From the NCBI RefSeq assembly GCF_001623075.1, contig NZ_LMCF01000013.1, positions 1-64,000 of the forward strand: a DNA stretch of 64,000 nt. Direction: 5' to 3'. Below are positions 1-64,000 of this stretch, in pieces (positions within the stretch are counted from its first letter, which is position 1; each line of letters opens with the position of its first letter). The notes below the pieces were generated by a model that was not told where the DNA came from, did no database searches, and saw nothing but the letters and a program-made list of their open reading frames with translations. Origin of the DNA: Pseudovibrio sp. Ad37 (GTDB lineage: Bacteria > Pseudomonadota > Alphaproteobacteria > Rhizobiales > Stappiaceae). Made by a program: the position numbers and the translations under genes.

Positions 1-111
1 GCAGCAAGAAGTTATCAAGCACTGTGGCAGGCCGTAGGCCAAGTCTGCGACCTCTTCACAAAGCAAGAGTGCAACAACTTCTTCAAAACAGCTGGATACA
101 TGACCGATTAA
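1..111 (+). CDS. IS630-family transposase, C-terminal fragment (cut by window edge)
   Basis: Open from the first base and ending with TAA at 109-111. The 36 visible residues (ending FFKTAGYMTD) match the usual C-terminus of IS630-type DDE transposases, which close with an ALWQ.V..VCDLF...EC.N.F..AGY pattern. The catalytic residues would lie upstream of the window, so activity cannot be judged. The same frame stays open after the stop for another 53 codons (to 270). Confidence 0.75.
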   Translation, partial: AARSYQALWQAVGQVCDLFTKQECNNFFKTAGYMTD

Positions 112-279
112 ACGCGACAAGCTCTAGACACCATTGAGCTAAATCGCCAAAAACATCTCGGTCCAGACCAATACTGGGGTGATCCAGTCAAACGAGCACA
201 ACGTTTCCTAGGCGGCATCGATCACAAACGCGCTGCAGCAAAGGCAATACAACTAGGACCTGTCTGCTAGTCACCAATC

Positions 280-314
280 AAAAAAGGCCTGAGAAGCATC
301 ACGCTTCCCAAGCC
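280..314 (-). terminator. Rho-independent terminator of the small gene at 358-621
   Basis: On the minus strand a 12-bp stem with two mismatches (arms 286-297 and 303-314, five-base loop) is followed directly by a run of six T (280-285 as A on the plus strand). It lies 44 bases past the stop of the minus-strand gene at 358. Confidence 0.8.
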
Positions 315-357
315 AGAATATTCCGTGAGAGGCAAGGCCCCTCTTCATTCCGTATTT

Positions 358-621
358 TTAGTCTTTGGAGACTTCCAGCGCGCAAGGTTCGAGCAGCTCG
401 GAAATCTTCTCGCTACTTCCCTGCACATCCTCAATGTGATTGCGCACAGTATCAAACAGCGTCAACAACGCTTCATATTCCTGTGTATGCTCCATGCGTT
501 CGCTCAAAACCACACTCATGGAATAAACTAAATTTTTGAGGTGGTTAGTTGCTAAGCTAAGCTGATCCACTTCATTGCGAAGGGACGTATGGGCACATTT
601 CTCTTTACCAGTTTCTGTCAT
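358..621 (-). CDS. Small protein of unknown function (87 aa)
   Basis: I do not recognise a family. The start at 621 (MTETGKEKC) is preferred over an upstream ATG because an AGAGGG ribosome-binding sequence precedes it by seven bases. The product is small, acidic and predicted helical, with no signal peptide, no membrane segment and no cysteine pair; the centre and C-terminus (LATNHLKNLVYSMSV, LFDTVRNHIEDV) look amphipathic and could form a helical bundle or a short coiled coil. It stands alone with a strong terminator behind it, so it is probably a genuine single-gene unit. It may belong to the neighbouring integrated element or to the host chromosome; the sequence does not decide this. Confidence 0.55.
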   Translation of the reverse strand: MTETGKEKCAHTSLRNEVDQLSLATNHLKNLVYSMSVVLSERMEHTQEYEALLTLFDTVRNHIEDVQGSSEKISELLEPCALEVSKD

Positions 622-681
622 TTCAAGCCCTCTACTTTGGGTGTTGAACAACCACTCAGCAGAAGGCTTCTGACAACCCAC

Positions 682-1085
682 TGGTGAGCGGGAGGTTCAG
701 AACCTGCAAGTAGACAGGCGGGTTTATTCCCCCGCGAAGGGTATTATATTCACCGCCCTCCCGCCCATAAGCGAGAGTTTGCGTTTGGAGAACGAACTCC
801 AGACACAAAAAGACCGCGGATTAACGGCTGCGGTGACCGCTACTTGAAAAGAGGTTCTGATGCCTCAAGATGAGCATGCGATGATTGGCGCAAGGTGTCA
901 ATGCAATGAAACTGAATTCCTCCACAAACCCATAGGATTAGCGGGGCCAAAAAGGGAGAACAACAACAAGAACATCAACACCAAGCCCTCGCGAAAACCA
1001 CATAGCCGCTTGCGCCGTGGTCTCGAACTACCCGCAGTCAAGGGAAAGCCCAGGAAGGACCCATGATGTCTTGAAGGGAAAACGG
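682..1085. other. Structured stretch without a convincing gene
   Basis: About 400 bases between the small gene and the replication gene. It holds several short G/C-rich inverted repeats (GCGGG..CCCGC near 720-740; CCGC..GCGG near 817-835, then GCGGTGACCGC). A 68-codon open frame at 860-1066 on the plus strand has an AAGAGG sequence five bases before its ATG but a low-complexity, basic composition and no recognisable similarity. I regard it as doubtful. The region could carry a left-end regulatory sequence or small RNA of the element. Confidence 0.35.
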
Positions 1086-3200
1086 CTAAATCACATCCAG
1101 ATAGATCAGCCGCTTTGAACCCGTCGCCTTCTTCAGCACCTGAATACGCTTCTGCCTCAGCAGTGGCGCTGCCCGATCCACCGCACTGCCAAACGCATTC
1201 ACCTTTGTCGGCCAGAAACGTGAGGATCTGATCTGGTCACACACAATCATATTGAGTTCAGCCAGCAGCTCAGTTGCCGTGCCCACCCAACTCTCACCAC
1301 CTTGCCGAACCATGAGAAACTCATGAAGCGCCACAGCAACCGGATCACCTTCAAAGACGGCCTCTGCTGTACCACGCCGGTTGCTCTCATAAGCCTCCAG
1401 AAACTCACCCTCTTCCCAACCAAGGCCAGAAGACGCAGCCACCATCAACCGCGCAAAGTCCGCCATGCGTGGATGGCGCTCCAAACGCACACTCTCAATA
1501 CTGCGAATAGCTGCGCTCAACGCATCCAGCAATGCGCCAAGCATACGCGGTTTGAGCTGCTCCCATTCTTGCCAGAACAGCTCTTCCGGCTGACGGCCCA
1601 CCTCATCAATCCGCTTGAGACGAACAGAAAGCGCTCGCTCTGCCAGATCAGCCCGCTCAGTCAGCGCGGGAATGCCATTAAGCAGCACAGGCCGCGCCCC
1701 TTGAAACCAATAGGCATCTCCATCCGTGTGCAATTTGCGAGAAATAAACCCACTCCCCGTCGCCATCCGGCAAATTGCATCAGAGAGCCAGCCTTCCATT
1801 TTCGAGACATTATCGAAATTAAGCACATGCCCGTTTTGCGCCATCACCATAAGATCACGCTCATCTTTGGGAAGTGAAGACGCAGAAACCGCACAAGGAT
1901 CTGTAATCGACCGCAACAGCCGCGCCATAGTACTCTTGCCGCTGCCTTGCTCTCCTCCAAGCGCCAATACCGGATAGCTACGGCTACGCCCCCAAAGAGA
2001 CGCCACCATCCATCCAAGAATAAGCTTGCAGTCCTCTTCCTCCGCATTGATAATATGGTGCATCTCTTCAATGCCATATCCTTTTTCAGGCACGGGTAAC
2101 GGCGACATAGTCTGCTTGCGGATGAACTTGATGGCTGGATTTTGTACTACCCTCCAACCGTTGCGGTTGATACGGACCGCTCGCCAGTTCTCATCTGTCA
2201 GATCCAGCCAACTTTCCCCATCCTGCCAGCCAGTCCGCATAAACGGCACATGGCAGGCACCTTGCTCCAACGCCCGCACCTCAAACACGCGCAAGGCATC
2301 ACCTAGATTCTGCGTTGAAGGTGCAAGCCCGGTCTTCTCATAATACCGCCCCACCAACCAACGTTTGAAACTCTGGCTCTCAACCGACCAATGCTCATAG
2401 TGATCATTCACCAGCACAGTGGCAAAGGCATCTTTCTGCGGTGAGTGCCAAAGCTCCAGATCCTGCGCGACTGATAACAAACTCACACCACGCACACGTG
2501 GCTTAGCTTCTCGCTCTTCCGCATCCTTTGCCTGAGAAGACAATACGAAGGCCTCAGCTTGTTCTGACGTCCATCCATCTGCCAAAGCATCCGCCGCATC
2601 CCAGCCTTTGGCAACATCATCCGGTGGCACAAGAACCGATACAGTTGCAACCCCAACCTTCTCAAGGCAACCCGCAACATCATCAGCAAATTTCAGCCCA
2701 GCCTCATCCGCATCAGGCCAGATGGCGACCTCTCGCCCTTGAAGCACAGACCAATCCGCTTTCTTAGCTGCATTGGAGCCACTAGGTGAGCTGATACAAA
2801 CATGTCTCAATAACAATTGCTTGGCAGCATCTGCAGCCTTTTCTCCCTCAACAATGACAACAGGCATATCCGAAGTTTTGGCAAGTAGGTCTAAACCATA
2901 TAGAGGCCTTGGATGCGGCCACGTCTCCCACCGCCATTTCAATTGCCCTGCGACTTGGAACAAACACAAAGGGCGATAGCTCTTCCCCGCCTCGGCCTCA
3001 TCAAACCGGCACACATACCCAAGCACTTCACCCGCTGCATCGCGGTATGTCCAGCACTGTGAAGGAACCCCAAGCTTAGGATGAAAGGCATGTGGCTCCG
3101 GTGCCCCATCTGACACCGGCATTACAATCACCTTCTGAGGTTGTTCCCGCTTCGGCTTTGATGCTTGAGTTGGTTTAATTGGAGCAAACGGATTACTCAT
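1086..3200 (-). CDS. TOPRIM/helicase replication protein (phage or plasmid primase type)
   Basis: A likely DNA primase-helicase that replicates the element. With the start at 3200 it has 704 residues. An N-terminal Pro/Lys-rich stretch is followed by a TOPRIM domain with the acidic motifs EGEK (about 118-121) and PDADEAG (about 162-168), and then a P-loop ATPase domain with Walker A GEQGSGKST (about 416-424). ATG at 3200 is preferred over the upstream ATGs because it overlaps the stop of the preceding gene as ATGAGTAA, a normal arrangement for translational coupling. The zinc-ribbon that fused primases carry at the N-terminus is absent here and is supplied by the separate gene at 3193-3510. 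The TOPRIM plus ATPase architecture is clear; primase activity itself is inferred. Confidence 0.8.
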   Translation of the reverse strand: MSNPFAPIKPTQASKPKREQPQKVIVMPVSDGAPEPHAFHPKLGVPSQCWTYRDAAGEVLGYVCRFDEAEAGKSYRPLCLFQVAGQLKWRWETWPHPRPLYGLDLLAKTSDMPVVIVEGEKAADAAKQLLLRHVCISSPSGSNAAKKADWSVLQGREVAIWPDADEAGLKFADDVAGCLEKVGVATVSVLVPPDDVAKGWDAADALADGWTSEQAEAFVLSSQAKDAEEREAKPRVRGVSLLSVAQDLELWHSPQKDAFATVLVNDHYEHWSVESQSFKRWLVGRYYEKTGLAPSTQNLGDALRVFEVRALEQGACHVPFMRTGWQDGESWLDLTDENWRAVRINRNGWRVVQNPAIKFIRKQTMSPLPVPEKGYGIEEMHHIINAEEEDCKLILGWMVASLWGRSRSYPVLALGGEQGSGKSTMARLLRSITDPCAVSASSLPKDERDLMVMAQNGHVLNFDNVSKMEGWLSDAICRMATGSGFISRKLHTDGDAYWFQGARPVLLNGIPALTERADLAERALSVRLKRIDEVGRQPEELFWQEWEQLKPRMLGALLDALSAAIRSIESVRLERHPRMADFARLMVAASSGLGWEEGEFLEAYESNRRGTAEAVFEGDPVAVALHEFLMVRQGGESWVGTATELLAELNMIVCDQIRSSRFWPTKVNAFGSAVDRAAPLLRQKRIQVLKKATGSKRLIYLDVI

Positions 3201-3510
3201 AAGCATCCACACCAATCATGTCCGCCAGATTACAAGCAGCTTGTTTTTGCGAGAGCGAAAACAGATAGGCTCCAAGGCTGATAAAATCCCGCCCACCTTC
3301 ACCAGTGGCAAAATCACACCACAAGCCAGAAGCAACGTTGACTTTGAATGACCCGGCACGGCGATCCATCCGGCGCGGGTTCTTCACGGTATACTCGCAG
3401 CCACAAAGCCGCCCACCGGGGAGCCACTGCCTGCAGATCGTATCACCATGCAATAAAGCAGCTCTGGCGATTCGCTGGAAAGCAACGCGGGGATTGTGCC
3501 GCCGTCTCAT
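3193..3510 (-). CDS. Zinc-binding primase N-terminal-like protein
   Basis: A 105-residue protein with cysteines at 26, 36, 38 and 65 (C..GGRLCGCEY...LWCDFATGEGGRD), the layout of the small zinc-binding modules at the front of phage and plasmid primases (CHC2-like), where the W.DFA.GEGG.D segment is typical. It begins inside the stop of the AlpA-like gene (ATGA, 3507-3510) and ends inside the start of the TOPRIM/helicase gene, so the three are translationally coupled. It probably works with that protein as a two-piece primase. The zinc-binding role is inferred from the cysteines. Confidence 0.7.
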   Translation of the reverse strand: MRRRHNPRVAFQRIARAALLHGDTICRQWLPGGRLCGCEYTVKNPRRMDRRAGSFKVNVASGLWCDFATGEGGRDFISLGAYLFSLSQKQAACNLADMIGVDAYE

Positions 3511-3740
3511 GACCTCGCCCCCACTTCACTTGTGGAGCTTGTCAAATGAGATTCAATCCATACCTGTATGTCAGAAGGCCGATAGCGAACCGACTTGCCC
3601 AACTTCACATATTTAGGCCCGCCGCCGCGCACCCGCCACGCCTGTATGGTCCGTATAGAAATTCCAAGATAATCCGCCGCCGCCGCCTCTGTAATCAAGG
3701 CGTTCTCAACGCTGTTCAGTTCCGTCCTCATAACCATCAT
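3507..3740 (-). CDS. AlpA-like helix-turn-helix regulator/excisionase
   Basis: A 77-residue protein whose residues 15-65 form a MerR-like winged helix-turn-helix (EAAAADYLGISIRTIQAWR then GPKYVKLGKSVRYR.SDI..WI), the pattern of AlpA and the HTH_17 excisionase group. AlpA proteins of P4-type elements activate the integrase or act in excision. Here it is the first gene of the replication operon and overlaps the next gene by four bases (ATGA). Two in-frame ATGs exist at 3740 and 3737; either could be used. Confidence 0.85.
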   Translation of the reverse strand: MMVMRTELNSVENALITEAAAADYLGISIRTIQAWRVRGGGPKYVKLGKSVRYRPSDIQVWIESHLTSSTSEVGARS

Positions 3741-3792
3741 CTCCGCTCATTTGCGATGATGGGATCATGACGAGGTGTCAGCAGTCCTAGCA

Positions 3793-3820
3793 GTCAAAAG
3801 GGGATAAAACCATTTTACCC
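3793..3820 (-). terminator. Possible terminator behind the unknown gene at 3815
   Basis: On the minus strand a GGGTAAAA/TTTTATCCC hairpin (arms 3813-3820 and 3801-3809, one bulged base) is followed by CTTTTG. It overlaps the last codons of the gene at 3815-4627. The stem is A/T-rich and weak, so this is tentative. Confidence 0.4.
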
Positions 3821-4627
3821 ATCCCCATCAACAACCCTACGCCAAAGCTGAATCTTCTTCGTTTTTAGCCAGTTTCTGACTTGCTCTGCATCTGGGACAC
3901 TTGCACCTCGCATAACCTGAAAGCAGTCAAGGAACATGGAAACAAGTTGAGCGCCATTTTCTGGAAAGCCTTCTTGTCCAAGTTTGAGAACAAGAGCATC
4001 ATAGGCCTCGTCCCATAGATACTTTTTGGGACGCCCTGAGCTTGCCTGCTTTGGCAAGCATGCCTCATCTTTCAGTTTACTCGGATGGTAGATCTTCAAA
4101 CCTTCTGCGACCTGCACCCACTTACGCGTATTTGTGCGGCCTAAGGTACAACTCTCAATTCCAACCCGCGTATGGGTATAAGTCCAAAGCTCTGGGGGAA
4201 TGAGTGTCTCTTCAGCAATTGGCCTATCCCGACCTTTCGCAACCAGTTTGCCCGTAGCGAGTTGAGATATAAGCGTTTCATAGCGCCCGAACACTGCCAA
4301 AAAATATTCTCGAACCTCTGGAGAGGATGCCTTCCGCGCTTTTCGAACAACCCGTGTCTTCCCCCTCACACGAGTATATTTGGCTTTGATTTCCCGCGTT
4401 AAATCGAATGCCCATTTTCGAGGCTCCACAATGACTGGCCATCTTGGGTGCTTGTTAAAGGTCCAATACCGAATGATTGCTTCAGAACTTGGCCCAAAGC
4501 TTGGCGTTTCAGCTTGAACGGAATTGATAGCTTCCAAAACTTCAGGTGCTTGGCAAACAGTTCTCACAAACGCCTGTCTAAAAGACAAGTCGTGCAGCCC
4601 CAGAAGTTCCTGACACTCTTCATCCAT
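3815..4627 (-). CDS. Protein of unknown function (270 aa) in the integrated element
   Basis: I do not recognise a family. It is soluble and basic, with no signal or membrane segment. The middle carries a run of Lys/Arg (KAKYTRVRGKTRVVRKARK, about 81-99). The C-terminal third (GRPKKYLWDEAYDALVLKL to the end) reads like a small helical DNA-binding unit of the type at the end of some phage-borne regulators; the GRPKK string is AT-hook-like. The start at 4627 is supported by a GGAGAAGG sequence on the minus strand about seven bases upstream. It sits 45 bases behind the Mrr gene and ahead of the AlpA operon, so it could be a regulator at the junction of cargo and replication genes or a further defence component. 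That role is a guess. Confidence 0.75.
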   Translation of the reverse strand: MDEECQELLGLHDLSFRQAFVRTVCQAPEVLEAINSVQAETPSFGPSSEAIIRYWTFNKHPRWPVIVEPRKWAFDLTREIKAKYTRVRGKTRVVRKARKASSPEVREYFLAVFGRYETLISQLATGKLVAKGRDRPIAEETLIPPELWTYTHTRVGIESCTLGRTNTRKWVQVAEGLKIYHPSKLKDEACLPKQASSGRPKKYLWDEAYDALVLKLGQEGFPENGAQLVSMFLDCFQVMRGASVPDAEQVRNWLKTKKIQLWRRVVDGDG

Positions 4628-4672
4628 CAGCTTACCTTCTCCTAAGAGCTTTATGGAAGGCTAGCGCATATC

Positions 4673-5596
4673 TCACAGCTCTTCAGCAAAGAAATCCTCA
4701 TCCATCCGCTGAATGGAAATGGTCCGGCTGGTACGTACGCCAACGCCATGCTCAACCATGAGCTTGGTTAGCGAAGCACCATCAATCAGGATGATCCGCT
4801 GAACCAGTCCTTCTGCATATTCTTGCGCTTGCTTGCTGAAGCTGGATGTTGTGACAAAAATCCCCTTGTTAGCACCCAGCCCAACAAGAGAACCCACAAA
4901 CCCCTGAACATCTGGACGACCTACCACGTTATCGGCTTTATAGCGTTTGGCTTGCAGATAAACACGATCAAGACCAAGGCGATCTTCATCGATCACCCCA
5001 TCAACACCGCCGTCACCAGATCGGCCAAGCTGGCGAGCGGCCCTTGCATGAGAACCGCCATACCCCATGGAAATCATCAGCTCGATGATTAGTCCCTCAA
5101 AAAAACTTGGAGAATTTTGCAGTATTCGTTCAAGAAGATCAGTACCAAGCGATGAGCGAAGCGTTGCATAGGCATTATCAATTTGCTCTTCTGGCGTAGC
5201 TGGATCGTCAGACAACGAAAGATCTACACCATTCTTAGTGGAACCAGTTTCTTTCCCACGAGCGCGAAAATCCTGAAACTTCTCGTAACGTGTCAAAAAC
5301 TCATTGCTAATGCGATCAGGCGAACTCTCAAGTACTTTTCGCCCCTCTTGCGTCGCCACAAAATACCCTCGGCTAGGGCTTTCCAACAAGCCTGCTTTGG
5401 AAAGGTAAGTCTTCGCCCAATGGATACGATTGTTTAAGCGTCGCGTTTGTCCACTTGGCAACAGTTCTTCAAGGTCTTCTGCGGTGAGCGAAAATTCAGC
5501 AGCAATCGGCATGACCAAATCAGTCACACGAACAGCCCCATTTTCAGCAAGTCGCAAAACAGGAAGCATCAGGGTTTGATAGTCGGGAATGGTCAT
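4673..5596 (-). CDS. mrr: Mrr-type restriction endonuclease (type IV-like)
   Basis: A 307-residue restriction endonuclease of the Mrr family, which usually cuts modified DNA. Residues 1-90 form the Mrr N-terminal winged-helix region (PVLRLAENG...LTAEDLEELLPSGQ...NRIHWAKTYL.KAGLL..P.RG). Residues 160-290 form the nuclease domain with D199 (GDGGVDG) and QAK at 215-217, the PD-(D/E)xK core. It is the last gene of the defence operon, six bases behind the HNH gene, so it is probably co-expressed with the type I system. In that context it could attack foreign methylated DNA that the type I enzyme would spare. The family call is firm; the substrate is not visible from sequence. Confidence 0.9.
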   Translation of the reverse strand: MTIPDYQTLMLPVLRLAENGAVRVTDLVMPIAAEFSLTAEDLEELLPSGQTRRLNNRIHWAKTYLSKAGLLESPSRGYFVATQEGRKVLESSPDRISNEFLTRYEKFQDFRARGKETGSTKNGVDLSLSDDPATPEEQIDNAYATLRSSLGTDLLERILQNSPSFFEGLIIELMISMGYGGSHARAARQLGRSGDGGVDGVIDEDRLGLDRVYLQAKRYKADNVVGRPDVQGFVGSLVGLGANKGIFVTTSSFSKQAQEYAEGLVQRIILIDGASLTKLMVEHGVGVRTSRTISIQRMDEDFFAEEL

Positions 5597-5602
5597 AGGA
5601 TA

Positions 5603-6418
5603 CTAGCCTAACAATGTCTGCAACCAAGGATGCTCAGTAACGCGTCGCTTTTTCAGATGGTTGTACATTTCACCGCTAAAATCAGAGCCAGGGGAAATCA
5701 TACGAAGAATTGGCTTCAAAGCATCTCTATATTTTTTTTGCCTCTTAGCGGAACCATCCAACTCATAGTATCGATCTTTCGCAGCTACAATTTTCTGATC
5801 TAAATCCCTAATTTGGCTCAGCCGCATTTTGTTCAAAGCATCTTGATGCAAATGATATAGCAAAATAGAAACGCTAACGCGCGCGCATTCGTTGGGGTCA
5901 TCAGTCGCCGCCACAGGGCTTCCAGACTCTACTGAGCATCCTAAAAGTTTCCATTCTCCTTCTTCACAAGGATCAAGGAGTAATGGTGCTTCATCATCAA
6001 TATCATCATCTTCGCAATATGCGCGTGAATCTTCGTCCTCAAGTGGAAAATGATCTGCCTTGCCGCCTTCGGTGCCCCCACTCCTATCTTTACGCTTACT
6101 ATTACAGAACGTGCAGATGTACCGGAAATTACTCAACTCAAACGCCAGCCATTTATAACCTGAGTGCTCCTCCAAAGCCTCAGCCACGCGGTTTTTGGGA
6201 CGAAAGTGATCAATTGCATTATCAGATCTAGCAGCAGGAGCTTCACAAATCCAACACCGTTTATCGGAAACAGCTGCGAAGGGATCTTTTAAGCACCTCC
6301 AGATTTCTGAGGAGCCGTCGGGCTTAGCACCATCTACCATGACACGCTGTTTTGCTCGCGCGGCTCGGTCTATCCAACCTTCTGGTAACTGAATTTTATC
6401 TTGATCAATCCACCGCAT
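5603..6418 (-). CDS. ptuB: HNH endonuclease, PtuB-like (Septu-type defence pair)
   Basis: A 271-residue HNH nuclease. The zinc/HNH core is visible as CWIC (about 55-58), AIDHFRPK (about 68-75) and CTFCNSKR (about 102-109), with a further ADHFPLED segment after it. It starts at ATG 6418, overlapping the ATPase stop by one base (TGATG); a GTG at 6421 is the alternative. The pair ATPase plus HNH protein, ATPase first, is the arrangement of the Septu anti-phage system (PtuA/PtuB), in which the ATPase is thought to control DNA cleavage by the HNH subunit. Related ATPase/HNH pairs occur in some retrons, but no reverse transcriptase is nearby. The assignment rests on domain types and order. Confidence 0.8.
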   Translation of the reverse strand: MRWIDQDKIQLPEGWIDRAARAKQRVMVDGAKPDGSSEIWRCLKDPFAAVSDKRCWICEAPAARSDNAIDHFRPKNRVAEALEEHSGYKWLAFELSNFRYICTFCNSKRKDRSGGTEGGKADHFPLEDEDSRAYCEDDDIDDEAPLLLDPCEEGEWKLLGCSVESGSPVAATDDPNECARVSVSILLYHLHQDALNKMRLSQIRDLDQKIVAAKDRYYELDGSAKRQKKYRDALKPILRMISPGSDFSGEMYNHLKKRRVTEHPWLQTLLG

Positions 6419-8124
6419 CACTCGTTATCCTCATCACCCTGAGCCAACAAGTCTGCAATAACATCACTCGCAATCGCCTCGCGCTCCTCTCGGGATAAGC
6501 GAGACACCCCTTCAGCAACATCTGTGCGCTCTTGTTCTTTGAAACGCTGCTGGAGAGCACTACTACGCAGGCGCAAGTAACGTGAATATTCGTCGTCTGG
6601 ATGAAAGAACCTAAAACCTAGGCGGTCCAGATCCTTGTTGATTTTGGTGAGCCGCTCAGCATCGTCTAAAGAAAGTTTGTCCTTACTGCCCAACTCACGT
6701 TGTTCTTCAAGTAAATCCTGAGTGTCTTGATCGAGTGTAGATGCAATCCCAAACATCTCACTCGTCACAATCGACGCATACCCCATCCCCTTAGGGCTCT
6801 CTTCTGGGTAGCTTGCAACAACACGCCTATGCTTCTCACTTTCATCAACGCTTAGGATCTGGACCTGTTCGCGCTCAAGTTCAGCAATCGCCATAGGATT
6901 ATGTGTAGTGAGAACAATATGGCTGGTGTCTTCTTGCTCATCATCGGTACTTGCAATGAACTTTTGGATGTAATTGAGATAATCAACACTCCACCTTGGA
7001 TTGAGGTGAGTATCAGGTTCATCTAGCAAGAACAGGCTTTCTTCCCCTGCGGTGAAACGCATAAGGCCCAATACTGTGAGAAGCTGCCGCTCTCCCTCGC
7101 TTAACTCGCTAAACGTAACCGGCGTCTTGTTCTTCTTTACACGTACATTGATGCGAACATCTTCAATCAGCTGTGAAACATGTGTGCTTTCAAGATCGCG
7201 GAAGAACTCGGCTGGCTCTTGCTCGCCAACAAGCTCCTTCAGGGCACCAAGGTCCTTTACGAGGAGATATTTAAACTCGAGAGATTTTTTGTTTCCCCAC
7301 TGAGAGACGACTTCGGTTCGCTTGATATCGACAGGGCAAATGGCGATGTCCATCAGTCGGTTAAGGAACCCCTGCACAACACCTTTCGCATTCCAGAAAC
7401 GCTCATCCCCCTCTTTCGAAGTCCATGGAGGTTGGCGCAAAACAAACAGGACTGAGTCGAGCCCGCTTTCCGGTTCCAAGCTCAATTGCTTTTCCAGAAA
7501 CTCACTCACAACGTCGCTCTGACCAATCAAAAAGGCCAGCAGAACAAATTGACTGTGCTCAGGCAGGGCAAAAAATAAGCGCTTGAGGCCAGGATCGTCT
7601 CCGGCACGCAGTTTCTTGTCGTATTTCGTCAGATATGGCGTGTAGACGTTTTGCAGACGATCACTTTCACCTGAGTAATAGCTAAAAACGAAACGTGGAA
7701 GGTTATCTGGATCTTTGAGAAACGCTGGTAACCTCAGAGCGGCTCCGTTCTCATCCGCAAAAAGATCGTCCAGTATACCGGGTACCGCATTTTCACTGTA
7801 AGAAACCCGAGCTTTCAGCTGTTCAGACTTGCGGTCTGGATCATTTTCCAGAAACACTTTTCGAGCTCTTTCGCCCTTCCCGATCTCATAGGAAAGTTCG
7901 AAGGCAAAGTCGATCTGGGGTTTGTTCGTCTTGCTTGGGCTAATCAGCTCTCGAAATATAATCGATAGTGCTTCGAGTACGTTGGATTTACCGGTGCCGT
8001 TCCAGCCGATGACAACAGTAACCCAATGCTTCTCATCAAAATCAATGCTAATATCTTTTAGGTTTTTATAGGAGTGCGCCGGACTATCCTTCGCACTCCC
8101 AATCTTAAATTTATCTAGCCGCAT
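6418..8124 (-). CDS. ptuA: ABC-type AAA ATPase, PtuA-like (Septu-type defence pair)
   Basis: A 568-residue SMC/ABC-like ATPase. Walker A is GWNGTGKS (40-47), the ABC signature LSEGE is at 341-345, Walker B LFLLDEP at 364-370, and a switch histidine in TTHNP at 406-410. The stretch between Walker A and signature is about 290 residues, typical of PtuA/OLD-like ATPases. No TOPRIM nuclease domain is evident after the ATPase, which separates it from OLD nucleases. It lies seven bases behind hsdS and overlaps the HNH gene. Together they look like a Septu module embedded in the type I restriction operon; an ATPase helper of the restriction system is the alternative. Confidence 0.82.
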   Translation of the reverse strand: MRLDKFKIGSAKDSPAHSYKNLKDISIDFDEKHWVTVVIGWNGTGKSNVLEALSIIFRELISPSKTNKPQIDFAFELSYEIGKGERARKVFLENDPDRKSEQLKARVSYSENAVPGILDDLFADENGAALRLPAFLKDPDNLPRFVFSYYSGESDRLQNVYTPYLTKYDKKLRAGDDPGLKRLFFALPEHSQFVLLAFLIGQSDVVSEFLEKQLSLEPESGLDSVLFVLRQPPWTSKEGDERFWNAKGVVQGFLNRLMDIAICPVDIKRTEVVSQWGNKKSLEFKYLLVKDLGALKELVGEQEPAEFFRDLESTHVSQLIEDVRINVRVKKNKTPVTFSELSEGERQLLTVLGLMRFTAGEESLFLLDEPDTHLNPRWSVDYLNYIQKFIASTDDEQEDTSHIVLTTHNPMAIAELEREQVQILSVDESEKHRRVVASYPEESPKGMGYASIVTSEMFGIASTLDQDTQDLLEEQRELGSKDKLSLDDAERLTKINKDLDRLGFRFFHPDDEYSRYLRLRSSALQQRFKEQERTDVAEGVSRLSREEREAIASDVIADLLAQGDEDNE

Positions 8125-8130
8125 AAAATC

Positions 8131-9669
8131 CTATGCCACGAATCTAACCATATCTGTTTGCTTGATATCATCTTTATTCCGAACGGCTTTGATTTCAATT
8201 TTATTTTGTCTTTCAAGATCCAACAACTGTTGGTAGATAAGCTCTATCTCTCCCGTGCTCGTTCCATCTTTGACCCCACAAAGCTGGAACAACCGCTGAG
8301 ATTCAAGCCATTCATCTGCCTCTTTCAGGGCGTCGAGAACTGTTTTTGCCATTTTGGAAATCTCTGTTTTCTTGCGAGAAACTTTTTTACGTACCACCTT
8401 CGGCTGTGCTGCCCGTTCTGCTTTGATGCGCTCTAAGAGCACGGAGGCAGGTTCGTCATTAGGATCTTGCTGCACCAACTCACCGCGAAACGCTTTGGCG
8501 AGGATTTTTTCATCTAACCTGTCCACGAGATGCAGTGCGCGCTCGGCTTCCACTGCCAGTCGGTCGATATTGCCAAATGCCACCTCAATACGGGTGACAA
8601 TTTCTTTTTGTTCTGGGATAGAAGGGATTGAAAACGAAAACTCTCTAAGCTTCTTTGCGTTGATATTCGACTGGCTAACGCCATCTGACTTTACTCTCCA
8701 ACTATAAGCTCGCCCTTCCGGACTATTCAGAGCATAGGTCAGATATTCAGGTAGCAATTTTTCACTACAACGAACCTTTATTAAGTATCCGGCGTATATT
8801 GCTTCACGCTCACCTTTAAAAAGAGCAGTCTTACCAACCAATTCAGGACTGTTTGTTCTATTGAAGAGCACGTCTCCTTTGTGGAGGCGGTACTTAGCCA
8901 CTTCATTGTCAGAGGTCGCATAAACGAGGCTATCCCATACTAATTTTCCATCTTGTATATTACCCATCCGTAGAACAGGGACAGAGCCTTCTTTTGCTGA
9001 TTTTGAGGAAGAGCCATAGGAAAAACTATCGGCAAAATCCAAGAGCTGTGCTGAGTCTGGCCATTTAGCGTTTTTCCGCCAATCAGCCGTCAGTTCCCCG
9101 CTGAATGCCTTTTTGAGGATGGCCTGTTTGTAGCGTTTGGTGAGGGTGTCGATGCGGGCAAGGCTCTCCCGCGCTATACGAGATTTTGCCGTCAGGCTCT
9201 CGATCTTCGCCACAATCCGCTTCTGCTCAGGAAGCGGTGGAAGATTGAGCGGAAACCCTGAAATGGACTTAAAACTAACCCTAGGCCTATCCCCAGTACT
9301 TACACGGTTGCAGTATTCAAGAAACTCAGAGCTAAATAACTGATTTCGTGTAAAAGTTAGTTCACTAGCTCCGTTTTCTCGCATCACGATAAATTCAGCA
9401 GAGGCAGTGCCATCAAAATTCGCAATAAATATCTTTCGCAAGTATGGTCGAAGCCGACCAAACAAAAGATCTCCGCGATTGAAAGTTATTACGCTACTCT
9501 TTAGTTGACCTGTATCAGCTACGTTGATTACTCGGCCGGTTTGAGCTTCGACGTCATCCATGCCGAGGAAAGGCATTGTATCTGAATTTTGCGGATTGAG
9601 CTTTACCTTAGATTCGCTAACTATTTCGCCTAAAGTCGTTCCAATCCACCCTTCAGGAAGCCCACTCAT
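8131..9669 (-). CDS. hsdS: Type I restriction-modification specificity subunit HsdS
   Basis: A 512-residue specificity subunit that reads the target sequence for the methylase and nuclease. Two target-recognition domains are visible, each followed by the conserved helical spacer: LPPLPEQKRIVAKIESL (about 150-166) and IPSIPEQKEIVTRIEVAF (about 346-363), with AFSGELTADWR and AFRGELV at the ends of the repeats. The start overlaps hsdM by four bases (ATGA, 9666-9669). A C-terminal extension of about 120 residues beyond the second repeat (RAAQPKVVRKKVSRKKTE and on) is longer than in classical HsdS and may be a protein-contact domain. Confidence 0.95.
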   Translation of the reverse strand: MSGLPEGWIGTTLGEIVSESKVKLNPQNSDTMPFLGMDDVEAQTGRVINVADTGQLKSSVITFNRGDLLFGRLRPYLRKIFIANFDGTASAEFIVMRENGASELTFTRNQLFSSEFLEYCNRVSTGDRPRVSFKSISGFPLNLPPLPEQKRIVAKIESLTAKSRIARESLARIDTLTKRYKQAILKKAFSGELTADWRKNAKWPDSAQLLDFADSFSYGSSSKSAKEGSVPVLRMGNIQDGKLVWDSLVYATSDNEVAKYRLHKGDVLFNRTNSPELVGKTALFKGEREAIYAGYLIKVRCSEKLLPEYLTYALNSPEGRAYSWRVKSDGVSQSNINAKKLREFSFSIPSIPEQKEIVTRIEVAFGNIDRLAVEAERALHLVDRLDEKILAKAFRGELVQQDPNDEPASVLLERIKAERAAQPKVVRKKVSRKKTEISKMAKTVLDALKEADEWLESQRLFQLCGVKDGTSTGEIELIYQQLLDLERQNKIEIKAVRNKDDIKQTDMVRFVA

Positions 9670-11309
9670 AGCTCTGCCCCCACAGCGTCAGCGCCGTCTT
9701 CCAACTCAGCGGAGAGTGCTTCAATCTCGCTCATAGCAGCGGTCAAATGCCCAAGGATAGCAGCAGCGATGTCTTCCGGCTCACTCAGGCCTTCTTCCTG
9801 TTCTTCCTCATCATCCTGAAGCCATTTAATATCCAGATTATCACCACGCGCTGCAATTGCATCACGAGTGAAACAACGGAAACGACCTTCCTCGCCTTCA
9901 TCCGTACGCTTTGTTCCGCCATTCGCATCAGCTCCATAAGCTTTCACAAACTCGGCAAAATGGTCTTCAGTCAACGGGCTAGTTTTGCCAAACTGGGGCA
10001 TCTGGCTGCGCAGGTCATAAACCCAGAGCTTCTGCGTCTCATCAGTTTTCAGGCTGGCAAGCTCAACCGCTGCGCTCTTTTGCAAGAAGATCACATTGGT
10101 CTTCACCCCTTGGGCATAAAATATACCCGTTGGCAGACGCAGGATGGTGTGCACGTTACATTCCCGCATCATCTTTTGGCGCAGGGCTTTGCCTTTGCCA
10201 TCTTCAAACAGCACATTATCAGGAATAACGATGGCCGCACGACCACCGGGCTTTAAGCCTCTGATGCAGTGTTCCACAAACGGTAGCTGATAACTGGAAA
10301 CATTGGCCGTCTCGGAAAGATCGTCCCGTGTCGGTTTGCCCCCAGCAGGACCAAACGGCGGATTGGTGAGGATCACATCCACCTTCTTCTTACACATAGC
10401 CTCTCCGTCAGGAGAAAGCGTATCACCTGCCAGAATATGGCCGGTATCAAAGTCATGCAGATAAAGGTTCATGAGCAAAAGGCGATAGGTATCTCGCACG
10501 TTTTCCATACCATGGAAGGCCTGCTCCTTTTGAAACTTCGCGCCCTCTTCACCCAGATCAAAATAGTTATCTGAACGGGCTTTCATATAGCGGTCAGCAG
10601 CAATCAAAAATCCGCCTGTGCCCGTTGCTGGATCTTGAATGCGCTCGCCCGGCTGAGGCTGCATTAGATTTACAATCACATCAATCAGCACACGTGGCGT
10701 AAAATACTGGCCCGCTCCTTTTTTGGTCTCTTCTGCGTTCTTCTGTAGGAGCCCTTCATACAGATCGCCAAACTGGTCACGCTCAATATCATGCCAGTCA
10801 ACCTTGTCGATCTCGGCTACCAATTTGTCGAGATTGACCGGGTCACGTAAGAAGGTGGCAGAATTCTCGAAAATGTCCTGCACCATCCTCGGAATTCTTT
10901 TGGCTGCCTTGTAGGCCTTTACTGCTTCCTCGTGAGCTTCTTTAATAGCCTTTACTTTTTCTTCGCCTAAAGCTTCCTCTTGTTCTTTGCTGATTGCAAC
11001 TTCTACAGGTTTACGTAGGAGCACATCCTCATCACCAAGGCGAAACGAGGTTGTGCTAAGTGCGGTAAGCAAATCGCGATAAAGGTCCAGCCGATCCAGA
11101 TTATCCGCCTTCACCAGATCCCTCCAGCGCATCCCCGTCGGTATCGCACCCACCTCCTTTGAAATCCCATTCTCGTTCCTCTTTTCCTCCATCATTTTGA
11201 GAAAAAGAAGATAGGTCAGCTCCGTCACATATTGCTGATAGGTGATGCCGTCTTTGCGCAGAACGGAACACAAGCGCCAGAGCTTCTGGACGATACTATT
11301 GGTATTCAT
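9666..11309 (-). CDS. hsdM: Type I restriction-modification DNA methyltransferase HsdM
   Basis: A 547-residue adenine-N6 methyltransferase that protects host DNA with HsdS. The HsdM N-terminal helical domain (KLWRLCSVLRKDGITYQQYV) is followed by GAGQYFTPR, the AdoMet-binding DPATGTGGFL and the catalytic NPPF (in VILTNPPFGPAGG). The length and all key motifs are intact. It lies 49 bases behind hsdR and overlaps hsdS. A charged stretch at about 125-150 (EEALGEEKVKAIKEAHEEAVK) is an insertion that looks like a coiled coil. Confidence 0.96.
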   Translation of the reverse strand: MNTNSIVQKLWRLCSVLRKDGITYQQYVTELTYLLFLKMMEEKRNENGISKEVGAIPTGMRWRDLVKADNLDRLDLYRDLLTALSTTSFRLGDEDVLLRKPVEVAISKEQEEALGEEKVKAIKEAHEEAVKAYKAAKRIPRMVQDIFENSATFLRDPVNLDKLVAEIDKVDWHDIERDQFGDLYEGLLQKNAEETKKGAGQYFTPRVLIDVIVNLMQPQPGERIQDPATGTGGFLIAADRYMKARSDNYFDLGEEGAKFQKEQAFHGMENVRDTYRLLLMNLYLHDFDTGHILAGDTLSPDGEAMCKKKVDVILTNPPFGPAGGKPTRDDLSETANVSSYQLPFVEHCIRGLKPGGRAAIVIPDNVLFEDGKGKALRQKMMRECNVHTILRLPTGIFYAQGVKTNVIFLQKSAAVELASLKTDETQKLWVYDLRSQMPQFGKTSPLTEDHFAEFVKAYGADANGGTKRTDEGEEGRFRCFTRDAIAARGDNLDIKWLQDDEEEQEEGLSEPEDIAAAILGHLTAAMSEIEALSAELEDGADAVGAEL

Positions 11310-11358
11310 AGGTTATGGCTTCCAGTTGGAGCGTATTTTATTTTGCTATGCAGATTGA

Positions 11359-14300
11359 TTATGCAGCTGAAGAAGTCCAGATAGCCTCGTTGATTTCCTG
11401 CAAGACATCACCAAGTTTCCCGTCAAACTCTTTCGAGATACGTTTAAACCCGCCTTTATCCTGAAACACTCCCTGATTCAGCAAGGATGGGTCAGCAACA
11501 GGCTTATCTTTCAGCGCTCGGCCAATACGGCGCAACCACTGAATTTGGTTAGATTTCCAATCTCGCGAGCCAATAATCTTCTCAATGGCGTTTTCCACCC
11601 GCGTTGCATACGGCACCAACGGATCACCCAGCGCAGCTTGTCGCACATAACCGATGATATGAGCCGCAATATCAGCATTGCGAGCACGGCCATAAGCAGC
11701 CCTGAGCATAGCCTCAGAAAAATGCGCTTCATCCAATTGAGCTGCTAGGTCTGTCAGTTCCTTGCGGGTGAGATTGCGCGGCTTTTGCGTGACAGCTACC
11801 ATCGCTGGAATACTATTCATATTCTCACGCACATAGGTCTCAAAGCTCTCGATATAGCTTTCCGGTGTGGCGTTGTCTCCAAACACTTCACGAATATGAA
11901 GCAGCTGATCTTCATGATAAGAAATCGCCACACCATTCTTCAGCGGGTCTTTCTTCACCGGAGCACGAACGAGGTTTTCCAATGCACGAGGATGCTTGTT
12001 CAGCCAGTCTTTCACCTCCGCGCCTGATTTGCGCGATAGACTATTAATGACAGAATCAGCCTCACCACCCATAGCGCTATCCAGCGCCTCTCGCCCTGCT
12101 TCATCCGTACGTTTTGCAAGTCCCCGCATTTTTACTACAACTTGCCCGGCAACCCAGTCCTGCTCCTCCGCATTAGGTGCGCGATCAAGATCAGCAATAA
12201 GCTCAGCCAGAGGGATGCTCGGCTTTACAACAACCGGACGCATATCGCTCATTTGCTGTAGTTCAGCATAAAGATCCACCGCGTCAAAAATGCGGAAGTT
12301 CTGCTTGCCAATCTCGGGGCAAAGGCGTGTGGCACGGCCAATCATCTGATCATACAAAATGCGGCTTTTCACCCGGCGCACAAACACCAGATTGGCAAGT
12401 ACAGGGATATCAACGCCAGTGGTGAGAAGATCAACCGTGACGACATATTTAGGCAACGGATCATTGCGGAATTTCTTGATAAGTCCTTTTGCATCGCGCA
12501 CAGAGCCGGTGATTTTCATCACCATATCATTGTGAAGGTCGCCGTACTCTTCGCGTAATTCTTCCTTCAACAACCGCACAATGTCATCGGCATGAGTATC
12601 CGTTGCGGCAAATATCAGTGTTTTACCCGGTGCATCAGGAGCAATTTCATTAGCGACAGTCTGGCAGACAATGCGGTTGAAATTCTCTGAATAAACGCGG
12701 CGGTTGAATTTGGCGAGCTCGTATTCCAACTCAACTTCATCAGGCAGATTGTGAAGTGTGACTTCGCCTGTGTGGCGATCAACGATCTCGACCTCTTCGC
12801 CACCGTTGAACGTAATGCCAGCTTCTGCAAGTGCGGTGGTGATGCGTTTTGGTGGTAGATGATCAATTAGGAAGCCCTCAACCACAGCCTGGCGATAACC
12901 ATAGGAATACGATGGTTTTTCACAGTCAAATATCTGTAGTGTGTGCAACGCTGGTGTTGCAGTCAGGCCAATTTTCACCGCATCAAAATAACTGAGTACA
13001 TTGCGATAAGCGGATTCATAGGCAGACACGTCACGATAAACTTCCTCGCCCTCTCGCAGATCTGCATCCAGCGTGTAGCCTCTGTGTGCTTCATCAATAA
13101 CAATGCAATCATACATACCCGGTGTGAGGCGTTCTTTGGGATCTTCTGTATTGTTAATGCGTGCCACAAGGGATTGTACTGTCGCAACGTGTATTTGCGT
13201 TGCATCATCGGGCAGTTTCTGATCAAGCCCAGCCACATTGTAAATCTGGGAGAATTTGTAAAAGCCCTCAAACTCGGTTGTATTGAGAGCATCAGTTGCC
13301 TGATCTCCCAAGGCGGTGCGATCAACAAGAAAAAGAACACGGTTGAAACGCTTGGTTTTCAGCAGGCGGTACATAAGAGCGATACAAGTTCGCGTTTTGC
13401 CAGTACCCGTTGCCATTGCAACCAACACAGAGCGTTTCCCAGCTGAGATTTCTTTCTCAACCGCATCAATGGCTTCTTCTTGGTAAGGGCGCAGGCTGGT
13501 CTGCCCAAAAGCCTCTTCAGCAAGCGCATTATTGGCCTGCTCGGTATCCTGCTTTAACTTACCGGCTAAATCTTTGGGTGAAAACCAGCTAGGCAAAACA
13601 CTCGCATGATTGGTGTGCAAACGAACGTCTCTAAACCAGATACCAGATTTGGTTTTAAACTGTCGGACGAATGGGCGACCATTACTAGCAAAGATGAAGG
13701 GCACTCGGTAAGGTTCATCAAGCCCATGTTGCCAAGGCGCATCTAGGAGCATTTGCTTGACATCAAGCTTAATCTTGTGCGCGTATTCATCAGCCTGTTG
13801 CAACACGCTTGGAACATCTGCAGATTGCCGTTTTGCCTCAATGACCCCAACGCATTCAAGACCAACGAACAAGGCATAATCAACACGACCACCCTCAGTT
13901 GGCCACTCAGAGATTGCCTGATTCCGCCCTTTCTCAGGTTGAGCACCAGATGAATAGCGAAGAGTAGAGGTATCAGCTTCCCAGCCAGCATCCTGCAACT
14001 GACGATCAATCAACTTACGCGTATCGTTCTCGTTTAGCTTAAGCTTTGCAGCTGCGTTCTGTCCAAGCGTCTTCAGCTTTTGCAACTGTTGCTCGGTTTG
14101 CTCTTCTGCTTGTGCTTGAAGCTTTGCAACGGCCTTTTCTAGCTCAGCATTTTGCTTTTCAAGGTCACTAAGAGAACTTACCGCTCTCTCAGCCTCCTGA
14201 CGAACCTGATCAAGCTCTGCAGCTCTTTCCTCTTCATTCTTCGCCAATTCTTTTAGGCGACCCTCGAACACTTTCGATTGTTCTATATAGTCTGAAATCT

Positions 14301-14751
14301 CTGCAGCAAGCTCGACAGAAACAACCTTTGGAGCCTTGGGCACGATGAATGGCGGCGGCTCGTAATTTGCTTCAGGCCCATAGCTACGCTGATACCAGAC
14401 ACCTAACACCATACAGAATTTAAGCGAAGTGAGCGCTTGGCCAGATGTTCCCACAATACCATGGGCTGCATCGTTCCCCGGCTTTCGAACAGCATGAAAA
14501 AGATCTGCAACTTGCTTGGGCAGAATCCCATCACGGCTTAATCGGTTAAGGAGCGCAAAAGCGGTTTCTTTGTCTTCTGATCGATAAGCAGCCGCACGTG
14601 CAGCTACATCCTTGACCATAAATTCGGTAAACTGTCGTGTTTTGATAAGGCATGTATTTGCATCCAGAGCAAACACCTGCTCTGCAACCATGCCAAGGCG
14701 GCAAAGATCAGAGTTGAGGGTTTTTAGGTGAAGAAAGTTTGATTGTGACAT
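11359..14751 (-). CDS. hsdR: Type I restriction-modification restriction/translocase subunit HsdR
   Basis: The motor and nuclease subunit of the type I system, about 1130 residues. The first 150 residues form a helical N-terminal domain (DUF4145-like), followed by a coiled coil (about 160-235), the HsdR nuclease domain with D at about 291 and EAK at about 305-307 (VDYALFVG...GVIEAK), and the superfamily-2 helicase with Walker A MATGTGKT (about 445-452) and IDEAH. ATG 14751 is preferred over 14754 or 14781 by comparison with the family start (MSQSNFLHL); no strong ribosome-binding sequence is visible. It heads the defence operon hsdR-hsdM-hsdS-ptuA-ptuB-mrr. Confidence 0.95.
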   Translation of the reverse strand: MSQSNFLHLKTLNSDLCRLGMVAEQVFALDANTCLIKTRQFTEFMVKDVAARAAAYRSEDKETAFALLNRLSRDGILPKQVADLFHAVRKPGNDAAHGIVGTSGQALTSLKFCMVLGVWYQRSYGPEANYEPPPFIVPKAPKVVSVELAAEISDYIEQSKVFEGRLKELAKNEEERAAELDQVRQEAERAVSSLSDLEKQNAELEKAVAKLQAQAEEQTEQQLQKLKTLGQNAAAKLKLNENDTRKLIDRQLQDAGWEADTSTLRYSSGAQPEKGRNQAISEWPTEGGRVDYALFVGLECVGVIEAKRQSADVPSVLQQADEYAHKIKLDVKQMLLDAPWQHGLDEPYRVPFIFASNGRPFVRQFKTKSGIWFRDVRLHTNHASVLPSWFSPKDLAGKLKQDTEQANNALAEEAFGQTSLRPYQEEAIDAVEKEISAGKRSVLVAMATGTGKTRTCIALMYRLLKTKRFNRVLFLVDRTALGDQATDALNTTEFEGFYKFSQIYNVAGLDQKLPDDATQIHVATVQSLVARINNTEDPKERLTPGMYDCIVIDEAHRGYTLDADLREGEEVYRDVSAYESAYRNVLSYFDAVKIGLTATPALHTLQIFDCEKPSYSYGYRQAVVEGFLIDHLPPKRITTALAEAGITFNGGEEVEIVDRHTGEVTLHNLPDEVELEYELAKFNRRVYSENFNRIVCQTVANEIAPDAPGKTLIFAATDTHADDIVRLLKEELREEYGDLHNDMVMKITGSVRDAKGLIKKFRNDPLPKYVVTVDLLTTGVDIPVLANLVFVRRVKSRILYDQMIGRATRLCPEIGKQNFRIFDAVDLYAELQQMSDMRPVVVKPSIPLAELIADLDRAPNAEEQDWVAGQVVVKMRGLAKRTDEAGREALDSAMGGEADSVINSLSRKSGAEVKDWLNKHPRALENLVRAPVKKDPLKNGVAISYHEDQLLHIREVFGDNATPESYIESFETYVRENMNSIPAMVAVTQKPRNLTRKELTDLAAQLDEAHFSEAMLRAAYGRARNADIAAHIIGYVRQAALGDPLVPYATRVENAIEKIIGSRDWKSNQIQWLRRIGRALKDKPVADPSLLNQGVFQDKGGFKRISKEFDGKLGDVLQEINEAIWTSSAA

Positions 14752-14779
14752 CATGAGCACCAAAAAACGAATATGAATC

Positions 14780-14795
14780 AATAATATAAATTATT
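14780..14795 (-). promoter_or_regulatory. A/T-rich inverted repeat upstream of hsdR; probable promoter region
   Basis: A perfect AATAAT/ATTATT inverted repeat with a four-base spacer lies about 30 bases before the hsdR start. On the minus strand it reads AATAATTTATATTATT, which contains TATATT/TATTAT -10-like hexamers. It is the only promoter-like stretch between the integrase and the six-gene defence operon, so it probably drives the operon and may be an operator. Confidence 0.45.
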
Positions 14796-14847
14796 ACACT
14801 CAATCTCGACCCACAACCTATTATTGCAAATCTGAGTAAACTCACAA

Positions 14848-16095
14848 TCACTGTCCCCTCAACCCCGCCTCAATCCGCTCCCCAACCGTTTCTGAGAGCA
14901 CTCGGATAGGGTGCGCATCGTGGTTCACATAGCGGTTGGTGATGGTCACGTTGCGGTGGCGTAAAAGGTGACTGATGAGGAAAGCGTTGCTACCTGATTG
15001 CGCGGCGAAGGTGCCAACCGTATGGCGCAGGTCATGAATGCGGACATCTGGAATGTCTGCATGATGGCGAACGCGCTGCCATGCATTCTCCACCAGCTCC
15101 TTGGTAATGTGCCGTGTTGGGTCGTTGATGCGGGCAAGCACATAGGGGGAGCCGTCCAAGCGCGGTATATCGGAAAGGATGTCCAGCACATTCCCGCTGA
15201 CCGGATGCGGTTTGCGGCCATCCCCTTTCTTCGAAGGTAAAGCAATTGCCCCCTCGTCAAAGTCCACATGCTTCCATTCAAGAGAAGCGATCTCCATCAG
15301 CCGCGCACCTGTATAAAGCAGCAGCTTGAGGCAGAAGAGCGCCATCGGGTTAACTGGTGTTCGCCGCTTCTCGATATCGTTGCGCAGATGCTTTGTGTGT
15401 TCCGGTTTCGCCTTGATGATCCATGGGAGCCCTTCTTTCTCTGCAAGCTCCAGCGTCTTACCCAAGCGCTGTAACTCCTCACCAGATAGAAACCGGTCGC
15501 GCTCATTTTCCTTATAGCGTTTGATCAACCTCACAGGATTACTGTGCTCAGGTCTCAGCCCCCACACTTCAGCCAGATTGAACGCCTTGGAGATGATCGC
15601 TAGCACATGGTTTGCTTGTCGCGGAGTTCTGCGCATGGAGCGATGTAGCTTCGAGATATCCTGCCGTGTGACAGAGGCTAGCTTCGCTTTGCCTAAAGGC
15701 TTCCTCACACAACGTTCAAGAATACGCCGTATCTCAACAAGCGACTTTGGTTTGTTATGCACCTCAACATGTTCGCTCAAATACATATCAAGCAAATCAT
15801 CAACTGTTGGTGCATTACGAATGATCTTGCGATTAACGGTTGGGTCTTCCCCATTACGCACCTTGGCCAGAATATCGACGGCCAGCCCCCTCGCCTGATC
15901 CGGTGTCAGCTCACCGTATTTGCCGAGGGTCATCCGGCGAGAGCGCCCTTCTAGTGTGCGATATTGAACAATGAAGGTTTTGCGCCCGGTTGGCATCACC
16001 TGCAGCCCAAACCCCGAGAGCTTACCATCCCAGACGAAGTACTTCTTCGCCGTTGGCTTGGCTGCATCGACCGTCCGTTTTGTGACATTGGGCAT
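14848..16095 (-). CDS. int: P4-type tyrosine integrase
   Basis: A 415-residue site-specific recombinase. Residues 1-90 are the DUF4102 arm-binding domain (LTKRTVDAAKP-like start, DGKLSGFGLQVMPTGRKTF), 95-190 the core-binding SAM-like domain, and the catalytic domain carries the full set R265 (GARLMEI), H354 and R357 (HDLRHT), H380 (LLRH) and Y389 (NRYVNH). All are present, so the enzyme is probably active. It reads away from the right edge of the element, as expected when the attachment site lies just upstream of the start. Confidence 0.95.
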   Translation of the reverse strand: MPNVTKRTVDAAKPTAKKYFVWDGKLSGFGLQVMPTGRKTFIVQYRTLEGRSRRMTLGKYGELTPDQARGLAVDILAKVRNGEDPTVNRKIIRNAPTVDDLLDMYLSEHVEVHNKPKSLVEIRRILERCVRKPLGKAKLASVTRQDISKLHRSMRRTPRQANHVLAIISKAFNLAEVWGLRPEHSNPVRLIKRYKENERDRFLSGEELQRLGKTLELAEKEGLPWIIKAKPEHTKHLRNDIEKRRTPVNPMALFCLKLLLYTGARLMEIASLEWKHVDFDEGAIALPSKKGDGRKPHPVSGNVLDILSDIPRLDGSPYVLARINDPTRHITKELVENAWQRVRHHADIPDVRIHDLRHTVGTFAAQSGSNAFLISHLLRHRNVTITNRYVNHDAHPIRVLSETVGERIEAGLRGQ

Positions 16096-16433
16096 CAGAC
16101 AAAACTCTCCCGCTGACGGCCCATGACAAGAACCACCACACGTGCGAAAATAAAAGTTAAAATTAGTCCCCGAATGCTGCTGTTTCTGACGGCCTGACAG
16201 CTTGTGACAACCTTTTGGGCTTCTCTAATGACCGTGTGCAAAACACGGCCTCATCCCCTTATAGATCGCTTGCGCTATGCCTACCGTTTCTTGTCAGCAT
16301 ATTGTAAGCAAATGTACGAGTTTCGCAGCGAAATGCAAGGTAGGCAGAGGCAAATAATTTTCTACAACTCATTGATTCATAGTACTGAATCGTAGTAGAG
16401 TGCAAGTGGACGTGAGTTGCAAATTGCAACTTC
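16096..16433. other. Right-end intergenic region; likely holds the attachment site and an operator
   Basis: No gene recognised in 338 bases. Present are a CCGTGT/ACACGG hairpin (about 16230-16246), a GATTCA/TGAATC inverted repeat with six-base spacer (16374-16391), and an AGTTGCAA/TTGCAACT perfect inverted repeat with a one-base centre (16415-16431) directly at the point where recognisable MFS coding sequence begins. The integrase attachment site should be here. I see no tRNA or tRNA 3-prime end. Confidence 0.45.
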
Positions 16434-17384
16434 TTGTCTTCAGGGCCGTTAGTGAGTGGTTACTTCACCAGCTATTTCTCTTGGAGATGGATTTTCTGGA
16501 TCAACCCACCCTTTGTTTTGATCGTCTGCTTGGTTATCGCATTTGCGCCGTTGAGGGGACGGATTGCTCACGGACAGGATAAAAGCCTTTCGGATTACTC
16601 TTTTAACTGGCTCGGCATCATCACATTGCTTGTGGGGCTTTTCTTCTTCGTTCTGGCCATCATGCAAGCGCCGGAATGGGGTTGGACATCAAGAGATATC
16701 GTCTTGTCATTTGTTGTTGGGGTGTCCGCGCTAGCTATCTTCCTCTGGAATGAATTGCATATAAAAGCGCCGCTCATTCAAGTGCGTTTCTTCAAGAAGC
16801 CTTCCTTCGCAGTTGCGGCATTTGTGGTCTTTCAGGCGCAATATTCCAAGATTGCAATGTTCATTTTTGGAGCTTTGTACTTTCAGGATAAACTCGGTTT
16901 TGCCCCGTTCTTCGCAGGCTTGGCATTGATGTCGGCAGTCGTGATGAATGCAGCAACAGCTGGCTTGAGTGGTGTCTGTGTTGACAAGTTTGGTGTTCGT
17001 AAGCCGGCTATGTGGGGCTTGCTGGTGTTGTCTAGTTCTACGCTCTGGCTAACTGCCTTTATTGCCGAAGATAACTATTGGTTGCTGCTCCCCGCGCTTC
17101 TTGCATGGGGAGCGGCAATGCCATTGTTGTTCTTGCCATCAATGAAGTCATCAGTGGACTCAGTTGAGCTAACGAAGAAGGGGCAGGCGAGTGGTGTTAT
17201 GATCACATCGCAAATGCTGGGTGGCACAATAGGAATGTCTATCTCCAGCTCGATCTTCCTTTTCACGGAAAGCTATGAGTACGTATTCGGCACCGCAGCA
17301 GCTGTCACTCTGCTCTGCTACCTGCTGTCTTTTATGTACTTCGGAAAAGATGCAGGTGCTCTCGACAGTGAAAAACAGAGCTGA
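16434..17384 (+). pseudogene. MFS drug-efflux transporter (DHA2 type), N-terminally truncated
   Basis: The 316 readable residues correspond to the middle and C-terminal part of a DHA2-family proton-drug antiporter. They begin at the GPLVSGYF.SYFSWRWIFWIN segment, which in complete proteins is about residue 150 of roughly 480, so the first four or five membrane segments are missing. Upstream the frame meets a stop at 16413-16415 after only a few unrelated codons, and the only possible start is a TTG with no good ribosome-binding sequence. At least eight hydrophobic segments remain. The truncation point is next to the right end of the integrated element, so insertion or an associated deletion probably removed the 5-prime part. 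A functional product is unlikely. Confidence 0.8.
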
Positions 17385-17401
17385 TGCAATCACCAGCTCT
17401 G
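17371..17401 (-). terminator. Rho-independent terminator of guanine deaminase
   Basis: On the minus strand an eight-bp CAGAGCTG/CAGCTCTG stem (arms 17394-17401 and 17376-17383) is followed by TTTTT. It overlaps the last codons of the MFS remnant and lies ten bases past the guanine deaminase stop. Confidence 0.75.
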
Positions 17402-17410
17402 ACCGTAGCG

Positions 17411-18736
17411 TTATCCTGCTTGAGAATAGACCCGCTTGCCGTCCACATAAGTCGCTGCAATCGCGCGATCATCGCCAAGGATCATCTGAATAAACAGCTG
17501 CTCAATCGCGTTATTGGCGTAAGCCATGCGGTGGCGGATTAGTGGTGTTGAGAGTGGGTCAATAATAGCGAAATCCGCTTCCATACCCACTTTGATGTTA
17601 CCGATCCGGTTTTCCTGATAGAGCGCTTTGGCTGAACCAACCGTCGCCAGATAATAGGCCTGTACCGGGTGCAATGAGTAGCCTTGTAACTGGGCAACCT
17701 CATAGGCCGTCCGCATTGTGGTCAGCATGGAGAAGCTGGAGCCACCACCCACATCTGTTGCCAGCCCTACAGTGATTGGCTCGTGTGTAAAATGCGAACC
17801 GCGTACATCAAACAATCCAGAGCCAATAAAGGTGTTCGAGGTTGGACAATGCGCAATGGATGTCCCGGTTTCATGAATAAGCGCTTTTTCACGATCATTC
17901 AGATAAATCCCATGCCCAAGCACACAGCCCTTTCCCAGCAAGCCAAAGTGTTCGTAAACGCCAACGTAATCAGGATGCTCAGGATATAGTTCTCCGACCC
18001 ATTCCAGTTCCTGACGGTTCTCAGAAGTATGGGTCTGTAGCAAAGCTTCAGGATGCTCTTTCCAGAGCGCTCCGGTCGCTTCCATCTGCTCAGGAGTAGA
18101 AGTTGGTGCAAAGCGGGGAGTTATGGAGTAGAGCGCACGACCCTGCCCATGCCATTTCTCCAACAATGCTTTGGATTGATCATAACCTGTCTGCGCCGTA
18201 TCACGCAGGTTTTCTGGCGCGTTGCGGTCCATCATGACTTTACCGGCAGCGATGCGCATGTTGTATCGCGCAGCCTGCTCAAACAGCGCATCTACGGACT
18301 CATGATGGATTGTGCAGTAAACGGAAGCACTGGTGATGCCGTTTGAAAAGCTTTGCTGCAAATATATGTCGGCAGCACGGCGTGCGTAGTCAATATCGCC
18401 AAATTTGGCTTCAGCTGGGAAGGTATAAGTGTTGAGCCACTCGATCAGCTGAGCGCCGTAGGAAGCAATAACCTCTGTCTGCGGATAATGGACATGGCAG
18501 TCCACAAAGCCCGGCAGAATGAATTTGCCGCTGTGATCATGAACCACAGCATCACTTGGCAGCGTCTTAATAAGCTCTGCCGCGTCGCCAACTGCGGTAA
18601 TCCTACCGTTTTCGGTAACAACCAGCCCATCAGACCAGTCTGTCAGTGCCTCTGCCGGATTATCGCAGAACGGATCGCCGCTAAATTGGAATACATGGCC
18701 GCGAAGCGCTGTAATCGTCCGAACAGTGTCTTGCAT
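17411..18736 (-). CDS. guaD: Guanine deaminase
   Basis: A 441-residue amidohydrolase that converts guanine to xanthine and ammonia in purine salvage and breakdown. The metal-binding HVH (81-83, in LPGFVDCHVHYPQ), the QLIEWLNTYTFPAE segment, VLGHGIYL, and the ATDVGGG.SFSML motif are characteristic of guanine deaminase rather than other amidohydrolases. The start at 18736 has a GGGGAAG sequence eight bases upstream. It is a single-gene unit with its own terminator; no other purine catabolic gene is adjacent. Confidence 0.95.
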   Translation of the reverse strand: MQDTVRTITALRGHVFQFSGDPFCDNPAEALTDWSDGLVVTENGRITAVGDAAELIKTLPSDAVVHDHSGKFILPGFVDCHVHYPQTEVIASYGAQLIEWLNTYTFPAEAKFGDIDYARRAADIYLQQSFSNGITSASVYCTIHHESVDALFEQAARYNMRIAAGKVMMDRNAPENLRDTAQTGYDQSKALLEKWHGQGRALYSITPRFAPTSTPEQMEATGALWKEHPEALLQTHTSENRQELEWVGELYPEHPDYVGVYEHFGLLGKGCVLGHGIYLNDREKALIHETGTSIAHCPTSNTFIGSGLFDVRGSHFTHEPITVGLATDVGGGSSFSMLTTMRTAYEVAQLQGYSLHPVQAYYLATVGSAKALYQENRIGNIKVGMEADFAIIDPLSTPLIRHRMAYANNAIEQLFIQMILGDDRAIAATYVDGKRVYSQAG

Positions 18737-18855
18737 CAGATCTTCCCCGGGAATTGAACCAAACAGCCATATCTAGCGTAAATCCCGGTAGGGATCGAGG
18801 GTAAATACGTAATTACTCGGGAGAGATCTGAGAACAACGTGATGCGTGTAAGAGA

Positions 18856-19389
18856 TCAGTCCTCTTCTACTGCTGCCTCATTGAGTTCAACGTCAATCAT
18901 CAGATCAGCCGCAATACCTTCCAATGCCTCAGAGACTTCTGCTGGCGACAGATGTGGCGGAATAATAATGCGAGCATTTGCGCGGAACATAAGATCACCA
19001 CTCATGGAACCCGGTTCAACCAGTGACTCCAGAGTTTCAATGCTCACATGAAGATCTGCCAGCACGCTGGAGACACGGCTGATCATGCCGGGTTGATCTT
19101 GTCCCAGAATATGAAGAAGCGCATGAGCACCTGCTGGCGCATCACCCGTGTTGTGAACGTGAATGCCAATGGTAAGCCCCACAGACTCAAGCTTGGTCAG
19201 AGCGGCTGAAAGATCTGCTGCCTGTGCCTTTTCAACATGTACACGAACAATCCCCGCAAACTGGCCTCCCAGACGCGAGAGGGAACTGTCGATCCAGTTC
19301 GCTTTGTGATCAGCAACCACCTTGGAGATTTCACCAACCAGACCTGGGCGGTCATCAGCAACGACGGTGAGGACAAGCTCTTTTTTCAT
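18856..19389 (-). CDS. Double-ACT-domain regulator (GcvR-like)
   Basis: A 177-residue protein made of two ACT domains (about 1-80 and 90-170). The first opens with LVLTVVADDRPGLVGEISKVV, the second with HILGQDQPGMISRVSSVLADL; both are small-molecule-binding folds. The architecture matches the glycine cleavage repressor GcvR group, which acts by protein-protein contact because it has no DNA-binding domain. A GGAGAA ribosome-binding sequence precedes the start. No gcv genes are nearby, so the target is unknown. Confidence 0.85.
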   Translation of the reverse strand: MKKELVLTVVADDRPGLVGEISKVVADHKANWIDSSLSRLGGQFAGIVRVHVEKAQAADLSAALTKLESVGLTIGIHVHNTGDAPAGAHALLHILGQDQPGMISRVSSVLADLHVSIETLESLVEPGSMSGDLMFRANARIIIPPHLSPAEVSEALEGIAADLMIDVELNEAAVEED

Positions 19390-19825
19390 AACGCATTCTC
19401 CACAAAAGCGACCCCTGTGATAGGCTAGGGCCTTGCCTATAATAGCAATGCCAGATGCAGGTGTAAGTCAAACACTTCGATCAAGTTACCCGTATTTTTG
19501 CACCTAAGAAAACCTCTGGTATCGACCAATTGCGCAAATTATCATCTTGCTATCTCTAGGGGCGCCAACTAACTTGCTCCTCGTAAAACTATGGACGGCG
19601 TCCCGTGACGGACTGAAATGGATTTCGGGGGCGGTCGACCCACATCGGGGGCCAGAATCGAAGCTGTCTGACGAAATAATGTGTGAAGCTGCGGACTTAT
19701 GGTGCGCGGCCGATGTTCTATTTCGTTGGTCCATCTATTGTCTTTGCGACGTCTCCTTAAATGACAGCGATAAACCCCTGTTGCCAGTGGCAATGGAAGG
19801 CACCGCTGCATGTTGGAGATAGAAC
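19390..19825. promoter_or_regulatory. Leader region ahead of the cobalamin operon
   Basis: 436 bases with no convincing gene. Near the left, an ATAGGC/GCCTAT inverted repeat (19421-19441) probably belongs to the promoter of the ACT-domain gene. Near the right, TTGCC/GGCAA (19781-19785 with 19789-19793) and CAGTGG/CCGCTG (19785-19790 with 19803-19808, one wobble pair) are mutually exclusive hairpins just before the ribosome-binding site GGAG of the first operon gene. I looked for the conserved parts of a cobalamin riboswitch, including the B12 box, and did not find a convincing one. Confidence 0.4.
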
Positions 19826-20089
19826 ATGTCTTATTTCTTGAAGCCCGCGCTCCTCGCAGGAGTGATGGGGCTTTCCTCGTCTGCTGCCTTTGCACATGCG
19901 GGACATTTAGGTGAGCTTGCTGGCCACAGCCATTGGATTGGCGTAGCCGCAGTCACCGGCGCTGCAATCATCGCTGGCTTGGCTGCCAAAGCAAAAAAAC
20001 GATCCTCTTCCTCTGAAGAGAACTCGCCTGAAAATGCTGAGAGCGATGGCGCTCTCTCCCCAGATGGTACAGAAGCAGAGCCAGCATAA
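19826..20089 (+). CDS. Small membrane protein leading the cobalamin operon (DUF6732-like)
   Basis: An 87-residue protein with a signal-like first helix (about 6-24, ending AAFAHAGH), a His-containing segment HAGHLGELAGHSHWIG, a second hydrophobic helix (about 39-53) and an acidic, Ser-rich tail. It resembles a small family (DUF6732) found beside cobalt or cobalamin genes. The histidines suggest metal handling, perhaps cobalt delivery, but that is inference. Its stop overlaps the cbiX start (TAATG at 20087-20091), so the two are coupled. Confidence 0.7.
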   Translation: MSYFLKPALLAGVMGLSSSAAFAHAGHLGELAGHSHWIGVAAVTGAAIIAGLAAKAKKRSSSSEENSPENAESDGALSPDGTEAEPA

Positions 20090-21198
20090 TGACAATAAAA
20101 ACAGAAGAAAAGCTCGGCGTCATGATCTGCGGACATGGCAGCCGAAACAAAGGTGCAGTTGCCGAATTTGCTCGCCTTGCAAAAGGTATGCGTGAAAGAT
20201 TTCCGGATCTTCCTGTGGACTATGGATACCTTGAGTTCGCAAATCCAGTGATCCATTCAGGCTTGGACAATCTGCGCGAGCAGGGGTGCACGCGCATTCT
20301 TGCAGTTCCGGGTATGCTGTTTGCAGCTGGGCACGCAAAAAACGACATTCCATCTGTGCTCAACACCTATCAGGCCAAACATCCTGAAGTTTCTATTGAA
20401 TATGGCCGTGAACTGGCCGTCGATACGCGCATGGTGCAGGCTGCAGGCGTACGCATTCAGGAAGCCATTGATGAAGCTGGTGGTGATGTAAAGCCAGAAG
20501 AAACCCTGCTTATGGTGGTTGGCCGTGGTGCGTCAGACCCGGATGCAAATTCCAACGTTGCCAAAATCACCCGCATGTTGTGGGAAGGCTTTGGCTTTGG
20601 CTGGGCGGAAACCTGCTATTCTGGCGTAACATTCCCTCTCGTTGAGCCGGGCTTGGAGCACGCTGTTAAGCTTGGTTACAAGCGCATTGTTGTGTTCCCA
20701 TACTTCCTGTTCACCGGCGTTCTTGTGCAGCGTATTTACAACTTCACCGATGAAGTTGCAGCGCGCCATCCGGATATCGAGTTTATCAAAGCTGGCTATC
20801 TGAACGATCACCCGAAAGTCATCGACACCATGCAGGAGCGTGTGACGGAGATTGTTCAGGGTTCAAACAACATGAACTGCCAGCTCTGTAAATACAGAGA
20901 ACAAGTTCTTGGATTTGAGGCTGAGATCGGCCTGCCTCAGGAAAGTCACCATCACCATGTGGAAGGCTTAGGCGACGAAGCAGAGTGCAAGCTGTGTGAT
21001 GTGACGTGTACTGGAGAGTGCGATAGCAAGGACGCGGATGCTCATGATCACGCGCATAGTCACTCCCACGACCACAGCCACGGGCATGGACATCACCACC
21101 ATCACGGTGACGACCACGGACATGACCACCATCATCATCCGTACCCCCATGCAGATCACCCGCTTGGACCGAAATCCATGTTGAAGGACGATGCCTGA
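20089..21198 (+). CDS. cbiX: Sirohydrochlorin cobaltochelatase CbiX, long form with His/Cys-rich tail
   Basis: Inserts cobalt into sirohydrochlorin, the committing step of oxygen-independent cobalamin synthesis. Two CbiX-type halves are visible: residues 10-130 with CGHGSRNKG (His16) and GHAKNDIP (His82), and 140-255 with VVGRGASDPDAN. The C-terminal 110 residues hold CQLC (264-267), four more cysteines (300, 303, 307, 311) and about twenty histidines between 319 and 357. Long CbiX proteins with a His-rich region and an iron-sulfur site are known, and the tail probably stores or delivers cobalt or nickel. The enzyme call is firm; the cluster assignment of the cysteines is inference. Confidence 0.95.
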   Translation: MTIKTEEKLGVMICGHGSRNKGAVAEFARLAKGMRERFPDLPVDYGYLEFANPVIHSGLDNLREQGCTRILAVPGMLFAAGHAKNDIPSVLNTYQAKHPEVSIEYGRELAVDTRMVQAAGVRIQEAIDEAGGDVKPEETLLMVVGRGASDPDANSNVAKITRMLWEGFGFGWAETCYSGVTFPLVEPGLEHAVKLGYKRIVVFPYFLFTGVLVQRIYNFTDEVAARHPDIEFIKAGYLNDHPKVIDTMQERVTEIVQGSNNMNCQLCKYREQVLGFEAEIGLPQESHHHHVEGLGDEAECKLCDVTCTGECDSKDADAHDHAHSHSHDHSHGHGHHHHHGDDHGHDHHHHPYPHADHPLGPKSMLKDDA

Positions 21199-21200
21199 GA

Positions 21201-21887
21201 ATGGGCCAGAACGAGATTCCAGAGGTTCTGGCATCCTACGATTACATTAAGGATCCTGCCGAAATATATCGGCAGTCCTTTTCAATCGTACGGACAGAGG
21301 CTGACTTACAGAGCCTGCCAGATAATTTGAGGCCTGTTGCAGTCCGCTTGATACATTCCTGTGGGATGACTGATATTCCGCAGGATTTGTCATATTCTGA
21401 GGATGTCGTTACCAAAGCAAACGAGGCTCTGCGAAACGATGCTCCTGTACTGACAGATGTCGAGATGGTTGCTCATGGCATCATCCGCAAATATCTGCCA
21501 GTTAGCAATCAGGTCATTTGTACTTTGAACCAACCAGAAGTGCCCGAGCTCGCAAAACAGCTCGGTACGACAAGGTCAGCAGCTGCTGTTGAACTCTGGA
21601 GACCGCATCTGGACGGTGCAGTCATAGCAATTGGCAATGCCCCGACTGCGCTATTTCATCTTCTTGAGATGGTTGCAAATGGAGCACCAAAGCCAGCTGC
21701 TATTCTCGGCTTTCCCGTTGGGTTCGTGGGGGCGGCAGAGTCTAAGCAAGCGCTAGCCACAAGCTCACTCGGAATACCGTTCCTAACGCTTCAGGGACGC
21801 AGAGGTGGCTCTGCAATTGCAGCAGCTGCAGTCAATGCAATGGCAGCGGGCTTGCCTGAAGAAAAGGTGCAGGGGACATCAAAATGA
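21201..21887 (+). CDS. cobH: Precorrin-8X methylmutase / cobalt-precorrin-8 methylmutase
   Basis: A 228-residue CobH/CbiC family enzyme, which moves the methyl group from C11 to C12 to give (hydrogeno)cobyrinic acid. The family segments are visible: YDYIKDPAEIYRQSF at the start, the RLIHSCGM motif with the catalytic His, and VGFVGAAESKQAL near the end, plus LTLQGRRGGSAIAAAAVNA. The length is normal. It begins two bases after cbiX and overlaps cobL by four bases. Confidence 0.97.
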   Translation: MGQNEIPEVLASYDYIKDPAEIYRQSFSIVRTEADLQSLPDNLRPVAVRLIHSCGMTDIPQDLSYSEDVVTKANEALRNDAPVLTDVEMVAHGIIRKYLPVSNQVICTLNQPEVPELAKQLGTTRSAAAVELWRPHLDGAVIAIGNAPTALFHLLEMVANGAPKPAAILGFPVGFVGAAESKQALATSSLGIPFLTLQGRRGGSAIAAAAVNAMAAGLPEEKVQGTSK

Positions 21888-23110
21888 GCGGTCAAACAGC
21901 ACCTTGGCTCACAATCATCGGCATTGGTGAGGACGGATTCAGCGGCCTGTCTGAAACTGCAAAGTCAGCACTGAGCGCTGCCTCCTGCATATATGGTGGA
22001 GCGCGACATCTGGAACTTCTGCAGGATGGTGCAAAAAACATCAGTTGTGAGATGAAGGCATGGCCATCCCCGCTTTCAAAAGGCATTGAAGAGCTTGCAG
22101 CAAACCGTGGTCAAAACACCGTGGTGTTGGCGACGGGTGATCCGCAGTGGTTTGGTATCGGAGCAACCCTTCATCGTCAGTTTAGCGCTGAGGAAATTGA
22201 AGTCATCCCGCATCTCTCAGCTTTCTCTCTGGCTGCAAGCCGCTTAGGTTGGCCTCTGCAAAGTGTTGAAACTCTCAGTTTGCATGGTCGTCCACTAGAT
22301 ACCCTGCGCGGTTTCCTTTATCCCGGCGCCCGCATCATCGCACTCACGTCCAACGGCGCAGCTCCGGGGGAGATTGCAGATCTACTCGCTGATGAAGGGT
22401 ATGGAGCAAGTACCCTGAAGATACTTGAGCATCTGGGAGGTCCGCAGGAAAACGTTATAAGCTGTGAAGCTGAAGAGTATTCTGATCAAGCTGCCGAGCT
22501 GAACACGATTGCGATTGAAGCCAAACCAATCCCAAACACGCCTGTCTTGTCACGCACACCCGGCCTGCCGGATTCTGCGTTCCGCCATGATGGAAAAATG
22601 ACCAAACAGGAAGTGCGGGCTGTTACGCTTGCCAAGCTTGCACCTATTCCGGGGCAGCTTCTGTGGGACATTGGCGCAGGTAGCGGATCCATCGGTATTG
22701 AATGGCTGCGGGCTGCAAAGGACACCAAGGCACTTGCCATTGAGCCGCTGGAAAAGCGGCATGTGTTCATTCGTGGCAATGCTGCAGCTCTCGGAACCCC
22801 TACGCTTCAGCTGATTGAAGGCAAAGTACCGGAAGCACTTGATAATTTGCCGCAGCCAAATGCGATTTTTGTTGGAGGTGGCCTGACGTCAAAGGGTATA
22901 CTAAAAACATGCTTTGAAGCGCTGCCATCAGGAGGTCGTCTGGTTGCCAATGCTGTGACTCTGGAAGGAGAGCAAGTGCTGGTGGAAGGCTGGAAGAAGT
23001 ACGGTGGAGATCTAAGCCGTATAGCAATATCAAGAGCCGATCCCATTGGCGGTCTCACGGGTTGGCGTCCATTGATGCCGGTAACACAATGGAGCTTGGT
23101 AAAATCATGA
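21884..23110 (+). CDS. cobL: Precorrin-6Y C5,15-methyltransferase (decarboxylating), CbiE-CbiT fusion
   Basis: A 408-residue bifunctional enzyme. The first 200 residues are the CbiE-type tetrapyrrole methylase (IIGIGEDGFSGLS, ATGDPQWFGIG, HGRPLDTL), and the rest is the CbiT-type class I methyltransferase with the AdoMet loop LWDIGAGSGSIGIEW. Together they methylate C5 and C15 and remove the acetate carboxyl. The start is the ATG overlapping the cobH stop (ATGA). Confidence 0.96.
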   Translation: MSGQTAPWLTIIGIGEDGFSGLSETAKSALSAASCIYGGARHLELLQDGAKNISCEMKAWPSPLSKGIEELAANRGQNTVVLATGDPQWFGIGATLHRQFSAEEIEVIPHLSAFSLAASRLGWPLQSVETLSLHGRPLDTLRGFLYPGARIIALTSNGAAPGEIADLLADEGYGASTLKILEHLGGPQENVISCEAEEYSDQAAELNTIAIEAKPIPNTPVLSRTPGLPDSAFRHDGKMTKQEVRAVTLAKLAPIPGQLLWDIGAGSGSIGIEWLRAAKDTKALAIEPLEKRHVFIRGNAAALGTPTLQLIEGKVPEALDNLPQPNAIFVGGGLTSKGILKTCFEALPSGGRLVANAVTLEGEQVLVEGWKKYGGDLSRIAISRADPIGGLTGWRPLMPVTQWSLVKS

Positions 23111-23829
23111 CTGGCACGCTCTATGGCGTTGGTCTTGGACCAGGAGATCCTGAGCTTTTGACGCTAAAAGCTCACCGGCTCATTTGTTCTGCAAAAACAA
23201 TCGCATACCCGGCTGCCGTTGGAGTGCCCAGTTTTGCTCGACACATTGCAGCACCGTATATTCAAGAGGAAACAACAGAAGTCCCGATTGAAATGCCGAT
23301 GAAGGTCGAGCGTTTTCCTGCAAAGGAAATCTACGACCAAGCTGCAGAGACGATCTCGGAGAAATTGAAAGCGGGAGAAGATGTTGTCGTCCTGTGTGAA
23401 GGCGATCCATTTCTCTATGGCTCGTTCATGTACCTCTACGAGCGCCTGCGCTGTGACTTCTCCTGCGAAATCGTTCCGGGTGTGTCATCAGTCAATGCCT
23501 GTGCAGCTGCATTGGGTAGGCCTCTCGCAGCGCGCAATGAAGTGCTGACAATCATTCCTGGTCCGCTGGAAGATGAGCAACTTCAACGCCGTATTGAGCA
23601 GTCCGACGCCTTCGTCATCATGAAGGTTGGACGCCATCTACCGCGCGTCAAAGCTCTGCTTGAAAAACTGGGTTTACTTGGTGCTGCGGGATACGTCGAA
23701 CGGGCGACCTTGCCGGAAATGGTCGTGGCCCGTCTGGCCGACTATCCAAATGAAACGGCACCGTATTTTTCAATGATAATTGTTTATAAGGGAGAAGAGG
23801 CATGGACGTTGCACCCGCAATCGTTGTGA
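23107..23829 (+). CDS. cobI: Precorrin-2 / cobalt-factor II C20-methyltransferase
   Basis: A 240-residue tetrapyrrole methylase of the CobI/CbiL family, with LYGVGLGPGDPELLTLKAHR at the front and CEGDPFLYGSFMYL and VPGVSSVNACAAALGRPLA in the middle. ATG 23107 is chosen because it overlaps the cobL stop (ATGA); a longer frame from 23062 would put 15 odd residues before the canonical start. It methylates C20 early in the pathway. It ends 28 bases inside the next gene. Confidence 0.95.
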   Translation: MTGTLYGVGLGPGDPELLTLKAHRLICSAKTIAYPAAVGVPSFARHIAAPYIQEETTEVPIEMPMKVERFPAKEIYDQAAETISEKLKAGEDVVVLCEGDPFLYGSFMYLYERLRCDFSCEIVPGVSSVNACAAALGRPLAARNEVLTIIPGPLEDEQLQRRIEQSDAFVIMKVGRHLPRVKALLEKLGLLGAAGYVERATLPEMVVARLADYPNETAPYFSMIIVYKGEEAWTLHPQSL

Positions 23830-25655
23830 TCAGCCCGGTCGCTCTGAAAACCGCTCAGAAGCTCTCCACTGTACTGGATGAAAGCCTCATTCATGGCTTT
23901 GCAAAACATGGTTCAAAGCCGAACGTAGATTACCAGCTGTCCTTCTCAGAGCCGATGGACCATCTGCGATCCCTGTTTCAGTCAGGAACACCAATCATCG
24001 GTATTTGTGCTGCGGGGATTCTCATCCGCGCACTCGCGCCCGTCTTGGGAGATAAGCGCAACGAACCCCCTGTTATTGCGGTGTCAGAAGATGGTTCAAG
24101 CGTCGTGCCACTGCTCGGAGGACATCGCGGCGCCAATGCTCTCACTCATCAAATTGCGGAGGCCCTGCAAGGGCATGCCGCGATTACAACTGCCGGCGAT
24201 ACTGTATTTGGTGTTGCACTGGATGACCCACCAGAGGGCTGGACACTGGCAAACCCATCAGATGCCAAGTCAGTTATGGCGCATATGCTGGCAGGTGACA
24301 CCGTAAAACTCTCCGGTCAAGCAGACTGGTTGGAGGCAGCCAACCTTCCTGTTGCAGATGATGCAGAACTGGAAATTGTCGCAACCGAGCAGCCACATGA
24401 TGGGCACAACGGAAAGCTCGTGTTCCATCCTCAAACTCACGTTGTCGGTCTTGGCTGTTCCCGAGGGTGCTCTCTTGAGGAGCTGGATGAGCTCCTTCAA
24501 AAAGGCTTGGAAGAGGCGGGCATCTCGATGGGAGCTGTCGCAGCTTTCGCGAGTATCGACCTGAAGGCCGATGAAGTGGCTATGAACAAGCTTGCGGTTC
24601 GCTACAATAAGCCTTTCCGCCTGTTCACTGCTGACGAACTCAACGAACAAAAAGATCGTCTGCAAAATCCGTCTGACGTGGTCTTTGCCGAGGTTGGGTG
24701 CCACGGCGTAAGTGAAGGCTCTGCATTGGCTGGTGTCGGTGCATCTGGCGAACTCGTGCTGGAAAAGCAGAAGACTGCAAACGCCACAGTTGCGATCGCC
24801 AGAGCGTTGGTCCCTGTGAAACACGAGAAACTTGGCAGAGCAAGAGGCCGCCTTCACGTCATCGGCATTGGGCCGGGGCAAGAGGCATGGCGTACGCCAG
24901 AAGCCTCCAGCTGGTTGGCAGAGGCTGATGAAGTTGTCGGCTACGGCCTCTATCTCGACCTCGTCTCGTCTCTGATCAGAGGCAAACAACGACACGCCTT
25001 TCCATTGGGTGCAGAAGAAGAGCGCGTCCGCTTTGCCCTCGAAAGAGCCGGACAGGGCCACAACGTCGCGCTGGTCTGCTCAGGAGATTCGGGTGTCTAC
25101 GCAATGGGCGCCCTGGTCTTCGAACTGCTAGACCGTTCGCAGGACAATGGTGGCGTCAGCGATGCAGCCCGCCGCGTTGAGGTCGCATCTGCACCGGGCA
25201 TCTCTGCAATGATAGCTCTCAGCAATCGTATCGGTGCGCCGCTGGGGCACGATTTCTGCGCGATTTCGCTGTCGGATCTCCTCACTCCATGGGAAACCAT
25301 CCAGCAACGCCTGGAAGGTGCAGCAATCGGTGACTTTGTGATTGGGTTCTACAACCCGGTCTCTAAGCGCCGTCGTACGCAATTGGCTTGGGCACGGGAG
25401 AAGCTGCTGGAATACCGTCCAGAAAATACTCCTGTTATTCTTGGATCCAACATCGGGCGAGAGAATGAGCTCATCACCACAACAACGCTGAAGGCACTGC
25501 AAGTCGATGATGTCGACATGCTGACCACGGTCATTGTGGGATGTAGCCAAAGCCGCTTGGGGGGCAACGGCCAGTCATTGCATTTTGTGTACACGCCACG
25601 CGGATATGCCAAAAGGATTGATGCATCAGAGAAAGAAACGGAGACAGCAGCGTGA
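23802..25655 (+). CDS. cbiG-cobJ: CbiG-CobJ fusion: cobalt-precorrin-5A hydrolase plus precorrin-3B C17-methyltransferase
   Basis: A 617-residue fusion. Residues 1-340 are full-length CbiG: the N-terminal domain with GICAAGILIRALAP and PLLGGHRGANALT, and the C-terminal CobE-like part with GLGCSRGCS and AEVGCHGVSEGSALAG. Residues 350-617 are CobJ/CbiH: VIGIGPG, CSGDSGVYAMGALV, ASAPGISAMIALSNRIGAPLGHDF and FYNPVSKRRR. CobJ contracts the ring; CbiG opens the lactone formed in the oxygen-independent route. A GGGAGAAGAGG ribosome-binding sequence precedes the start, inside cobI. A complete CbiG, not merely CobE, argues for early-cobalt chemistry. Confidence 0.94.
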   Translation: MDVAPAIVVISPVALKTAQKLSTVLDESLIHGFAKHGSKPNVDYQLSFSEPMDHLRSLFQSGTPIIGICAAGILIRALAPVLGDKRNEPPVIAVSEDGSSVVPLLGGHRGANALTHQIAEALQGHAAITTAGDTVFGVALDDPPEGWTLANPSDAKSVMAHMLAGDTVKLSGQADWLEAANLPVADDAELEIVATEQPHDGHNGKLVFHPQTHVVGLGCSRGCSLEELDELLQKGLEEAGISMGAVAAFASIDLKADEVAMNKLAVRYNKPFRLFTADELNEQKDRLQNPSDVVFAEVGCHGVSEGSALAGVGASGELVLEKQKTANATVAIARALVPVKHEKLGRARGRLHVIGIGPGQEAWRTPEASSWLAEADEVVGYGLYLDLVSSLIRGKQRHAFPLGAEEERVRFALERAGQGHNVALVCSGDSGVYAMGALVFELLDRSQDNGGVSDAARRVEVASAPGISAMIALSNRIGAPLGHDFCAISLSDLLTPWETIQQRLEGAAIGDFVIGFYNPVSKRRRTQLAWAREKLLEYRPENTPVILGSNIGRENELITTTTLKALQVDDVDMLTTVIVGCSQSRLGGNGQSLHFVYTPRGYAKRIDASEKETETAA

Positions 25656-26431
25656 GGGTTCATTTCATTGGAGCAGGGCCGGGTGATCCTGAACTCATTA
25701 CAGTGCGCGGGCTCAAGCTCATCGAAAAATGTAAAGTCTGCCTATACGCAGGCTCATTGGTGCCGCCCGCTATTGTAGAGGCAGTGCCAGATGATGCTTT
25801 AGTGATGGATACAGCTTCCATGACGCTGGATGAAATCATCGACGAAATTGCGAAGGCTCACGAAAAAGATCTGGATGTGGCAAGAGTTCACTCTGGCGAT
25901 CCATCTATTTATGGTGCCACAGCAGAGCAGATGCGCAGATTGGATGATCTGGGCATTGAGTATGATGTAACTCCAGGTGTACCCGCATTCGCTGCGGCTG
26001 CTGCTGCCTTGAAAACCGAACTGACGATCCCAGAGATCGCACAGAGCATCATCGTCACCAGAACCTCGATGAAGTCCTCAGGTATGCCTGAGGGTGAGGA
26101 TTTGGAAACGCTTGGCCGCTCTGGCGCCACACTGGCAATCCATCTCAGTGTTAGAAATCTGGGAGAAATCTATCGGAAACTAACACCGCTTTACGGTGAA
26201 GATTGTCCAGTGATTATCGCCTACCGCGTTGGCTGGCCAGATGAGGCATTCATTCATGGAACACTAGCGGACATTCGCGATAAGGCAAAAGCCTCCAAGA
26301 TCACAAGAACGGCGCTCATTTTTGTCGGACCAGCCTTGAAGGCAGGGAAAGAGTTTCGTGACAGTGCGCTCTATGACGCCAACCACGTTCACGTTCTTCG
26401 CCCAAAGAAAAAAGCAAAAGTGACCGTGTAA
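25652..26431 (+). CDS. cobM: Precorrin-4 / cobalt-precorrin-4 C11-methyltransferase
   Basis: A 259-residue CobM/CbiF tetrapyrrole methylase: VHFIGAGPGDPELITVRG at the start, RVHSGDPSIYGATAEQMRRL and VTPGVPAFAAAAAAL in the middle, and VRNLGEIYRKLTP later. It starts at GTG 25652, overlapping the upstream stop as GTGA. It is the last gene of the plus-strand block; the convergent cobB ends nine bases beyond it with no terminator visible between them. Confidence 0.96.
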   Translation: MRVHFIGAGPGDPELITVRGLKLIEKCKVCLYAGSLVPPAIVEAVPDDALVMDTASMTLDEIIDEIAKAHEKDLDVARVHSGDPSIYGATAEQMRRLDDLGIEYDVTPGVPAFAAAAAALKTELTIPEIAQSIIVTRTSMKSSGMPEGEDLETLGRSGATLAIHLSVRNLGEIYRKLTPLYGEDCPVIIAYRVGWPDEAFIHGTLADIRDKAKASKITRTALIFVGPALKAGKEFRDSALYDANHVHVLRPKKKAKVTV

Positions 26432-26440
26432 CCAATCAGA

Positions 26441-27799
26441 TCAGGAAGAAGCGGACCACCATTCTTCGCTTCTTTCTGCTACCACGTGGGCAAAAGATCC
26501 CATAACGCGTCCATTGATATGGCCCAATGGGTCCAGATCGTGATGCTCTGCATCCTGAGCGTCAAAAAGCGACGGCGCCTCTGATTTCACCGTCAATGTC
26601 GAATAGTGGAACTCATGTGCCCCCAAGGGGTTCAGCCAAGGGAAACCAGCAGATTTTGCGGCATCAGTTGCTTTCAGCTTACGATAGCCTAAATGCAGTT
26701 TTCTCTTCGCAAAGCTGGTTTCAATCGGCAGCAAACCAAGCATCTCATGAGATTGCCCGCTTTTATCGGTCAAGGCTTCCCCAAGTACCATGTAGCCACC
26801 ACACTCACCATAAATGAGTTTGTCCGCAGCTGCTGCAGATTTTAGTCCGCGCTTAAAGGTCTCTGCTTGAGACAACTGCCCTGCATGAAGTTCTGGATAC
26901 CCACCACTCAGGAATATGGCATCAGCATTTGCTGAAGGCTCTTCGTTCGCTAAGGGAGAGAAGAAGGAAAGCGTAACACCTTGCTTCTGCCAATCACTAA
27001 GCAGGTGCTCATAGTTGAATGCAAAGGCAATATCCTTAGCAATCGCGATATGTTGCCCAAGCGGTGGTAAATGAGAAATACCCGTAAGCTCTTTGTTTTC
27101 CCGGGCAGGAATAGCAAGCACTTTCGCAAGGCGCATCAAAGCCGGCACATCTACACTTTCAGTAGCAACCTCGCCAGCAGCATTTAGAAATTCTTCCAAA
27201 TCCTCACGCTCACTGGCTTGCACAAGCCCCAAATGGCGTTCCGGCAGTTCCAGTTTCTTTGAGCGATAAAACGCACCCAACACAATGACATTCAACGGTT
27301 CCAATGCTCGCCGCAAAATGCGTTCATGACGCGGAGAACCCACACGGTTAAGAATGACACCTTTGATATGACAGTGTGCATGATACGTAAGGAAGCCATG
27401 GACAAGGGCAGCAACCGATTGCGCCTGAGACTTGCAATCCACCACGAGAATAACTGGCAGACCCAGATGAACCGCTAATTCTGCAACAGAGCCAGAGCCA
27501 TCGGCAGCACCGTCAAAGAGCCCCATGGCTCCCTCAATAACCACAACGTCAGAGTGTTTTTCCTGTTCCGTGGCGTTGAGCGAAAGTTGCGCCAATGACA
27601 TTGCCCAGGCGTCGTAATTAAGGCATGGCCGTCCGGAAGCTGCGCTATGGAAAGCCGGATCAATATAATCTGGTCCCGACTTGCCAGAGGCAATACGAAG
27701 CCCGGTATCACGAAGAGCACGCAACAGCGCCAGTGTAATCGTTGTCTTTCCAGACCCGGAAGACGGCGCGGCAATGACGAAACCCTTCGCAATAGTCAT
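26441..27799 (-). CDS. cobB: Cobyrinic acid a,c-diamide synthase
   Basis: A 452-residue glutamine- and ATP-dependent amidase of the CobB/CbiA family that amidates the a and c side chains. The P-loop FVIAAPSSGSGKTTITLALL is at the N-terminus, SGPDYIDPAFHSAASGRPCLNYD follows, and the C-terminal glutamine amidotransferase domain has the nucleophile in YGECGGYMVLGE and a late His in GAHEFHYS. It overlaps cobA by four bases and is transcribed with it, opposite to the main operon. Confidence 0.96.
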   Translation of the reverse strand: MTIAKGFVIAAPSSGSGKTTITLALLRALRDTGLRIASGKSGPDYIDPAFHSAASGRPCLNYDAWAMSLAQLSLNATEQEKHSDVVVIEGAMGLFDGAADGSGSVAELAVHLGLPVILVVDCKSQAQSVAALVHGFLTYHAHCHIKGVILNRVGSPRHERILRRALEPLNVIVLGAFYRSKKLELPERHLGLVQASEREDLEEFLNAAGEVATESVDVPALMRLAKVLAIPARENKELTGISHLPPLGQHIAIAKDIAFAFNYEHLLSDWQKQGVTLSFFSPLANEEPSANADAIFLSGGYPELHAGQLSQAETFKRGLKSAAAADKLIYGECGGYMVLGEALTDKSGQSHEMLGLLPIETSFAKRKLHLGYRKLKATDAAKSAGFPWLNPLGAHEFHYSTLTVKSEAPSLFDAQDAEHHDLDPLGHINGRVMGSFAHVVAERSEEWWSASS

Positions 27800-28653
27800 A
27801 GGGCTGGTTCTTCTTTCATTTGAGAGGGTTGTGAGGTGCGCGCAAGAGTAGGCTCAATCCAGTTCAGTTGCTCACGCAGATTCACCACCTCACCGACGAC
27901 AACAATTGCAGGCGGCTTTAGGCCACTACTTGCAATATCCTCAGCGCAAGAAGAAAGCGTTGTTTCCAGTACCTGTTGGGTCTGCTGTGTAGCATTGCAG
28001 ATGACAGCAACAGGCTCGGTCGCACGTCGGCCACCATTCATAAGCTTCTGAGTAATGAGAGAAATATGCTTCATCGCCATGTACATCACGATCACGGGTG
28101 ATCCTTTGGCAAGAGCATCCCAGTCGAGCTCGTCTGGCGCAACCCCATTTTGGTCATGACCTGTAAGGAACGTAACCGCTTGATTAATCCCTCGGTGGGT
28201 AGACGGAATCCCAGCATATGCCAGCCCGCCAATACCAGCTGTGATGCCGGGAATAATACGGAAGGGAACACCTGCATCCACCAGTGCCAGAGCTTCCTCT
28301 CCACCGCGGCCAAACACAAACGGGTCTCCACCCTTGAGGCGCATGACACGTTTGCCGGACTTGGCAAGTTCCACCAGCTTAATCGAGATACTTGACTGCT
28401 TGGGGGAAGGCTTGCCACCGCGCTTGCCAGCATAGATGATTTCCGCCCCGTCTCCCGCAAATTGAAGTATTCGCTCATCCACCAGTGCGTCATAGACAAT
28501 GACATCCGCTTGCTGCAGGCCATTCAAAGCATGCAAGCTCAGCAGGCCGGGGTCACCAGGTCCTGCTCCAGCCAACCAAACCCATCCAGCTTCAAGCACC
28601 GGAAATTCAAAGTGGGGGAGAGAGATATCAAACAAGTGGGTCTCATGATTCAT
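27796..28653 (-). CDS. cobA: Uroporphyrinogen-III C-methyltransferase
   Basis: A 285-residue enzyme that makes precorrin-2, the branch point to cobalamin and siroheme. The motifs VWLAGAGPGDPGLLSLHAL, VYDALVDERIL, GKRGGKPSPKQSSI, RLKGGDPFVFGRGGEEA and VIPGITAGIGGLAYAGIPSTHR are all typical. It is monofunctional, without the CysG dehydrogenase/ferrochelatase part, so the precorrin-2 dehydrogenase must be encoded elsewhere. About 20 residues precede the first methylase motif, slightly more than usual. It is divergent from cbiD. Confidence 0.97.
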   Translation of the reverse strand: MNHETHLFDISLPHFEFPVLEAGWVWLAGAGPGDPGLLSLHALNGLQQADVIVYDALVDERILQFAGDGAEIIYAGKRGGKPSPKQSSISIKLVELAKSGKRVMRLKGGDPFVFGRGGEEALALVDAGVPFRIIPGITAGIGGLAYAGIPSTHRGINQAVTFLTGHDQNGVAPDELDWDALAKGSPVIVMYMAMKHISLITQKLMNGGRRATEPVAVICNATQQTQQVLETTLSSCAEDIASSGLKPPAIVVVGEVVNLREQLNWIEPTLARTSQPSQMKEEPAL

Positions 28654-28673
28654 GTGATTTTGCCTAGCAATTT

Positions 28674-28692
28674 AATTGGAAACCAATTGGAA
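28674..28692. promoter_or_regulatory. Repeat element in the cobA/cbiD divergent promoter region
   Basis: In the 89-base gap between cobA and cbiD, AATTGGAA occurs twice with an 11-base period (28674-28681 and 28685-28692), and the first copy also forms an inverted repeat AATTGG/CCAATT (28674-28679 with 28683-28688). Spacing of one helical turn suits binding of a dimeric regulator. No riboswitch fits in so short a gap. Confidence 0.35.
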
Positions 28693-28742
28693 GTCCAAAG
28701 CCTTCTACTTGGTATATCCCGCTAAATCTGTATAGTCGCCGG

Positions 28743-29861
28743 ATGGCTGAAACTGGGCAAAAAAAACTGAGAACAGGCTGGACAACAGGCGCCTGTGCAA
28801 CCGCTGCGGCAAAGGCAGCGTATGCAGCTTTTTTGTCTGGAGATTTTTCGGACCCGATCAGCATCACCTTGCCTCGTGGTGATACGCCATCCTTCGCACT
28901 TGCCTTTGAGAAATTGAGTGAGAACTCTGCCTCAGCCACCATCATCAAGGATGCTGGTGATGATCCTGATGTAACCCACGGAGCGCTCATTCAGGCCAAA
29001 GTGACCCCCAACCCAACGGTCACCGGAATTCGCTTTATCGCTGGCTCTGGAGTTGGAACGGTTACGAAACCCGGTCTGCCGATCCCGGTTGGTGAGCCTG
29101 CAATCAACCCCGTGCCTCGCCAAATGATGACCCGTGAGCTGCAACAAGTGGCAGATGATCATGGCGTAGGTCTTGCTGTAGATGTTGAGATATCCATCCA
29201 AAATGGCGAAGAACTTGCTCAAAAGACCATGAACCCGCGCCTGGGTATTGTCGGTGGCCTTTCCGTCCTTGGTACAACAGGTATTGTCCGCCCGTTTTCC
29301 TGTGCTGCCTGGATAGCATCTATTCATCGCGGTGTAGACGTTGCCCGTGCCACTGGCTTGACCCACGTCGCAGCTGCAACAGGAGCAACCTCAGAAGATG
29401 TGCTGCGTGCCCACTACCCTGATTTATCCGAACAGGCTTATCTTGATATGGGAGACTTCGCGGGTGGCCTGCTCAAATATCTGCGCGCGCACCCTGTTCG
29501 GAAACTAACGATTTCCGGTGGAATTGCAAAGCTGACGAAGCTTGCACAAGGCGCTATGGACCTGCATTCAGCCCGCTCCGCAGTCGATTTTGATGCCCTC
29601 GCAGATGTGCTGGATCATGCCGGAGCTTCGAAAGAGCTCCTTGAGGAAACAAGAAGGGCAAATTTAGTCTCTCATATTGCTCAGAAAGCTGCTGCTGAAA
29701 ACATTCATATGGGAGAGGTCATAGCGCAGAGAGCACAGCGTGCGGCCTTAAACATCCTTCGCGGAGCTCCAGTGAGTGTCGAGATTATCGTGGTCGATCG
29801 GCAAGGTCAGGTATTGGGTCATGTCCCAGCGAAAGAACCTGCAAAACTGGAGCAGTTTTGA
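28743..29861 (+). CDS. cbiD: Cobalt-precorrin-5B C1-methyltransferase CbiD
   Basis: A 372-residue CbiD protein: LRTGWTTGACATAAAKAA at the N-terminus, DAGDDPDVTHGA, GSGVGTVTKPGL, NPRLGIVGGLSVLGTTGIVRPFS and GDFAGGLLKYLR. CbiD methylates C1 in the oxygen-independent pathway; aerobic pathways use CobF instead, so this gene is a marker for the pathway type. It overlaps the cobK start by one base. Confidence 0.97.
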   Translation: MAETGQKKLRTGWTTGACATAAAKAAYAAFLSGDFSDPISITLPRGDTPSFALAFEKLSENSASATIIKDAGDDPDVTHGALIQAKVTPNPTVTGIRFIAGSGVGTVTKPGLPIPVGEPAINPVPRQMMTRELQQVADDHGVGLAVDVEISIQNGEELAQKTMNPRLGIVGGLSVLGTTGIVRPFSCAAWIASIHRGVDVARATGLTHVAAATGATSEDVLRAHYPDLSEQAYLDMGDFAGGLLKYLRAHPVRKLTISGGIAKLTKLAQGAMDLHSARSAVDFDALADVLDHAGASKELLEETRRANLVSHIAQKAAAENIHMGEVIAQRAQRAALNILRGAPVSVEIIVVDRQGQVLGHVPAKEPAKLEQF

Positions 29862-30637
29862 TGTTGGAGAGGTCCAAAATCCTCGTGCTCGCAGGCACAC
29901 AAGAAGCCAGAAAGCTGATTGGTGTGTTGGTTGCAAATACCGAGTACGAAGTCATCGCGTCACTCGCAGGCGTAACCAAAAATCCAGCAGATCTGTCAGT
30001 GACGACACGAACCGGAGGCTTTGGTGGCGCCGATGGTCTCTCAAACTACTTGCAAACTCAGGGCATTGCTGCCGTCGTCGACGCAACCCACCCCTATGCC
30101 GCTCAAATATCCTGCAATGCGGTCGAAGCAGCAAGACCTCTTGCGATTCCGTTGCTCCGTTTTGAACGAGCTGCTTGGGAGCAAGCCAATGATGATATTT
30201 GGTATTCGGCAGATAACGTAGAAGAGTCATTGAGCTTGATTCCACCCAACGCGAAGGTCTTTTTTGCTGCCAGTACCAAGATTGCTGCACCGCTGAAAAA
30301 GCGCCCAGATCTGATTTTTGTAATCCGTACTTTAAAAGGCCCGAGTGATAGTGAAGTGCTTCCAAACGCGGAGTACATTGAAGGACTGCCCAATGAAAGC
30401 TGGCTTGAAGAGGCCGAGCTTTTCAAGGTGCTGAAAGTAGACTGGCTCATCAGCAAAAACAGCGGTGGATCTGCGTCCTACGGTAAAGTAAAGGCTGCTC
30501 GTGAGCTACAGATACCTGTTGCAATGCTCAAGCGCCCAGAGCTATCCAACGGCATGTTGTGTGCGTCGATTGACGAGGTATTGAAGACCTTAAAGGCTTG
30601 CGTGAAAAATGCGCAGTACTGCAAAATTACTCTTTAG
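29861..30637 (+). CDS. cobK: Precorrin-6A / cobalt-precorrin-6A reductase
   Basis: A 258-residue CobK/CbiJ reductase, NAD(P)H-dependent, that reduces the macrocycle before the CobL step. Motifs visible are ILVLAGTQEARKL near the start, VVDATHPYAAQIS, and SKNSGGSASYGKVKAARELQIPVAMLKRP at the end. ATG 29861 overlaps the cbiD stop (TGATG); a TTG one codon upstream is the alternative. Its last ten bases overlap the convergent cytochrome b561 gene. Confidence 0.94.
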   Translation: MLERSKILVLAGTQEARKLIGVLVANTEYEVIASLAGVTKNPADLSVTTRTGGFGGADGLSNYLQTQGIAAVVDATHPYAAQISCNAVEAARPLAIPLLRFERAAWEQANDDIWYSADNVEESLSLIPPNAKVFFAASTKIAAPLKKRPDLIFVIRTLKGPSDSEVLPNAEYIEGLPNESWLEEAELFKVLKVDWLISKNSGGSASYGKVKAARELQIPVAMLKRPELSNGMLCASIDEVLKTLKACVKNAQYCKITL

Positions 30638-31184
30638 GCTTCTGATAGGGCGCCGTTGTCATCCGCTCAATAATCCCATCTTTAGCGATAAGCCAGTGAT
30701 AAAGCGCACCCAAAATGTGAAGCGTGATCAACCATGCAAACACAACACCAACAGTCGCGTGGAAATCCAGAACGCTTTCTGAAACTGGACGATTTTGCGG
30801 AACGATACTCGGCAGATCAAACAAGCCAAAAAATGGCATAGGTGCTCCGTATAGAGAGAGCCCTACCCAGCCAAGGATCGGGTTTGCGATCAGTACGAGA
30901 TAGAGCAACCCGTGTACTGAACGTGAGACGATCCGAAGCACTGGTGCAAGGGAGGCAGGCGGTGGCGGAGCGGGAGTGATCCAATGTTGGAGAAGGCGCA
31001 AAACCACAAGCAGGAAGAGCAGGATACCGATGCTTTTGTGGTAGAAATAGAGCGTATTCTGAAGGGCACCAGGTCCCAGGTCCGTCATCACCAGTCCCAT
31101 CGGAACCATGATTAAGACCAGAATGGCGACGATCCAATGATACGTCTTTGCCATGACTGAATACCCGGCAACTTGATAGGCCAT
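30627..31184 (-). CDS. Cytochrome b561 family membrane protein
   Basis: A 185-residue di-heme b-type cytochrome with four membrane helices (about 13-33, 46-66, 84-106 and 140-162). Histidines in KTYHWIVAIL, YFYHKSIG, SVHGLLYL and FHATVG/LHILGALYH supply heme ligands. It probably moves electrons between the quinone pool and a periplasmic or superoxide-type acceptor, as CybB does. The start has an AGGAGA sequence. It is convergent with cobK and divergent from the RibD-like gene. Confidence 0.92.
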   Translation of the reverse strand: MAYQVAGYSVMAKTYHWIVAILVLIMVPMGLVMTDLGPGALQNTLYFYHKSIGILLFLLVVLRLLQHWITPAPPPPASLAPVLRIVSRSVHGLLYLVLIANPILGWVGLSLYGAPMPFFGLFDLPSIVPQNRPVSESVLDFHATVGVVFAWLITLHILGALYHWLIAKDGIIERMTTAPYQKPKE

Positions 31185-31294
31185 GCTCTATTCTCCTGAT
31201 AATCCCAGAGGATCCTGAAGAGCCCCTGCAATCTCCTGATCGACAGATTAATCAAGGTTCGTTACCACTAGGCTAACCTTAGGTGAGGTGAGCT

Positions 31295-32149
31295 GTGAAC
31301 TCGGTAAAACAAGGGGGCTTGATGGACAGGGGCCACACAACACCAATACATCTGCAAGATCATCCGAATAATTCTCAGTTGACCTGCGAAAAGCCACTAG
31401 AACAGTCCTCGGGATATTTGTCTCCTGATGAATGGCAGGAGGTCTTAGCAGCATCAGTGGAGAGGCGTGCACCAGACCTACAAGGCTATGGTAGTGTGTT
31501 TGCACCCCTTTGCATGGCGCAAAAGCAATTTGTTATTGGTCAGCTTGGACAGTCAGTTGATGGTCGTATTGCGACGGTCACCGGAGACTCCAATTATGTG
31601 AGTTGTTCTGAAGCATTGATCCATCTTCACCGGCTCCGAGCACTTTGTGATGCTGTCGTGGTGGGAGTGGGAACTGCGGTTGCGGACAACCCTCAGCTCA
31701 CTGTCAGGCATGTCAGTGGACGTCACCCGGCACGCATTGTCATCGACCCTTATGGTCGAATGCCTCGCGACAGTACACTCCTGCAGGATACAAATGCTCG
31801 CCGCATTGTGATTACGCGAACAGATGCCCATGCACGTTATCCTGATGGAGTGGAATGCTTTCAGCTACAGCCGAATGCAAAAGGCCGTCTGTCCTGTGCT
31901 GAAATCCGGCATGCACTGCGAGAATTTCGATGCATCCTCGTTGAAGGTGGTGCTTGGACGCTGTCTCGCTTTATCGAGCTGAAAATGATCGATCGTCTTC
32001 ACTTGATGATCGCCCCACTAATCATCGGATCAGGGCCAAGAGGTCTTCAGTTACCTGCGATTGATTACCTCGCACAGGCTATCCGCCCCGATGTCACTTG
32101 GCATCCTTTGGGTGTTGATATGCTGGCAGATCTGAGCCTGAGCAATTAA
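31295..32149 (+). CDS. RibD C-terminal-type (pyrimidine/pterin) reductase
   Basis: A 284-residue protein whose residues 70-280 are a RibD_C/dihydrofolate-reductase-like fold: GQLGQSVDGRIAT, VVVGVGTAVADNPQLTVR, RIVIDPYGRMP, CILVEGGAWTLSRFIE and IAPLIIGSG. There is no deaminase domain; instead about 65 unassigned residues form the N-terminus. The start is GTG 31295 with GAGGTGA five bases upstream; ATG 31322 is the alternative. Stand-alone RibD_C proteins act on 5-amino-6-ribosylaminouracil or on related pterin and uracil substrates. The neighbours (pterin-synthase-like protein, glycosyltransferase, methyltransferase) suggest a special pterin- or pyrimidine-derived product rather than plain riboflavin. 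Confidence 0.85.
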   Translation: MNSVKQGGLMDRGHTTPIHLQDHPNNSQLTCEKPLEQSSGYLSPDEWQEVLAASVERRAPDLQGYGSVFAPLCMAQKQFVIGQLGQSVDGRIATVTGDSNYVSCSEALIHLHRLRALCDAVVVGVGTAVADNPQLTVRHVSGRHPARIVIDPYGRMPRDSTLLQDTNARRIVITRTDAHARYPDGVECFQLQPNAKGRLSCAEIRHALREFRCILVEGGAWTLSRFIELKMIDRLHLMIAPLIIGSGPRGLQLPAIDYLAQAIRPDVTWHPLGVDMLADLSLSN

Positions 32150-32233
32150 CTCTCCCAAGGAGTTGAAAAGAATTTCCTTTCGCCAACAAGTACTCGTATA
32201 AACTTGCGTGAATTTCCGAATAAGGACACACGC

Positions 32234-32803
32234 ATGCCAGAGCTCATCAGACGCACCACCCTTTTGGAAGCTAAAGGGCGGATTGAGGAAGTTGAAGTGG
32301 GTGTTGTTCACGAGGATGGACGCGAGCACATCACGACAGATCCGGTATGGGTCTACGGCGATTCAATTGCCGTGCTGGCTTATGACCCTCAAGCGAAAAC
32401 AGTCCTGCTCGTCAAGCAACTTCGTGTAGCACCCTACATCATGGAGGAAGAGATTATCCTGGAGGCATGCGCTGGCGGAATCGAGATCAGCGATCTGTCC
32501 ATAGAAGAAGCATGTGTACGCGAAGCTCAGGAAGAACTCGGCTGTCAGCTTACCAATCTCACCAAGGTTGCTAATGTCTTCATTAATCCCGCACGTCTTG
32601 CTGAGCGGGCGCATTTCTTCCTTGCTGAGTACATATCTGGCGACCTGAATATTGAAGGTCGTGACCTGGATGATGACGAAGATATTGAAGTTGTCGAGTT
32701 GTCATTCCATGAACTGCGAAAGCTCTACGACAAGCAGGAAATCCGCTGCCCACGTCTCTTCATGCTCACACAGGCGTTGATCTTAAAGAACATAGGCCTC
32801 TAA
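32234..32803 (+). CDS. Nudix hydrolase (ADP-ribose pyrophosphatase-like)
   Basis: A 189-residue Nudix hydrolase. The box GGIEISDLSIEEACVREAQEELG (residues 81-103) fits Gx5Ex7REUxEExGU, and the segments around it (VLLVKQLRVAPYI, EACAGGIE, FINPARLAERAHFFLAEY) resemble the ADP-ribose/nucleotide-sugar group. ATG 32234 is chosen because TAAGGACA precedes it; a longer frame from 32204 would lack a ribosome-binding sequence. It follows the RibD-like gene by 84 bases. The substrate is not decided by sequence. Confidence 0.88.
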   Translation: MPELIRRTTLLEAKGRIEEVEVGVVHEDGREHITTDPVWVYGDSIAVLAYDPQAKTVLLVKQLRVAPYIMEEEIILEACAGGIEISDLSIEEACVREAQEELGCQLTNLTKVANVFINPARLAERAHFFLAEYISGDLNIEGRDLDDDEDIEVVELSFHELRKLYDKQEIRCPRLFMLTQALILKNIGL

Positions 32804-32836
32804 TTTTGAGTGCTGGAAGCAAAGGTCTTCATAGCT

Positions 32837-33658
32837 TCATTGAGGCGGAAGGCCAACAATATCAACATGTCCGACCTGCAGTTGTGATTTGCCTTTGCCA
32901 AGTGCCGCTAAACGAAATTCTAGCCAGTCATCCACGATTGCATCTGATACCCCAACTTCGCGTGCGGCTTGGGCCCACCCCTTAATCAGCTCCAGTTGCA
33001 AAGCATCATCTTCAGGTGCGCATACCCAGTCAGAGCGTCCGGTAAAGCAGGTATACCCCGCCTTAAGCAATCGCTCACGAGCATGAAATCCACCAAGCGG
33101 CCCTAACGCAGACCCAAACCCTTTATCTGTTGCCTGATGCTGATTGAATGCCCGCTGAATAAGCCGGTCTGTCGGGTGGTGTGGTTTGCTCAGTAGGATA
33201 CCGTTGTACGAAAGCCCTGCAAGAAACGGGAGTTTCAGCTGACGCATACGGGCAACAAAGCTATCCAGCCAGTTTGCACTCACAAGATCCAGAAAGGCCG
33301 AGGTAACAACGCCATGATGCCCTTCCAAAATATCCAGTGACCCGACATCAGTCAGCTCGCAAACGTCTGTTTTCGTTCTAGTATGAGGCAAGGGAGGAGA
33401 GATGCGTTTTGCAACTTTGAGAAGTTCAGGGTCGTTGTCGATCAGTAACCACACCTGCTCCCTGTTTGACTCAATGTGTTCTGCCAGATCCTGCAGAAAG
33501 GACCCCGTTCCAGCACCCACATCAATGAGTCTGAGCGGACCACTCTTGGGAGCATGCTCGACCAACCAGCTACAAAACTTTTTCATGACGTCTTTATTGC
33601 GCGCACGCCGGTCCGCTTTACGACGTAATGAGAGCCATTCAGAGGAAAAACCACTCAC
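32837..33658 (-). CDS. Class I SAM-dependent methyltransferase
   Basis: A 273-residue methyltransferase with the AdoMet loop RLIDVGAGTGSFLQDLAEHI (near 42-61), LLIDNDPELL as motif II, and VTSAFLDLVSANWLDSFVARM. GTG 33658 overlaps the stop of the glycosyltransferase as GTGA and has GGAGG nine bases upstream. It is last in the four-gene minus-strand unit with the GT4, pterin-synthase-like and dehydrogenase genes and probably modifies their product. The acceptor is unknown. Confidence 0.85.
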   Translation of the reverse strand: MSGFSSEWLSLRRKADRRARNKDVMKKFCSWLVEHAPKSGPLRLIDVGAGTGSFLQDLAEHIESNREQVWLLIDNDPELLKVAKRISPPLPHTRTKTDVCELTDVGSLDILEGHHGVVTSAFLDLVSANWLDSFVARMRQLKLPFLAGLSYNGILLSKPHHPTDRLIQRAFNQHQATDKGFGSALGPLGGFHARERLLKAGYTCFTGRSDWVCAPEDDALQLELIKGWAQAAREVGVSDAIVDDWLEFRLAALGKGKSQLQVGHVDIVGLPPQ

Positions 33659-34764
33659 CTGTGAGCCTCCAGTGTGCAAGCAAAGGCCTTTGCGCTGTCA
33701 TTCCAATCTGGCAATGCACGAGCAGCAGCAAGGGCCCCAGTTGAAAGTTGAGAGCGTAACTCCTTGTTTTGAAGAAGTGTTTTGATCGCCTTGCCCAAAG
33801 CTAGAGGATCGCCTGCACCAACATGAAAGCCGGCTGTAGGCGGAACCGTCGATGCGACAGCTCCCTCGCCACTTGCAATAATCGGGAGCCCAAAACTCAT
33901 AGCCTCCGCAAAAGCCATCCCGTATCCCTCATAGTATGTTGGGAGCACAAAGAGGTCGGCTGATTGATAGAAACCTGTTAATTCAGCTTTGGGAATGCCT
34001 CCATGAACGCGAATACGCTCAGTGAGGTCATGCTTTTTGATCTGAGATCGCACTTGGCTCGCATATTCTGGATCAAACCGCGTTTCTCCAATGAGATCCA
34101 GATGCCAGTCCAAGTGCTTCAATTGCCCCAGCGCTTCAACTAAATGCAATTGCCCTTTTCGCGGTACCAACGACCCAACACAAAGCAACTTTGGGGTTGC
34201 CAGAGTATCGTTCGAGGTTGGAGCGCTCTCCGAGACAGTTGGCCGATCAATACCGGGTAGAACAATACTGATCTTCTCCGCAGGAACGTCCATTTGAGAG
34301 ATAAGCGTCTTCTGTGTCGAAGGACTGGTCACAATCACATGCTTTGCGAATGTGAGAGCTTGCGTCTCAGCTGCGCGGAGCACCTTTGCCAGCTCAGGGG
34401 CAATCCCACTTTCCAGAAACAGTGGGTGATGAACCAGCGCAATGAGACTGGAACGATCAGCGATGTTCTGCGCCAGATCAGATGAAGCCCCAAGCACCAA
34501 ACCATCCACGATGATCAAAGCTGAGGGCTCTATCTCTTCAATGACTTCAAGCGCCAGCTTTTTGTCAGCATCAGATGGGACTGGATAGGTGCCTTCAAGG
34601 CTAATGAGTGAAACATTCCAGCCGTGTTTCTGCAGCCCCCGAATGATCTCACGATCATATCGATAACCACCTGTGGGCGTATTCAGATCACCGGGAAAGA
34701 CAAAATAGCAAGATCTGGCAGGTGCTTCTGCTGTCTGGCCTAAAGAAGGATGTAAGTTACTCAT
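33655..34764 (-). CDS. Family 4 glycosyltransferase
   Basis: A 369-residue retaining glycosyltransferase of the GT-B fold. The N-terminal domain begins CYFVFPGDLNTPTGGYRYDREI, where TGGYRYD is the acceptor-side glycine motif, and the donor-binding part has LLCVGSLVPRKGQLHLVEAL and the EX7E-like LPTYYEGYGMAFAEAMSFGLPIIAS. Its ATG overlaps the stop of the pterin-synthase-like gene (ATGAGTAA). In this operon the acceptor is more likely a small molecule than a cell-surface polymer; that is inference. Confidence 0.9.
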   Translation of the reverse strand: MSNLHPSLGQTAEAPARSCYFVFPGDLNTPTGGYRYDREIIRGLQKHGWNVSLISLEGTYPVPSDADKKLALEVIEEIEPSALIIVDGLVLGASSDLAQNIADRSSLIALVHHPLFLESGIAPELAKVLRAAETQALTFAKHVIVTSPSTQKTLISQMDVPAEKISIVLPGIDRPTVSESAPTSNDTLATPKLLCVGSLVPRKGQLHLVEALGQLKHLDWHLDLIGETRFDPEYASQVRSQIKKHDLTERIRVHGGIPKAELTGFYQSADLFVLPTYYEGYGMAFAEAMSFGLPIIASGEGAVASTVPPTAGFHVGAGDPLALGKAIKTLLQNKELRSQLSTGALAAARALPDWNDSAKAFACTLEAHR

Positions 34765-35176
34765 GAGCCTCGGATGCAGTCAACGGCGCCTCATAAGACG
34801 CACGCGCATTAGGGTTCTCGGAAATTGAAACGCGTACCTTGCTAAGTTCGCTCGGTTCGCGGCCCAGTTTATGTAGATAAGCAGCATCGCACACGCGCTG
34901 GTAAATGTAGCTACAGAGAAAATCGACCGTGGTGTTCCGCCCCTTGAACTGAGGAAGGTCATCAAGATTCTTGTAGTTGAACGGATGCAGGATTTCTGCC
35001 AGCACATCAAGCGCATTGCCAATGTCGATGACAATCCCGTTCTCATCCAGTTCCTCTGCAAAAATAGCGACGTGGACGTGTGCAGTAAGGCCATGAAGCT
35101 GAGAGGCGGGACCAAACACCTCTCCCTTCAGGCTGTGCGCGATCATTATGTGATTGCTGATTTCGACTGAATACAT
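34757..35176 (-). CDS. 6-pyruvoyltetrahydropterin synthase/QueD-like protein, non-canonical active site
   Basis: A 139-residue T-fold protein of the PTPS/QueD superfamily: His14 in MIAHSLKG, His28 in QLHGLTAHVHV, DENGIVIDIGNALDVLAEIL and FKGRNTTVDFLCSYIYQRV. In QueD and PTPS a catalytic Cys sits four residues before the LHGH histidine; here that position is Ala24, and the HGH motif is changed to HGL with two further histidines (33 and 35). The zinc site may survive, but the standard chemistry probably does not. A GAGGAC ribosome-binding sequence supports the start. It lies between a dehydrogenase and a glycosyltransferase gene in one unit. Confidence 0.85.
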   Translation of the reverse strand: MYSVEISNHIMIAHSLKGEVFGPASQLHGLTAHVHVAIFAEELDENGIVIDIGNALDVLAEILHPFNYKNLDDLPQFKGRNTTVDFLCSYIYQRVCDAAYLHKLGREPSELSKVRVSISENPNARASYEAPLTASEAHE

Positions 35177-35194
35177 CTCAAAGTCCTCATAAAA

Positions 35195-36172
35195 TTAAGT
35201 GTAAACAATGGGTTGGCATAAAGTATCTTTCTTGCCTGAAAGAACGTCTTTCAAATCCTTCGGCGCTTTTTCAAATTCGATGGGAGGCGCGAGCAAAGTA
35301 TCGAGCACGTCATCTTTCAGAAGAGAAATTGCCGCCTCCATTCGCCTGCGGTGTGTCCAGCGTGGCCTCATGATGGGGGCAACCTGACCGACTTGAGACG
35401 AGATAAGACTGAGGCGCTGGCTGTGAAAACTCCCACCAAGAACAAGACCGGAAGGGCGCGAGCCATACCAGGACGCCTCCACAATTCTGGCTTCTCTCCC
35501 TGCAATTCGGATCGCAGTGTTCAAACCAGCTTCAGAGGCGCTGCAATGCACGACAACATCTTGATTTTCGGGAGCAACTTCCGGCAAGGAAAATGCGCAG
35601 GAAAACTCGTCTGCAATGTCCTGCCGCTTCGGGTTGACGTCAATCATAGTCACGTTCGCACCTGCGATGCGAGCGCAAAGATAGCCAACCAGTGAGCCAA
35701 CAGTGCCAGCACCAACCACGGCAACATTGGAACATGGCAGAATAGCTGCATCCCACATGATGTTCAGCGCTGTTTCCATGTTTGCTGCCAAAGTAGCGCG
35801 GGTACTCGGCAAATCAGAAGGGATAAGATAGAGCGCATCTGCGGGGAGCAGAAAGTTGCTTTGGTGCGGAAAAAGAGAAAAAACGCGTTGGCCCGCTTTT
35901 AAATCATCTTTTGTTTCAATCACTTCAGAAACGTTTGCGTAGCCGTATTTAACAGGAAAGGGAAAGGTCCCTTCCTGAAACGGAGCTATCATCCGCTCCC
36001 GCTCGCTTACTGGCACATCACCACAATAGACAATGGCCTCCGTACCTCGGCTGATCGCGGAAGCATGAGTTTTTAAGTAAACACGGTTACCAGATGATTT
36101 AGAGAGTTTTTCCTCTCTTATTTCAATGGTTTGAGGCGCAGTGTACCAAAGCGCTCTGGCTAACTCAGACAA
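35195..36172 (-). CDS. Zinc-type alcohol dehydrogenase-like oxidoreductase
   Basis: A medium-chain dehydrogenase/reductase of about 325 residues when read from TTG 36172, which has GGGGAG eight bases upstream; a longer frame reaches 36298 but begins with an unlikely hydrophobic stretch. The N-terminal catalytic domain has SAISRGTEA, and the Rossmann fold has VAVVGAGTVGSLVGYLCARI and VTMIDVNPKR. The classic Cys-rich structural zinc loop is absent. It heads the four-gene unit and is divergent from opgH. The substrate is unknown; a reduction in the assembly of a pterin-like or sugar product fits the context. Confidence 0.82.
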   Translation of the reverse strand: MSELARALWYTAPQTIEIREEKLSKSSGNRVYLKTHASAISRGTEAIVYCGDVPVSERERMIAPFQEGTFPFPVKYGYANVSEVIETKDDLKAGQRVFSLFPHQSNFLLPADALYLIPSDLPSTRATLAANMETALNIMWDAAILPCSNVAVVGAGTVGSLVGYLCARIAGANVTMIDVNPKRQDIADEFSCAFSLPEVAPENQDVVVHCSASEAGLNTAIRIAGREARIVEASWYGSRPSGLVLGGSFHSQRLSLISSQVGQVAPIMRPRWTHRRRMEAAISLLKDDVLDTLLAPPIEFEKAPKDLKDVLSGKKDTLCQPIVYT

Positions 36173-36286
36173 GAAACGCGCTCCCCGGATCGCTAAGTTT
36201 TCACAAATATACTCTAGGGAAACGTGAACAAAGGAAACTAGCAGAAATGTAGGTGCCTCTAAAAACAATAATAATTTGGGTAGGAC

Positions 36287-38161
36287 ATGACAAAACAATC
36301 ACGGGTTCCTGAAGAGAACGCCCGCACTAGTCTTGTTGACCAGCTGCTCTCCACCAACATCATCGACAAGCATCAGGAAAATAAGCGCTTATTCAGGCGC
36401 AGACTGATCTTTGGAGGGCTCGTTCTAACCTCTTTGGCAGTGTTGACCACCATCATGTCACTCACACTGTTCCTCAACGGCTTTGCCCTTTCAAAAGTCG
36501 TGATGCTTCTCGCATTTCTGGTAACCTTACCATGGCTCGTTATCGGCTTCTGGCATGCTGTCATTGGCTTGATGCTCATGAGATTTTCTTCAAACTCTAC
36601 TGCACAGGTGTATGCTGGCACGCCTCTGGGTACACTTGACCTAAAAAAGCCCTTACAGAACAAGCAAACCGCATTGCTTTCCTGCGTGCGAAACGAAGAC
36701 TCGCCTGAAGTGGCTGCCAAGCTGGAAGCGATGCTTCAAGATCTGGATCGTCTGGAAAAGCTCAACGGCTTCTCTCTCTACATCCTGAGTGACAGCAATG
36801 ATCCTGAGCATATCCGGCAAGAAATGCGGGAGTTCTCGCTGCTACGGGCACGATGGCAAAATCGGATTGAAGTGCTTTATCGCAGACGTGAGAAGAACAC
36901 TGGTTTCAAAGCAGGAAATGTCGAAGATTTCTGCCGCAACTGGGGTACTCGGCATGAATATGCGATCACGCTGGATGCTGATAGCTTCCTCTCGGCAGAA
37001 TCCTTATGCCACCTTGTAAGCAAAATGAATGCAAATCCTCGTCTGGGTATTTTGCAAACACTTGTTCTGGGGCTTTCAACCAACTCGTTCTTCACCCGTG
37101 TTTTCCAGTGGGGCATGCGCTTGGGAATGCGCTCCTACACACTTGGCGCGGCGTGGTGGCAAGGCTCGTCAGGTCCGTATTGGGGACACAATGCGATTTT
37201 TCGTGTAAAGCCCTTCACGCAATTCTGCAAGCTTGAGCCTCTGCCAGGAAATGACGCATTGAGCGGCCCGATTCTCAGTCATGACCAGGTTGAAGCTGTG
37301 ATGATGGCAGACGCGGGCTATGAGGTACGCGTATGGCCGGTAGAAGGTGGCAGCTATGAAGAAAACCCACCTCATTTGATCGAGTTTATCCGCAGAGATC
37401 TGCGCTGGTGCCACGGAAATCTTCAGTACTTTAAGTTGCTCCGAGAACCCGGTTTTAAGCTGCTGGGACGAATCCAACTTGGCCTTGCAATCCTCATGTT
37501 TGCTGGCTCTCCGGCATGGTTCATTTTTATCGCAATGGCGATTTTAACCGCATCCGTTTCAGCGCCCGAGACGATGGCATTCGACCCGTTTTACGGTACG
37601 ATTCTGATCGTGGTCATCATGAGTATGGTCTTTGCACCTAAGCTCGCGACGCTTGCCCATGTCCTTACAGTTCGGAACGAACGCCGGGAGTATGGCGGCT
37701 TTTTCTCGGTGTTTGTCAGCGCATTCTTCGAACTGGTCTATTCCATGCTGCTAGCACCAGTCATGGCAATTGCGCACAGCATCTTTATTGCACAACTGTT
37801 CGCAGGACGAAAAACGCAATGGGGAGGGCAGGAAAGACAACCTCATGGTATCCCGTTCCTTTTGGCAGTGAAGAAGTTCTGGCCCCAGACTCTTTTCGGC
37901 CTTTGCGGTGTAATTTGGATGATGGATTATACTTTTGCAGATACATGGCTTCTGCTTCCGGTAATCCTTGGACCATTGCTGACAATCCCGTTTGCAATGA
38001 TCACCTCAAAACCAGCGCTCGGTATGTACTTTAAACACTCCGGGCTTTGGGTGTTGCCTGAAGAAAAGAAAACACCGTATGAACTGCAAGGCCTCAATAA
38101 AGAGCAGCGCCGTGTAGAGTTGGAACTTGCCAAAGCAAACCGAGCTGCGGCCACTCGATAA
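36287..38161 (+). CDS. opgH: Glucans biosynthesis glucosyltransferase H
   Basis: A 624-residue inner-membrane glucosyltransferase that polymerises osmoregulated periplasmic glucan from UDP-glucose. Two membrane helices (about 40-62 and 70-95) precede the GT2 domain, in which SCVRNE, TLDADSFL (DAD at 230-232), SHDQVEAVMMADAGYEV and RRDLRWCHGN (the QxxRW-like motif) are all visible; about five membrane segments follow. It is shorter than the enterobacterial enzyme (about 850), as usual for alphaproteobacteria. A convergent opgC gene follows. Confidence 0.95.
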   Translation: MTKQSRVPEENARTSLVDQLLSTNIIDKHQENKRLFRRRLIFGGLVLTSLAVLTTIMSLTLFLNGFALSKVVMLLAFLVTLPWLVIGFWHAVIGLMLMRFSSNSTAQVYAGTPLGTLDLKKPLQNKQTALLSCVRNEDSPEVAAKLEAMLQDLDRLEKLNGFSLYILSDSNDPEHIRQEMREFSLLRARWQNRIEVLYRRREKNTGFKAGNVEDFCRNWGTRHEYAITLDADSFLSAESLCHLVSKMNANPRLGILQTLVLGLSTNSFFTRVFQWGMRLGMRSYTLGAAWWQGSSGPYWGHNAIFRVKPFTQFCKLEPLPGNDALSGPILSHDQVEAVMMADAGYEVRVWPVEGGSYEENPPHLIEFIRRDLRWCHGNLQYFKLLREPGFKLLGRIQLGLAILMFAGSPAWFIFIAMAILTASVSAPETMAFDPFYGTILIVVIMSMVFAPKLATLAHVLTVRNERREYGGFFSVFVSAFFELVYSMLLAPVMAIAHSIFIAQLFAGRKTQWGGQERQPHGIPFLLAVKKFWPQTLFGLCGVIWMMDYTFADTWLLLPVILGPLLTIPFAMITSKPALGMYFKHSGLWVLPEEKKTPYELQGLNKEQRRVELELAKANRAAATR

Positions 38162-38204
38162 AAGAATGAGCTGAAGGTGGTGAGAACCATCAGGTTTCCA
38201 GGAA

Positions 38205-38239
38205 AAAGCCGGTTGCGTAAATGGCACGCAACCGGCTTT
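38205..38239. terminator. Bidirectional terminator between opgH and opgC
   Basis: A perfect 14-bp stem (38205-38218 with 38226-38239, seven-base loop) lies between the convergent stops. The plus-strand side ends in TTT followed by CTGATTTCTT, and the minus-strand side in TTTTTCC, so it can serve both genes. Confidence 0.8.
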
Positions 38240-38271
38240 CTGATTTCTTGGTTTCTATTGAACTGGCCAAG

Positions 38272-39423
38272 CTAGGAAGCTGGCTTTTCCTTTGGCTTTC
38301 TCCATGGCTCACCTTTAAACCATGCCACGGTATAGGCGACGGCAATTAAGCCTGCAAAACCAAGCAAGTTTGCCATGATTCCACCTGTGACTGTGCCTTT
38401 CAAACCGAGTTCATCCCGGAAGATTGCAATGCCCTGCGCAAGTATGAGGCTAGCAAGGAAAACAGCGAGAGACTGTTGGCCTACCTTCTTGATGACCCGG
38501 ACAACTTTGCCGCCAAAACCGCCCATGAGCAGGCGTTGCCCGCCTTCTCCAACAGCCACCCACGCCACATAAGCAAGGGCAAGGAAGTGGATGTAGCGCA
38601 GGAGGCCCATCTCGGATTTTACTGTGAGGTCGCTGATATCATTTGCAATTCTGCGGAGCTCAGGCACCTCATTGAGAATGCGGAAGTAAGCAAACGGAAT
38701 CGTAAGAATGATAATCGAGGCGCTCAGGAACAAGAGACGTTTCTTGACTGGAGGAGCCGGAATCCAGCCCTTGATGAAGGCAAATCCGGTAAAGAACAGC
38801 AACTGCCATGCAAACGGATTGAAGAACCAACGGCGATCGGACCATGGCTCAGCAGGGAAATCCACCAGCCGGAAGGTTGCGATCAGCCAGAACGCGATGA
38901 TGATTGCTGCAACTGCACCTCGTCCGGCCTTGTAATACGCAATCATGATCACTGGCAACATCGCCAGGATCACCAGATACATCGGCAGAATATCGAAGTA
39001 GTTCGGCACATAGGTAAGGGTCAGCAGACCTGGCAGTTGGAAGATCGGATCCTCGAAGAAATGCCAAAGGTTCAGCTTCCCGACATAGTCGTCGCTGGTC
39101 CAGCCATTGATTTGCAGGAAGGCAAGCATGCCCGCAACGGCGAGAAACAGGCAGATATGGGCCCAGTAAACTTGCCAGACGCGATAAAGAACACGCGCGC
39201 TGCCCATGACCAGGCCATGCAGTTCAAAGACGCGCCCGAAGGCAATTGCGGAGGCCATGCCAGAGCAAAACACAAATATCTCGGTTGCATCGGAGAACCC
39301 GAAACGCGCCGGAATCCAAAGAGCCCACCCGTTTGCAGGAAGGTGGGCTATGAAGATGATGAACATTGCGATCCCTCGAAAAAAATCGAGGCGTGGATCT
39401 CTTGGTCGGCTGGCCGTTTTCAT
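38272..39423 (-). CDS. opgC: OpgC-type succinyl/acyl transferase for periplasmic glucans
   Basis: A 383-residue polytopic membrane protein with about ten helices. It begins RDPRLDFFRGIAMFIIFIAHLP, the OpgC signature of the acyltransferase-3 group, and adds succinyl residues to osmoregulated periplasmic glucans. ATG 39423 is chosen because the family start (RDPRLDFFRG) follows it within nine residues; the longer frame from 39552 adds unlikely sequence overlapping the neighbour. It is convergent with opgH, whose product it would decorate. Confidence 0.93.
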   Translation of the reverse strand: MKTASRPRDPRLDFFRGIAMFIIFIAHLPANGWALWIPARFGFSDATEIFVFCSGMASAIAFGRVFELHGLVMGSARVLYRVWQVYWAHICLFLAVAGMLAFLQINGWTSDDYVGKLNLWHFFEDPIFQLPGLLTLTYVPNYFDILPMYLVILAMLPVIMIAYYKAGRGAVAAIIIAFWLIATFRLVDFPAEPWSDRRWFFNPFAWQLLFFTGFAFIKGWIPAPPVKKRLLFLSASIIILTIPFAYFRILNEVPELRRIANDISDLTVKSEMGLLRYIHFLALAYVAWVAVGEGGQRLLMGGFGGKVVRVIKKVGQQSLAVFLASLILAQGIAIFRDELGLKGTVTGGIMANLLGFAGLIAVAYTVAWFKGEPWRKPKEKPAS

Positions 39424-39523
39424 AGGGGTCGGCGGTATACTGTGCTGGTTCACGATGTCTCTGAAACTAAAAACTATAGATGATGAAATGCAGCTCCGAA
39501 ATCCCCCGAAGCTGCACCTCCAT

Positions 39524-40909
39524 TTATCCCATACGGAATCGTAGGTGTTCACTTTGCATGAGGTCGGTGGCTTCCGTCATGCGGGTTGCTTGAGCCATGC
39601 GGGTTTCACCATAGGTGTCTGATCCGCCTCTCAAGCGTGTGCGCTCATCAATCATCCGTTTTGCTTCCTGACAAAGGCCAGCGCGCAAAGCGGCTTCAAT
39701 TGTGAGGCGTTCAAATACATCACGCTGAGCATGACTGCCACCAACGGTACGCAGCAGCGGGCGTGCTTCTGCGAGGTGGTGGTAAGCGCTGAAGTAATTG
39801 CCGTTCTTGAACTGCATCAAGCCAGATGCTGTTGGAGAACCAGTTGTTTTGGTTACGAGACCCATCTCGTTGGTGTCTTGTTCACCAAATGTGCGCATTC
39901 GAGTCAACAGACGGTCAGAGGACTGACGACGGTTGTCTCCCAGCAGAGCAAGCATGTAGTGCAAGTCTGCGAAAACATTACAGGAATCGTCGATGCGCTT
40001 TTCGCTGATGCTTGCCAGTTCTTCCCAGCGGTTACCAACCTTGATGCCCTCAAGCTCAAGGCGAACCAGCATGGAAGCTGCATTGGAGATATCGCGATAA
40101 TCGTCTGTGTGATCTTTACGGAACTTTTGGTCATAGAGCTCGAAAACACGCTCAACATTGCCACGATCAAGGTGCAGCAGCGCAAGGTGCCACCAAACGT
40201 GATAGCCAAAGTTGTTGCAGTGTTCCCAAGCTTTTGGCTGGTCATCAAGCCATTTGATGCCTTCTTCGGTCTGACCCGTCATGTCCAACACGTGAGCAAC
40301 GGCATGCAAGCCCCAGGCATCATCATGTTGAAATGCAACGGCTTCTTTGCCGATCCGTTCAGCCCGCTCAAAATCACCAGTCTCTTCCAGAGCAAAGGAG
40401 TAGCAGCCGTGCACATAGCCCTTTGCAACATGATCGTCTTCATAAGACGAGATCACACCTTCAATCGAGGAGCGCATGCGGGATGGCTGGCCAAGAACGA
40501 AGCGAATAGCGTGGACGAGCTTTAGAAGGAATGCATCGCGTGGGTATTTAAGAAGCAGTTCGTCAAGACGATCAGCAGACTTGGTCGGCGTACCCTGAAG
40601 CCAGTCATTCAAAGCCTCAATAACAGCTTCTTCACGGTCTGTGATCTGTGTATCTCTGCGGCATTTATCAGCAATTGCATAAGCTTCAAAGGCAGTTGCT
40701 GTCATTTCGCGTCTGCCAAGCAGTAAGCAGAACAGTCCACGCGCGGCTTGAGCCAGAGCGAAGTCTGGGTCGGCCTCCAGTGTTTTCGCAAGATGCTCCG
40801 GCGTTGCAGCACTATGTGCCAGAAACGCAAGAATAGTGTTGTTCCAGTGTGTTAATGCACCCTTATCGGAGAGTGTTACCGTGTATTCGAACTGGTCATC
40901 AATGCGCAT
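39524..40909 (-). CDS. TTC38-like tetratricopeptide repeat protein
   Basis: A 461-residue soluble helical protein of the type found in animals as TTC38 and widespread in alphaproteobacteria. TPR-like pairs are visible throughout (PDFALAQAARGLFCLLLGRREMTATAFEAY; DDHVAKGYVHGCYSFALEETGDFERAERIGKEAV), along with the family patterns WGLHAVAHVLDMTGQTEEGI and HVWWHLALLHLDRGNVERVF. Its function is unknown. It is convergent to nothing and behind no clear operon; the ORF ends within 30 bases of the opgC leader. Confidence 0.85.
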   Translation of the reverse strand: MRIDDQFEYTVTLSDKGALTHWNNTILAFLAHSAATPEHLAKTLEADPDFALAQAARGLFCLLLGRREMTATAFEAYAIADKCRRDTQITDREEAVIEALNDWLQGTPTKSADRLDELLLKYPRDAFLLKLVHAIRFVLGQPSRMRSSIEGVISSYEDDHVAKGYVHGCYSFALEETGDFERAERIGKEAVAFQHDDAWGLHAVAHVLDMTGQTEEGIKWLDDQPKAWEHCNNFGYHVWWHLALLHLDRGNVERVFELYDQKFRKDHTDDYRDISNAASMLVRLELEGIKVGNRWEELASISEKRIDDSCNVFADLHYMLALLGDNRRQSSDRLLTRMRTFGEQDTNEMGLVTKTTGSPTASGLMQFKNGNYFSAYHHLAEARPLLRTVGGSHAQRDVFERLTIEAALRAGLCQEAKRMIDERTRLRGGSDTYGETRMAQATRMTEATDLMQSEHLRFRMG

Positions 40910-41375
40910 GGATGCGACCCGTGGTTGAGGCGACCGGTATTTCGTGCAATGTGCAATCGCTTATGAGATAAGCCATTGGGTTTACATTACTAACGACACA
41001 GGTCTGCCAGGAAATCTGTTGATCAGAACCCTTTCAAAACTGGCGATGACGTTCAACACACAAAATGGTGTTTAATATCAGCAAGCTTTGTTTATGTAGA
41101 AAATATAGTTCACCCTCATGAAGAAATAGAAAACACTATTCTATTCACTAAGAAAAAATATGCGTCAAATAGAAGCTTACTTGTAAAAACCGACTATTAT
41201 TAATAGTGATAATAAGTAAGATTTTAGGTATTAAGTTCTATTATACTTGTATTTATTACCTTGTGATAATCTTCTGTTTGTTGGATGAAATAGTGTTCAC
41301 TGCTTCTTGATTTTCTAGTTAGTCCCCACTGTGTAATGTCCTTACTCCAAGAGAGACTAAGTACGTGGCGAATTC
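40910..41375. promoter_or_regulatory. A/T-rich intergenic region ahead of the YeeE/YedE transporter
   Basis: No gene in 466 bases. From about 41085 to 41300 the sequence is strikingly A/T-rich for this window. A nine-base inverted repeat AACACTATT (41132-41140) / AATAGTGTT (41289-41297) brackets the A/T-rich core. Promoters for the divergent TTC38-like and transporter genes must lie here. The long A/T-rich core could bind H-NS-like or other nucleoid proteins. Confidence 0.4.
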
Positions 41376-42581
41376 ATGGCGAATACGAGTAGCTATCAAC
41401 AAACAAAAATCGATCAACAGATTCAATCACCGCAATCTGTAATCGTCATCGGTGCGCTGGTCGCGTTGGCCGGTGTTGCTCTATTGGGACTCCAGAACAA
41501 CGGCTGGCGTGTTTTTGGCGGTGCCTTGATCGGTGCTCTGGCAGGTGTTGCGCTGTACCATACGAGCTTTGGATTTACGGCAGCGTGGCGCCGTATTGTC
41601 ACCCAGCGAAGAGGGCAGGGGCTTCGTGCTCAATTTCTTCTTATCTCATTGGTTTGTTTAATAAGTTTCCCGCTCCTCCAATACGGACCAGACATCGGAA
41701 TACGCACCGGTGGCTTCGTGTTTCCATTCGGTGTTGGAGCAGCTGTCGGAGCATTCATTTTTGGCGTCGGAATGCAGCTCGGCGGAGGCTGTGGATCAGG
41801 CACATTGTTCACTGTCGGAGGCGGCTCATCACGCATGGTGATCACACTTGCCTTCTTCATTTTGGGAAGCGTAATTGCAACAGCGCACCTTTCATTCTGG
41901 AATTCTCTTCCAAGATTACCGGCATTTTCGCTTGTGCGTGGCTATGGGGTCGTCCCTGCGCTGCTGATCACCATTTTGCCACTTGTCGCCTTTGCGATAT
42001 TCTCGGTGTTTATCGAGAAAAAACAATGGGGTGAACTTGAGAAATCCCGCAAAACCACCGGGTTTTTCCAGGGCCAATGGGGCTACGTTCTGGGTGCGTT
42101 GATGTTGGCGTTGGTTTGCGTTCTTACGTTCGTTGTGCTGCAGCGCCCGTGGGGCGTAACATCCGGCTTCGCACTCTGGGGCGCAAAGTTTTTCTATGCC
42201 ATTGGTATCCCGGTAGAGACCTGGCCTTACTGGCAATGGCAGGTTGGTGCGATCAAAAGATCTGTCTTCGCCGATTCCACATCCGTCATGAACTTCGGCA
42301 TTGTGCTCGGGGCTCTGATTGCAGCTGGACTGGCCGGAAAGTTCAATCCGATGAAAAAAATTAATCTTAGAGATGCTGGAACTGCAGTGGTCGGAGGCCT
42401 CTTGCTCGGGTACGGCGCGCGCCTTGCTTACGGATGCAATATTGGGGCGTATCTCGGGGGTATAACCTCTGGCTCCATACATGGATGGCTATGGCTCGTC
42501 TTCGCCTTTGCCGGGTCCATGGTTGGAACCCGTGTCCGTCATTTGATCGGAATGGACCCTGCACCTATTACCGCGAAATAA
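41376..42581 (+). CDS. YeeE/YedE-family transporter (thiosulfate or other sulfur compound)
   Basis: A 401-residue membrane protein with two repeats of the sulfur-transport (DUF395) domain. Each repeat shows the conserved Cys that passes thiosulfate in TsuA-type proteins: GVGMQLGGGCGSGTLFTVGGG and GYGARLAYGCNIGAYLGGITSGS. About ten membrane helices are visible. It probably imports thiosulfate or a related sulfur species. It is followed by a DUF302 gene 113 bases downstream on the same strand. Confidence 0.9.
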   Translation: MANTSSYQQTKIDQQIQSPQSVIVIGALVALAGVALLGLQNNGWRVFGGALIGALAGVALYHTSFGFTAAWRRIVTQRRGQGLRAQFLLISLVCLISFPLLQYGPDIGIRTGGFVFPFGVGAAVGAFIFGVGMQLGGGCGSGTLFTVGGGSSRMVITLAFFILGSVIATAHLSFWNSLPRLPAFSLVRGYGVVPALLITILPLVAFAIFSVFIEKKQWGELEKSRKTTGFFQGQWGYVLGALMLALVCVLTFVVLQRPWGVTSGFALWGAKFFYAIGIPVETWPYWQWQVGAIKRSVFADSTSVMNFGIVLGALIAAGLAGKFNPMKKINLRDAGTAVVGGLLLGYGARLAYGCNIGAYLGGITSGSIHGWLWLVFAFAGSMVGTRVRHLIGMDPAPITAK

Positions 42582-42694
42582 AAGCCAGCTGCCGGAACCG
42601 ACTAAAACTTGGCCAATTAAAATCAAGGGAGCTTGAACAACAGCCTGTTCAACTCCCGCTTTTAAACTCATTTCATTACGAAAAGGATTGAACC

Positions 42695-43219
42695 ATGAAA
42701 CTCCTTACGGGGATGCTCGGCTTTGTTGGAACATTGATGTTCGTTATGGCCGCTTTTCAGCCATCCCAGGCTCAAATCACCACAGAGCAGGCGCAGCAGG
42801 GCAAGGTGCTTCCACGCAATGGCTGGCGGGTTATCGAAACCACCATAGCGATTGATGAACTGCTGGATTCCCTTAAGAAAGCCATTCGCGAAGAAGACAT
42901 GTTGCTCGTCAGCATGGCAAGTGCTTCTCGAGGCGCTAAAGCAAACGGTTTCGAGATTCCGGGCAACTACGTGATTGGAGTGTTTCGCAATGACTTTGCG
43001 CGCCGCATGTTGGCAGCAAGTGTGCAGGCAGGTATTGAGGCGCCAGTTCGTTACTATCTGACGGAAAATCCAGATGGCACAGCAACGCTGTCATGGAAGA
43101 CGCCGAGCTTCGTATTTCAGCCTTATCGCGACAGAGCTTCTGAGGACCTGGTCTCGCTAAGCGAGGAGTTGGACGTGATCTTCCAGCGGATTGCGGACCG
43201 TGCCACAGGCAACACCTGA
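42695..43219 (+). CDS. Exported DUF302 domain protein
   Basis: A 174-residue protein with a signal peptide (about 1-26, cut after PSQAQ) and a DUF302-like domain (VIETTIAIDELLDSLKKAIREED to PVRYYLTENPDGTATLSWKTPSFVF). DUF302 proteins often sit near sulfur-oxidation and sulfur-transport genes; their function is unclear. An AAGGA sequence precedes the start. The location suggests a periplasmic partner of the YeeE/YedE transporter. Confidence 0.85.
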   Translation: MKLLTGMLGFVGTLMFVMAAFQPSQAQITTEQAQQGKVLPRNGWRVIETTIAIDELLDSLKKAIREEDMLLVSMASASRGAKANGFEIPGNYVIGVFRNDFARRMLAASVQAGIEAPVRYYLTENPDGTATLSWKTPSFVFQPYRDRASEDLVSLSEELDVIFQRIADRATGNT

Positions 43220-43244
43220 GGCACTCTTCAATAACGAATTTAGA

Positions 43245-43273
43245 GAGTGTGTCGCCTTTCTCGCGACACACTC
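43245..43273. terminator. Hairpin terminator between DUF302 gene and TPP enzyme gene
   Basis: A perfect 11-bp GAGTGTGTCGC/GCGACACACTC stem (43245-43255 with 43263-43273) between two convergent stops (43219 and 43290). No long T tract follows on either side, but the placement favours a bidirectional terminator. Confidence 0.6.
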
Positions 43274-43289
43274 GAAAAGGCGAATGCCT

Positions 43290-44927
43290 CTATAATTTTC
43301 CGTCGTAAGCTCTGCGGTCAATGCGGCAAGCAAGAACAGTGAAGGTATCCCGCTCCAGCGCTGCCTTTGCTTCTTTCTTCAGGCTCTCAGCATCATCCAC
43401 CCAAACGCCATGCCCGCCATAAGCGTCAGCCAGCGCTGGGAAGTTGGTGGCTGAGAAGTCCACGCCCAGATTAGGATTCTGGTTCGCGCGCTGCTTCAGC
43501 TCAATCAGAGACAAGCTCTCGTCAACCAACACACAGACAATAAACGGCACTTGCATATCGCGCAGAACCGCCAGATCACCAAGACCCATCTCCAGACCAG
43601 CATCGCCTACAAACACAACAACCGGGTCTTCCGGTTTTGCCATCTTATGCCCGATGCCAAGCGGCAAGGCACATGCCATCGTACAAAGCGCAGAACTCTG
43701 CAGCATTGTGCGCGGGTAGTGGCTCTCCCAGATTTGGCTGACCAGAATGCGGTGCGCACCACTGTCCGCAGTTGCAACAGTGGTATCCGGCAGGGCTTCT
43801 CGAAGGTCGTGGAACACAGTGGCTGGCCCCCAACCGCTTTCTTCCGCAGTAAAGTCGGCCTTCAGCTTTTCCTTGGCTGGTGCGATACGGTCACGAAGCC
43901 AATCGCTCTCTTCAGGAACAATACCGGCCTCATCTTCTGGTGTCAGAGCCATCAGGGTCGGCTTCACATCGCCTTCCAGTGTATGGCTCACATGGTGCAT
44001 GCCATGGCTGCGCAGCACCGGTGTCAGCTCAATCACCGAAGTCTCTTCACCCCACGGATTGCGCCAGTTCACGCGCATTTCAATGGGGTCATAGCCGATC
44101 AGCACAACAAGGTCCGCATCAGCCAGCAAAGGCATCAGGTTCTTGTCAGCTTTGGGCGACAAACCTGCTCCACCAAGCGAAAGCTTATGGCCTTCAGGAA
44201 TGAGCCCCTTGCCCTTGTAGCTGGTGATCAGCGGAATCTGGTAGGCCTCACAGAACGCCTCAATCTCATTGCCTGCATCCACGTTGACGGCATCAACACC
44301 AGCAATTGCGATTGGGCGTTGAGCAGAGCCAAGAAGGTCACGCGCTTGCTCCAGCACGTCGCCAAATGGCAACTGGGCAGCACGAACACCATAGTTCGGC
44401 GTTTTTTGTGTTTCGTCGCTTTCACCTTCGGCAACGGAGATCGGCACATCAATGTGCACTGGCCCCGGTTGACCAGACATGGCAATGGAAATCGCCTTAT
44501 CCATCATGGCATTCAGCGCACCCGGAGCTGCTTTGAAGCTGGCTTTCACAATAGGACGCAGCAGTTGCTGATGATCCATCACCTGGTGAGTGTAGGTCTC
44601 AGCCTCAGCAGTATCTACGCAGCCGGTCAGGAAGATCAGCGGAACGCGATCCTGAAAGGCATTGGCAATCACGTTGACGGCGTTGGTCACACCGGGCCCA
44701 AGCGTCGCCAGCAAAACAACAGGAGCATCCGTGCCTTGGCGCGCAAGGCCATGCCATGCGCCTTCAGCCATAAAGCCACCAGCGTTCTCGTGCTTCACCA
44801 GATTGAATTTAAAACCAGCAAGGTTCAGGGCATCCATAAGGGCCAGCACTTCGCCACCCGGAATCCCGAAGGCATACTGACTGCCAGCCTGATGCAGTTT
44901 TTGAGCAATAAGATCAGCGCCGCGCAT
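43290..44927 (-). CDS. Thiamine-diphosphate-dependent enzyme (acetolactate-synthase-like)
   Basis: A 545-residue TPP enzyme with all three domains: pyrimidine-binding with Glu47 (KHENAGGFMAEG), central, and pyrophosphate-binding with VVFVGDAGLEMGLGDLAVL. The cofactor motif GDG...NN is altered to GDA...VDE, so it differs from true acetolactate synthase. It begins two bases behind a CoA-transferase gene in the same unit. A TPP enzyme with a class III CoA-transferase suggests decarboxylation or carboligation of an acyl-CoA or 2-oxo acid, as in oxalyl-CoA systems, but the active-site loop does not match oxalyl-CoA decarboxylase closely. Confidence 0.8.
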   Translation of the reverse strand: MRGADLIAQKLHQAGSQYAFGIPGGEVLALMDALNLAGFKFNLVKHENAGGFMAEGAWHGLARQGTDAPVVLLATLGPGVTNAVNVIANAFQDRVPLIFLTGCVDTAEAETYTHQVMDHQQLLRPIVKASFKAAPGALNAMMDKAISIAMSGQPGPVHIDVPISVAEGESDETQKTPNYGVRAAQLPFGDVLEQARDLLGSAQRPIAIAGVDAVNVDAGNEIEAFCEAYQIPLITSYKGKGLIPEGHKLSLGGAGLSPKADKNLMPLLADADLVVLIGYDPIEMRVNWRNPWGEETSVIELTPVLRSHGMHHVSHTLEGDVKPTLMALTPEDEAGIVPEESDWLRDRIAPAKEKLKADFTAEESGWGPATVFHDLREALPDTTVATADSGAHRILVSQIWESHYPRTMLQSSALCTMACALPLGIGHKMAKPEDPVVVFVGDAGLEMGLGDLAVLRDMQVPFIVCVLVDESLSLIELKQRANQNPNLGVDFSATNFPALADAYGGHGVWVDDAESLKKEAKAALERDTFTVLACRIDRRAYDGKL

Positions 44928-44929
44928 AT

Positions 44930-46213
44930 TTATGAATCTCCCAGTGACACGACACCGCGAGCAGCGAGATCGTCAATTTCTTCTTTGGTTTTTTGCAGGT
45001 ACTTGGTCAGCACTTCAATGCTGTCTTCGCCAAGGGTCGGCGGAGCTTTCCTGTATGTAACTGGCGTCTTGCTGTAGTTGATCGGGTTGCCAATCAGGCT
45101 CACTTGACCATCATCAGACTGCTTGTGTGGCAGAGAAATCTTCATACCACGATGTAGAATCTGCGGATCGCTGAACACGCCAGCCAGATCATTCACCGGA
45201 CCACAGGGAACACCAACAGCCTCAAGCTCATCCGTCCAATGCTGCGCACCCTGTTTGATTGTGAACTGACGCAGCAATGGCACCAGTTCAGCACGATTGC
45301 GCACGCGGTCAGCGTTGGTTGCAAAGCGAGGATCAGTGCTCAATTCAGGACACCCCAGAATCTCACAGAAACGCTGGTACTGCGCATCGTTGCCAACAGC
45401 CACCATGAAGTCCTTGTCAGAGGCCGGGAAGGTCTCATAAGGCACGATGGTTGGGTGCGCATTGCCAAGCCGTTTTGGGATGTTACCGTCGGTTAGATAG
45501 GAAAGGCCTTGGTTGATCAGCCATGCCACCTGACAGTCCAGTAAGGAGATGTCGATGTGCTGACCTTCACCGCTTTTCTCGCGGTGGTGCAGAGCTGCCA
45601 AAATGGCGTTGCAGGCATACATCCCGCACATCACATCAGCAATGCCGACACCGATCTTGGTTGGGCTGCCGCCTTCCTCCTCAGGATGCCCCGTGATGCT
45701 CATGATCCCGCCCATGGCCTGAATCAGCGCATCATAGCCAGCCCGATGTGAGTAAGGGCCAGTTTGGCCAAAACCGGTAATGGAGCAGTAGATCAGCCGA
45801 TCATTCTTCGCACGCAGGTCGTCATAACCGAGGCCCTTGCGGGCAAGGTCACCAACCTTGAAATTCTCGATAACGATGTCAGCGGTAGCCGCCAGTTCTT
45901 TGAGCATCTCCACGCCTTCTTCAGAACGCATGTCGATGCCGAGAGAATGTTTGTTGCGGTTGGAACTGAGATAATACGCGCTTTCGCCAGTATCCGCGCC
46001 GCCTTTGCCTTTCAGGAAGGGAGGCCCCCATTTGCGGGTGTCATCCCCGCGTGTTGGGTGTTCAATCTTGATGATTTCAGCGCCCATATCACCCAGCAGC
46101 TGGGTGCAGGTTGGGCCTGCCAGAATGCGCGAAAGGTCAAGCACCACAAGGCCATCCAAAGGTCCTTTAGTGGTAGAGGACTGGTGCTGTTCACCGTCTA
46201 CTAGAGAATTCAA
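44930..46213 (-). CDS. Class III CoA-transferase (CaiB/Frc family)
   Basis: A 427-residue CoA-transferase: LVVLDLSRILAGPTCTQLLGDMGAEIIKIE, then GFGQTGPYSHRAGYDALIQAMGGIMSITG with the catalytic Asp161, and RNKHSLGIDM. It moves CoA between carboxylic acids. The start is TTG 46213, which lacks a strong ribosome-binding sequence; no ATG lies before the conserved core. It is the first gene of a two-gene unit with the TPP enzyme; the donor and acceptor acids are not visible from sequence. Confidence 0.88.
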   Translation of the reverse strand: MNSLVDGEQHQSSTTKGPLDGLVVLDLSRILAGPTCTQLLGDMGAEIIKIEHPTRGDDTRKWGPPFLKGKGGADTGESAYYLSSNRNKHSLGIDMRSEEGVEMLKELAATADIVIENFKVGDLARKGLGYDDLRAKNDRLIYCSITGFGQTGPYSHRAGYDALIQAMGGIMSITGHPEEEGGSPTKIGVGIADVMCGMYACNAILAALHHREKSGEGQHIDISLLDCQVAWLINQGLSYLTDGNIPKRLGNAHPTIVPYETFPASDKDFMVAVGNDAQYQRFCEILGCPELSTDPRFATNADRVRNRAELVPLLRQFTIKQGAQHWTDELEAVGVPCGPVNDLAGVFSDPQILHRGMKISLPHKQSDDGQVSLIGNPINYSKTPVTYRKAPPTLGEDSIEVLTKYLQKTKEEIDDLAARGVVSLGDS

Positions 46214-46410
46214 ACCGTCTAATCCATTGGTTTTGAGGCAAGATTGACCGCAAATGGAGGGTGACTGACCATGTCATGTACAGCAATCCAGCAGATTTTG
46301 GAGAGACGTTAGAGCACTCAGAAAAGGCCCACCACAACAATCTGAAAAATCACACAGTATCGTGATGACCCGTGAAATTTGAAGTTTCTACCGTGATAAA
46401 CCTGTGGGTT

Positions 46411-47247
46411 TTACCAGTGCTTTGTGTTGGCAAGATCAAGCCATGCACGCCGGATCCAGTTGGCCTTCATGGAGTGGCCTCCATCATGCAGGCAAAGCTC
46501 CAGCTTCTCGCCTTTGGCAGACCACACATCACACTGCAACTCACCAGCGCTGATGGATGTCGGCTTAGTGTCATAAAGACCAGCTTGCCGCTTCCAGACA
46601 TCCAGACTGTCAAACACATCGGCCTGATGCCAGTTCGCGCCAATAGCGCGGCCCACCATCGGAACGGTTTTATCTTCAACGCCGTGGGTGTGATAAAAGT
46701 AGGTCAGCGGAGAAGGACAGGTTGCTGGGATCGGATCCCAAAAGGCACCGGCAATCGGTGCGAAACCGGCATAGTTCTCGCCCTTGTAACAGGCCAGATT
46801 CCAAACCATGGACCCCCCCATTGAAAAGCCTGAGAGTAGAATTTTTTTGCGGTCGATTGGGAAACGATCGGAGACATCACTCAGCATCTCATCAAAAAAT
46901 TTAAACTCGTCACGATCCTGACTTGGAGAGCCGGGAAAGGACCAGGAACCGCCGATGCCCTGCGGGACAATAAGGGCAACTCCAAGCTCGTTTGCAAGAC
47001 TGCGAAGAGCTTTATTCTGGATGGCGCGATCAGCTTCGCCCTTCCACCCGTGTAGGTAGATTATGGCACCAATCTGTTCATTATTAGCAGGAGAATCCGG
47101 AAGTGCAATATAGTATTCACCGCTCTCAACTTCACAGGGAGCAGTCACACCACAGGTCGCTTCATCTGCCATTGTTGCATGGGGAACCAACCCTGAAATA
47201 ACCACGATAGCAAACGTAATCGCACTTGTAAGAAGGCTCATGCCCAT
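46411..47247 (-). CDS. Secreted alpha/beta hydrolase (PHB depolymerase/feruloyl esterase-like)
   Basis: A 278-residue esterase with a signal peptide (about 1-27, cut near ATMADE). The nucleophile Ser142 lies in GFSMGGSMVWN, the oxyanion segment is IIYLHGWKG, an acid residue is likely in HTHGVEDKTVP, and the late His is in HDGGHSM. The pattern matches LpqC-type polyhydroxybutyrate depolymerases and ferulic acid esterases. Four cysteines suggest disulfides in the periplasm or outside. It stands alone. Confidence 0.85.
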   Translation of the reverse strand: MGMSLLTSAITFAIVVISGLVPHATMADEATCGVTAPCEVESGEYYIALPDSPANNEQIGAIIYLHGWKGEADRAIQNKALRSLANELGVALIVPQGIGGSWSFPGSPSQDRDEFKFFDEMLSDVSDRFPIDRKKILLSGFSMGGSMVWNLACYKGENYAGFAPIAGAFWDPIPATCPSPLTYFYHTHGVEDKTVPMVGRAIGANWHQADVFDSLDVWKRQAGLYDTKPTSISAGELQCDVWSAKGEKLELCLHDGGHSMKANWIRRAWLDLANTKHW

Positions 47248-47401
47248 TCCACTTCTTGCTGCTCTCTCGGATTAAACCTATTGAAATTCATGGATAAATC
47301 CAGGAATTACCGAGACTAATTTTGTTTATGCTAACATACCCATCAAGGGCGGTCTAACTCTCAAAATTGATGCCGTCATTTACAGCTTACCGCGAGAGGG
47401 C

Positions 47402-48187
47402 CTACTGCCATTCCCCTTCCGTGGGAATGTGCAAAGTATTGCCGCAATGCTTGCAGTGAACGGCGTCATTATCGTGACGATTAAGGCCACAATCAGGACA
47501 GGCATATTTTACTTTAGACGGACGGAAAATGGTCTGGATCAGCCGCAAAAACAGCGCCACGCCAAACACCATGATGACGATTGTAATCCCGCGACCCATC
47601 GTATCCGTCATGGTGATGTCGCCATAACCAGTCGTCGTCAGCGTTGTGACGGTAAAGTACAGCGCATCCATGTAGGAGTTGATGTCCGGGTTCAGGTGCG
47701 CCTCAATCACATAAACAATCGCACTCACCATAAACACGAAGACCAGCAGGTTCATCGCTGAGTTGATGATCTCTTCATGCTCTTTGAACCACGAGAACGT
47801 CTCTCGTAAATCCTTCACCACATGGTAGGAGCGCAGCAACCGCAACATGCGGATCACGCGCAAGAAGCCAAGGTTCTCGATAAGAGCTTCAGCAAACAAA
47901 GACAGGATCACAATAAGATCTGCAATGGCCGTGCTATCGAACGCAGCTTTGAAGGGCCGAAGCGTAATCGTGAGACGGAACCCGTAATCAATCAGCAGAA
48001 TGAACCCGATGGCCCAGTCCAGCCGCGGATAGCCTTCCAGCTGGGGAAGCGTTGCAGAAAGCACGAAGTAGAGGATCGTGACCACATCAAACATCAGCAA
48101 GCCGATACGCCAAGAACGTCCAGCAGTGGTCTGCCCGAAATACAGACGTCGCAAAGCGCCCCTGAAATCGGTTATTGCTTCCTGCAT
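47402..48187 (-). CDS. Voltage-gated-type potassium channel with C-terminal zinc ribbon
   Basis: A 261-residue ion channel with six membrane helices. An S4-like positively charged helix lies at 106-124 (LRVIRMLRLLRSYHVV), and the selectivity filter TTGYGD at 185-190. After the last helix a CPDC...CKHC pair (near 228-250) forms a zinc-ribbon-like tail in place of the usual RCK domain. It probably gates potassium flow across the inner membrane; the ribbon may serve as a regulatory or assembly module. The start has GAGGGA 11 bases upstream. Confidence 0.88.
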   Translation of the reverse strand: MQEAITDFRGALRRLYFGQTTAGRSWRIGLLMFDVVTILYFVLSATLPQLEGYPRLDWAIGFILLIDYGFRLTITLRPFKAAFDSTAIADLIVILSLFAEALIENLGFLRVIRMLRLLRSYHVVKDLRETFSWFKEHEEIINSAMNLLVFVFMVSAIVYVIEAHLNPDINSYMDALYFTVTTLTTTGYGDITMTDTMGRGITIVIMVFGVALFLRLIQTIFRPSKVKYACPDCGLNRHDNDAVHCKHCGNTLHIPTEGEWQ

Positions 48188-48394
48188 TAAATTAGATCCC
48201 TCAATACCGATAGCGCGCCCAGATAAAATCTACTAGCAAATGTGGGCACTTCTGCAAAGTCACTCAAGCTCGTCACGCATAAACTTTCGTGTGAGCGGCG
48301 CTATCTTGACCCCGCAAAAAAACTTACGCTTTCCCTCAGTGAGTTTATCGAAAAATTCTGCAACTGATTAAAGGGTTTCTGCTCTACTTCTGGC

Positions 48395-49315
48395 ATGAAG
48401 AAAGCCAAGGCCATTCCGGTGCCACCACCTCCCGGGTATTTGGAGGAATGGCGGGCAACCAACAACACCTGTCTGGTAACGGGCGCGACGGATGGCATCG
48501 GCAGAGCGCTTGCGATCCGTCTGGCTGATGCTGGCCAAACCCTCGTCATTGTGGGGCGTTCTAAGGAGAAAGTGAGCGCCGTCCTCAAGGATGTTGGCGA
48601 CGCCGGCCCCCATCGCTCCCACCGTGGCTTTGTCGCAGACCTCTCCCTCATCTCAGAGGTGGATCGTCTCGCCGACGAGATCTCGCAAAAGCTGCCGGAC
48701 CTCAGCCGTATCGTCCTCTGCGCTGCCGAAACGCCGGGGTTTCGCGGTATCACAGGAGAGGGGATTGAGGCCGGGTTTGCGGTCATCTACCTCAGCAGGT
48801 TTCAGCTGCTGAACAAACTCACACCTCTCCTCAAGCAGCAACATGCGCCAAGGATTGTCTCTTTCGCCAGTCCGGCCACGAAGTTCGAACGACCAGACAC
48901 GAGTGCGCTCAATGATCCTGATTGCACACTCGACAGCTGGGATCGCAGAACAGCACACACCAACTGTAATCTGCTCTTCTTGATGGAACTGGCTGAACAG
49001 TTGAAGAACACAGACATCTGCATCAACGCGTTAGGTCCCGGCCTTGTGCTGACCAAACAAATGCAGGGGTACAGCGCCATGAGACGGTTCTGTCTTGGCA
49101 TGAAAAGCTCGCTGGTTGGCAAGTCCGCCCCCTATGCGGCCTTACCAGCTATGCACATGCTGCTCTCTCCGGATTTTGCAGGCAAGACCGGAGGGTTCTA
49201 TGAATGCGGAACAAAAATCCCGCCGGACAAGCAAATCCTGAGCAAAGAAATCCGCCAGCAATTCTGGACAGAAACCTCTCAGCTTGTGCACCTGGCACAG
49301 GCAAACAAGGGGTAA
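48395..49315 (+). CDS. SDR-fold protein lacking the catalytic Tyr-Lys pair
   Basis: A 306-residue short-chain dehydrogenase-like protein. The cofactor loop TGATDGIG (29-36), VGRS, and the RIVSFASPA serine strand are present, so the Rossmann fold and perhaps NAD(P) binding remain. In the usual retinol-dehydrogenase-like alignment (YSQSKLANLLF) the YxxxK residues fall at Arg185 and Thr189 (RTAHTNCNLLF), and NNAG is replaced by LCAAE. Activity as a dehydrogenase is therefore doubtful. The first 20 residues (VPPPPGYLEEWR) are Pro-rich. Confidence 0.8.
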   Translation: MKKAKAIPVPPPPGYLEEWRATNNTCLVTGATDGIGRALAIRLADAGQTLVIVGRSKEKVSAVLKDVGDAGPHRSHRGFVADLSLISEVDRLADEISQKLPDLSRIVLCAAETPGFRGITGEGIEAGFAVIYLSRFQLLNKLTPLLKQQHAPRIVSFASPATKFERPDTSALNDPDCTLDSWDRRTAHTNCNLLFLMELAEQLKNTDICINALGPGLVLTKQMQGYSAMRRFCLGMKSSLVGKSAPYAALPAMHMLLSPDFAGKTGGFYECGTKIPPDKQILSKEIRQQFWTETSQLVHLAQANKG

Positions 49316-49534
49316 AAATTTCCAGAAACCGCTTTTTGTGACACCAGTCACGGGCTTTCCCTCGCGAAAGTGGGAGGACAAATGCACTTCTCAGTCTGAC
49401 TTGATTTGCACGTTGCCAGGGGACCTTGGCAGCGAAGGATCGAGCTGTGCCCAAAGCTATCAAGGATTGAGTTACTTCCCTAGGGTAATGTTAGGCAAGT
49501 GCTGCCAGCAATTCTCAATGTGTAAGAGTAAAAA

Positions 49535-50689
49535 ATGAACAACAAAATGGAATTCCCTGCCGGCCGGAATGGAAATCTGCTTTCATCAACGCGCAAAGCC
49601 GCCCTCGCATTTCTGGGAGCGTCTCTTGGCACATTTATTATGTCCTCGGCAGTCTTCGCTCAGGAAACTCCCCCCCCTCCAGGTGTTATTGTTGAGCCTG
49701 CACGCGAAGAAGTTATTGAAGAAGAACGTGTTTTCTCTGGTCGTACCGAGGCAATCAGTCAGGTCGCGCTCATTGCCCGTGTCGGTGGCTTTCTTGAGCC
49801 ACTGGAATTCAAAGAAGGCCAGACAGTTCAACAAGGCGACCTGCTCTTTGTGATCCAGCAGGAGCCCTATGAGTTCTCAGTAGAGCAATCACAAGCCAAT
49901 CTGGAAAGTGCTCAGGCAAAGGTCGATTTGGCAAAAGTTGACTTTGACCGCAAGGAGCAGCTCGTCAACCGGGATACAATTTCAGTTTCCGAACTCGACA
50001 CAGCCCGCGCGAACCTGAAAGAGGCCAATGCCGCACTGGCTCTGCGTCAGGCAGACCTGAAGCTCTCCGAGTTGGATCTGAGCTATACCGAAATCCGCGC
50101 TCCACTGGATGGTCAGATCGGAACTGCTGCCTTTAAAGAAGGTGCCTACGTCAATGCCAACAGCGGAACTCTGGCAACCATCACGTCATTGAACCCCATT
50201 CGCGTGGCGTTCCCGGTTCCACAAGCACTGATCTTGCAATCTCAGCGCGCCAACAACTTCGTCACCAATAACATACTCATCCGAATCCGCCTGTCAGATG
50301 GCAAGTTCTACCAGCACAACGGAAAGCTGGACTTCCTTGAAGCAGAAGCCAACCCGGGCACAGACACCGTCACCGCTTATGCAATCTTTGAAAATCCTGA
50401 TCACTTGCTGTTTGACCACCAGCTGGTTGATGTCGTTGCCAACGCCAAAGATGCCACCCCAGTTCTGGTTGTCTCTCAATCCGCACTGCTGCTGGATCAG
50501 GAAGGCCCGTATGTGCTGAAGGTGAATGACGAAGACGTGGTTGAGCAACAGCGCATCGCCGTTGTCGACCAGATCAACGGCCTTGTTATTGTTGGAAGTG
50601 GCCTTGAAAAAGGTGATCTGGTGATCACATCCGGCATCCAGAAAGTTCGTCCCGGAATTAAAGTCAACGCACAGCTGGCAGGTCAATAA
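49535..50689 (+). CDS. RND efflux periplasmic adaptor (membrane fusion protein)
   Basis: A 384-residue AcrA/MexE-type adaptor that links the inner-membrane pump to an outer-membrane channel. A signal peptide (about 20-42, SAVFAQE) is followed by the lipoyl half-motifs (GRTEAISQVALIARVGGFLEPLEFKEGQTVQQGDLLFVI), a long coiled hairpin (about 105-175) and the beta-barrel domain. No lipobox Cys is present. It forms an operon with the pump three bases downstream; no outer-membrane TolC-type gene and no local regulator follow. Confidence 0.93.
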   Translation: MNNKMEFPAGRNGNLLSSTRKAALAFLGASLGTFIMSSAVFAQETPPPPGVIVEPAREEVIEEERVFSGRTEAISQVALIARVGGFLEPLEFKEGQTVQQGDLLFVIQQEPYEFSVEQSQANLESAQAKVDLAKVDFDRKEQLVNRDTISVSELDTARANLKEANAALALRQADLKLSELDLSYTEIRAPLDGQIGTAAFKEGAYVNANSGTLATITSLNPIRVAFPVPQALILQSQRANNFVTNNILIRIRLSDGKFYQHNGKLDFLEAEANPGTDTVTAYAIFENPDHLLFDHQLVDVVANAKDATPVLVVSQSALLLDQEGPYVLKVNDEDVVEQQRIAVVDQINGLVIVGSGLEKGDLVITSGIQKVRPGIKVNAQLAGQ

Positions 50690-50692
50690 ACC

Positions 50693-53600
50693 ATGATCTA
50701 TGACATGTTTATTCGCCGGCCTCGGCTGGCGATGGTGATTTCGATTCTCATAGTCGTGGTCGGTGCGATCTCGATTTACTCAATTCCGGTATCACAATAC
50801 CCGACCATTGCTCCCCCAACCGTGCAGGTCAACGCCACTTACATCGGTGCGGATGCGCTGACGGTGGAAGAGAGTGTTGGCCAGCTTGTTGAAGGGGCAG
50901 TCAACGGCGTAGACGGCATGCGCTATATGAAGTCGTCGTCTTCCAGTGATGGCACCTACTCGCTTACAGTCTACTTCGATCTGACAACAGACCCCGATAT
51001 CAATGCGGTGAACGTTCAGAACCGAATAAGCACCATTGAAAGCAAGCTTCCGCAGGAAGTCCGGGATCAGGGTGTCAACGTCACCAAAAAGGCCGGTGAC
51101 CTCCTGCAAGCGATTTCCTTCTATTCGCCAGATGAGACACATGATGGCCTCTTCATTTCCAACTACGTCACCATCAACATCGTAGACGAACTGAAGCGTA
51201 TTCCAGGTGTGGGTGACGCCAGCGTGTTTGGCGCGCAGGATTACTCCATGCGCATCTGGCTGGATCCGGTCAAACTCAGAGCCCTCAACCTGACAGCAGA
51301 AGACGTAATCTCTGCGGTCCAATCACAAAACAAACAAGCTGCTGTCGGTCGTATCGGTGCAGCTCCTCTGGCCGCTGATCAGCAGCTCCAGCTCACCGTC
51401 ACGGCGAAAGGCCGTTTGAACACGGTTGAAGAGTTCCAGAACATCGTTCTGCGTGCAAATCCTGATGGGTCTGTTGTTCACCTGAGAAATGTCGCCCGCG
51501 TAGAACTCAGCAGCGCCTCCTATGACATATTAGCAGAATACAACCAGCAACCAACAGCGATGGTGGGGATTTACCTGTCCCCGGGCGCAAACGCTGTGGC
51601 TGTGTCAGAAGCGGTCAACGAGCGTATCGCGTATCTGGCGGAGCGCTTCCCGGAAGACCTCACATACATCTCCATCTTCGATACCTCACTCTTCGTGAAT
51701 GAGATGATTTCGAAGGTGATCCACACACTGCTGGAAGCTTTCGTGCTTGTGACCATTGTGGTCTACGTCTTCCTTGGCAAATTCCGCGCAACCCTCATTC
51801 CGCTGATTGCTGTTCCGGTATCCATCATTGGCGCTGTCGCGGTGGCCTTCATGATGGGGTACACGGCCAACACCATCTCACTGCTGGCCTTGGTGCTTGC
51901 CATCGGCATTGTAGTGGATGATGCGATCATCGTGGTTGAGAACGTTGAACGCATTATGCATGAGCACCCCGATCTCACACCTGCTCAGGCAACGTCAAAA
52001 GCAGTTGGAGAAATCGCTGCCCCTGTGCTGGCAACCACGCTGGTGCTGCTCTCTGTGTTCGTACCTGTGGCCTTCCTGCCAGGCTCATCCGGTGTGCTCT
52101 TTAGAGAGTTCGCGGTCTCCATTTCCGCGGCAATGGTGATCTCCACAATCAACGCGTTGTCACTGTCTCCTGCTCTTTGCGCTATCTTGATGAAATCAGA
52201 AGACCTGACAGGCGTCATGGCCAAGGTTTCCAAAAAGATTGATGACGTCGGCCATGGTTATGCTGGTCTAATTAAGCGCATCGCAAAAATGTCGCTGCTT
52301 TCGCTGCCTGTAGTGGTGGGTTTCGCGCTCTTTGGTTTCCTGGTTGTTTCCAACACCCCAGATGGCTTTGTCCCGGATGAAGACAAAGGCTACGCCATGG
52401 TGCTGGTCAATTTGCCTCCGGGTGCGTCTCGCAACCGAACTGAAGCGGTCATGCGCAAAGCCGACGATATCATCCGCAAAGACCCGGCAGTCAACTCCAA
52501 CACAATGATCATCGGGCTCGACCTGTTGGCAGGTGGCGGCTCATCACCAAACGCAGGCGTTTTCTTCGTCAAACTCAAGGATTATGAGGAACGTCCATCA
52601 CGTGAACTGTCTTCTTTCGCCTTCGTTTATAGAACATACGGAGCTTTGGCAGGCATTCCGGAAGCAACCTTCTTCCCGGTCAACCCAGCTGCAATCGATG
52701 GTCTCGGCACGGTAGGTGGCTTTGAGTTCATCATGGAGGCACTGGAAGGTCAGGATCCAACGGTTCTTGCGCAAATTTCCCGCTCCTTGATTGTAGCAGC
52801 CAATGAAGCGCCTGATATCGCTTCCTTCTTCACCACCTTCAATGCAAACACCCCACAATTGAATGTGAAGCTGGATCGTGAGCGTGCTCAGGTGCTTGGC
52901 CTGAATGTGGCAAGTGTTTACAACGCATTGCAAGCCACGCTGGGCGGTTATTACATCAACGACTTCAACCTCTACGGTCGCACATGGACCGTTCGCCTGC
53001 AGGCAGAGCAGAAGTATCGCTCTGGTGTTGAAGACATCGGCTCCATCTTTGTCCGTTCAGACACAGGTGAGATGGTTGAACTGTCCTCCGTCGTGCAGAC
53101 TGAGCTGTCGCGTGGGGCAAACACCATCACGCGCTACAACAACTACCGCGCAGTCGCGTTCAACGGCAATGCAGCCCCGGGTGCAGGCTTGGGTGAAGCT
53201 TTGACGGCGATGGATGGGGTAGCGGCCAAAGCACTGCCAAAAGGCTACGCCTATGAATGGACGGGGCTGGCACTGGAACAGAAAGAAGCTGCGGGGCAAA
53301 CTGCACTGGTACTGGGGCTAGCCTTCCTGTTTGCCTATCTGTTCCTTGTGGCGCTTTATGAAAGTTGGAACACACCCATTCCCGTTCTGCTTTCGGTCGC
53401 TCCTGCCTTGGCAGGTGCCTTGTTGAGCCTCTGGATCTTCGGTCTGGCGTTCGATCTGTATGCGCAGATTGGTATGGTCATTCTGATTGCGCTGGCGGGT
53501 AAAAATGCGATCCTGATGAACGAGTTTTCACTCGAAAAACGCATTGATGGCATGGGGATCTACGAGTCCGCAATTGAAGGTGCTCGTTTGCGCTTCCGCC

Positions 53601-53878
53601 CGGTGATGATGACATCACTTGCCTTCTCCGCCGGTCTTGTACCGTTGGTCATCGCATCCGGCCCTGGTGCTGGAGCTATGGTTGCGGTGGGTGTGCCGGT
53701 GCTGGCAGGCATGCTGTTCTCAGCTACCATTGGTATCTTCCTCATCCCGACCCTTTACGTCAGCTTCCAATGGATGCGCGAAAAGGCTGGTTGGACCATC
53801 GAGGAAGGCCGTGCGGCAAGAGGATCTGGTGGTGAACTGGCCATTGATGCCAAGGAAGACAAACCATCTGAAAATTGA
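50693..53878 (+). CDS. RND multidrug efflux pump, HAE1 type (AcrB/MexB-like)
   Basis: A 1061-residue proton-drug antiporter. The N-terminus FIRRPRLAMVISILIVVVGAIS, the SQYPTIAPPTVQV segment, ALVLAIGIVVDDAIIVVENVER with the paired aspartates of the proton relay, and GLALEQKEAAGQTALVLGLAFLFAYLFLVALYESW all match AcrB-type transporters. Twelve membrane helices and two large periplasmic loops are intact. It is expressed with the adaptor and would use a TolC-like channel encoded elsewhere. Confidence 0.96.
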   Translation: MIYDMFIRRPRLAMVISILIVVVGAISIYSIPVSQYPTIAPPTVQVNATYIGADALTVEESVGQLVEGAVNGVDGMRYMKSSSSSDGTYSLTVYFDLTTDPDINAVNVQNRISTIESKLPQEVRDQGVNVTKKAGDLLQAISFYSPDETHDGLFISNYVTINIVDELKRIPGVGDASVFGAQDYSMRIWLDPVKLRALNLTAEDVISAVQSQNKQAAVGRIGAAPLAADQQLQLTVTAKGRLNTVEEFQNIVLRANPDGSVVHLRNVARVELSSASYDILAEYNQQPTAMVGIYLSPGANAVAVSEAVNERIAYLAERFPEDLTYISIFDTSLFVNEMISKVIHTLLEAFVLVTIVVYVFLGKFRATLIPLIAVPVSIIGAVAVAFMMGYTANTISLLALVLAIGIVVDDAIIVVENVERIMHEHPDLTPAQATSKAVGEIAAPVLATTLVLLSVFVPVAFLPGSSGVLFREFAVSISAAMVISTINALSLSPALCAILMKSEDLTGVMAKVSKKIDDVGHGYAGLIKRIAKMSLLSLPVVVGFALFGFLVVSNTPDGFVPDEDKGYAMVLVNLPPGASRNRTEAVMRKADDIIRKDPAVNSNTMIIGLDLLAGGGSSPNAGVFFVKLKDYEERPSRELSSFAFVYRTYGALAGIPEATFFPVNPAAIDGLGTVGGFEFIMEALEGQDPTVLAQISRSLIVAANEAPDIASFFTTFNANTPQLNVKLDRERAQVLGLNVASVYNALQATLGGYYINDFNLYGRTWTVRLQAEQKYRSGVEDIGSIFVRSDTGEMVELSSVVQTELSRGANTITRYNNYRAVAFNGNAAPGAGLGEALTAMDGVAAKALPKGYAYEWTGLALEQKEAAGQTALVLGLAFLFAYLFLVALYESWNTPIPVLLSVAPALAGALLSLWIFGLAFDLYAQIGMVILIALAGKNAILMNEFSLEKRIDGMGIYESAIEGARLRFRPVMMTSLAFSAGLVPLVIASGPGAGAMVAVGVPVLAGMLFSATIGIFLIPTLYVSFQWMREKAGWTIEEGRAARGSGGELAIDAKEDKPSEN

Positions 53879-53903
53879 TCTGAAAATGATCCTGATGACA
53901 ATG

Positions 53904-53930
53904 AAAAAGGCGCCTCTGGCGCCTTTTTTG
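53904..53930. terminator. Bidirectional rho-independent terminator behind the RND pump
   Basis: A GGCGCC/GGCGCC stem (53909-53914 with 53918-53923, three-base loop) extended by A-T pairs is flanked by AAAAA and TTTTTT. It serves both the pump operon and the convergent cNMP-binding gene, whose stop is at 53931. Confidence 0.9.
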
Positions 53931-55181
53931 TTATGCAACACGCAGCAAGGCGAACCAGTAAAATGCCGCAAGCCCGGCAATCGCGTGGCTGGTGGAAACC
54001 GCCACCCATGACCGGCGATGCTGGAACATCACCCCCCAATAAAAACTCACCATAAACGTCAGTAAAACCGCCAGTTTGGAATAGGGCAGGTGGATGATAG
54101 AAAAGGCAACAGAAGCTGCAAAATTGCCCCAGAACACAGAGGAGAGCTTATGCGGCCCCAAGGCCGCAGTCACCGGAACCTGCATGCCACACCGAACAAT
54201 GAACTGCTGAATAGGGCACATCACCAGCGCATAGAAAACCGCAAAGGCAACCTCAGGCCATCCCATAAACGGTCCTTGTACCTGATGCGTGAGAAAGTAG
54301 AAGGAAAACGACTCTTCTGAAGGATGCACAATGTACCGGGTCACTGCCATCACGAGAATGATCGGAACAGTCATCACCACCCCATAACCGAACTGGCTCG
54401 GGAGATGGCTGAATTCAAGCCCGAAGATGCGTGGCGGCAAATAAAGGTTTTTCATGATGTAAAACAGAATTGCCGCAAGAATGAAGTTCAGGCTCAAGCT
54501 GTAAACCGTCATCGCAATAAAGCCGTAGCCGTAATCATCAAACGTATTTTTGTAGAGGCTGATGAACAACGCAAATGACGACATGGCGATCATGTTCGCC
54601 ACCAGCAAAACCGCATAGGCCTGCAAACGTCGTGACCGGATCTTGATCTCTTCCAGTACTCGGGAACTGCTTTGTTCCAGTTGATGCGCCGCCTGCCGGG
54701 CAAAATAGCGAAACAGCATGGAGTTGGTTTCAGTCGAGGTCGGCAGAGTGCCGTATCTGTTCCAGCTTAGCGAGGCGACAACCGTATCCCGTTTGGCCCG
54801 AACACTTGCGATGTAACTTTGCGGTCCGACATGGGCACGAATATAGGCCAGTTCTCCCGCCACATCACCCGCTTTCAGGTGACCAAGAACAGTATCTGCC
54901 CCGTCCTGATCTTCTTTGATGACTTCCAGATCCCCTTCAAGAATGATGAAAAACCGATCTGCGCTTTGCCCTTGCACCAGCAAATCCTCGTGGGCTTTGA
55001 GGGAGTAATACTGCGCACAATCCAGCACCTCACGAATAACAGGCTGGGTTGGCAAACCAAGATCGAGAAGCCGCTGATGCAATTGCGTGCGATGGCGTGG
55101 GATATTGCCGTAGCTCACCTCAAGCCGTGATTTGGTTTTTTTAGGAGACTGTTCCTCATCGCGCTGGGACAGGAAGCGCAT
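53931..55181 (-). CDS. Cyclic-nucleotide-binding domain fused to a degenerate CPBP membrane protease-like domain
   Basis: A 416-residue protein. Residues 50-165 form a cNMP-binding domain (DLLVQGQSADRFFIILEGDLEVI, then AGDVAGELAYIRAHVGPQSYIASVRA). From about 185 on there are seven to eight membrane helices of the CPBP (CAAX protease and bacteriocin processing) type. In active CPBP enzymes the motif EExxFRG carries the catalytic Glu pair; here it is PIQQFIVRCG (Gln325-Gln326). FSIIH keeps His364, but the last motif is HAIAG instead of HxxxN. It is likely a non-proteolytic sensor or regulator that responds to a cyclic nucleotide. Confidence 0.82.
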   Translation of the reverse strand: MRFLSQRDEEQSPKKTKSRLEVSYGNIPRHRTQLHQRLLDLGLPTQPVIREVLDCAQYYSLKAHEDLLVQGQSADRFFIILEGDLEVIKEDQDGADTVLGHLKAGDVAGELAYIRAHVGPQSYIASVRAKRDTVVASLSWNRYGTLPTSTETNSMLFRYFARQAAHQLEQSSSRVLEEIKIRSRRLQAYAVLLVANMIAMSSFALFISLYKNTFDDYGYGFIAMTVYSLSLNFILAAILFYIMKNLYLPPRIFGLEFSHLPSQFGYGVVMTVPIILVMAVTRYIVHPSEESFSFYFLTHQVQGPFMGWPEVAFAVFYALVMCPIQQFIVRCGMQVPVTAALGPHKLSSVFWGNFAASVAFSIIHLPYSKLAVLLTFMVSFYWGVMFQHRRSWVAVSTSHAIAGLAAFYWFALLRVA

Positions 55182-55473
55182 CTATGGGCCTTCTTTCAGT
55201 AACATCCTCGGCTGATCAGCCTTGTCGCGGATTTTACCCTGCCCGTGCCATCCTGCATGCACTTTGGCAAATCATGGTAATCCTGCACCAATGGGATCTC
55301 TCAAATTCCATTCAACTCTATAACGTATTCCCCAAAACTGGCCGCGGTATCTGTGCAAGAATACGCACCAAGCTCTAAGGGGTTAGGGAGTTCTCTGGAA
55401 ATGGTGGGAAAGATTTCAGAGTGGCGCTAAACAACAGTGCACGCTTAGATATCGGAAAGCGCAGGAGGGTTGG

Positions 55474-56469
55474 TTGGTCTTTTCATTGCTGCAATACAAA
55501 TCCTATCAGTGGATGCCGCGAGACAGAGAGGAAAATCACTGCAAGTTTATCTCCAGCAGAGGCCTCGCCAAAGCTTGCCAAAGCCGGAACCAGAAGCTGA
55601 AGTCCTCAGTCCCTGATCTCGATGATGACTTGCTGGAGCATCACCATGAAGGTGCTACGCTTTACATCACCACTGATGCCCTGCCGCATTTCGTCCAAAC
55701 CAAACTGCTGCACATTCGCCAGCCATTCGTCCTGCTCAGCGGTGACAGTGATCTGCCCGTTGGACCGGATACGACCCTGCCAAACACGCTGTCCTCACTC
55801 GATCTGAAGAACCTGCTCTCCCATCCGCTGCTGGTTGCGTGGTATGCGCAGAACTTGGCAATCGAGCACGAAAAAGTCTTCAACCTGCCCATCGGTTTGG
55901 ATTACCACACCATGACAGCCCGCAATTCTCACGCTTGGGGGGACTTCCAGACACCGCTTGAGCAGGAAGAGTGCCTGCGAGTCGTAGCTACCGATGCCGC
56001 ACCGTTGGAGGCTCGAGAAGTCCGAGGCTATTGCAACTGGCACCATGCAGCCCATCGTGGAGACAGGGCAGAGGTGATTGATGTGGTTGATGATTCCACC
56101 GCCTATTTCGAAAATGAGCACCTTCCTCGCGAACAGTCATGGCGTAAGAACGCGCAATTCCTCTTCACGATCAGTCCTTTTGGGGACGGAATGGACTGCC
56201 ACCGCACATGGGAAGCCTTGTTTCTTGGAGCGATTCCCATCGTCAAATCCTCCAGCCTGAACCCGCTGTTCAAAAACTTGCCAGTCGTGGTTCTGGATGA
56301 TTGGGTTGAGCTGACCAGTGAACGTCTGCTTGAGGAGAAACAACAAATTCTGGCAGGAACCTTTGACTTCTCCAGTCTCTACCTGAGTTTCTGGCAAGAT
56401 CGTTTTCAGGGGCATGAACCTGTACGCCAAGCTCCACTGAGCTATCAGCAATTCCTGGATACCCTGTGA
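55474..56469 (+). CDS. Exostosin-like glycosyltransferase-type protein
   Basis: A 331-residue soluble protein. The C-terminal half contains TISPFGDGMDCHRTWEALFLGAIPIVKSSSLNPLFKNLPVVVLDDW, the pattern of exostosin-like or GT-B transferases in which the E-A-L-x-x-G-x-I-P-I stretch binds the nucleotide sugar. Residues 1-120 are not recognised. TTG 55474 is supported by AGGAGG with a five-base spacer. No signal peptide and no membrane segment. It stands alone, so the acceptor is unknown. Confidence 0.6.
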   Translation: MVFSLLQYKSYQWMPRDREENHCKFISSRGLAKACQSRNQKLKSSVPDLDDDLLEHHHEGATLYITTDALPHFVQTKLLHIRQPFVLLSGDSDLPVGPDTTLPNTLSSLDLKNLLSHPLLVAWYAQNLAIEHEKVFNLPIGLDYHTMTARNSHAWGDFQTPLEQEECLRVVATDAAPLEAREVRGYCNWHHAAHRGDRAEVIDVVDDSTAYFENEHLPREQSWRKNAQFLFTISPFGDGMDCHRTWEALFLGAIPIVKSSSLNPLFKNLPVVVLDDWVELTSERLLEEKQQILAGTFDFSSLYLSFWQDRFQGHEPVRQAPLSYQQFLDTL

Positions 56470-56480
56470 GAAAAGATGCG

Positions 56481-56517
56481 CCCAAAAAGAAAAAGACCAG
56501 AGGAACGAATCCTCTGG
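56481..56517 (-). terminator. Rho-independent terminator of the branched-chain-type ABC operon
   Basis: On the minus strand a perfect eight-bp CCAGAGGA/TCCTCTGG stem (56497-56504 with 56510-56517) is followed by TCTTTTTCTTTTT. It lies about 150 bases past the livF stop and ends the five-gene transport operon. Confidence 0.75.
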
Positions 56518-56669
56518 TTCAGGTAAAGGGACAATAGCCCTTGGGGGAACTTGATCGGGATCTCCAAGCATGCTGAAAAATGCCCGGAAACACCCTGCAA
56601 AATAAAGCAAGTTGCAGACTCAGAAATAACGCAACCTGCTTTTGCGGAGCTGACGCTCCAACAAAATCG

Positions 56670-57449
56670 TCAGATAGCTAGATAGGTTTGCCGTAGCTCT
56701 TCGTTGTCCAGCACCTCTTGCGCGGTGCCATCAAACACCACTTCGCCCATGTCCAGAATAACCGCACGATCCGCAAGGTGCAGGGCAGCCACAGCGTTCT
56801 GCTCCACGATAATCGTCGTGATGCCCAGTTCTTTCACGTTCTCAAGAATGCGCTCAATCTCCTGAACGATCACCGGCGCGAGGCCTTCATACGGCTCATC
56901 CAGCAACAGCAGCTTCACGTCGCGAGCCAACGCACGGGCCACAGCCAGCATCTGCTGTTCACCACCAGACATGGTCACCGCCTCCTGCTTGGCACGCTCG
57001 GCAAGACGTGGGAAGTGATCGTAGAGACGCTCAATCGACCACCCATGCGGTTCCGAAATCTGCGCCAGTTGAAGGTTTTCCTCCACGGTTAGCCCCGGAA
57101 TGATCCGGCGATCTTCCTGCACCAGTTGGATCCCGTTCTGGGCTGCCAAATAGTTTGGCATCGCATGAATAGGCTTATGGTCCAGCCAGATCTCACCATG
57201 TGTCAGCTGCGGGTCACTGGCGCGGGCAATAGCGCGAAGGGTGGACGTCTTCCCAGCCCCATTTCGTCCCAGCAACGCAAGGATCTCACCTTCGCGAATA
57301 TCAAAGCTAACACCCTGAACAATATAACTTTCACCATAGTAGGCGTGCAGGTCCCAAGCTGAAAAGTAAGCCGGAGCACCACCCTTGGAGCGCACAGGCG
57401 TAACACCCGGCGCAGTCGCGCCTTTGAATTGATCTTCGAGAATGGTCAT
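56670..57449 (-). CDS. livF: Branched-chain amino-acid-type ABC transporter ATPase (LivF-like)
   Basis: A 259-residue ATPase: Walker A GRNGAGKT, signature MSGGEQQ, Walker B LLLLDEP, and the LivF pattern VQEDRRIIPGLTVEENL. About 25 residues precede the domain. Its start overlaps the livG stop (ATGA at 57446-57449). It is the last gene of livKHMGF and powers import together with the LivG-type ATPase. Confidence 0.95.
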   Translation of the reverse strand: MTILEDQFKGATAPGVTPVRSKGGAPAYFSAWDLHAYYGESYIVQGVSFDIREGEILALLGRNGAGKTSTLRAIARASDPQLTHGEIWLDHKPIHAMPNYLAAQNGIQLVQEDRRIIPGLTVEENLQLAQISEPHGWSIERLYDHFPRLAERAKQEAVTMSGGEQQMLAVARALARDVKLLLLDEPYEGLAPVIVQEIERILENVKELGITTIIVEQNAVAALHLADRAVILDMGEVVFDGTAQEVLDNEELRQTYLAI

Positions 57450-58201
57450 ACGTGCGCCCCTCCCAGATAAGCTTCCTGAACGCGTGGATCGCCCTTGATG
57501 TCTTCCGGCTGCCCTTCAGCAATCACAGTACCCTGCGCCAAAACGCTGATCTTGCTGGCAAGAGAGAACACCACATGCATGTCATGCTCGATAACAATCT
57601 TGGTGATGCCGCGCTCACCAATACGCTTCAGCAGATCAATGGTGTTGTTGGTGTCAGCACGAGACATGCCCGCTGTCGGCTCATCCAAAAGCAACAGTTT
57701 TGGATCCTGAACCAGACACATCGCCAGCTCCAGACGCCGCTTGTCACCTCGTGAAAGAGAGTCTGCGGTCATGTCTTTCTTATCTGCAAGCCCAACATCC
57801 TCAAGCATATGCATGGCTTTGTCGCGTATCTCGCCCTGACCATCCACACGAGCCCAGGCGTTCATGGTGAATGCCCCATCTCGCTTGGCCAGCGTTGGGA
57901 TCATCACGTTTTCCTGCAAGGTCAGATCACCAAAGATCTCCGGTGTCTGAAACACGCGGGAAACACCTGCCTGATTGATCTCATGCGGCTTAGCGCCAAT
58001 GAGATCCTTACCCAGAAAGGTCACAGAGCCCGTATCAGGGATCAGGCGCCCTACAAAGCAATTGAGCAATGTGGATTTGCCCGCCCCGTTTGGCCCGATG
58101 ATGGCATGCACATGCCCTTGCTCGATGGAAAGGTTCACGTCATCGAGAGCTTTCAGGCCACCAAAGCGCTTGTTCACGCCCTTAACACTAAGAATTTCCA
58201 T
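57446..58201 (-). CDS. livG: Branched-chain amino-acid-type ABC transporter ATPase (LivG-like)
   Basis: A 251-residue ATPase with Walker A GPNGAGKSTLLN, signature LSRGDKRRLELAMCL (LSRGD in place of LSGGQ, as often in UrtD/LivG) and LLLLDEPTAGMSRADT. AGAGAGG precedes the start. It lies 12 bases behind livM and overlaps livF. Confidence 0.95.
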   Translation of the reverse strand: MEILSVKGVNKRFGGLKALDDVNLSIEQGHVHAIIGPNGAGKSTLLNCFVGRLIPDTGSVTFLGKDLIGAKPHEINQAGVSRVFQTPEIFGDLTLQENVMIPTLAKRDGAFTMNAWARVDGQGEIRDKAMHMLEDVGLADKKDMTADSLSRGDKRRLELAMCLVQDPKLLLLDEPTAGMSRADTNNTIDLLKRIGERGITKIVIEHDMHVVFSLASKISVLAQGTVIAEGQPEDIKGDPRVQEAYLGGAHV

Positions 58202-58213
58202 GGTTGCCTCTCT

Positions 58214-59371
58214 CTATTCCGCTGCATTGGCTGATGCTGGAGAATGCGAATGACCTGTTCTCTTGCCAACACGCGAAGGTCTCCTGCGGAACAGCTTGGT
58301 AATCCGGTTGAAGCCTTCCATGATGCCGCCCGGCAGGAAGATCACGATCACCATGAACAATAAACCAAGCGTCAAATGCCAGCCTTCGCCCACAAACAAG
58401 CTTGCAAGGCTCACCACTGCTCCCTCCATGAAATCAGGCAGGAAGGAGAAAATGGCATGCAGTGTCTGCTCGTTATACGCAGAGAAGATGTTCTCGAAGT
58501 ACTTGATGAGACCTGCACCTAGGATCGGTCCAAGCAGAGTGCCGGCACCACCAAGGATGGTCATCAAAACCACCTCACCAGATGCCGTCCACTGCATGCG
58601 TTCAGCACCCGCAAGTGGATCCGTCACGGCCAGCAGGCTACCTGCAACACCAGCAAACGTGCCGGAAATGATGAAAGCAGCAAGCGTGTAAGGTCGTGTA
58701 TTGAGGCCGGTATAGCTCATGCGGTTCTGGTTGGATTTCACAGCACGCAGCATCATCCCGAATGGGCTGCGGAAAATGCGTTGTGAAATATAAAACCCGA
58801 TGATGAGCAAAACAGCACAAAAGTAGAAACCCGAGTACCCGGTCATCTCAATCCCAAACAGATTGGAGATAAGCGGACCGGACGCTTCTGAAGTGCTGTC
58901 AAACAACCGTGGGTCAGATTGCAGCACCCGCAAGCCAGTCTCACCATTGGTGATTGGGGTTAGTACAGAGTACGCCAGATTATAGCTCATCTGCGCAAAC
59001 GCCAGCGTCAGAATGGAAAAGTAAATGCCTGACCGGCGCAGCGAGATATACCCAATGGCTACCGCAAACAGGCTGGAAAACACCACGGAAAAGAGCAGTG
59101 CTGGAATAGGGTTCATTCCCAGCAGTTTGAAGCTCCAGACCGCGGCGTAAGACCCGATGCCCAGAAAAGCTGCATGACCAAAGCTGAGATAGCCAGTCAG
59201 GCCAAACAGCAGGTTGAAGCCCAGAGCAAACAGGCCGAAAATCGCGAACTTCTGCAAAAGGTCTGGGTACCCGGCACCAATCGGTGCCAGCCAGATCGGC
59301 ATTGTTAGGATTGCAGCTGTAAACAGCACAAGCATGAGCAGGTCGGAGCGTGGAGAAATCTTGGTCATCAT
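58214..59371 (-). CDS. livM: Branched-chain amino-acid-type ABC transporter permease (LivM-like)
   Basis: A 385-residue permease with about ten membrane helices: [33 protein letters not shown] near the start, and [11 protein letters not shown]...[23 protein letters not shown] in the middle. The C-terminal tail ([16 protein letters not shown]) is basic. ATG 59371 or 59368 could start; the gap to livH is four bases. Confidence 0.95.
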
Positions 59372-59375
59372 TGGC

Positions 59376-60404
59376 TCAGGTCTCCATCACGCCCTTGCGG
59401 CCCATAAGTCCACGTGGACGAACCAGAAGGATAATAACTGCAACAAGATAGATAATGATCTGGTCGATACCCGGCAGAATGGTCTTCACCTCATTCATAC
59501 TCGCAAAGCTTTGCAAAATGCCCAGCAGGAAGCCAGCAGATACCGCACCAGGCAGAGAACCCATGCCACCCACGACCACCACCACGAAGGACAGCACGAG
59601 GAAGTCCATACCCATGTGGTAATCTGGCGGAAGGATCGGCGTGTACATAACGCCAGCGAGACCTGCGACGACGGCAGCAACGGCAAAGACCAGCGTAAAG
59701 CGACGCTCAATGTTGATGCCAAGAAGGCCAACAGTTTCACGGTCGGCCATGCCAGCGCGAACAACCATGCCAAAGGTCGTGAACTGCAGGAAGGCAAAGA
59801 CCCCGCCAATCACGCTAAGCGAGAAGAACAGATACACAATGCGCCACTGCGGATAGACGACAGTTCCCGGATCAAAGCCGATCCAAATGCCCAGGTCCAT
59901 CGCGCCGCGCACCATATCCGGTGCAGATTGTGGAATAGGGTTTGCTCCGAAGTAAGTTTTGATGATCTCTTGCAAAACAATGGCCAGACCAAAGGTCACA
60001 AGGATCTGCTCAGCATGCGGGCGCTTGTAGAAGTGGCGGATCAAACCACGTTCCATCACATACCCAACCAGCAGCATGACCGGAATGGCAAATGCGATAG
60101 ACAATGGAACAGAGTAGTTCAGCATCGTCGTGCCAGTGTCACCCAGCCAAACCTCAATGTAAGGCACACGGGTTTCCAAAGGCGTGCCCCAGGCAGTGGT
60201 CTTGGTTGGATCGACAACAACCTGCTCAAGGCCAATCAGTTTATTGAAAGCTACGGCACAAAATGCGCCAAGCATAAACAAGGCCCCATGGGCGAAGTTC
60301 ACAACTCCAAGCGTACCGAAGATAAGCGTTAGCCCAAGCGCAATCAAAGCATAGGCACCGCCCTTATCAAGGCCGTTGAGAATTTGAAGAACGATGGCGT
60401 CCAT
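59376..60404 (-). CDS. livH: Branched-chain amino-acid-type ABC transporter permease (LivH-like)
   Basis: A 342-residue permease with about eight membrane helices: [41 protein letters not shown] at the start and [25 protein letters not shown] later. ATG 60404 (MDAIVLQIL) is preferred over the upstream 60449, since it has GGGAGAAG upstream and matches the family start. It is separated from the binding-protein gene by 118 bases containing a strong hairpin. Confidence 0.95.
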
Positions 60405-60480
60405 CCGCTCTTCTCCCTTTAAATTCGTGAGAAGGTGCAAGGCATCCAATGCGGAACATTAGTGGTTCAAGCAGGAGCCA

Positions 60481-60513
60481 TTGCCCGGCTGCAAAAAAAC
60501 TGCAGCCGGGCAA
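60481..60513 (-). promoter_or_regulatory. Strong intergenic hairpin between the binding-protein gene and livH
   Basis: A perfect 13-bp stem (60481-60493 with 60501-60513, seven-base loop) lies nine bases past the stop of the substrate-binding-protein gene. There is no T tract on the minus strand. Such elements stabilise the upstream mRNA segment or partly terminate transcription, so that more binding protein than permease is made. Confidence 0.6.
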
Positions 60514-60522
60514 ACGGTGCTG

Positions 60523-61869
60523 TTAGACCTTGTAAGGTCCAAGCTCGCCACCAAAGATCTCTGGGTCATACGTGACCTGAGAAGCAGGTGTCACTTCAAC
60601 AACTTCCAGAAGGTCAAACTGGGAAGTCGCGTTCTCGTTGCCTTTCACGACCAGCACATCCTTGAAGCACTGGTGATCAGAGCCGCGGTAAAGAGTTGGG
60701 CCGTTACCCATACCGTCGAACTGGTGATCTTCCAGAGCCTTGATAACCTCTGCTGGATTGAAGGTGCCCGCACGCTCACACGCATCTGCATAAAGGAGTG
60801 TCTGAACGTAGCAGGTGTGTGCAGCCTGGGATGGTGGGAAGCCATATTCCTGACCGAACGACTTAACAAAGGCCTTGGAACCTTCGTCCTGCAAGGACCA
60901 GTTCCAGTTGGTTGTGCCGTAAATGCCTTTGATGTTTTCGCCTGCACCCTGAGCCATAAGGCGGGAGTACAGTGGAACGATGATCTCAAAGTTCTTACCA
61001 TTTACAAGCTTGTCACGCAGACCAAACTGAACAGCCTGTGTCAGCGAGTTGATCATGTCCTTACCGTAGTGGTTCAAGATCAACACATCAGCACCAGAGT
61101 TCAGAACAGGTGCAATGTACTGAGAGAAGTCACCAGCACCCAATGGAGTGCGGACTTTGTTGACGGTTTCCCAGCCAAGGCCTTCTGTGGTGTTGGCAAT
61201 GGACTCTTCCTGTGTCCAACCCCACGTGTAGTCAGCTGTCAGGTGATAAGCGCGACGGTCTTTGCCCATCTCTTTTTCAAGCACAGGACCAAGCGCTGCA
61301 CCGGACATGTAAGCGTTGAAGAAGTGGCGGAAGCCATAGCGCCGCTTGTCCTTGCCGGTAGTGTCATTGGAGTGGGTCAGGCCGCACATAAATACGACGC
61401 CCATTTCCTGCGCGAGAGACTGCTGTGCAATCGCCACGCCGGAAGAAGAGCCACCAGACCACATGACAACGCCGTCTTTTTCGATCATGCGCTTTGCAGA
61501 GGCGCGGGCCGCATCAGACTTTGTTTGAGTATCACCGGTGACGTAATCAACTTTCTTGCCAAGAACGCCGTTACCATTGAGCGAAAGCGGCTTCATGGTG
61601 CTCAGCATACCGCCGTCACCTTCACCGTTCAGGTGCTTGACGGCCAGCTGATAAGCACGCAGCTCGTCAGCGCCTTCGTCAGCATATGCGCCTGTTTGTG
61701 GCACGTTGAAACCGAAGGTGACTGTTTTGGAATTGGTTGGGTCATTGCGGAAATTGGTTTCAGCCCAGGCGCTGCGGCTGATAATAGTTGGGGTCGCCAG
61801 AACCAGACTACTGGCTGCTCCCGCCTTCAATAGGCTACGCCGATTCATCGGCCTACGAATAATGCTCAT
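60523..61869 (-). CDS. livK: Branched-chain amino-acid/amide-type ABC transporter substrate-binding protein
   Basis: A 448-residue periplasmic binding protein of the Peripla_BP_6 fold (FGFNVPQTGAYADEGADELRAYQLAVKHLN, ASAKRMIEKDGVVMWSGGSSSGVAIA). The N-terminus has a twin-arginine-like signal (MNRRSLLKAGAASSLVLATPTI then SAWAE), suggesting Tat export. GGGAGG lies six bases before ATG 61869. The ligand cannot be told from sequence; at about 410 mature residues it fits amide, urea or aromatic-acid binding members as well as amino-acid ones. Confidence 0.92.
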   Translation of the reverse strand: MSIIRRPMNRRSLLKAGAASSLVLATPTIISRSAWAETNFRNDPTNSKTVTFGFNVPQTGAYADEGADELRAYQLAVKHLNGEGDGGMLSTMKPLSLNGNGVLGKKVDYVTGDTQTKSDAARASAKRMIEKDGVVMWSGGSSSGVAIAQQSLAQEMGVVFMCGLTHSNDTTGKDKRRYGFRHFFNAYMSGAALGPVLEKEMGKDRRAYHLTADYTWGWTQEESIANTTEGLGWETVNKVRTPLGAGDFSQYIAPVLNSGADVLILNHYGKDMINSLTQAVQFGLRDKLVNGKNFEIIVPLYSRLMAQGAGENIKGIYGTTNWNWSLQDEGSKAFVKSFGQEYGFPPSQAAHTCYVQTLLYADACERAGTFNPAEVIKALEDHQFDGMGNGPTLYRGSDHQCFKDVLVVKGNENATSQFDLLEVVEVTPASQVTYDPEIFGGELGPYKV

Positions 61870-62304
61870 GAAATCCTCCCGAAAGGCAAAATGCCCGAAA
61901 TGACGTGATAGAGGTCCCGTCCTCCTAAGAACCTGCCGCGTTCACCATTCCTTGTTCACCAGAAACAGTTACGTCAGCTCACGCAAAGGAAAGCCTAGTT
62001 CGGTAGTATAATGAATCGCAATTCGACTTATGGTTTTTAAACCAAAGGTTAATGCCAAGTAACATTACATTAGATGTTGTAAATCGTTTGTCCTATTTAG
62101 TTTTCAGGAAGTGCTGCACTGCAAATGTGACCTGAATGAAATAAATGCATTTTACGTAAGGTGTCCGTTAAAACTGTAAAATGCTGAATTCATGAAGAAT
62201 GTCGTTTAAATTTCTCAAGGCATGCAGAGCACTGGTGTTTGTCTTTTGGTTGAAAGACAAACACCAGTTTTTTGTAGTGCAGCTAACGCAAGTGCGAAGG
62301 CTTT
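61870..62304. promoter_or_regulatory. Intergenic region ahead of livK and behind the chemoreceptor gene
   Basis: 435 bases with no convincing protein gene, moderately A/T-rich. It must hold the livK promoter on the minus strand. On the plus strand it contains a strong terminator (62231-62273) with no assigned gene before it, so a small RNA is possible between about 62000 and 62270. Confidence 0.4.
62231..62273 (+). terminator. Rho-independent terminator on the plus strand with no upstream gene
   Basis: A perfect 16-bp stem (62231-62246 with 62253-62268, loop TGGTTG) followed by TTTTTT on the plus strand. On the minus strand it lies 37 bases past the chemoreceptor stop but lacks a T tract there. 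It may end an unannotated small RNA, or act mainly as a 3-prime stabiliser for the chemoreceptor mRNA. Confidence 0.6.
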
Positions 62305-63639
62305 CTATCGCAAGTTGCCGAGGAAAGTGCCAACCGAAGAACGCAGGTCAGCAGCCTGATTGGATAAAATTTGTGCAGCGTCAAGCACACCAGAGGCGGT
62401 TTTATCGGTTTCGTCCGCCGCTTTTTGCACTTGGCCGATGCTATCTGACACCTGCGTGGTCCCCAATGCAGCATCCTTGATGTTCACAGCAATGGATTGC
62501 GTCGCGATGCCTTGTTGTTCAACCGCACTGGCAATGGCATTCGCGCTGTCATTCATTTCTTCAATGATCACTTTGATCTCAGAGATAGCCTCTTTGGACT
62601 CACTTGTGCTCTCCTGAATCCCAGAGATCTGATCGCTGATCTGCACAGTCGCATTCGCTGTCTGCTGAGCAAGCGATTTCACCTCATGTGCAACCACCGC
62701 AAACCCTTTGCCCAACTCACCAGCACGCGCCGCTTCAATGGTTGCGTTGAGGGCGAGCAGATTGGTTTGCTCTGATATTTGAGTAATTAAATCAATAATA
62801 TCACCAATCTCGATTGCCACTTGGGACAGATGATTGACCTGCTGGAAGGCCTTTGTGGATGCGAGTGTCGCGTTGGAGGCTGTAATCGTTGTTTTGTGAA
62901 CCTGCTCGGCAATCTCGGAAATGGCAGTCCCCAGTTCCTCAGTTGCGGAGCGCACCGCCTCCACGTTTTGAGAGGCATCCAGAGACGCTGCTGCCACGCT
63001 GGAACTGATCTCGTTGGTGTGCTCTGAGTTGCCGGAAAGAGAAACTGCAGACCCATGTAGCTGATCTGCAGCGCTGGCAATGGAGGACGTGACTTGGCCC
63101 ACGGATCCTTCAAAATGCTCTGCAAGGTCCGTTAGAAACTCTTGACGCGCCTCTTCCCCGGTCTGTTCATAAACCGCCAGCGCAAGGTCCATATCAAGCA
63201 GAATGACCTTGTTGAGGATGTGAGGCAGGTTCTTGCTTGATCGGCTGGAGCGGGAGAATAAGCCGCCACCAGACTGCTCAAGAAGAGCTGTGCTGAGCAA
63301 CGTTCCCAACCTGCTGTAAGCTCCGATATACCATTGCGGTGTCAGGCCGAGCCGCTGATGCGTTCTGCCGATCCGCTGCACAGATTGAGCATAGTCATCA
63401 TCCAACTTCCCGCTGCATATGAGCCGCCAATGTTCATGCTGCTTCTCCCGTGCATGACGCATGTGCTCTTCATTCTTGAAAAACTTCATGGTCTCAGGAA
63501 AGTTTCGAATGTGTCTATAAAACTCATCCAAGACCTCCGGCATGATTGCCATGATAATATCTTGGGAGTTTCCAAGTTCTTCCAGTTCTGCCGAAGAAAT
63601 ACAGTGATACTTCAATCGATCATCGATAGTTTCGCTCAT
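62305..63639 (-). CDS. Globin-coupled sensor methyl-accepting chemotaxis protein (HemAT-like, soluble)
   Basis: A 444-residue cytoplasmic chemotaxis transducer. Residues 10-160 form a protoglobin-type sensor with the probable proximal heme ligand His94 in IGRTHQRLGLTPQWYIGAY. The signalling domain has the conserved hairpin tip ISEQTNLLALNATIEAARAGELGKGFAVVAHEVK. There are no membrane helices and no HAMP domain, so it should sense oxygen, NO or CO inside the cell and act on CheA/CheW. It is a lone gene; no che genes are in the window. Confidence 0.93.
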   Translation of the reverse strand: MSETIDDRLKYHCISSAELEELGNSQDIIMAIMPEVLDEFYRHIRNFPETMKFFKNEEHMRHAREKQHEHWRLICSGKLDDDYAQSVQRIGRTHQRLGLTPQWYIGAYSRLGTLLSTALLEQSGGGLFSRSSRSSKNLPHILNKVILLDMDLALAVYEQTGEEARQEFLTDLAEHFEGSVGQVTSSIASAADQLHGSAVSLSGNSEHTNEISSSVAAASLDASQNVEAVRSATEELGTAISEIAEQVHKTTITASNATLASTKAFQQVNHLSQVAIEIGDIIDLITQISEQTNLLALNATIEAARAGELGKGFAVVAHEVKSLAQQTANATVQISDQISGIQESTSESKEAISEIKVIIEEMNDSANAIASAVEQQGIATQSIAVNIKDAALGTTQVSDSIGQVQKAADETDKTASGVLDAAQILSNQAADLRSSVGTFLGNLR

Positions 63640-63973
63640 TAGAAATCCAAGCTTAATAAATCATAGTTTTCGTTTATTTCAATTATTACGTAAGGAAATA
63701 TTGGGGTCACGAAAGAGAAAAACGCAAAAAAAGTTACTTACGCTAAGTATAGAAGATAAATTCTAATTGACCCAGCGTAATGGTTCGGATGTGTGTAGTT
63801 GGTAATTGTATTTATATTTTGATAACTTTTGATGGAGATCAATGTTCCCATGTGAGTACTGCTCTTTTGTAGTATATGACCGGCGTCAATCAATAAAAAT
63901 AATACCCCAAATGTTTTTATTAACTGTAATTCGATGAAGCAATTTCAGCTTTAGAGTAAGGTCGAGGTACCTA
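63640..63973. promoter_or_regulatory. A/T-rich promoter region at the window end
   Basis: 334 bases with no gene seen. It lies between the chemoreceptor start (minus) and a possible plus-strand start at 63974, and is A/T-rich throughout with several T/A runs. It should carry divergent promoters. Confidence 0.4.
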
Positions 63974-64000
63974 TGAAATTAACTGGGATGACAGATGTAG
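63974..64000 (+). CDS. Possible start of a gene running off the window
   Basis: ATG 63974 (MKLTGMTDV) is open to the window end and preceded by AAGGTCGAGG about five bases upstream. Only nine codons are visible, so no family call is possible. Confidence 0.3.

Follow-up and report, generated by a model that had tools for sequence, protein, structure and literature searches.

The window, the 64,000-nucleotide stretch of Pseudovibrio sp. Ad37 DNA analysed here, carries the genes hsdR-hsdM-hsdS-ptuA-ptuB-mrr, which are best understood as one composite machine in which a C-terminal tail of the specificity subunit HsdS would dock the PtuAB nuclease pair on a type I methyltransferase, which in turn would gate it, a reading drawn from sequence comparison to which we give a probability of about 0.63. 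What this suggests is that a restriction enzyme and a Septu nuclease, which are usually described apart, are inherited together via the HsdS tail and work as one machine. Across relatives the fixed core is hsdS-ptuA-ptuB, with hsdM completing a conserved unit of hsdS(tail)-ptuA-ptuB plus hsdM, and the description of the locus in the first-pass annotation as three fused defence systems is misleading given that HsdR and Mrr come and go around this unit. The functional coupling of the type I system to the Septu pair that it also proposed is well supported, because (i) the genes adjoin one another, (ii) the HsdS tail is seen with this PtuA family, and (iii) tail and PtuA co-evolve. The features concerned are as follows.

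hsdR: 11359 to 14751, minus strand; type I restriction subunit of 1130 aa, ATG start
hsdM: 9666 to 11309, minus strand; N6-adenine methyltransferase subunit
hsdS, whole gene: 8131 to 9669, minus strand; overlaps hsdM by 4 bases
hsdS body: 8389 to 9669, minus strand; Methylase_S (PF01420) in two stretches
hsdS C-terminal tail: 8131 to 8388, minus strand; final 85 residues and the stop codon, the putative docking site for PtuA
ptuA: 6418 to 8124, minus strand; Septu ABC-type ATPase
ptuB: 5603 to 6421, minus strand; Septu HNH-type nuclease, GTG start with the next ATG at 6418
mrr: 4673 to 5596, minus strand; Mrr-type restriction endonuclease

All six reading frames lie on the minus strand and are free of internal stops, with spacings, in order from hsdR to mrr, of 49, -4, 6, -4 and 6 bases. 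These coordinates bear out the picture initially given of same-strand genes joined by overlaps or gaps of about six bases, with 49 after hsdR, and place the hsdM/hsdS overlap at 9666-9669 as claimed; the ptuA/ptuB overlap also exists, although, ptuB starting at a GTG, its span is 6418-6421 instead of the stated 6418-6420. For hsdR a second in-frame start, a TTG, is found upstream at 14781. Scans returned 8 promoter-like sites against 12.5 expected from shuffles and 12 terminator-like sites against 11.7 in shuffles, and since neither rises above chance it is the gene packing that argues for a single transcript.

The assignment of the genes to a type I system, a Septu-type pair and an Mrr-type nuclease holds by both profile scores and motifs. 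HsdR scores 1438 bits against NF008521 (cut-off 729) and combines a type I nuclease with an SF2 motor (DUF4145 N-terminus, HSDR_N, SF2 motor and EcoEI_R_C domains; motifs GTGKT, DEAH and EAKR). HsdM is an N6_Mtase protein with GTGGF and NPPF motifs, and together with an HsdS that bears target-recognition domains it makes up a type I modification enzyme. PtuA is best matched by the PADLOC model PDLC00302 (810 bits) and carries the Walker A, signature and Walker B motifs of a Septu ATPase, while PtuB, which has no Pfam family match, is best matched by PDLC00330 (289 bits) and, with its DHFRPK and CxxC motifs, is the HNH-type nuclease that adjoins ptuA in Septu. The Mrr protein comprises Mrr_N and Mrr_cat with GDGGVDG/QAK motifs, the D-QxK pattern of a type IV Mrr enzyme.

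The association of hsdS with ptuA exceeds chance and recurs in nearly all relatives of the window's PtuA family. PtuA-only patterns retrieved 421 relatives, and among the best 80 of the 421, which were kept, hsdS adjoins ptuA in 77 of the 77 loci with upstream DNA, rather than ptuA and ptuB forming a free-standing two-gene system; 3 of the 80 end within 300 bases upstream of ptuA. A tail-bearing HsdS lies directly upstream of ptuA in 76 of the 80, and in one locus (L053) ptuA is fragmented and starts behind hsdS. This recurrence rules out an accidental grouping, which the first-pass annotation would have accepted had hsdRMS rarely lain beside ptuAB and mrr elsewhere and had transcription stopped between them; for the window's PtuA family the adjacency of hsdRMS and ptuAB turned out opposite. 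The check that it suggested, a search for the six-gene order in other genomes, found the full order in Rhizobium alvei (L013), with proteins 49-73% identical.

The same picture emerges from wider samples. Methylase_S is present in 203 of 398 Pseudomonadota genomes and the tail in 3, the same 3 that have an adjacent PtuA of the window's family; the tail counts in samples taken without a PtuA anchor are small (these 3 of 398 genomes, and 1 strong match of 274), the search having scored a limited number of candidates per genome. Among 5426 complete E. coli genomes a query of hsdS-end/ptuA/ptuB matches 10, and the tail query matches 9 of those 10 and none besides, the tail of the tenth being found by profile. 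Divergent tails escape tail queries run with DNA or by tblastn. The four E. coli loci that were read all have the order HsdM-HsdS(tail)-PtuA-PtuB, with no hsdR annotated or profile-matched within the stretch fetched, and they occupy two chromosomal sites, so that a test in a laboratory strain is feasible. Three weak tail matches (E 2e-6 to 9e-5) fall in frames of 850, 775 and 101 aa with no PtuA or HsdM match nearby. The tail query from L030 gave no match on plasmids, a search that must be insensitive, given that five plasmid loci do have the hsdS-ptuA pair; another tail query, from L007, matched itself and the record of L009, and HsdM as a single query gave no match on viral contigs.

The tail itself has no Pfam match with an E value under 0.001, and one PADLOC specificity model, PDLC03127, extends through it. 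Because most of the HsdS proteins used to train the tail profile lie beside ptuA, the profile was tested with whole clusters held out, and the held-out profiles recognised 82 of the 85 HsdS ends beside ptuA (the exceptions being L011, L095 and L096) and none of the truncated decoys.

The docking proposal draws on the way in which the tail and PtuA vary together. Co-evolution was measured as Spearman correlations over 85 loci (leaving out L097-L099, ptuA frames below 480 aa and HsdS frames no longer than 400 aa), reduced to 72 non-redundant loci by dropping those with a PtuA within 10% of one retained. Over the 72 loci PtuA correlates with the tail at 0.85, compared with 0.47 for the HsdS body, 0.37 for HsdM and 0.47 for PtuB, while the tail correlates with its own HsdS body at 0.48 and with HsdM at 0.33; every compared gene pair correlates beyond permutation, so that what counts is how strong the correlations are relative to one another. 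In partial correlations PtuA-tail stands at 0.79 and HsdM-tail at 0.02, and in 70% subsamples PtuA-tail ranges from 0.81 to 0.88, above tail-body by 0.30-0.45. When HsdS is scanned in windows, the correlation is 0.85 at the C-terminus, has dropped to 0.12 by 120 residues inward and lies between 0.12 and 0.36 deeper in the protein. PtuA divides in a similar fashion: from residue 1 as far as about 440 it follows the HsdS tail, and the remainder tracks PtuB better than the tail. Over 64 loci (8 of the 72 were dropped for a missing split motif or a short end, and one of the 64 splits, at 499 residues, is misplaced) the PtuA core correlates with the tail at 0.86 and with its own C-terminal part at 0.30, and the C-terminal part correlates with PtuB at 0.59, a modest preference because the core tracks PtuB too (0.45).

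From these relationships we infer a physical docking, a control of PtuAB by HsdMS, a trigger and a target. The HsdM-HsdS methyltransferase would mark host DNA and recognise specific sites, its HsdS tail would bind the PtuA core and thereby hold the Septu effector on the type I complex, and the C-terminal part of PtuA would hold the HNH nuclease PtuB. An encounter with unmodified target sites on incoming DNA would most likely switch PtuA, whereupon PtuB would cut either phage DNA or host tRNA, the latter as published for retron Eco7 and for one Septu of E. coli. In the window's genome HsdR would add classical type I cleavage and Mrr an accessory nuclease, both being optional, and relatives without HsdR would depend on PtuAB. 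A bolder version, offered tentatively and at somewhat short of even odds, takes HsdM-HsdS-PtuA-PtuB as a self-sufficient, modification-gated defence system, in which a type I methyltransferase would tell self from non-self by methylation and would employ, instead of HsdR, a Septu ATPase-nuclease docked on a dedicated HsdS tail. The window would then hold a dual-effector form in which HsdR was kept or re-acquired and Mrr added, and PtuA would be a two-faced adaptor, its core facing the HsdS tail and its C-terminal end facing PtuB, such that effectors could be swapped between type I backbones.

HsdR is an optional component of the hsdS(tail)-ptuA-ptuB family. It is absent locally in 27 of 92 loci, with 16 more loci cut short, and 11 of the 27 HsdR-less records have no HsdR by either of two profiles, from which HsdR types distant from both could escape. 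Its presence requires at least 16 changes on the PtuA tree. The initially HsdR-less L081 probably has an HsdR just beyond the fetched flank, judging by coordinates, and was relabelled as HsdR-bearing in the tree alone; the same may hold for L015, and some calls of HsdR as present are fragments (L018, 235 aa; L042, 121 aa; L029, 293 aa at a contig edge). The possibility that large genes next to HsdR-less loci conceal an HsdR was also considered and rejected, none being found in six frames scanned, namely an SF1-type helicase (L025), Fic (L026), DNA polymerase III alpha (L034), a ParB_N protein (L077), IF-2 (L046) and a frame of no family (L072). A 510-aa frame of L021, likewise scanned, belongs to no family.

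The main competitor to the composite machine shares its docking step and is possible, if unlikely: HsdMS, with or without HsdR, would only mask PtuAB through the tail, as a PrrC-like guard, and phage anti-restriction proteins, by binding or inhibiting the Hsd complex, would free PtuAB to cut host tRNA and abort infection, unmodified DNA not being the trigger. PrrC sits in a type I locus and becomes active once the enzyme is inhibited by Stp of phage T4, according to the available parts of PMC12707154 and PMC2610378, and the PrrC170 order HsdR, HsdS, PrrC, HsdM, as excerpted from PMC11555353, places PrrC in the slot that PtuAB occupies in the 32 loci with R-S-A-B-M gene order. In excerpts on retron Eco7, PtuAB is toxic, is neutralised by the reverse transcriptase and msr-msd and depletes tRNA-Tyr, one Septu of E. 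coli is likewise reported to cleave tRNA-Tyr (PMC13096335, in part), and the retron Ec78 and Ec83 effectors are among the relatives of PtuA and PtuB with solved structures. A pure mask, however, would need neither the NPPF-type motif, retained in 25 of the 25 HsdR-less HsdM proteins examined, nor the divergence of the HsdS body, which in 4 of 7 close pairs, all HsdR-less, is 0.23-0.30 less identical than HsdM (in the pair L072-L070, for instance, 0.59 against 0.89). PtuAB pairs also differ in target, since in the published extracts retron Eco4 is likely not tRNA-targeting and the Septu of ATCC 25922 is reported to act on nicked DNA.

Comparison with the known systems separates the window operon from each of them. 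Septu shares with it an ABC ATPase followed by an HNH nuclease, and Septu models are the best PADLOC matches, but PtuA of the window's family is tied to HsdS; the portion of the PADLOC paper at hand covers Septu type I, type II (with a reverse transcriptase) and Hma, often co-occurring with type I, and does not mention an HsdS link. Retron Eco7 (Ec78), of type I-A, has in the excerpts a PtuAB effector neutralised by a partner module and is among the nearest solved sequences to the window's PtuA and PtuB, but its partner is a reverse transcriptase with msr-msd, whereas HsdMS is the partner proposed here, and a Pfam scan of the window's 15 distinct proteins examined found no reverse transcriptase. 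PrrC, in the published portions on EcoprrI and PrrC170, is like the window in having an ATPase-domain nuclease gene inside a type I locus; it differs in being one protein rather than an ATPase-HNH pair and in that, among the 398 Pseudomonadota genomes, the tail occurs in 3, all with PtuA, and no PrrC/RloC anticodon-nuclease model is among the matches listed for PtuA and PtuB, where Septu models are best. The type I systems with an embedded DarTG2 or AAA/RNA-binding pair (RptR island) likewise have defence genes between hsd genes, but an HsdS tail is not mentioned for them in the available text. TIGR04435, 'restriction system-associated AAA family ATPase', is the NCBI name for distant plasmid relatives, but the window's PtuA scores 133 bits, below its cut-off of 300. 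MADS, a system of eight genes, also combines a methylase, an S subunit and an AAA ATPase, but its matches are weak and far below the cut-offs (MAD2, 117 of 720 bits; MAD3, 35 of 420; MAD5, 29 of 400). Other HsdS-ATPase-HNH triads have, by eye, a different HsdS end (L108; L110 with L099) or none (L109). OLD-type ABC ATPases coupled with various endonucleases are cited in the seen part of PMC12839542.

It is improbable that the operon merely houses independent systems under a common promoter, with type I loci as an insertion hotspot in which Septu and Mrr became embedded and PtuAB doing its own sensing. This account fits mrr, which is one of several interchangeable accessory genes that vary among these operons. 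An Mrr match occurs in 14 loci, the window included, at varying positions (behind ptuB, hsdM or ptuA, or ahead of hsdR), and mrr, present in 11 of the 85 rows of the PtuA tree, needs 11 changes there, which together rule it out as an essential member; only the Mrr proteins of L013, L044, L045, L052, L058 and L059 align nearly full-length to the window's (42-58% identity), and other loci carry Fic, YhcG, Schlafen, PIN, 8xMP, DUF559 or DUF5655 proteins instead. PtuAB may also carry its own sensor, because PtuAB of another Septu is said, in a review table (PMC12904381, in part), to detect phage single-strand-binding protein and cleave DNA, and 5 of the 10 weaker Septu-like ATPase relatives read outside the window's PtuA family are without HsdS. 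Independence nevertheless leaves unexplained both the position of PtuA after a tail-bearing HsdS in the loci seen and the co-evolution specific to tail and PtuA.

The tail is encoded beside ptuA, so that block inheritance could yield part of their correlation, and it is conceivable, though quite improbable, that a functionally unrelated tail simply travels with ptuA through recombination breakpoints in conserved hsdS regions. Such block exchange would give module borders inside genes, as seen between hsdS body and tail and near residue 440 of PtuA. It would also suit the pairwise comparisons: HsdM identity is 42% or less in 242 of the 670 locus pairs whose PtuA proteins share at least 55%, and PtuA identity is that low in 3 of the 555 pairs whose HsdM proteins share at least 60%. 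Yet the start of PtuB, equally adjacent to ptuA, reaches an r of only 0.46, which argues, not conclusively, against linkage alone, and simple deletions of ptuA should leave clear tails without ptuA, of which none was seen in the samples searched. That the tail is a DNA-binding autoregulator, through which HsdS controls ptuAB at the level of expression only, is very improbable. In its favour, a few single members of the tail alignment have weak matches to winged-helix families (best E 0.0014), which only hint at a winged-helix nature of the tail; against it, an autoregulator should co-evolve with regulatory DNA and not with the PtuA protein, only proteins having been compared.

If the composite machine is real, its dedicated HsdS tail would provide a concrete sensor for this branch of Septu, where published pairs are reported, in the parts available, to differ in what they sense or cut (phage SSB, PMC12904381; nicked DNA; tRNA-Tyr, PMC13096335), and a single-domain deletion target. 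Type I methyltransferases without HsdR could then be complete defence systems with another effector, and per-genome defence counts that score type I restriction-modification and Septu apart would double-count such loci.

The operon is carried by an island, of which the gene following mrr has no family found by profile searches. The island features are as follows.

Probable island backbone: 1086 to 3740, minus strand; three genes
Toprim/DUF6371-like gene: 1086-3215, minus strand; both Pfam matches below curated cut-offs
105-aa gene: 3193-3510, minus strand; probable island backbone
HTH_17 gene: 3507-3740, minus strand; probable island backbone
270-aa gene: 3815 to 4627, minus strand; probable island gene, on the same strand as mrr and 45 bases after it
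Tyrosine integrase of the operon-carrying island: 14848 to 16095, minus strand

The minus strand of the window carries the order hsdR-hsdM-hsdS-ptuA-ptuB-mrr, in which all six genes are intact, and the one-strand arrangement with overlaps and short gaps described in the first-pass annotation is confirmed, the intergenic gaps from hsdR to mrr being, in order, 49, -4, 6, -4 and 6 bases. The family assignments are backed by Pfam, PADLOC and NCBIfam, and catalytic motifs are found in HsdR, HsdM, the Septu ATPase PtuA, the HNH-type nuclease PtuB, and Mrr. The same order is present in Rhizobium alvei (L013), one of the window's nearest relatives, with protein identities of 60 (HsdR), 63 (HsdM), 49 (HsdS), 73 (PtuA), 67 (PtuB) and 58% (Mrr). 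Methylobacterium terricola (L012), also among the nearest relatives, has hsdM-hsdS-ptuA-ptuB only, and P. denitrificans (L066), of the same genus as the window, has these four without hsdR or mrr.

The element that recurs is hsdS-ptuA-ptuB. Within the best 80 loci retained from at least 421 relatives in a genome search made with PtuA alone, hsdS lies directly upstream of ptuA in 76; three others end less than 300 bases upstream of ptuA and one (L053) has a fragmented ptuA starting behind hsdS. ptuB follows ptuA in 79 of the 79 with enough sequence. The corresponding plasmid search gave 21 records, the best five of which were read and all have the triad, and in the viral search HsdS is directly upstream in 8 of 12 loci, the other four, all with distant PtuA relatives, having no HsdS there. 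With inserted genes ignored, the core surroundings of 85 loci (counted with the Shewanella insulae locus L081 not yet labelled HsdR-bearing) are R-M-S-A-B in 16, M-S-A-B without R in 18, R-S-A-B-M in 32 and S-A-B-M without R in 8, with 11 unassigned, where the letters stand for HsdR, HsdM, HsdS, PtuA and PtuB.

The HsdS proteins encoded beside ptuA are mostly of 500-650 residues and share a C-terminal stretch of about 70-85 residues, the tail, which in the window comprises the last 85 residues (8131-8388 with the stop codon). Profiles trained with whole clusters held out recognise 82 of 85 tails, missing those of L011, L095 and L096. No Pfam family matches the tail at E better than 0.001 in the 39 members scanned. 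The PADLOC specificity-subunit model PDLC03127 spans the tail of the window's HsdS, so that this ending is already present in profiles, though unnamed. In the available portions of the literature on Septu with type I systems, HsdS or specificity subunits, a scope outside which most subscription papers and all preprints fall, no description was found of the tail or of PtuAB replacing HsdR.

The tail and PtuA also track each other in evolution. When pairwise distances are compared by Spearman correlation over 72 non-redundant loci, with every pair exceeding 199 permutations, PtuA correlates with the tail at 0.85, with PtuB and the HsdS body each at 0.47 and with HsdM at 0.37. The tail reaches 0.48 with its own HsdS body and 0.33 with HsdM, and values of 0.62 and 0.90 are found for HsdS body with HsdM and for HsdM with HsdR (35 loci), respectively. 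The partial correlation of PtuA and tail given body, HsdM and PtuB is 0.79, and that of tail and HsdM given PtuA is 0.02. Windows of 85 HsdS residues track PtuA at 0.85 at the C-terminus itself and at 0.72, 0.48 and 0.12 when shifted inward by 40, 80 and 120 residues, with values of 0.14-0.36 further in. Most PtuA segments correlate with the remainder of the protein about as strongly as the tail does with PtuA. Over 64 loci the PtuA core follows the tail (0.86) more closely than PtuB (0.45), whereas for the part of PtuA beyond residue ~440 the correlation with PtuB is the highest at 0.59, compared with 0.25 for the tail and 0.30 for the PtuA core. Because of this division there seem to be three partner-exchanging modules, namely HsdR with HsdM and the HsdS body, the tail with the PtuA core and, least sharply drawn, the PtuA C-terminal part with PtuB. 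Two protein interfaces would yield such a pattern, to which block inheritance of adjacent DNA could contribute. PtuB is found exchanged while PtuA stays similar, for example in L028 against the window, L006 and others; of the 670 pairs of loci whose PtuA proteins share 55% identity or more, 234 have PtuB proteins that share at most 32%.

Across 398 Pseudomonadota genomes, with a limited number of candidates scored in each, Methylase_S is found in 203, the PtuA profile (E <= 1e-10) in 18 and the tail (E <= 1e-5) in three, the window's own genome, G110 and G376; these are also the only three with PtuA below 1e-180, and tail and PtuA are adjacent, with the ptuA frame broken in G376. Ten of the 15 weaker PtuA loci were read: in five (L108-L111, L116) the run of genes includes an HsdS that lacks this tail, and five (L112-L115, L117), Septu-like pairs among them, have no HsdS match. 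The link therefore belongs to the window's PtuA family and is no rule for all PtuA-like ATPases. Of three loci in same-family genomes, the close one (L003, the same as L066) has a tailed HsdS, and no tail is visible in the two distant ones (L004, L005). L108-L111 and L099 are further HsdS-ATPase-HNH triads with more distant ATPases; judged by eye, HsdS of L108 has a different end of its own, L110 and L099 share another and L109 has none. It may thus be more generally the case that an ATPase-nuclease pair in a type I operon comes with a dedicated HsdS tail.

A strong tail occurs only in S. insulae (G475) among 274 genomes of its class, again with limited candidates scored per genome; three weak matches there (L103, L104, L105) lie in frames of 850, 775 and 101 residues without a PtuA or HsdM match nearby, possibly as a wider domain family. 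Full-length PtuA of the window's family is present in G475 and in G606, whose locus begins at a contig edge; the 50 residues just upstream resemble by eye the tail of L095 and gave no match to the tail profile. Ten of 5426 complete E. coli genomes match a query that spans the hsdS end, ptuA and most of ptuB, and nine of these ten, with no other genome, match the tail query. In the remaining one, MB06233, the tail is detected by profile but diverges too far for the DNA search; divergent tails without ptuA would likewise escape it.

HsdR is an optional part of these loci. It is matched within 10.5 kb at 49 of 92 loci, in some cases as a fragment; another 16 loci are truncated, and the other 27 lack a match. 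In these 27 records HSDR_N (E <= 0.01) is found in 15 and the HsdR profile (E <= 1e-15) in seven, matches that in the remaining genomes may be those of other systems; neither is found in 11, which are eight genomes, two plasmids and one viral fragment (L008, L010, L012, L025, L026, L066, L073, L074, L077, L080, L095). In the four E. coli records read, the unit lies near dinD/yicG or ygbA/hyp and consists of HsdM, tailed HsdS, PtuA and PtuB; HsdR is neither annotated nor profile-matched in these stretches. On the PtuA tree the presence of HsdR changes at least 16 times, with L081 counted as HsdR-bearing. Mrr, matched in 14 loci including the window, is likewise an option outside the core, being one among varied accessory genes inside related operons (Fic, YhcG/DUF1016, Schlafen AlbA_2, 8xMP, DUF4357, DUF5655, DUF559, PIN and an annotated Abi protein).

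The NPPF-type pattern is retained in all 25 HsdR-less HsdM and in all 58 others examined; the SAM-motif pattern, probably too narrow, went unmatched in 4 of the former and 10 of the latter. Since the NPPF-type pattern is kept and, in four of seven close HsdR-less pairs, the HsdS body has diverged more quickly than HsdM, continued methylation-based recognition is favoured. Among the solved relatives of PtuA and PtuB, with partial matches, are effectors of the retrons Ec78/Ec83 and a PtuA-PtuB entry (8ee4/8ee7). In published work, PtuAB of retron Eco7 causes depletion of tRNA-Tyr, and RT together with msr-msd, but not RT alone, neutralises it (PMC11555353), Septu of an E. coli clinical strain cuts tRNA-Tyr and requires the PtuA Walker and PtuB H-N-H residues (PMC13096335), and another Septu is reported active on nicked DNA. 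By analogy with retron Eco7 and PrrC, PtuAB would be under the control of the tailed HsdMS, and recognition of unmodified DNA is the favoured trigger, since the methyltransferase motif and the recognition diversity persist without HsdR. The main rival is release of PtuAB by inhibitors of HsdMS, for which PrrC, located in a type I locus and responsive to inhibition of the type I enzyme, is a precedent (PMC12707154). PtuAB may also have its own SSB-type sensor, as a review table enters phage SSB as detected and DNA as cleaved by Septu (PMC12904381).

The operon is probably the cargo of an integrative island, given its neighbours:

14848-16095, tyrosine integrase, directly upstream of the operon
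3815-4627, same strand as the operon, 270-residue protein, 45 bases past mrr
downstream, same strand, HTH_17 protein (Pfam)
downstream, same strand, Toprim/DUF6371-like protein (Pfam)

The 270-residue protein has no Pfam, PADLOC or NCBIfam match; its gene could belong to the island backbone or be the seventh of the operon. A further observation concerns 16080-17384 of the window and C133:1-2397, on another contig of the same genome (L131, L129). At its integrase end the island breaks off at ~16432 within an MFS transporter gene, of which relatives (L124, L125) have an intact copy and whose 5' half sits on C133. At ~C133:1195 this half joins a stretch with 94% identity to the DNA that flanks a related integrase in G006 (L128), where inspection by eye shows the 3' end of a tRNA with CCA; a gene that resembles one for a HIT protein follows. 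The split likely reflects secondary-site integration or att-mediated rearrangement, though it may be an assembly error. Further related integrase sequences, some partial, lie on contigs C141, C214, C215, C125 and C109 of the genome at 72-95% DNA identity, and related islands may be numerous.
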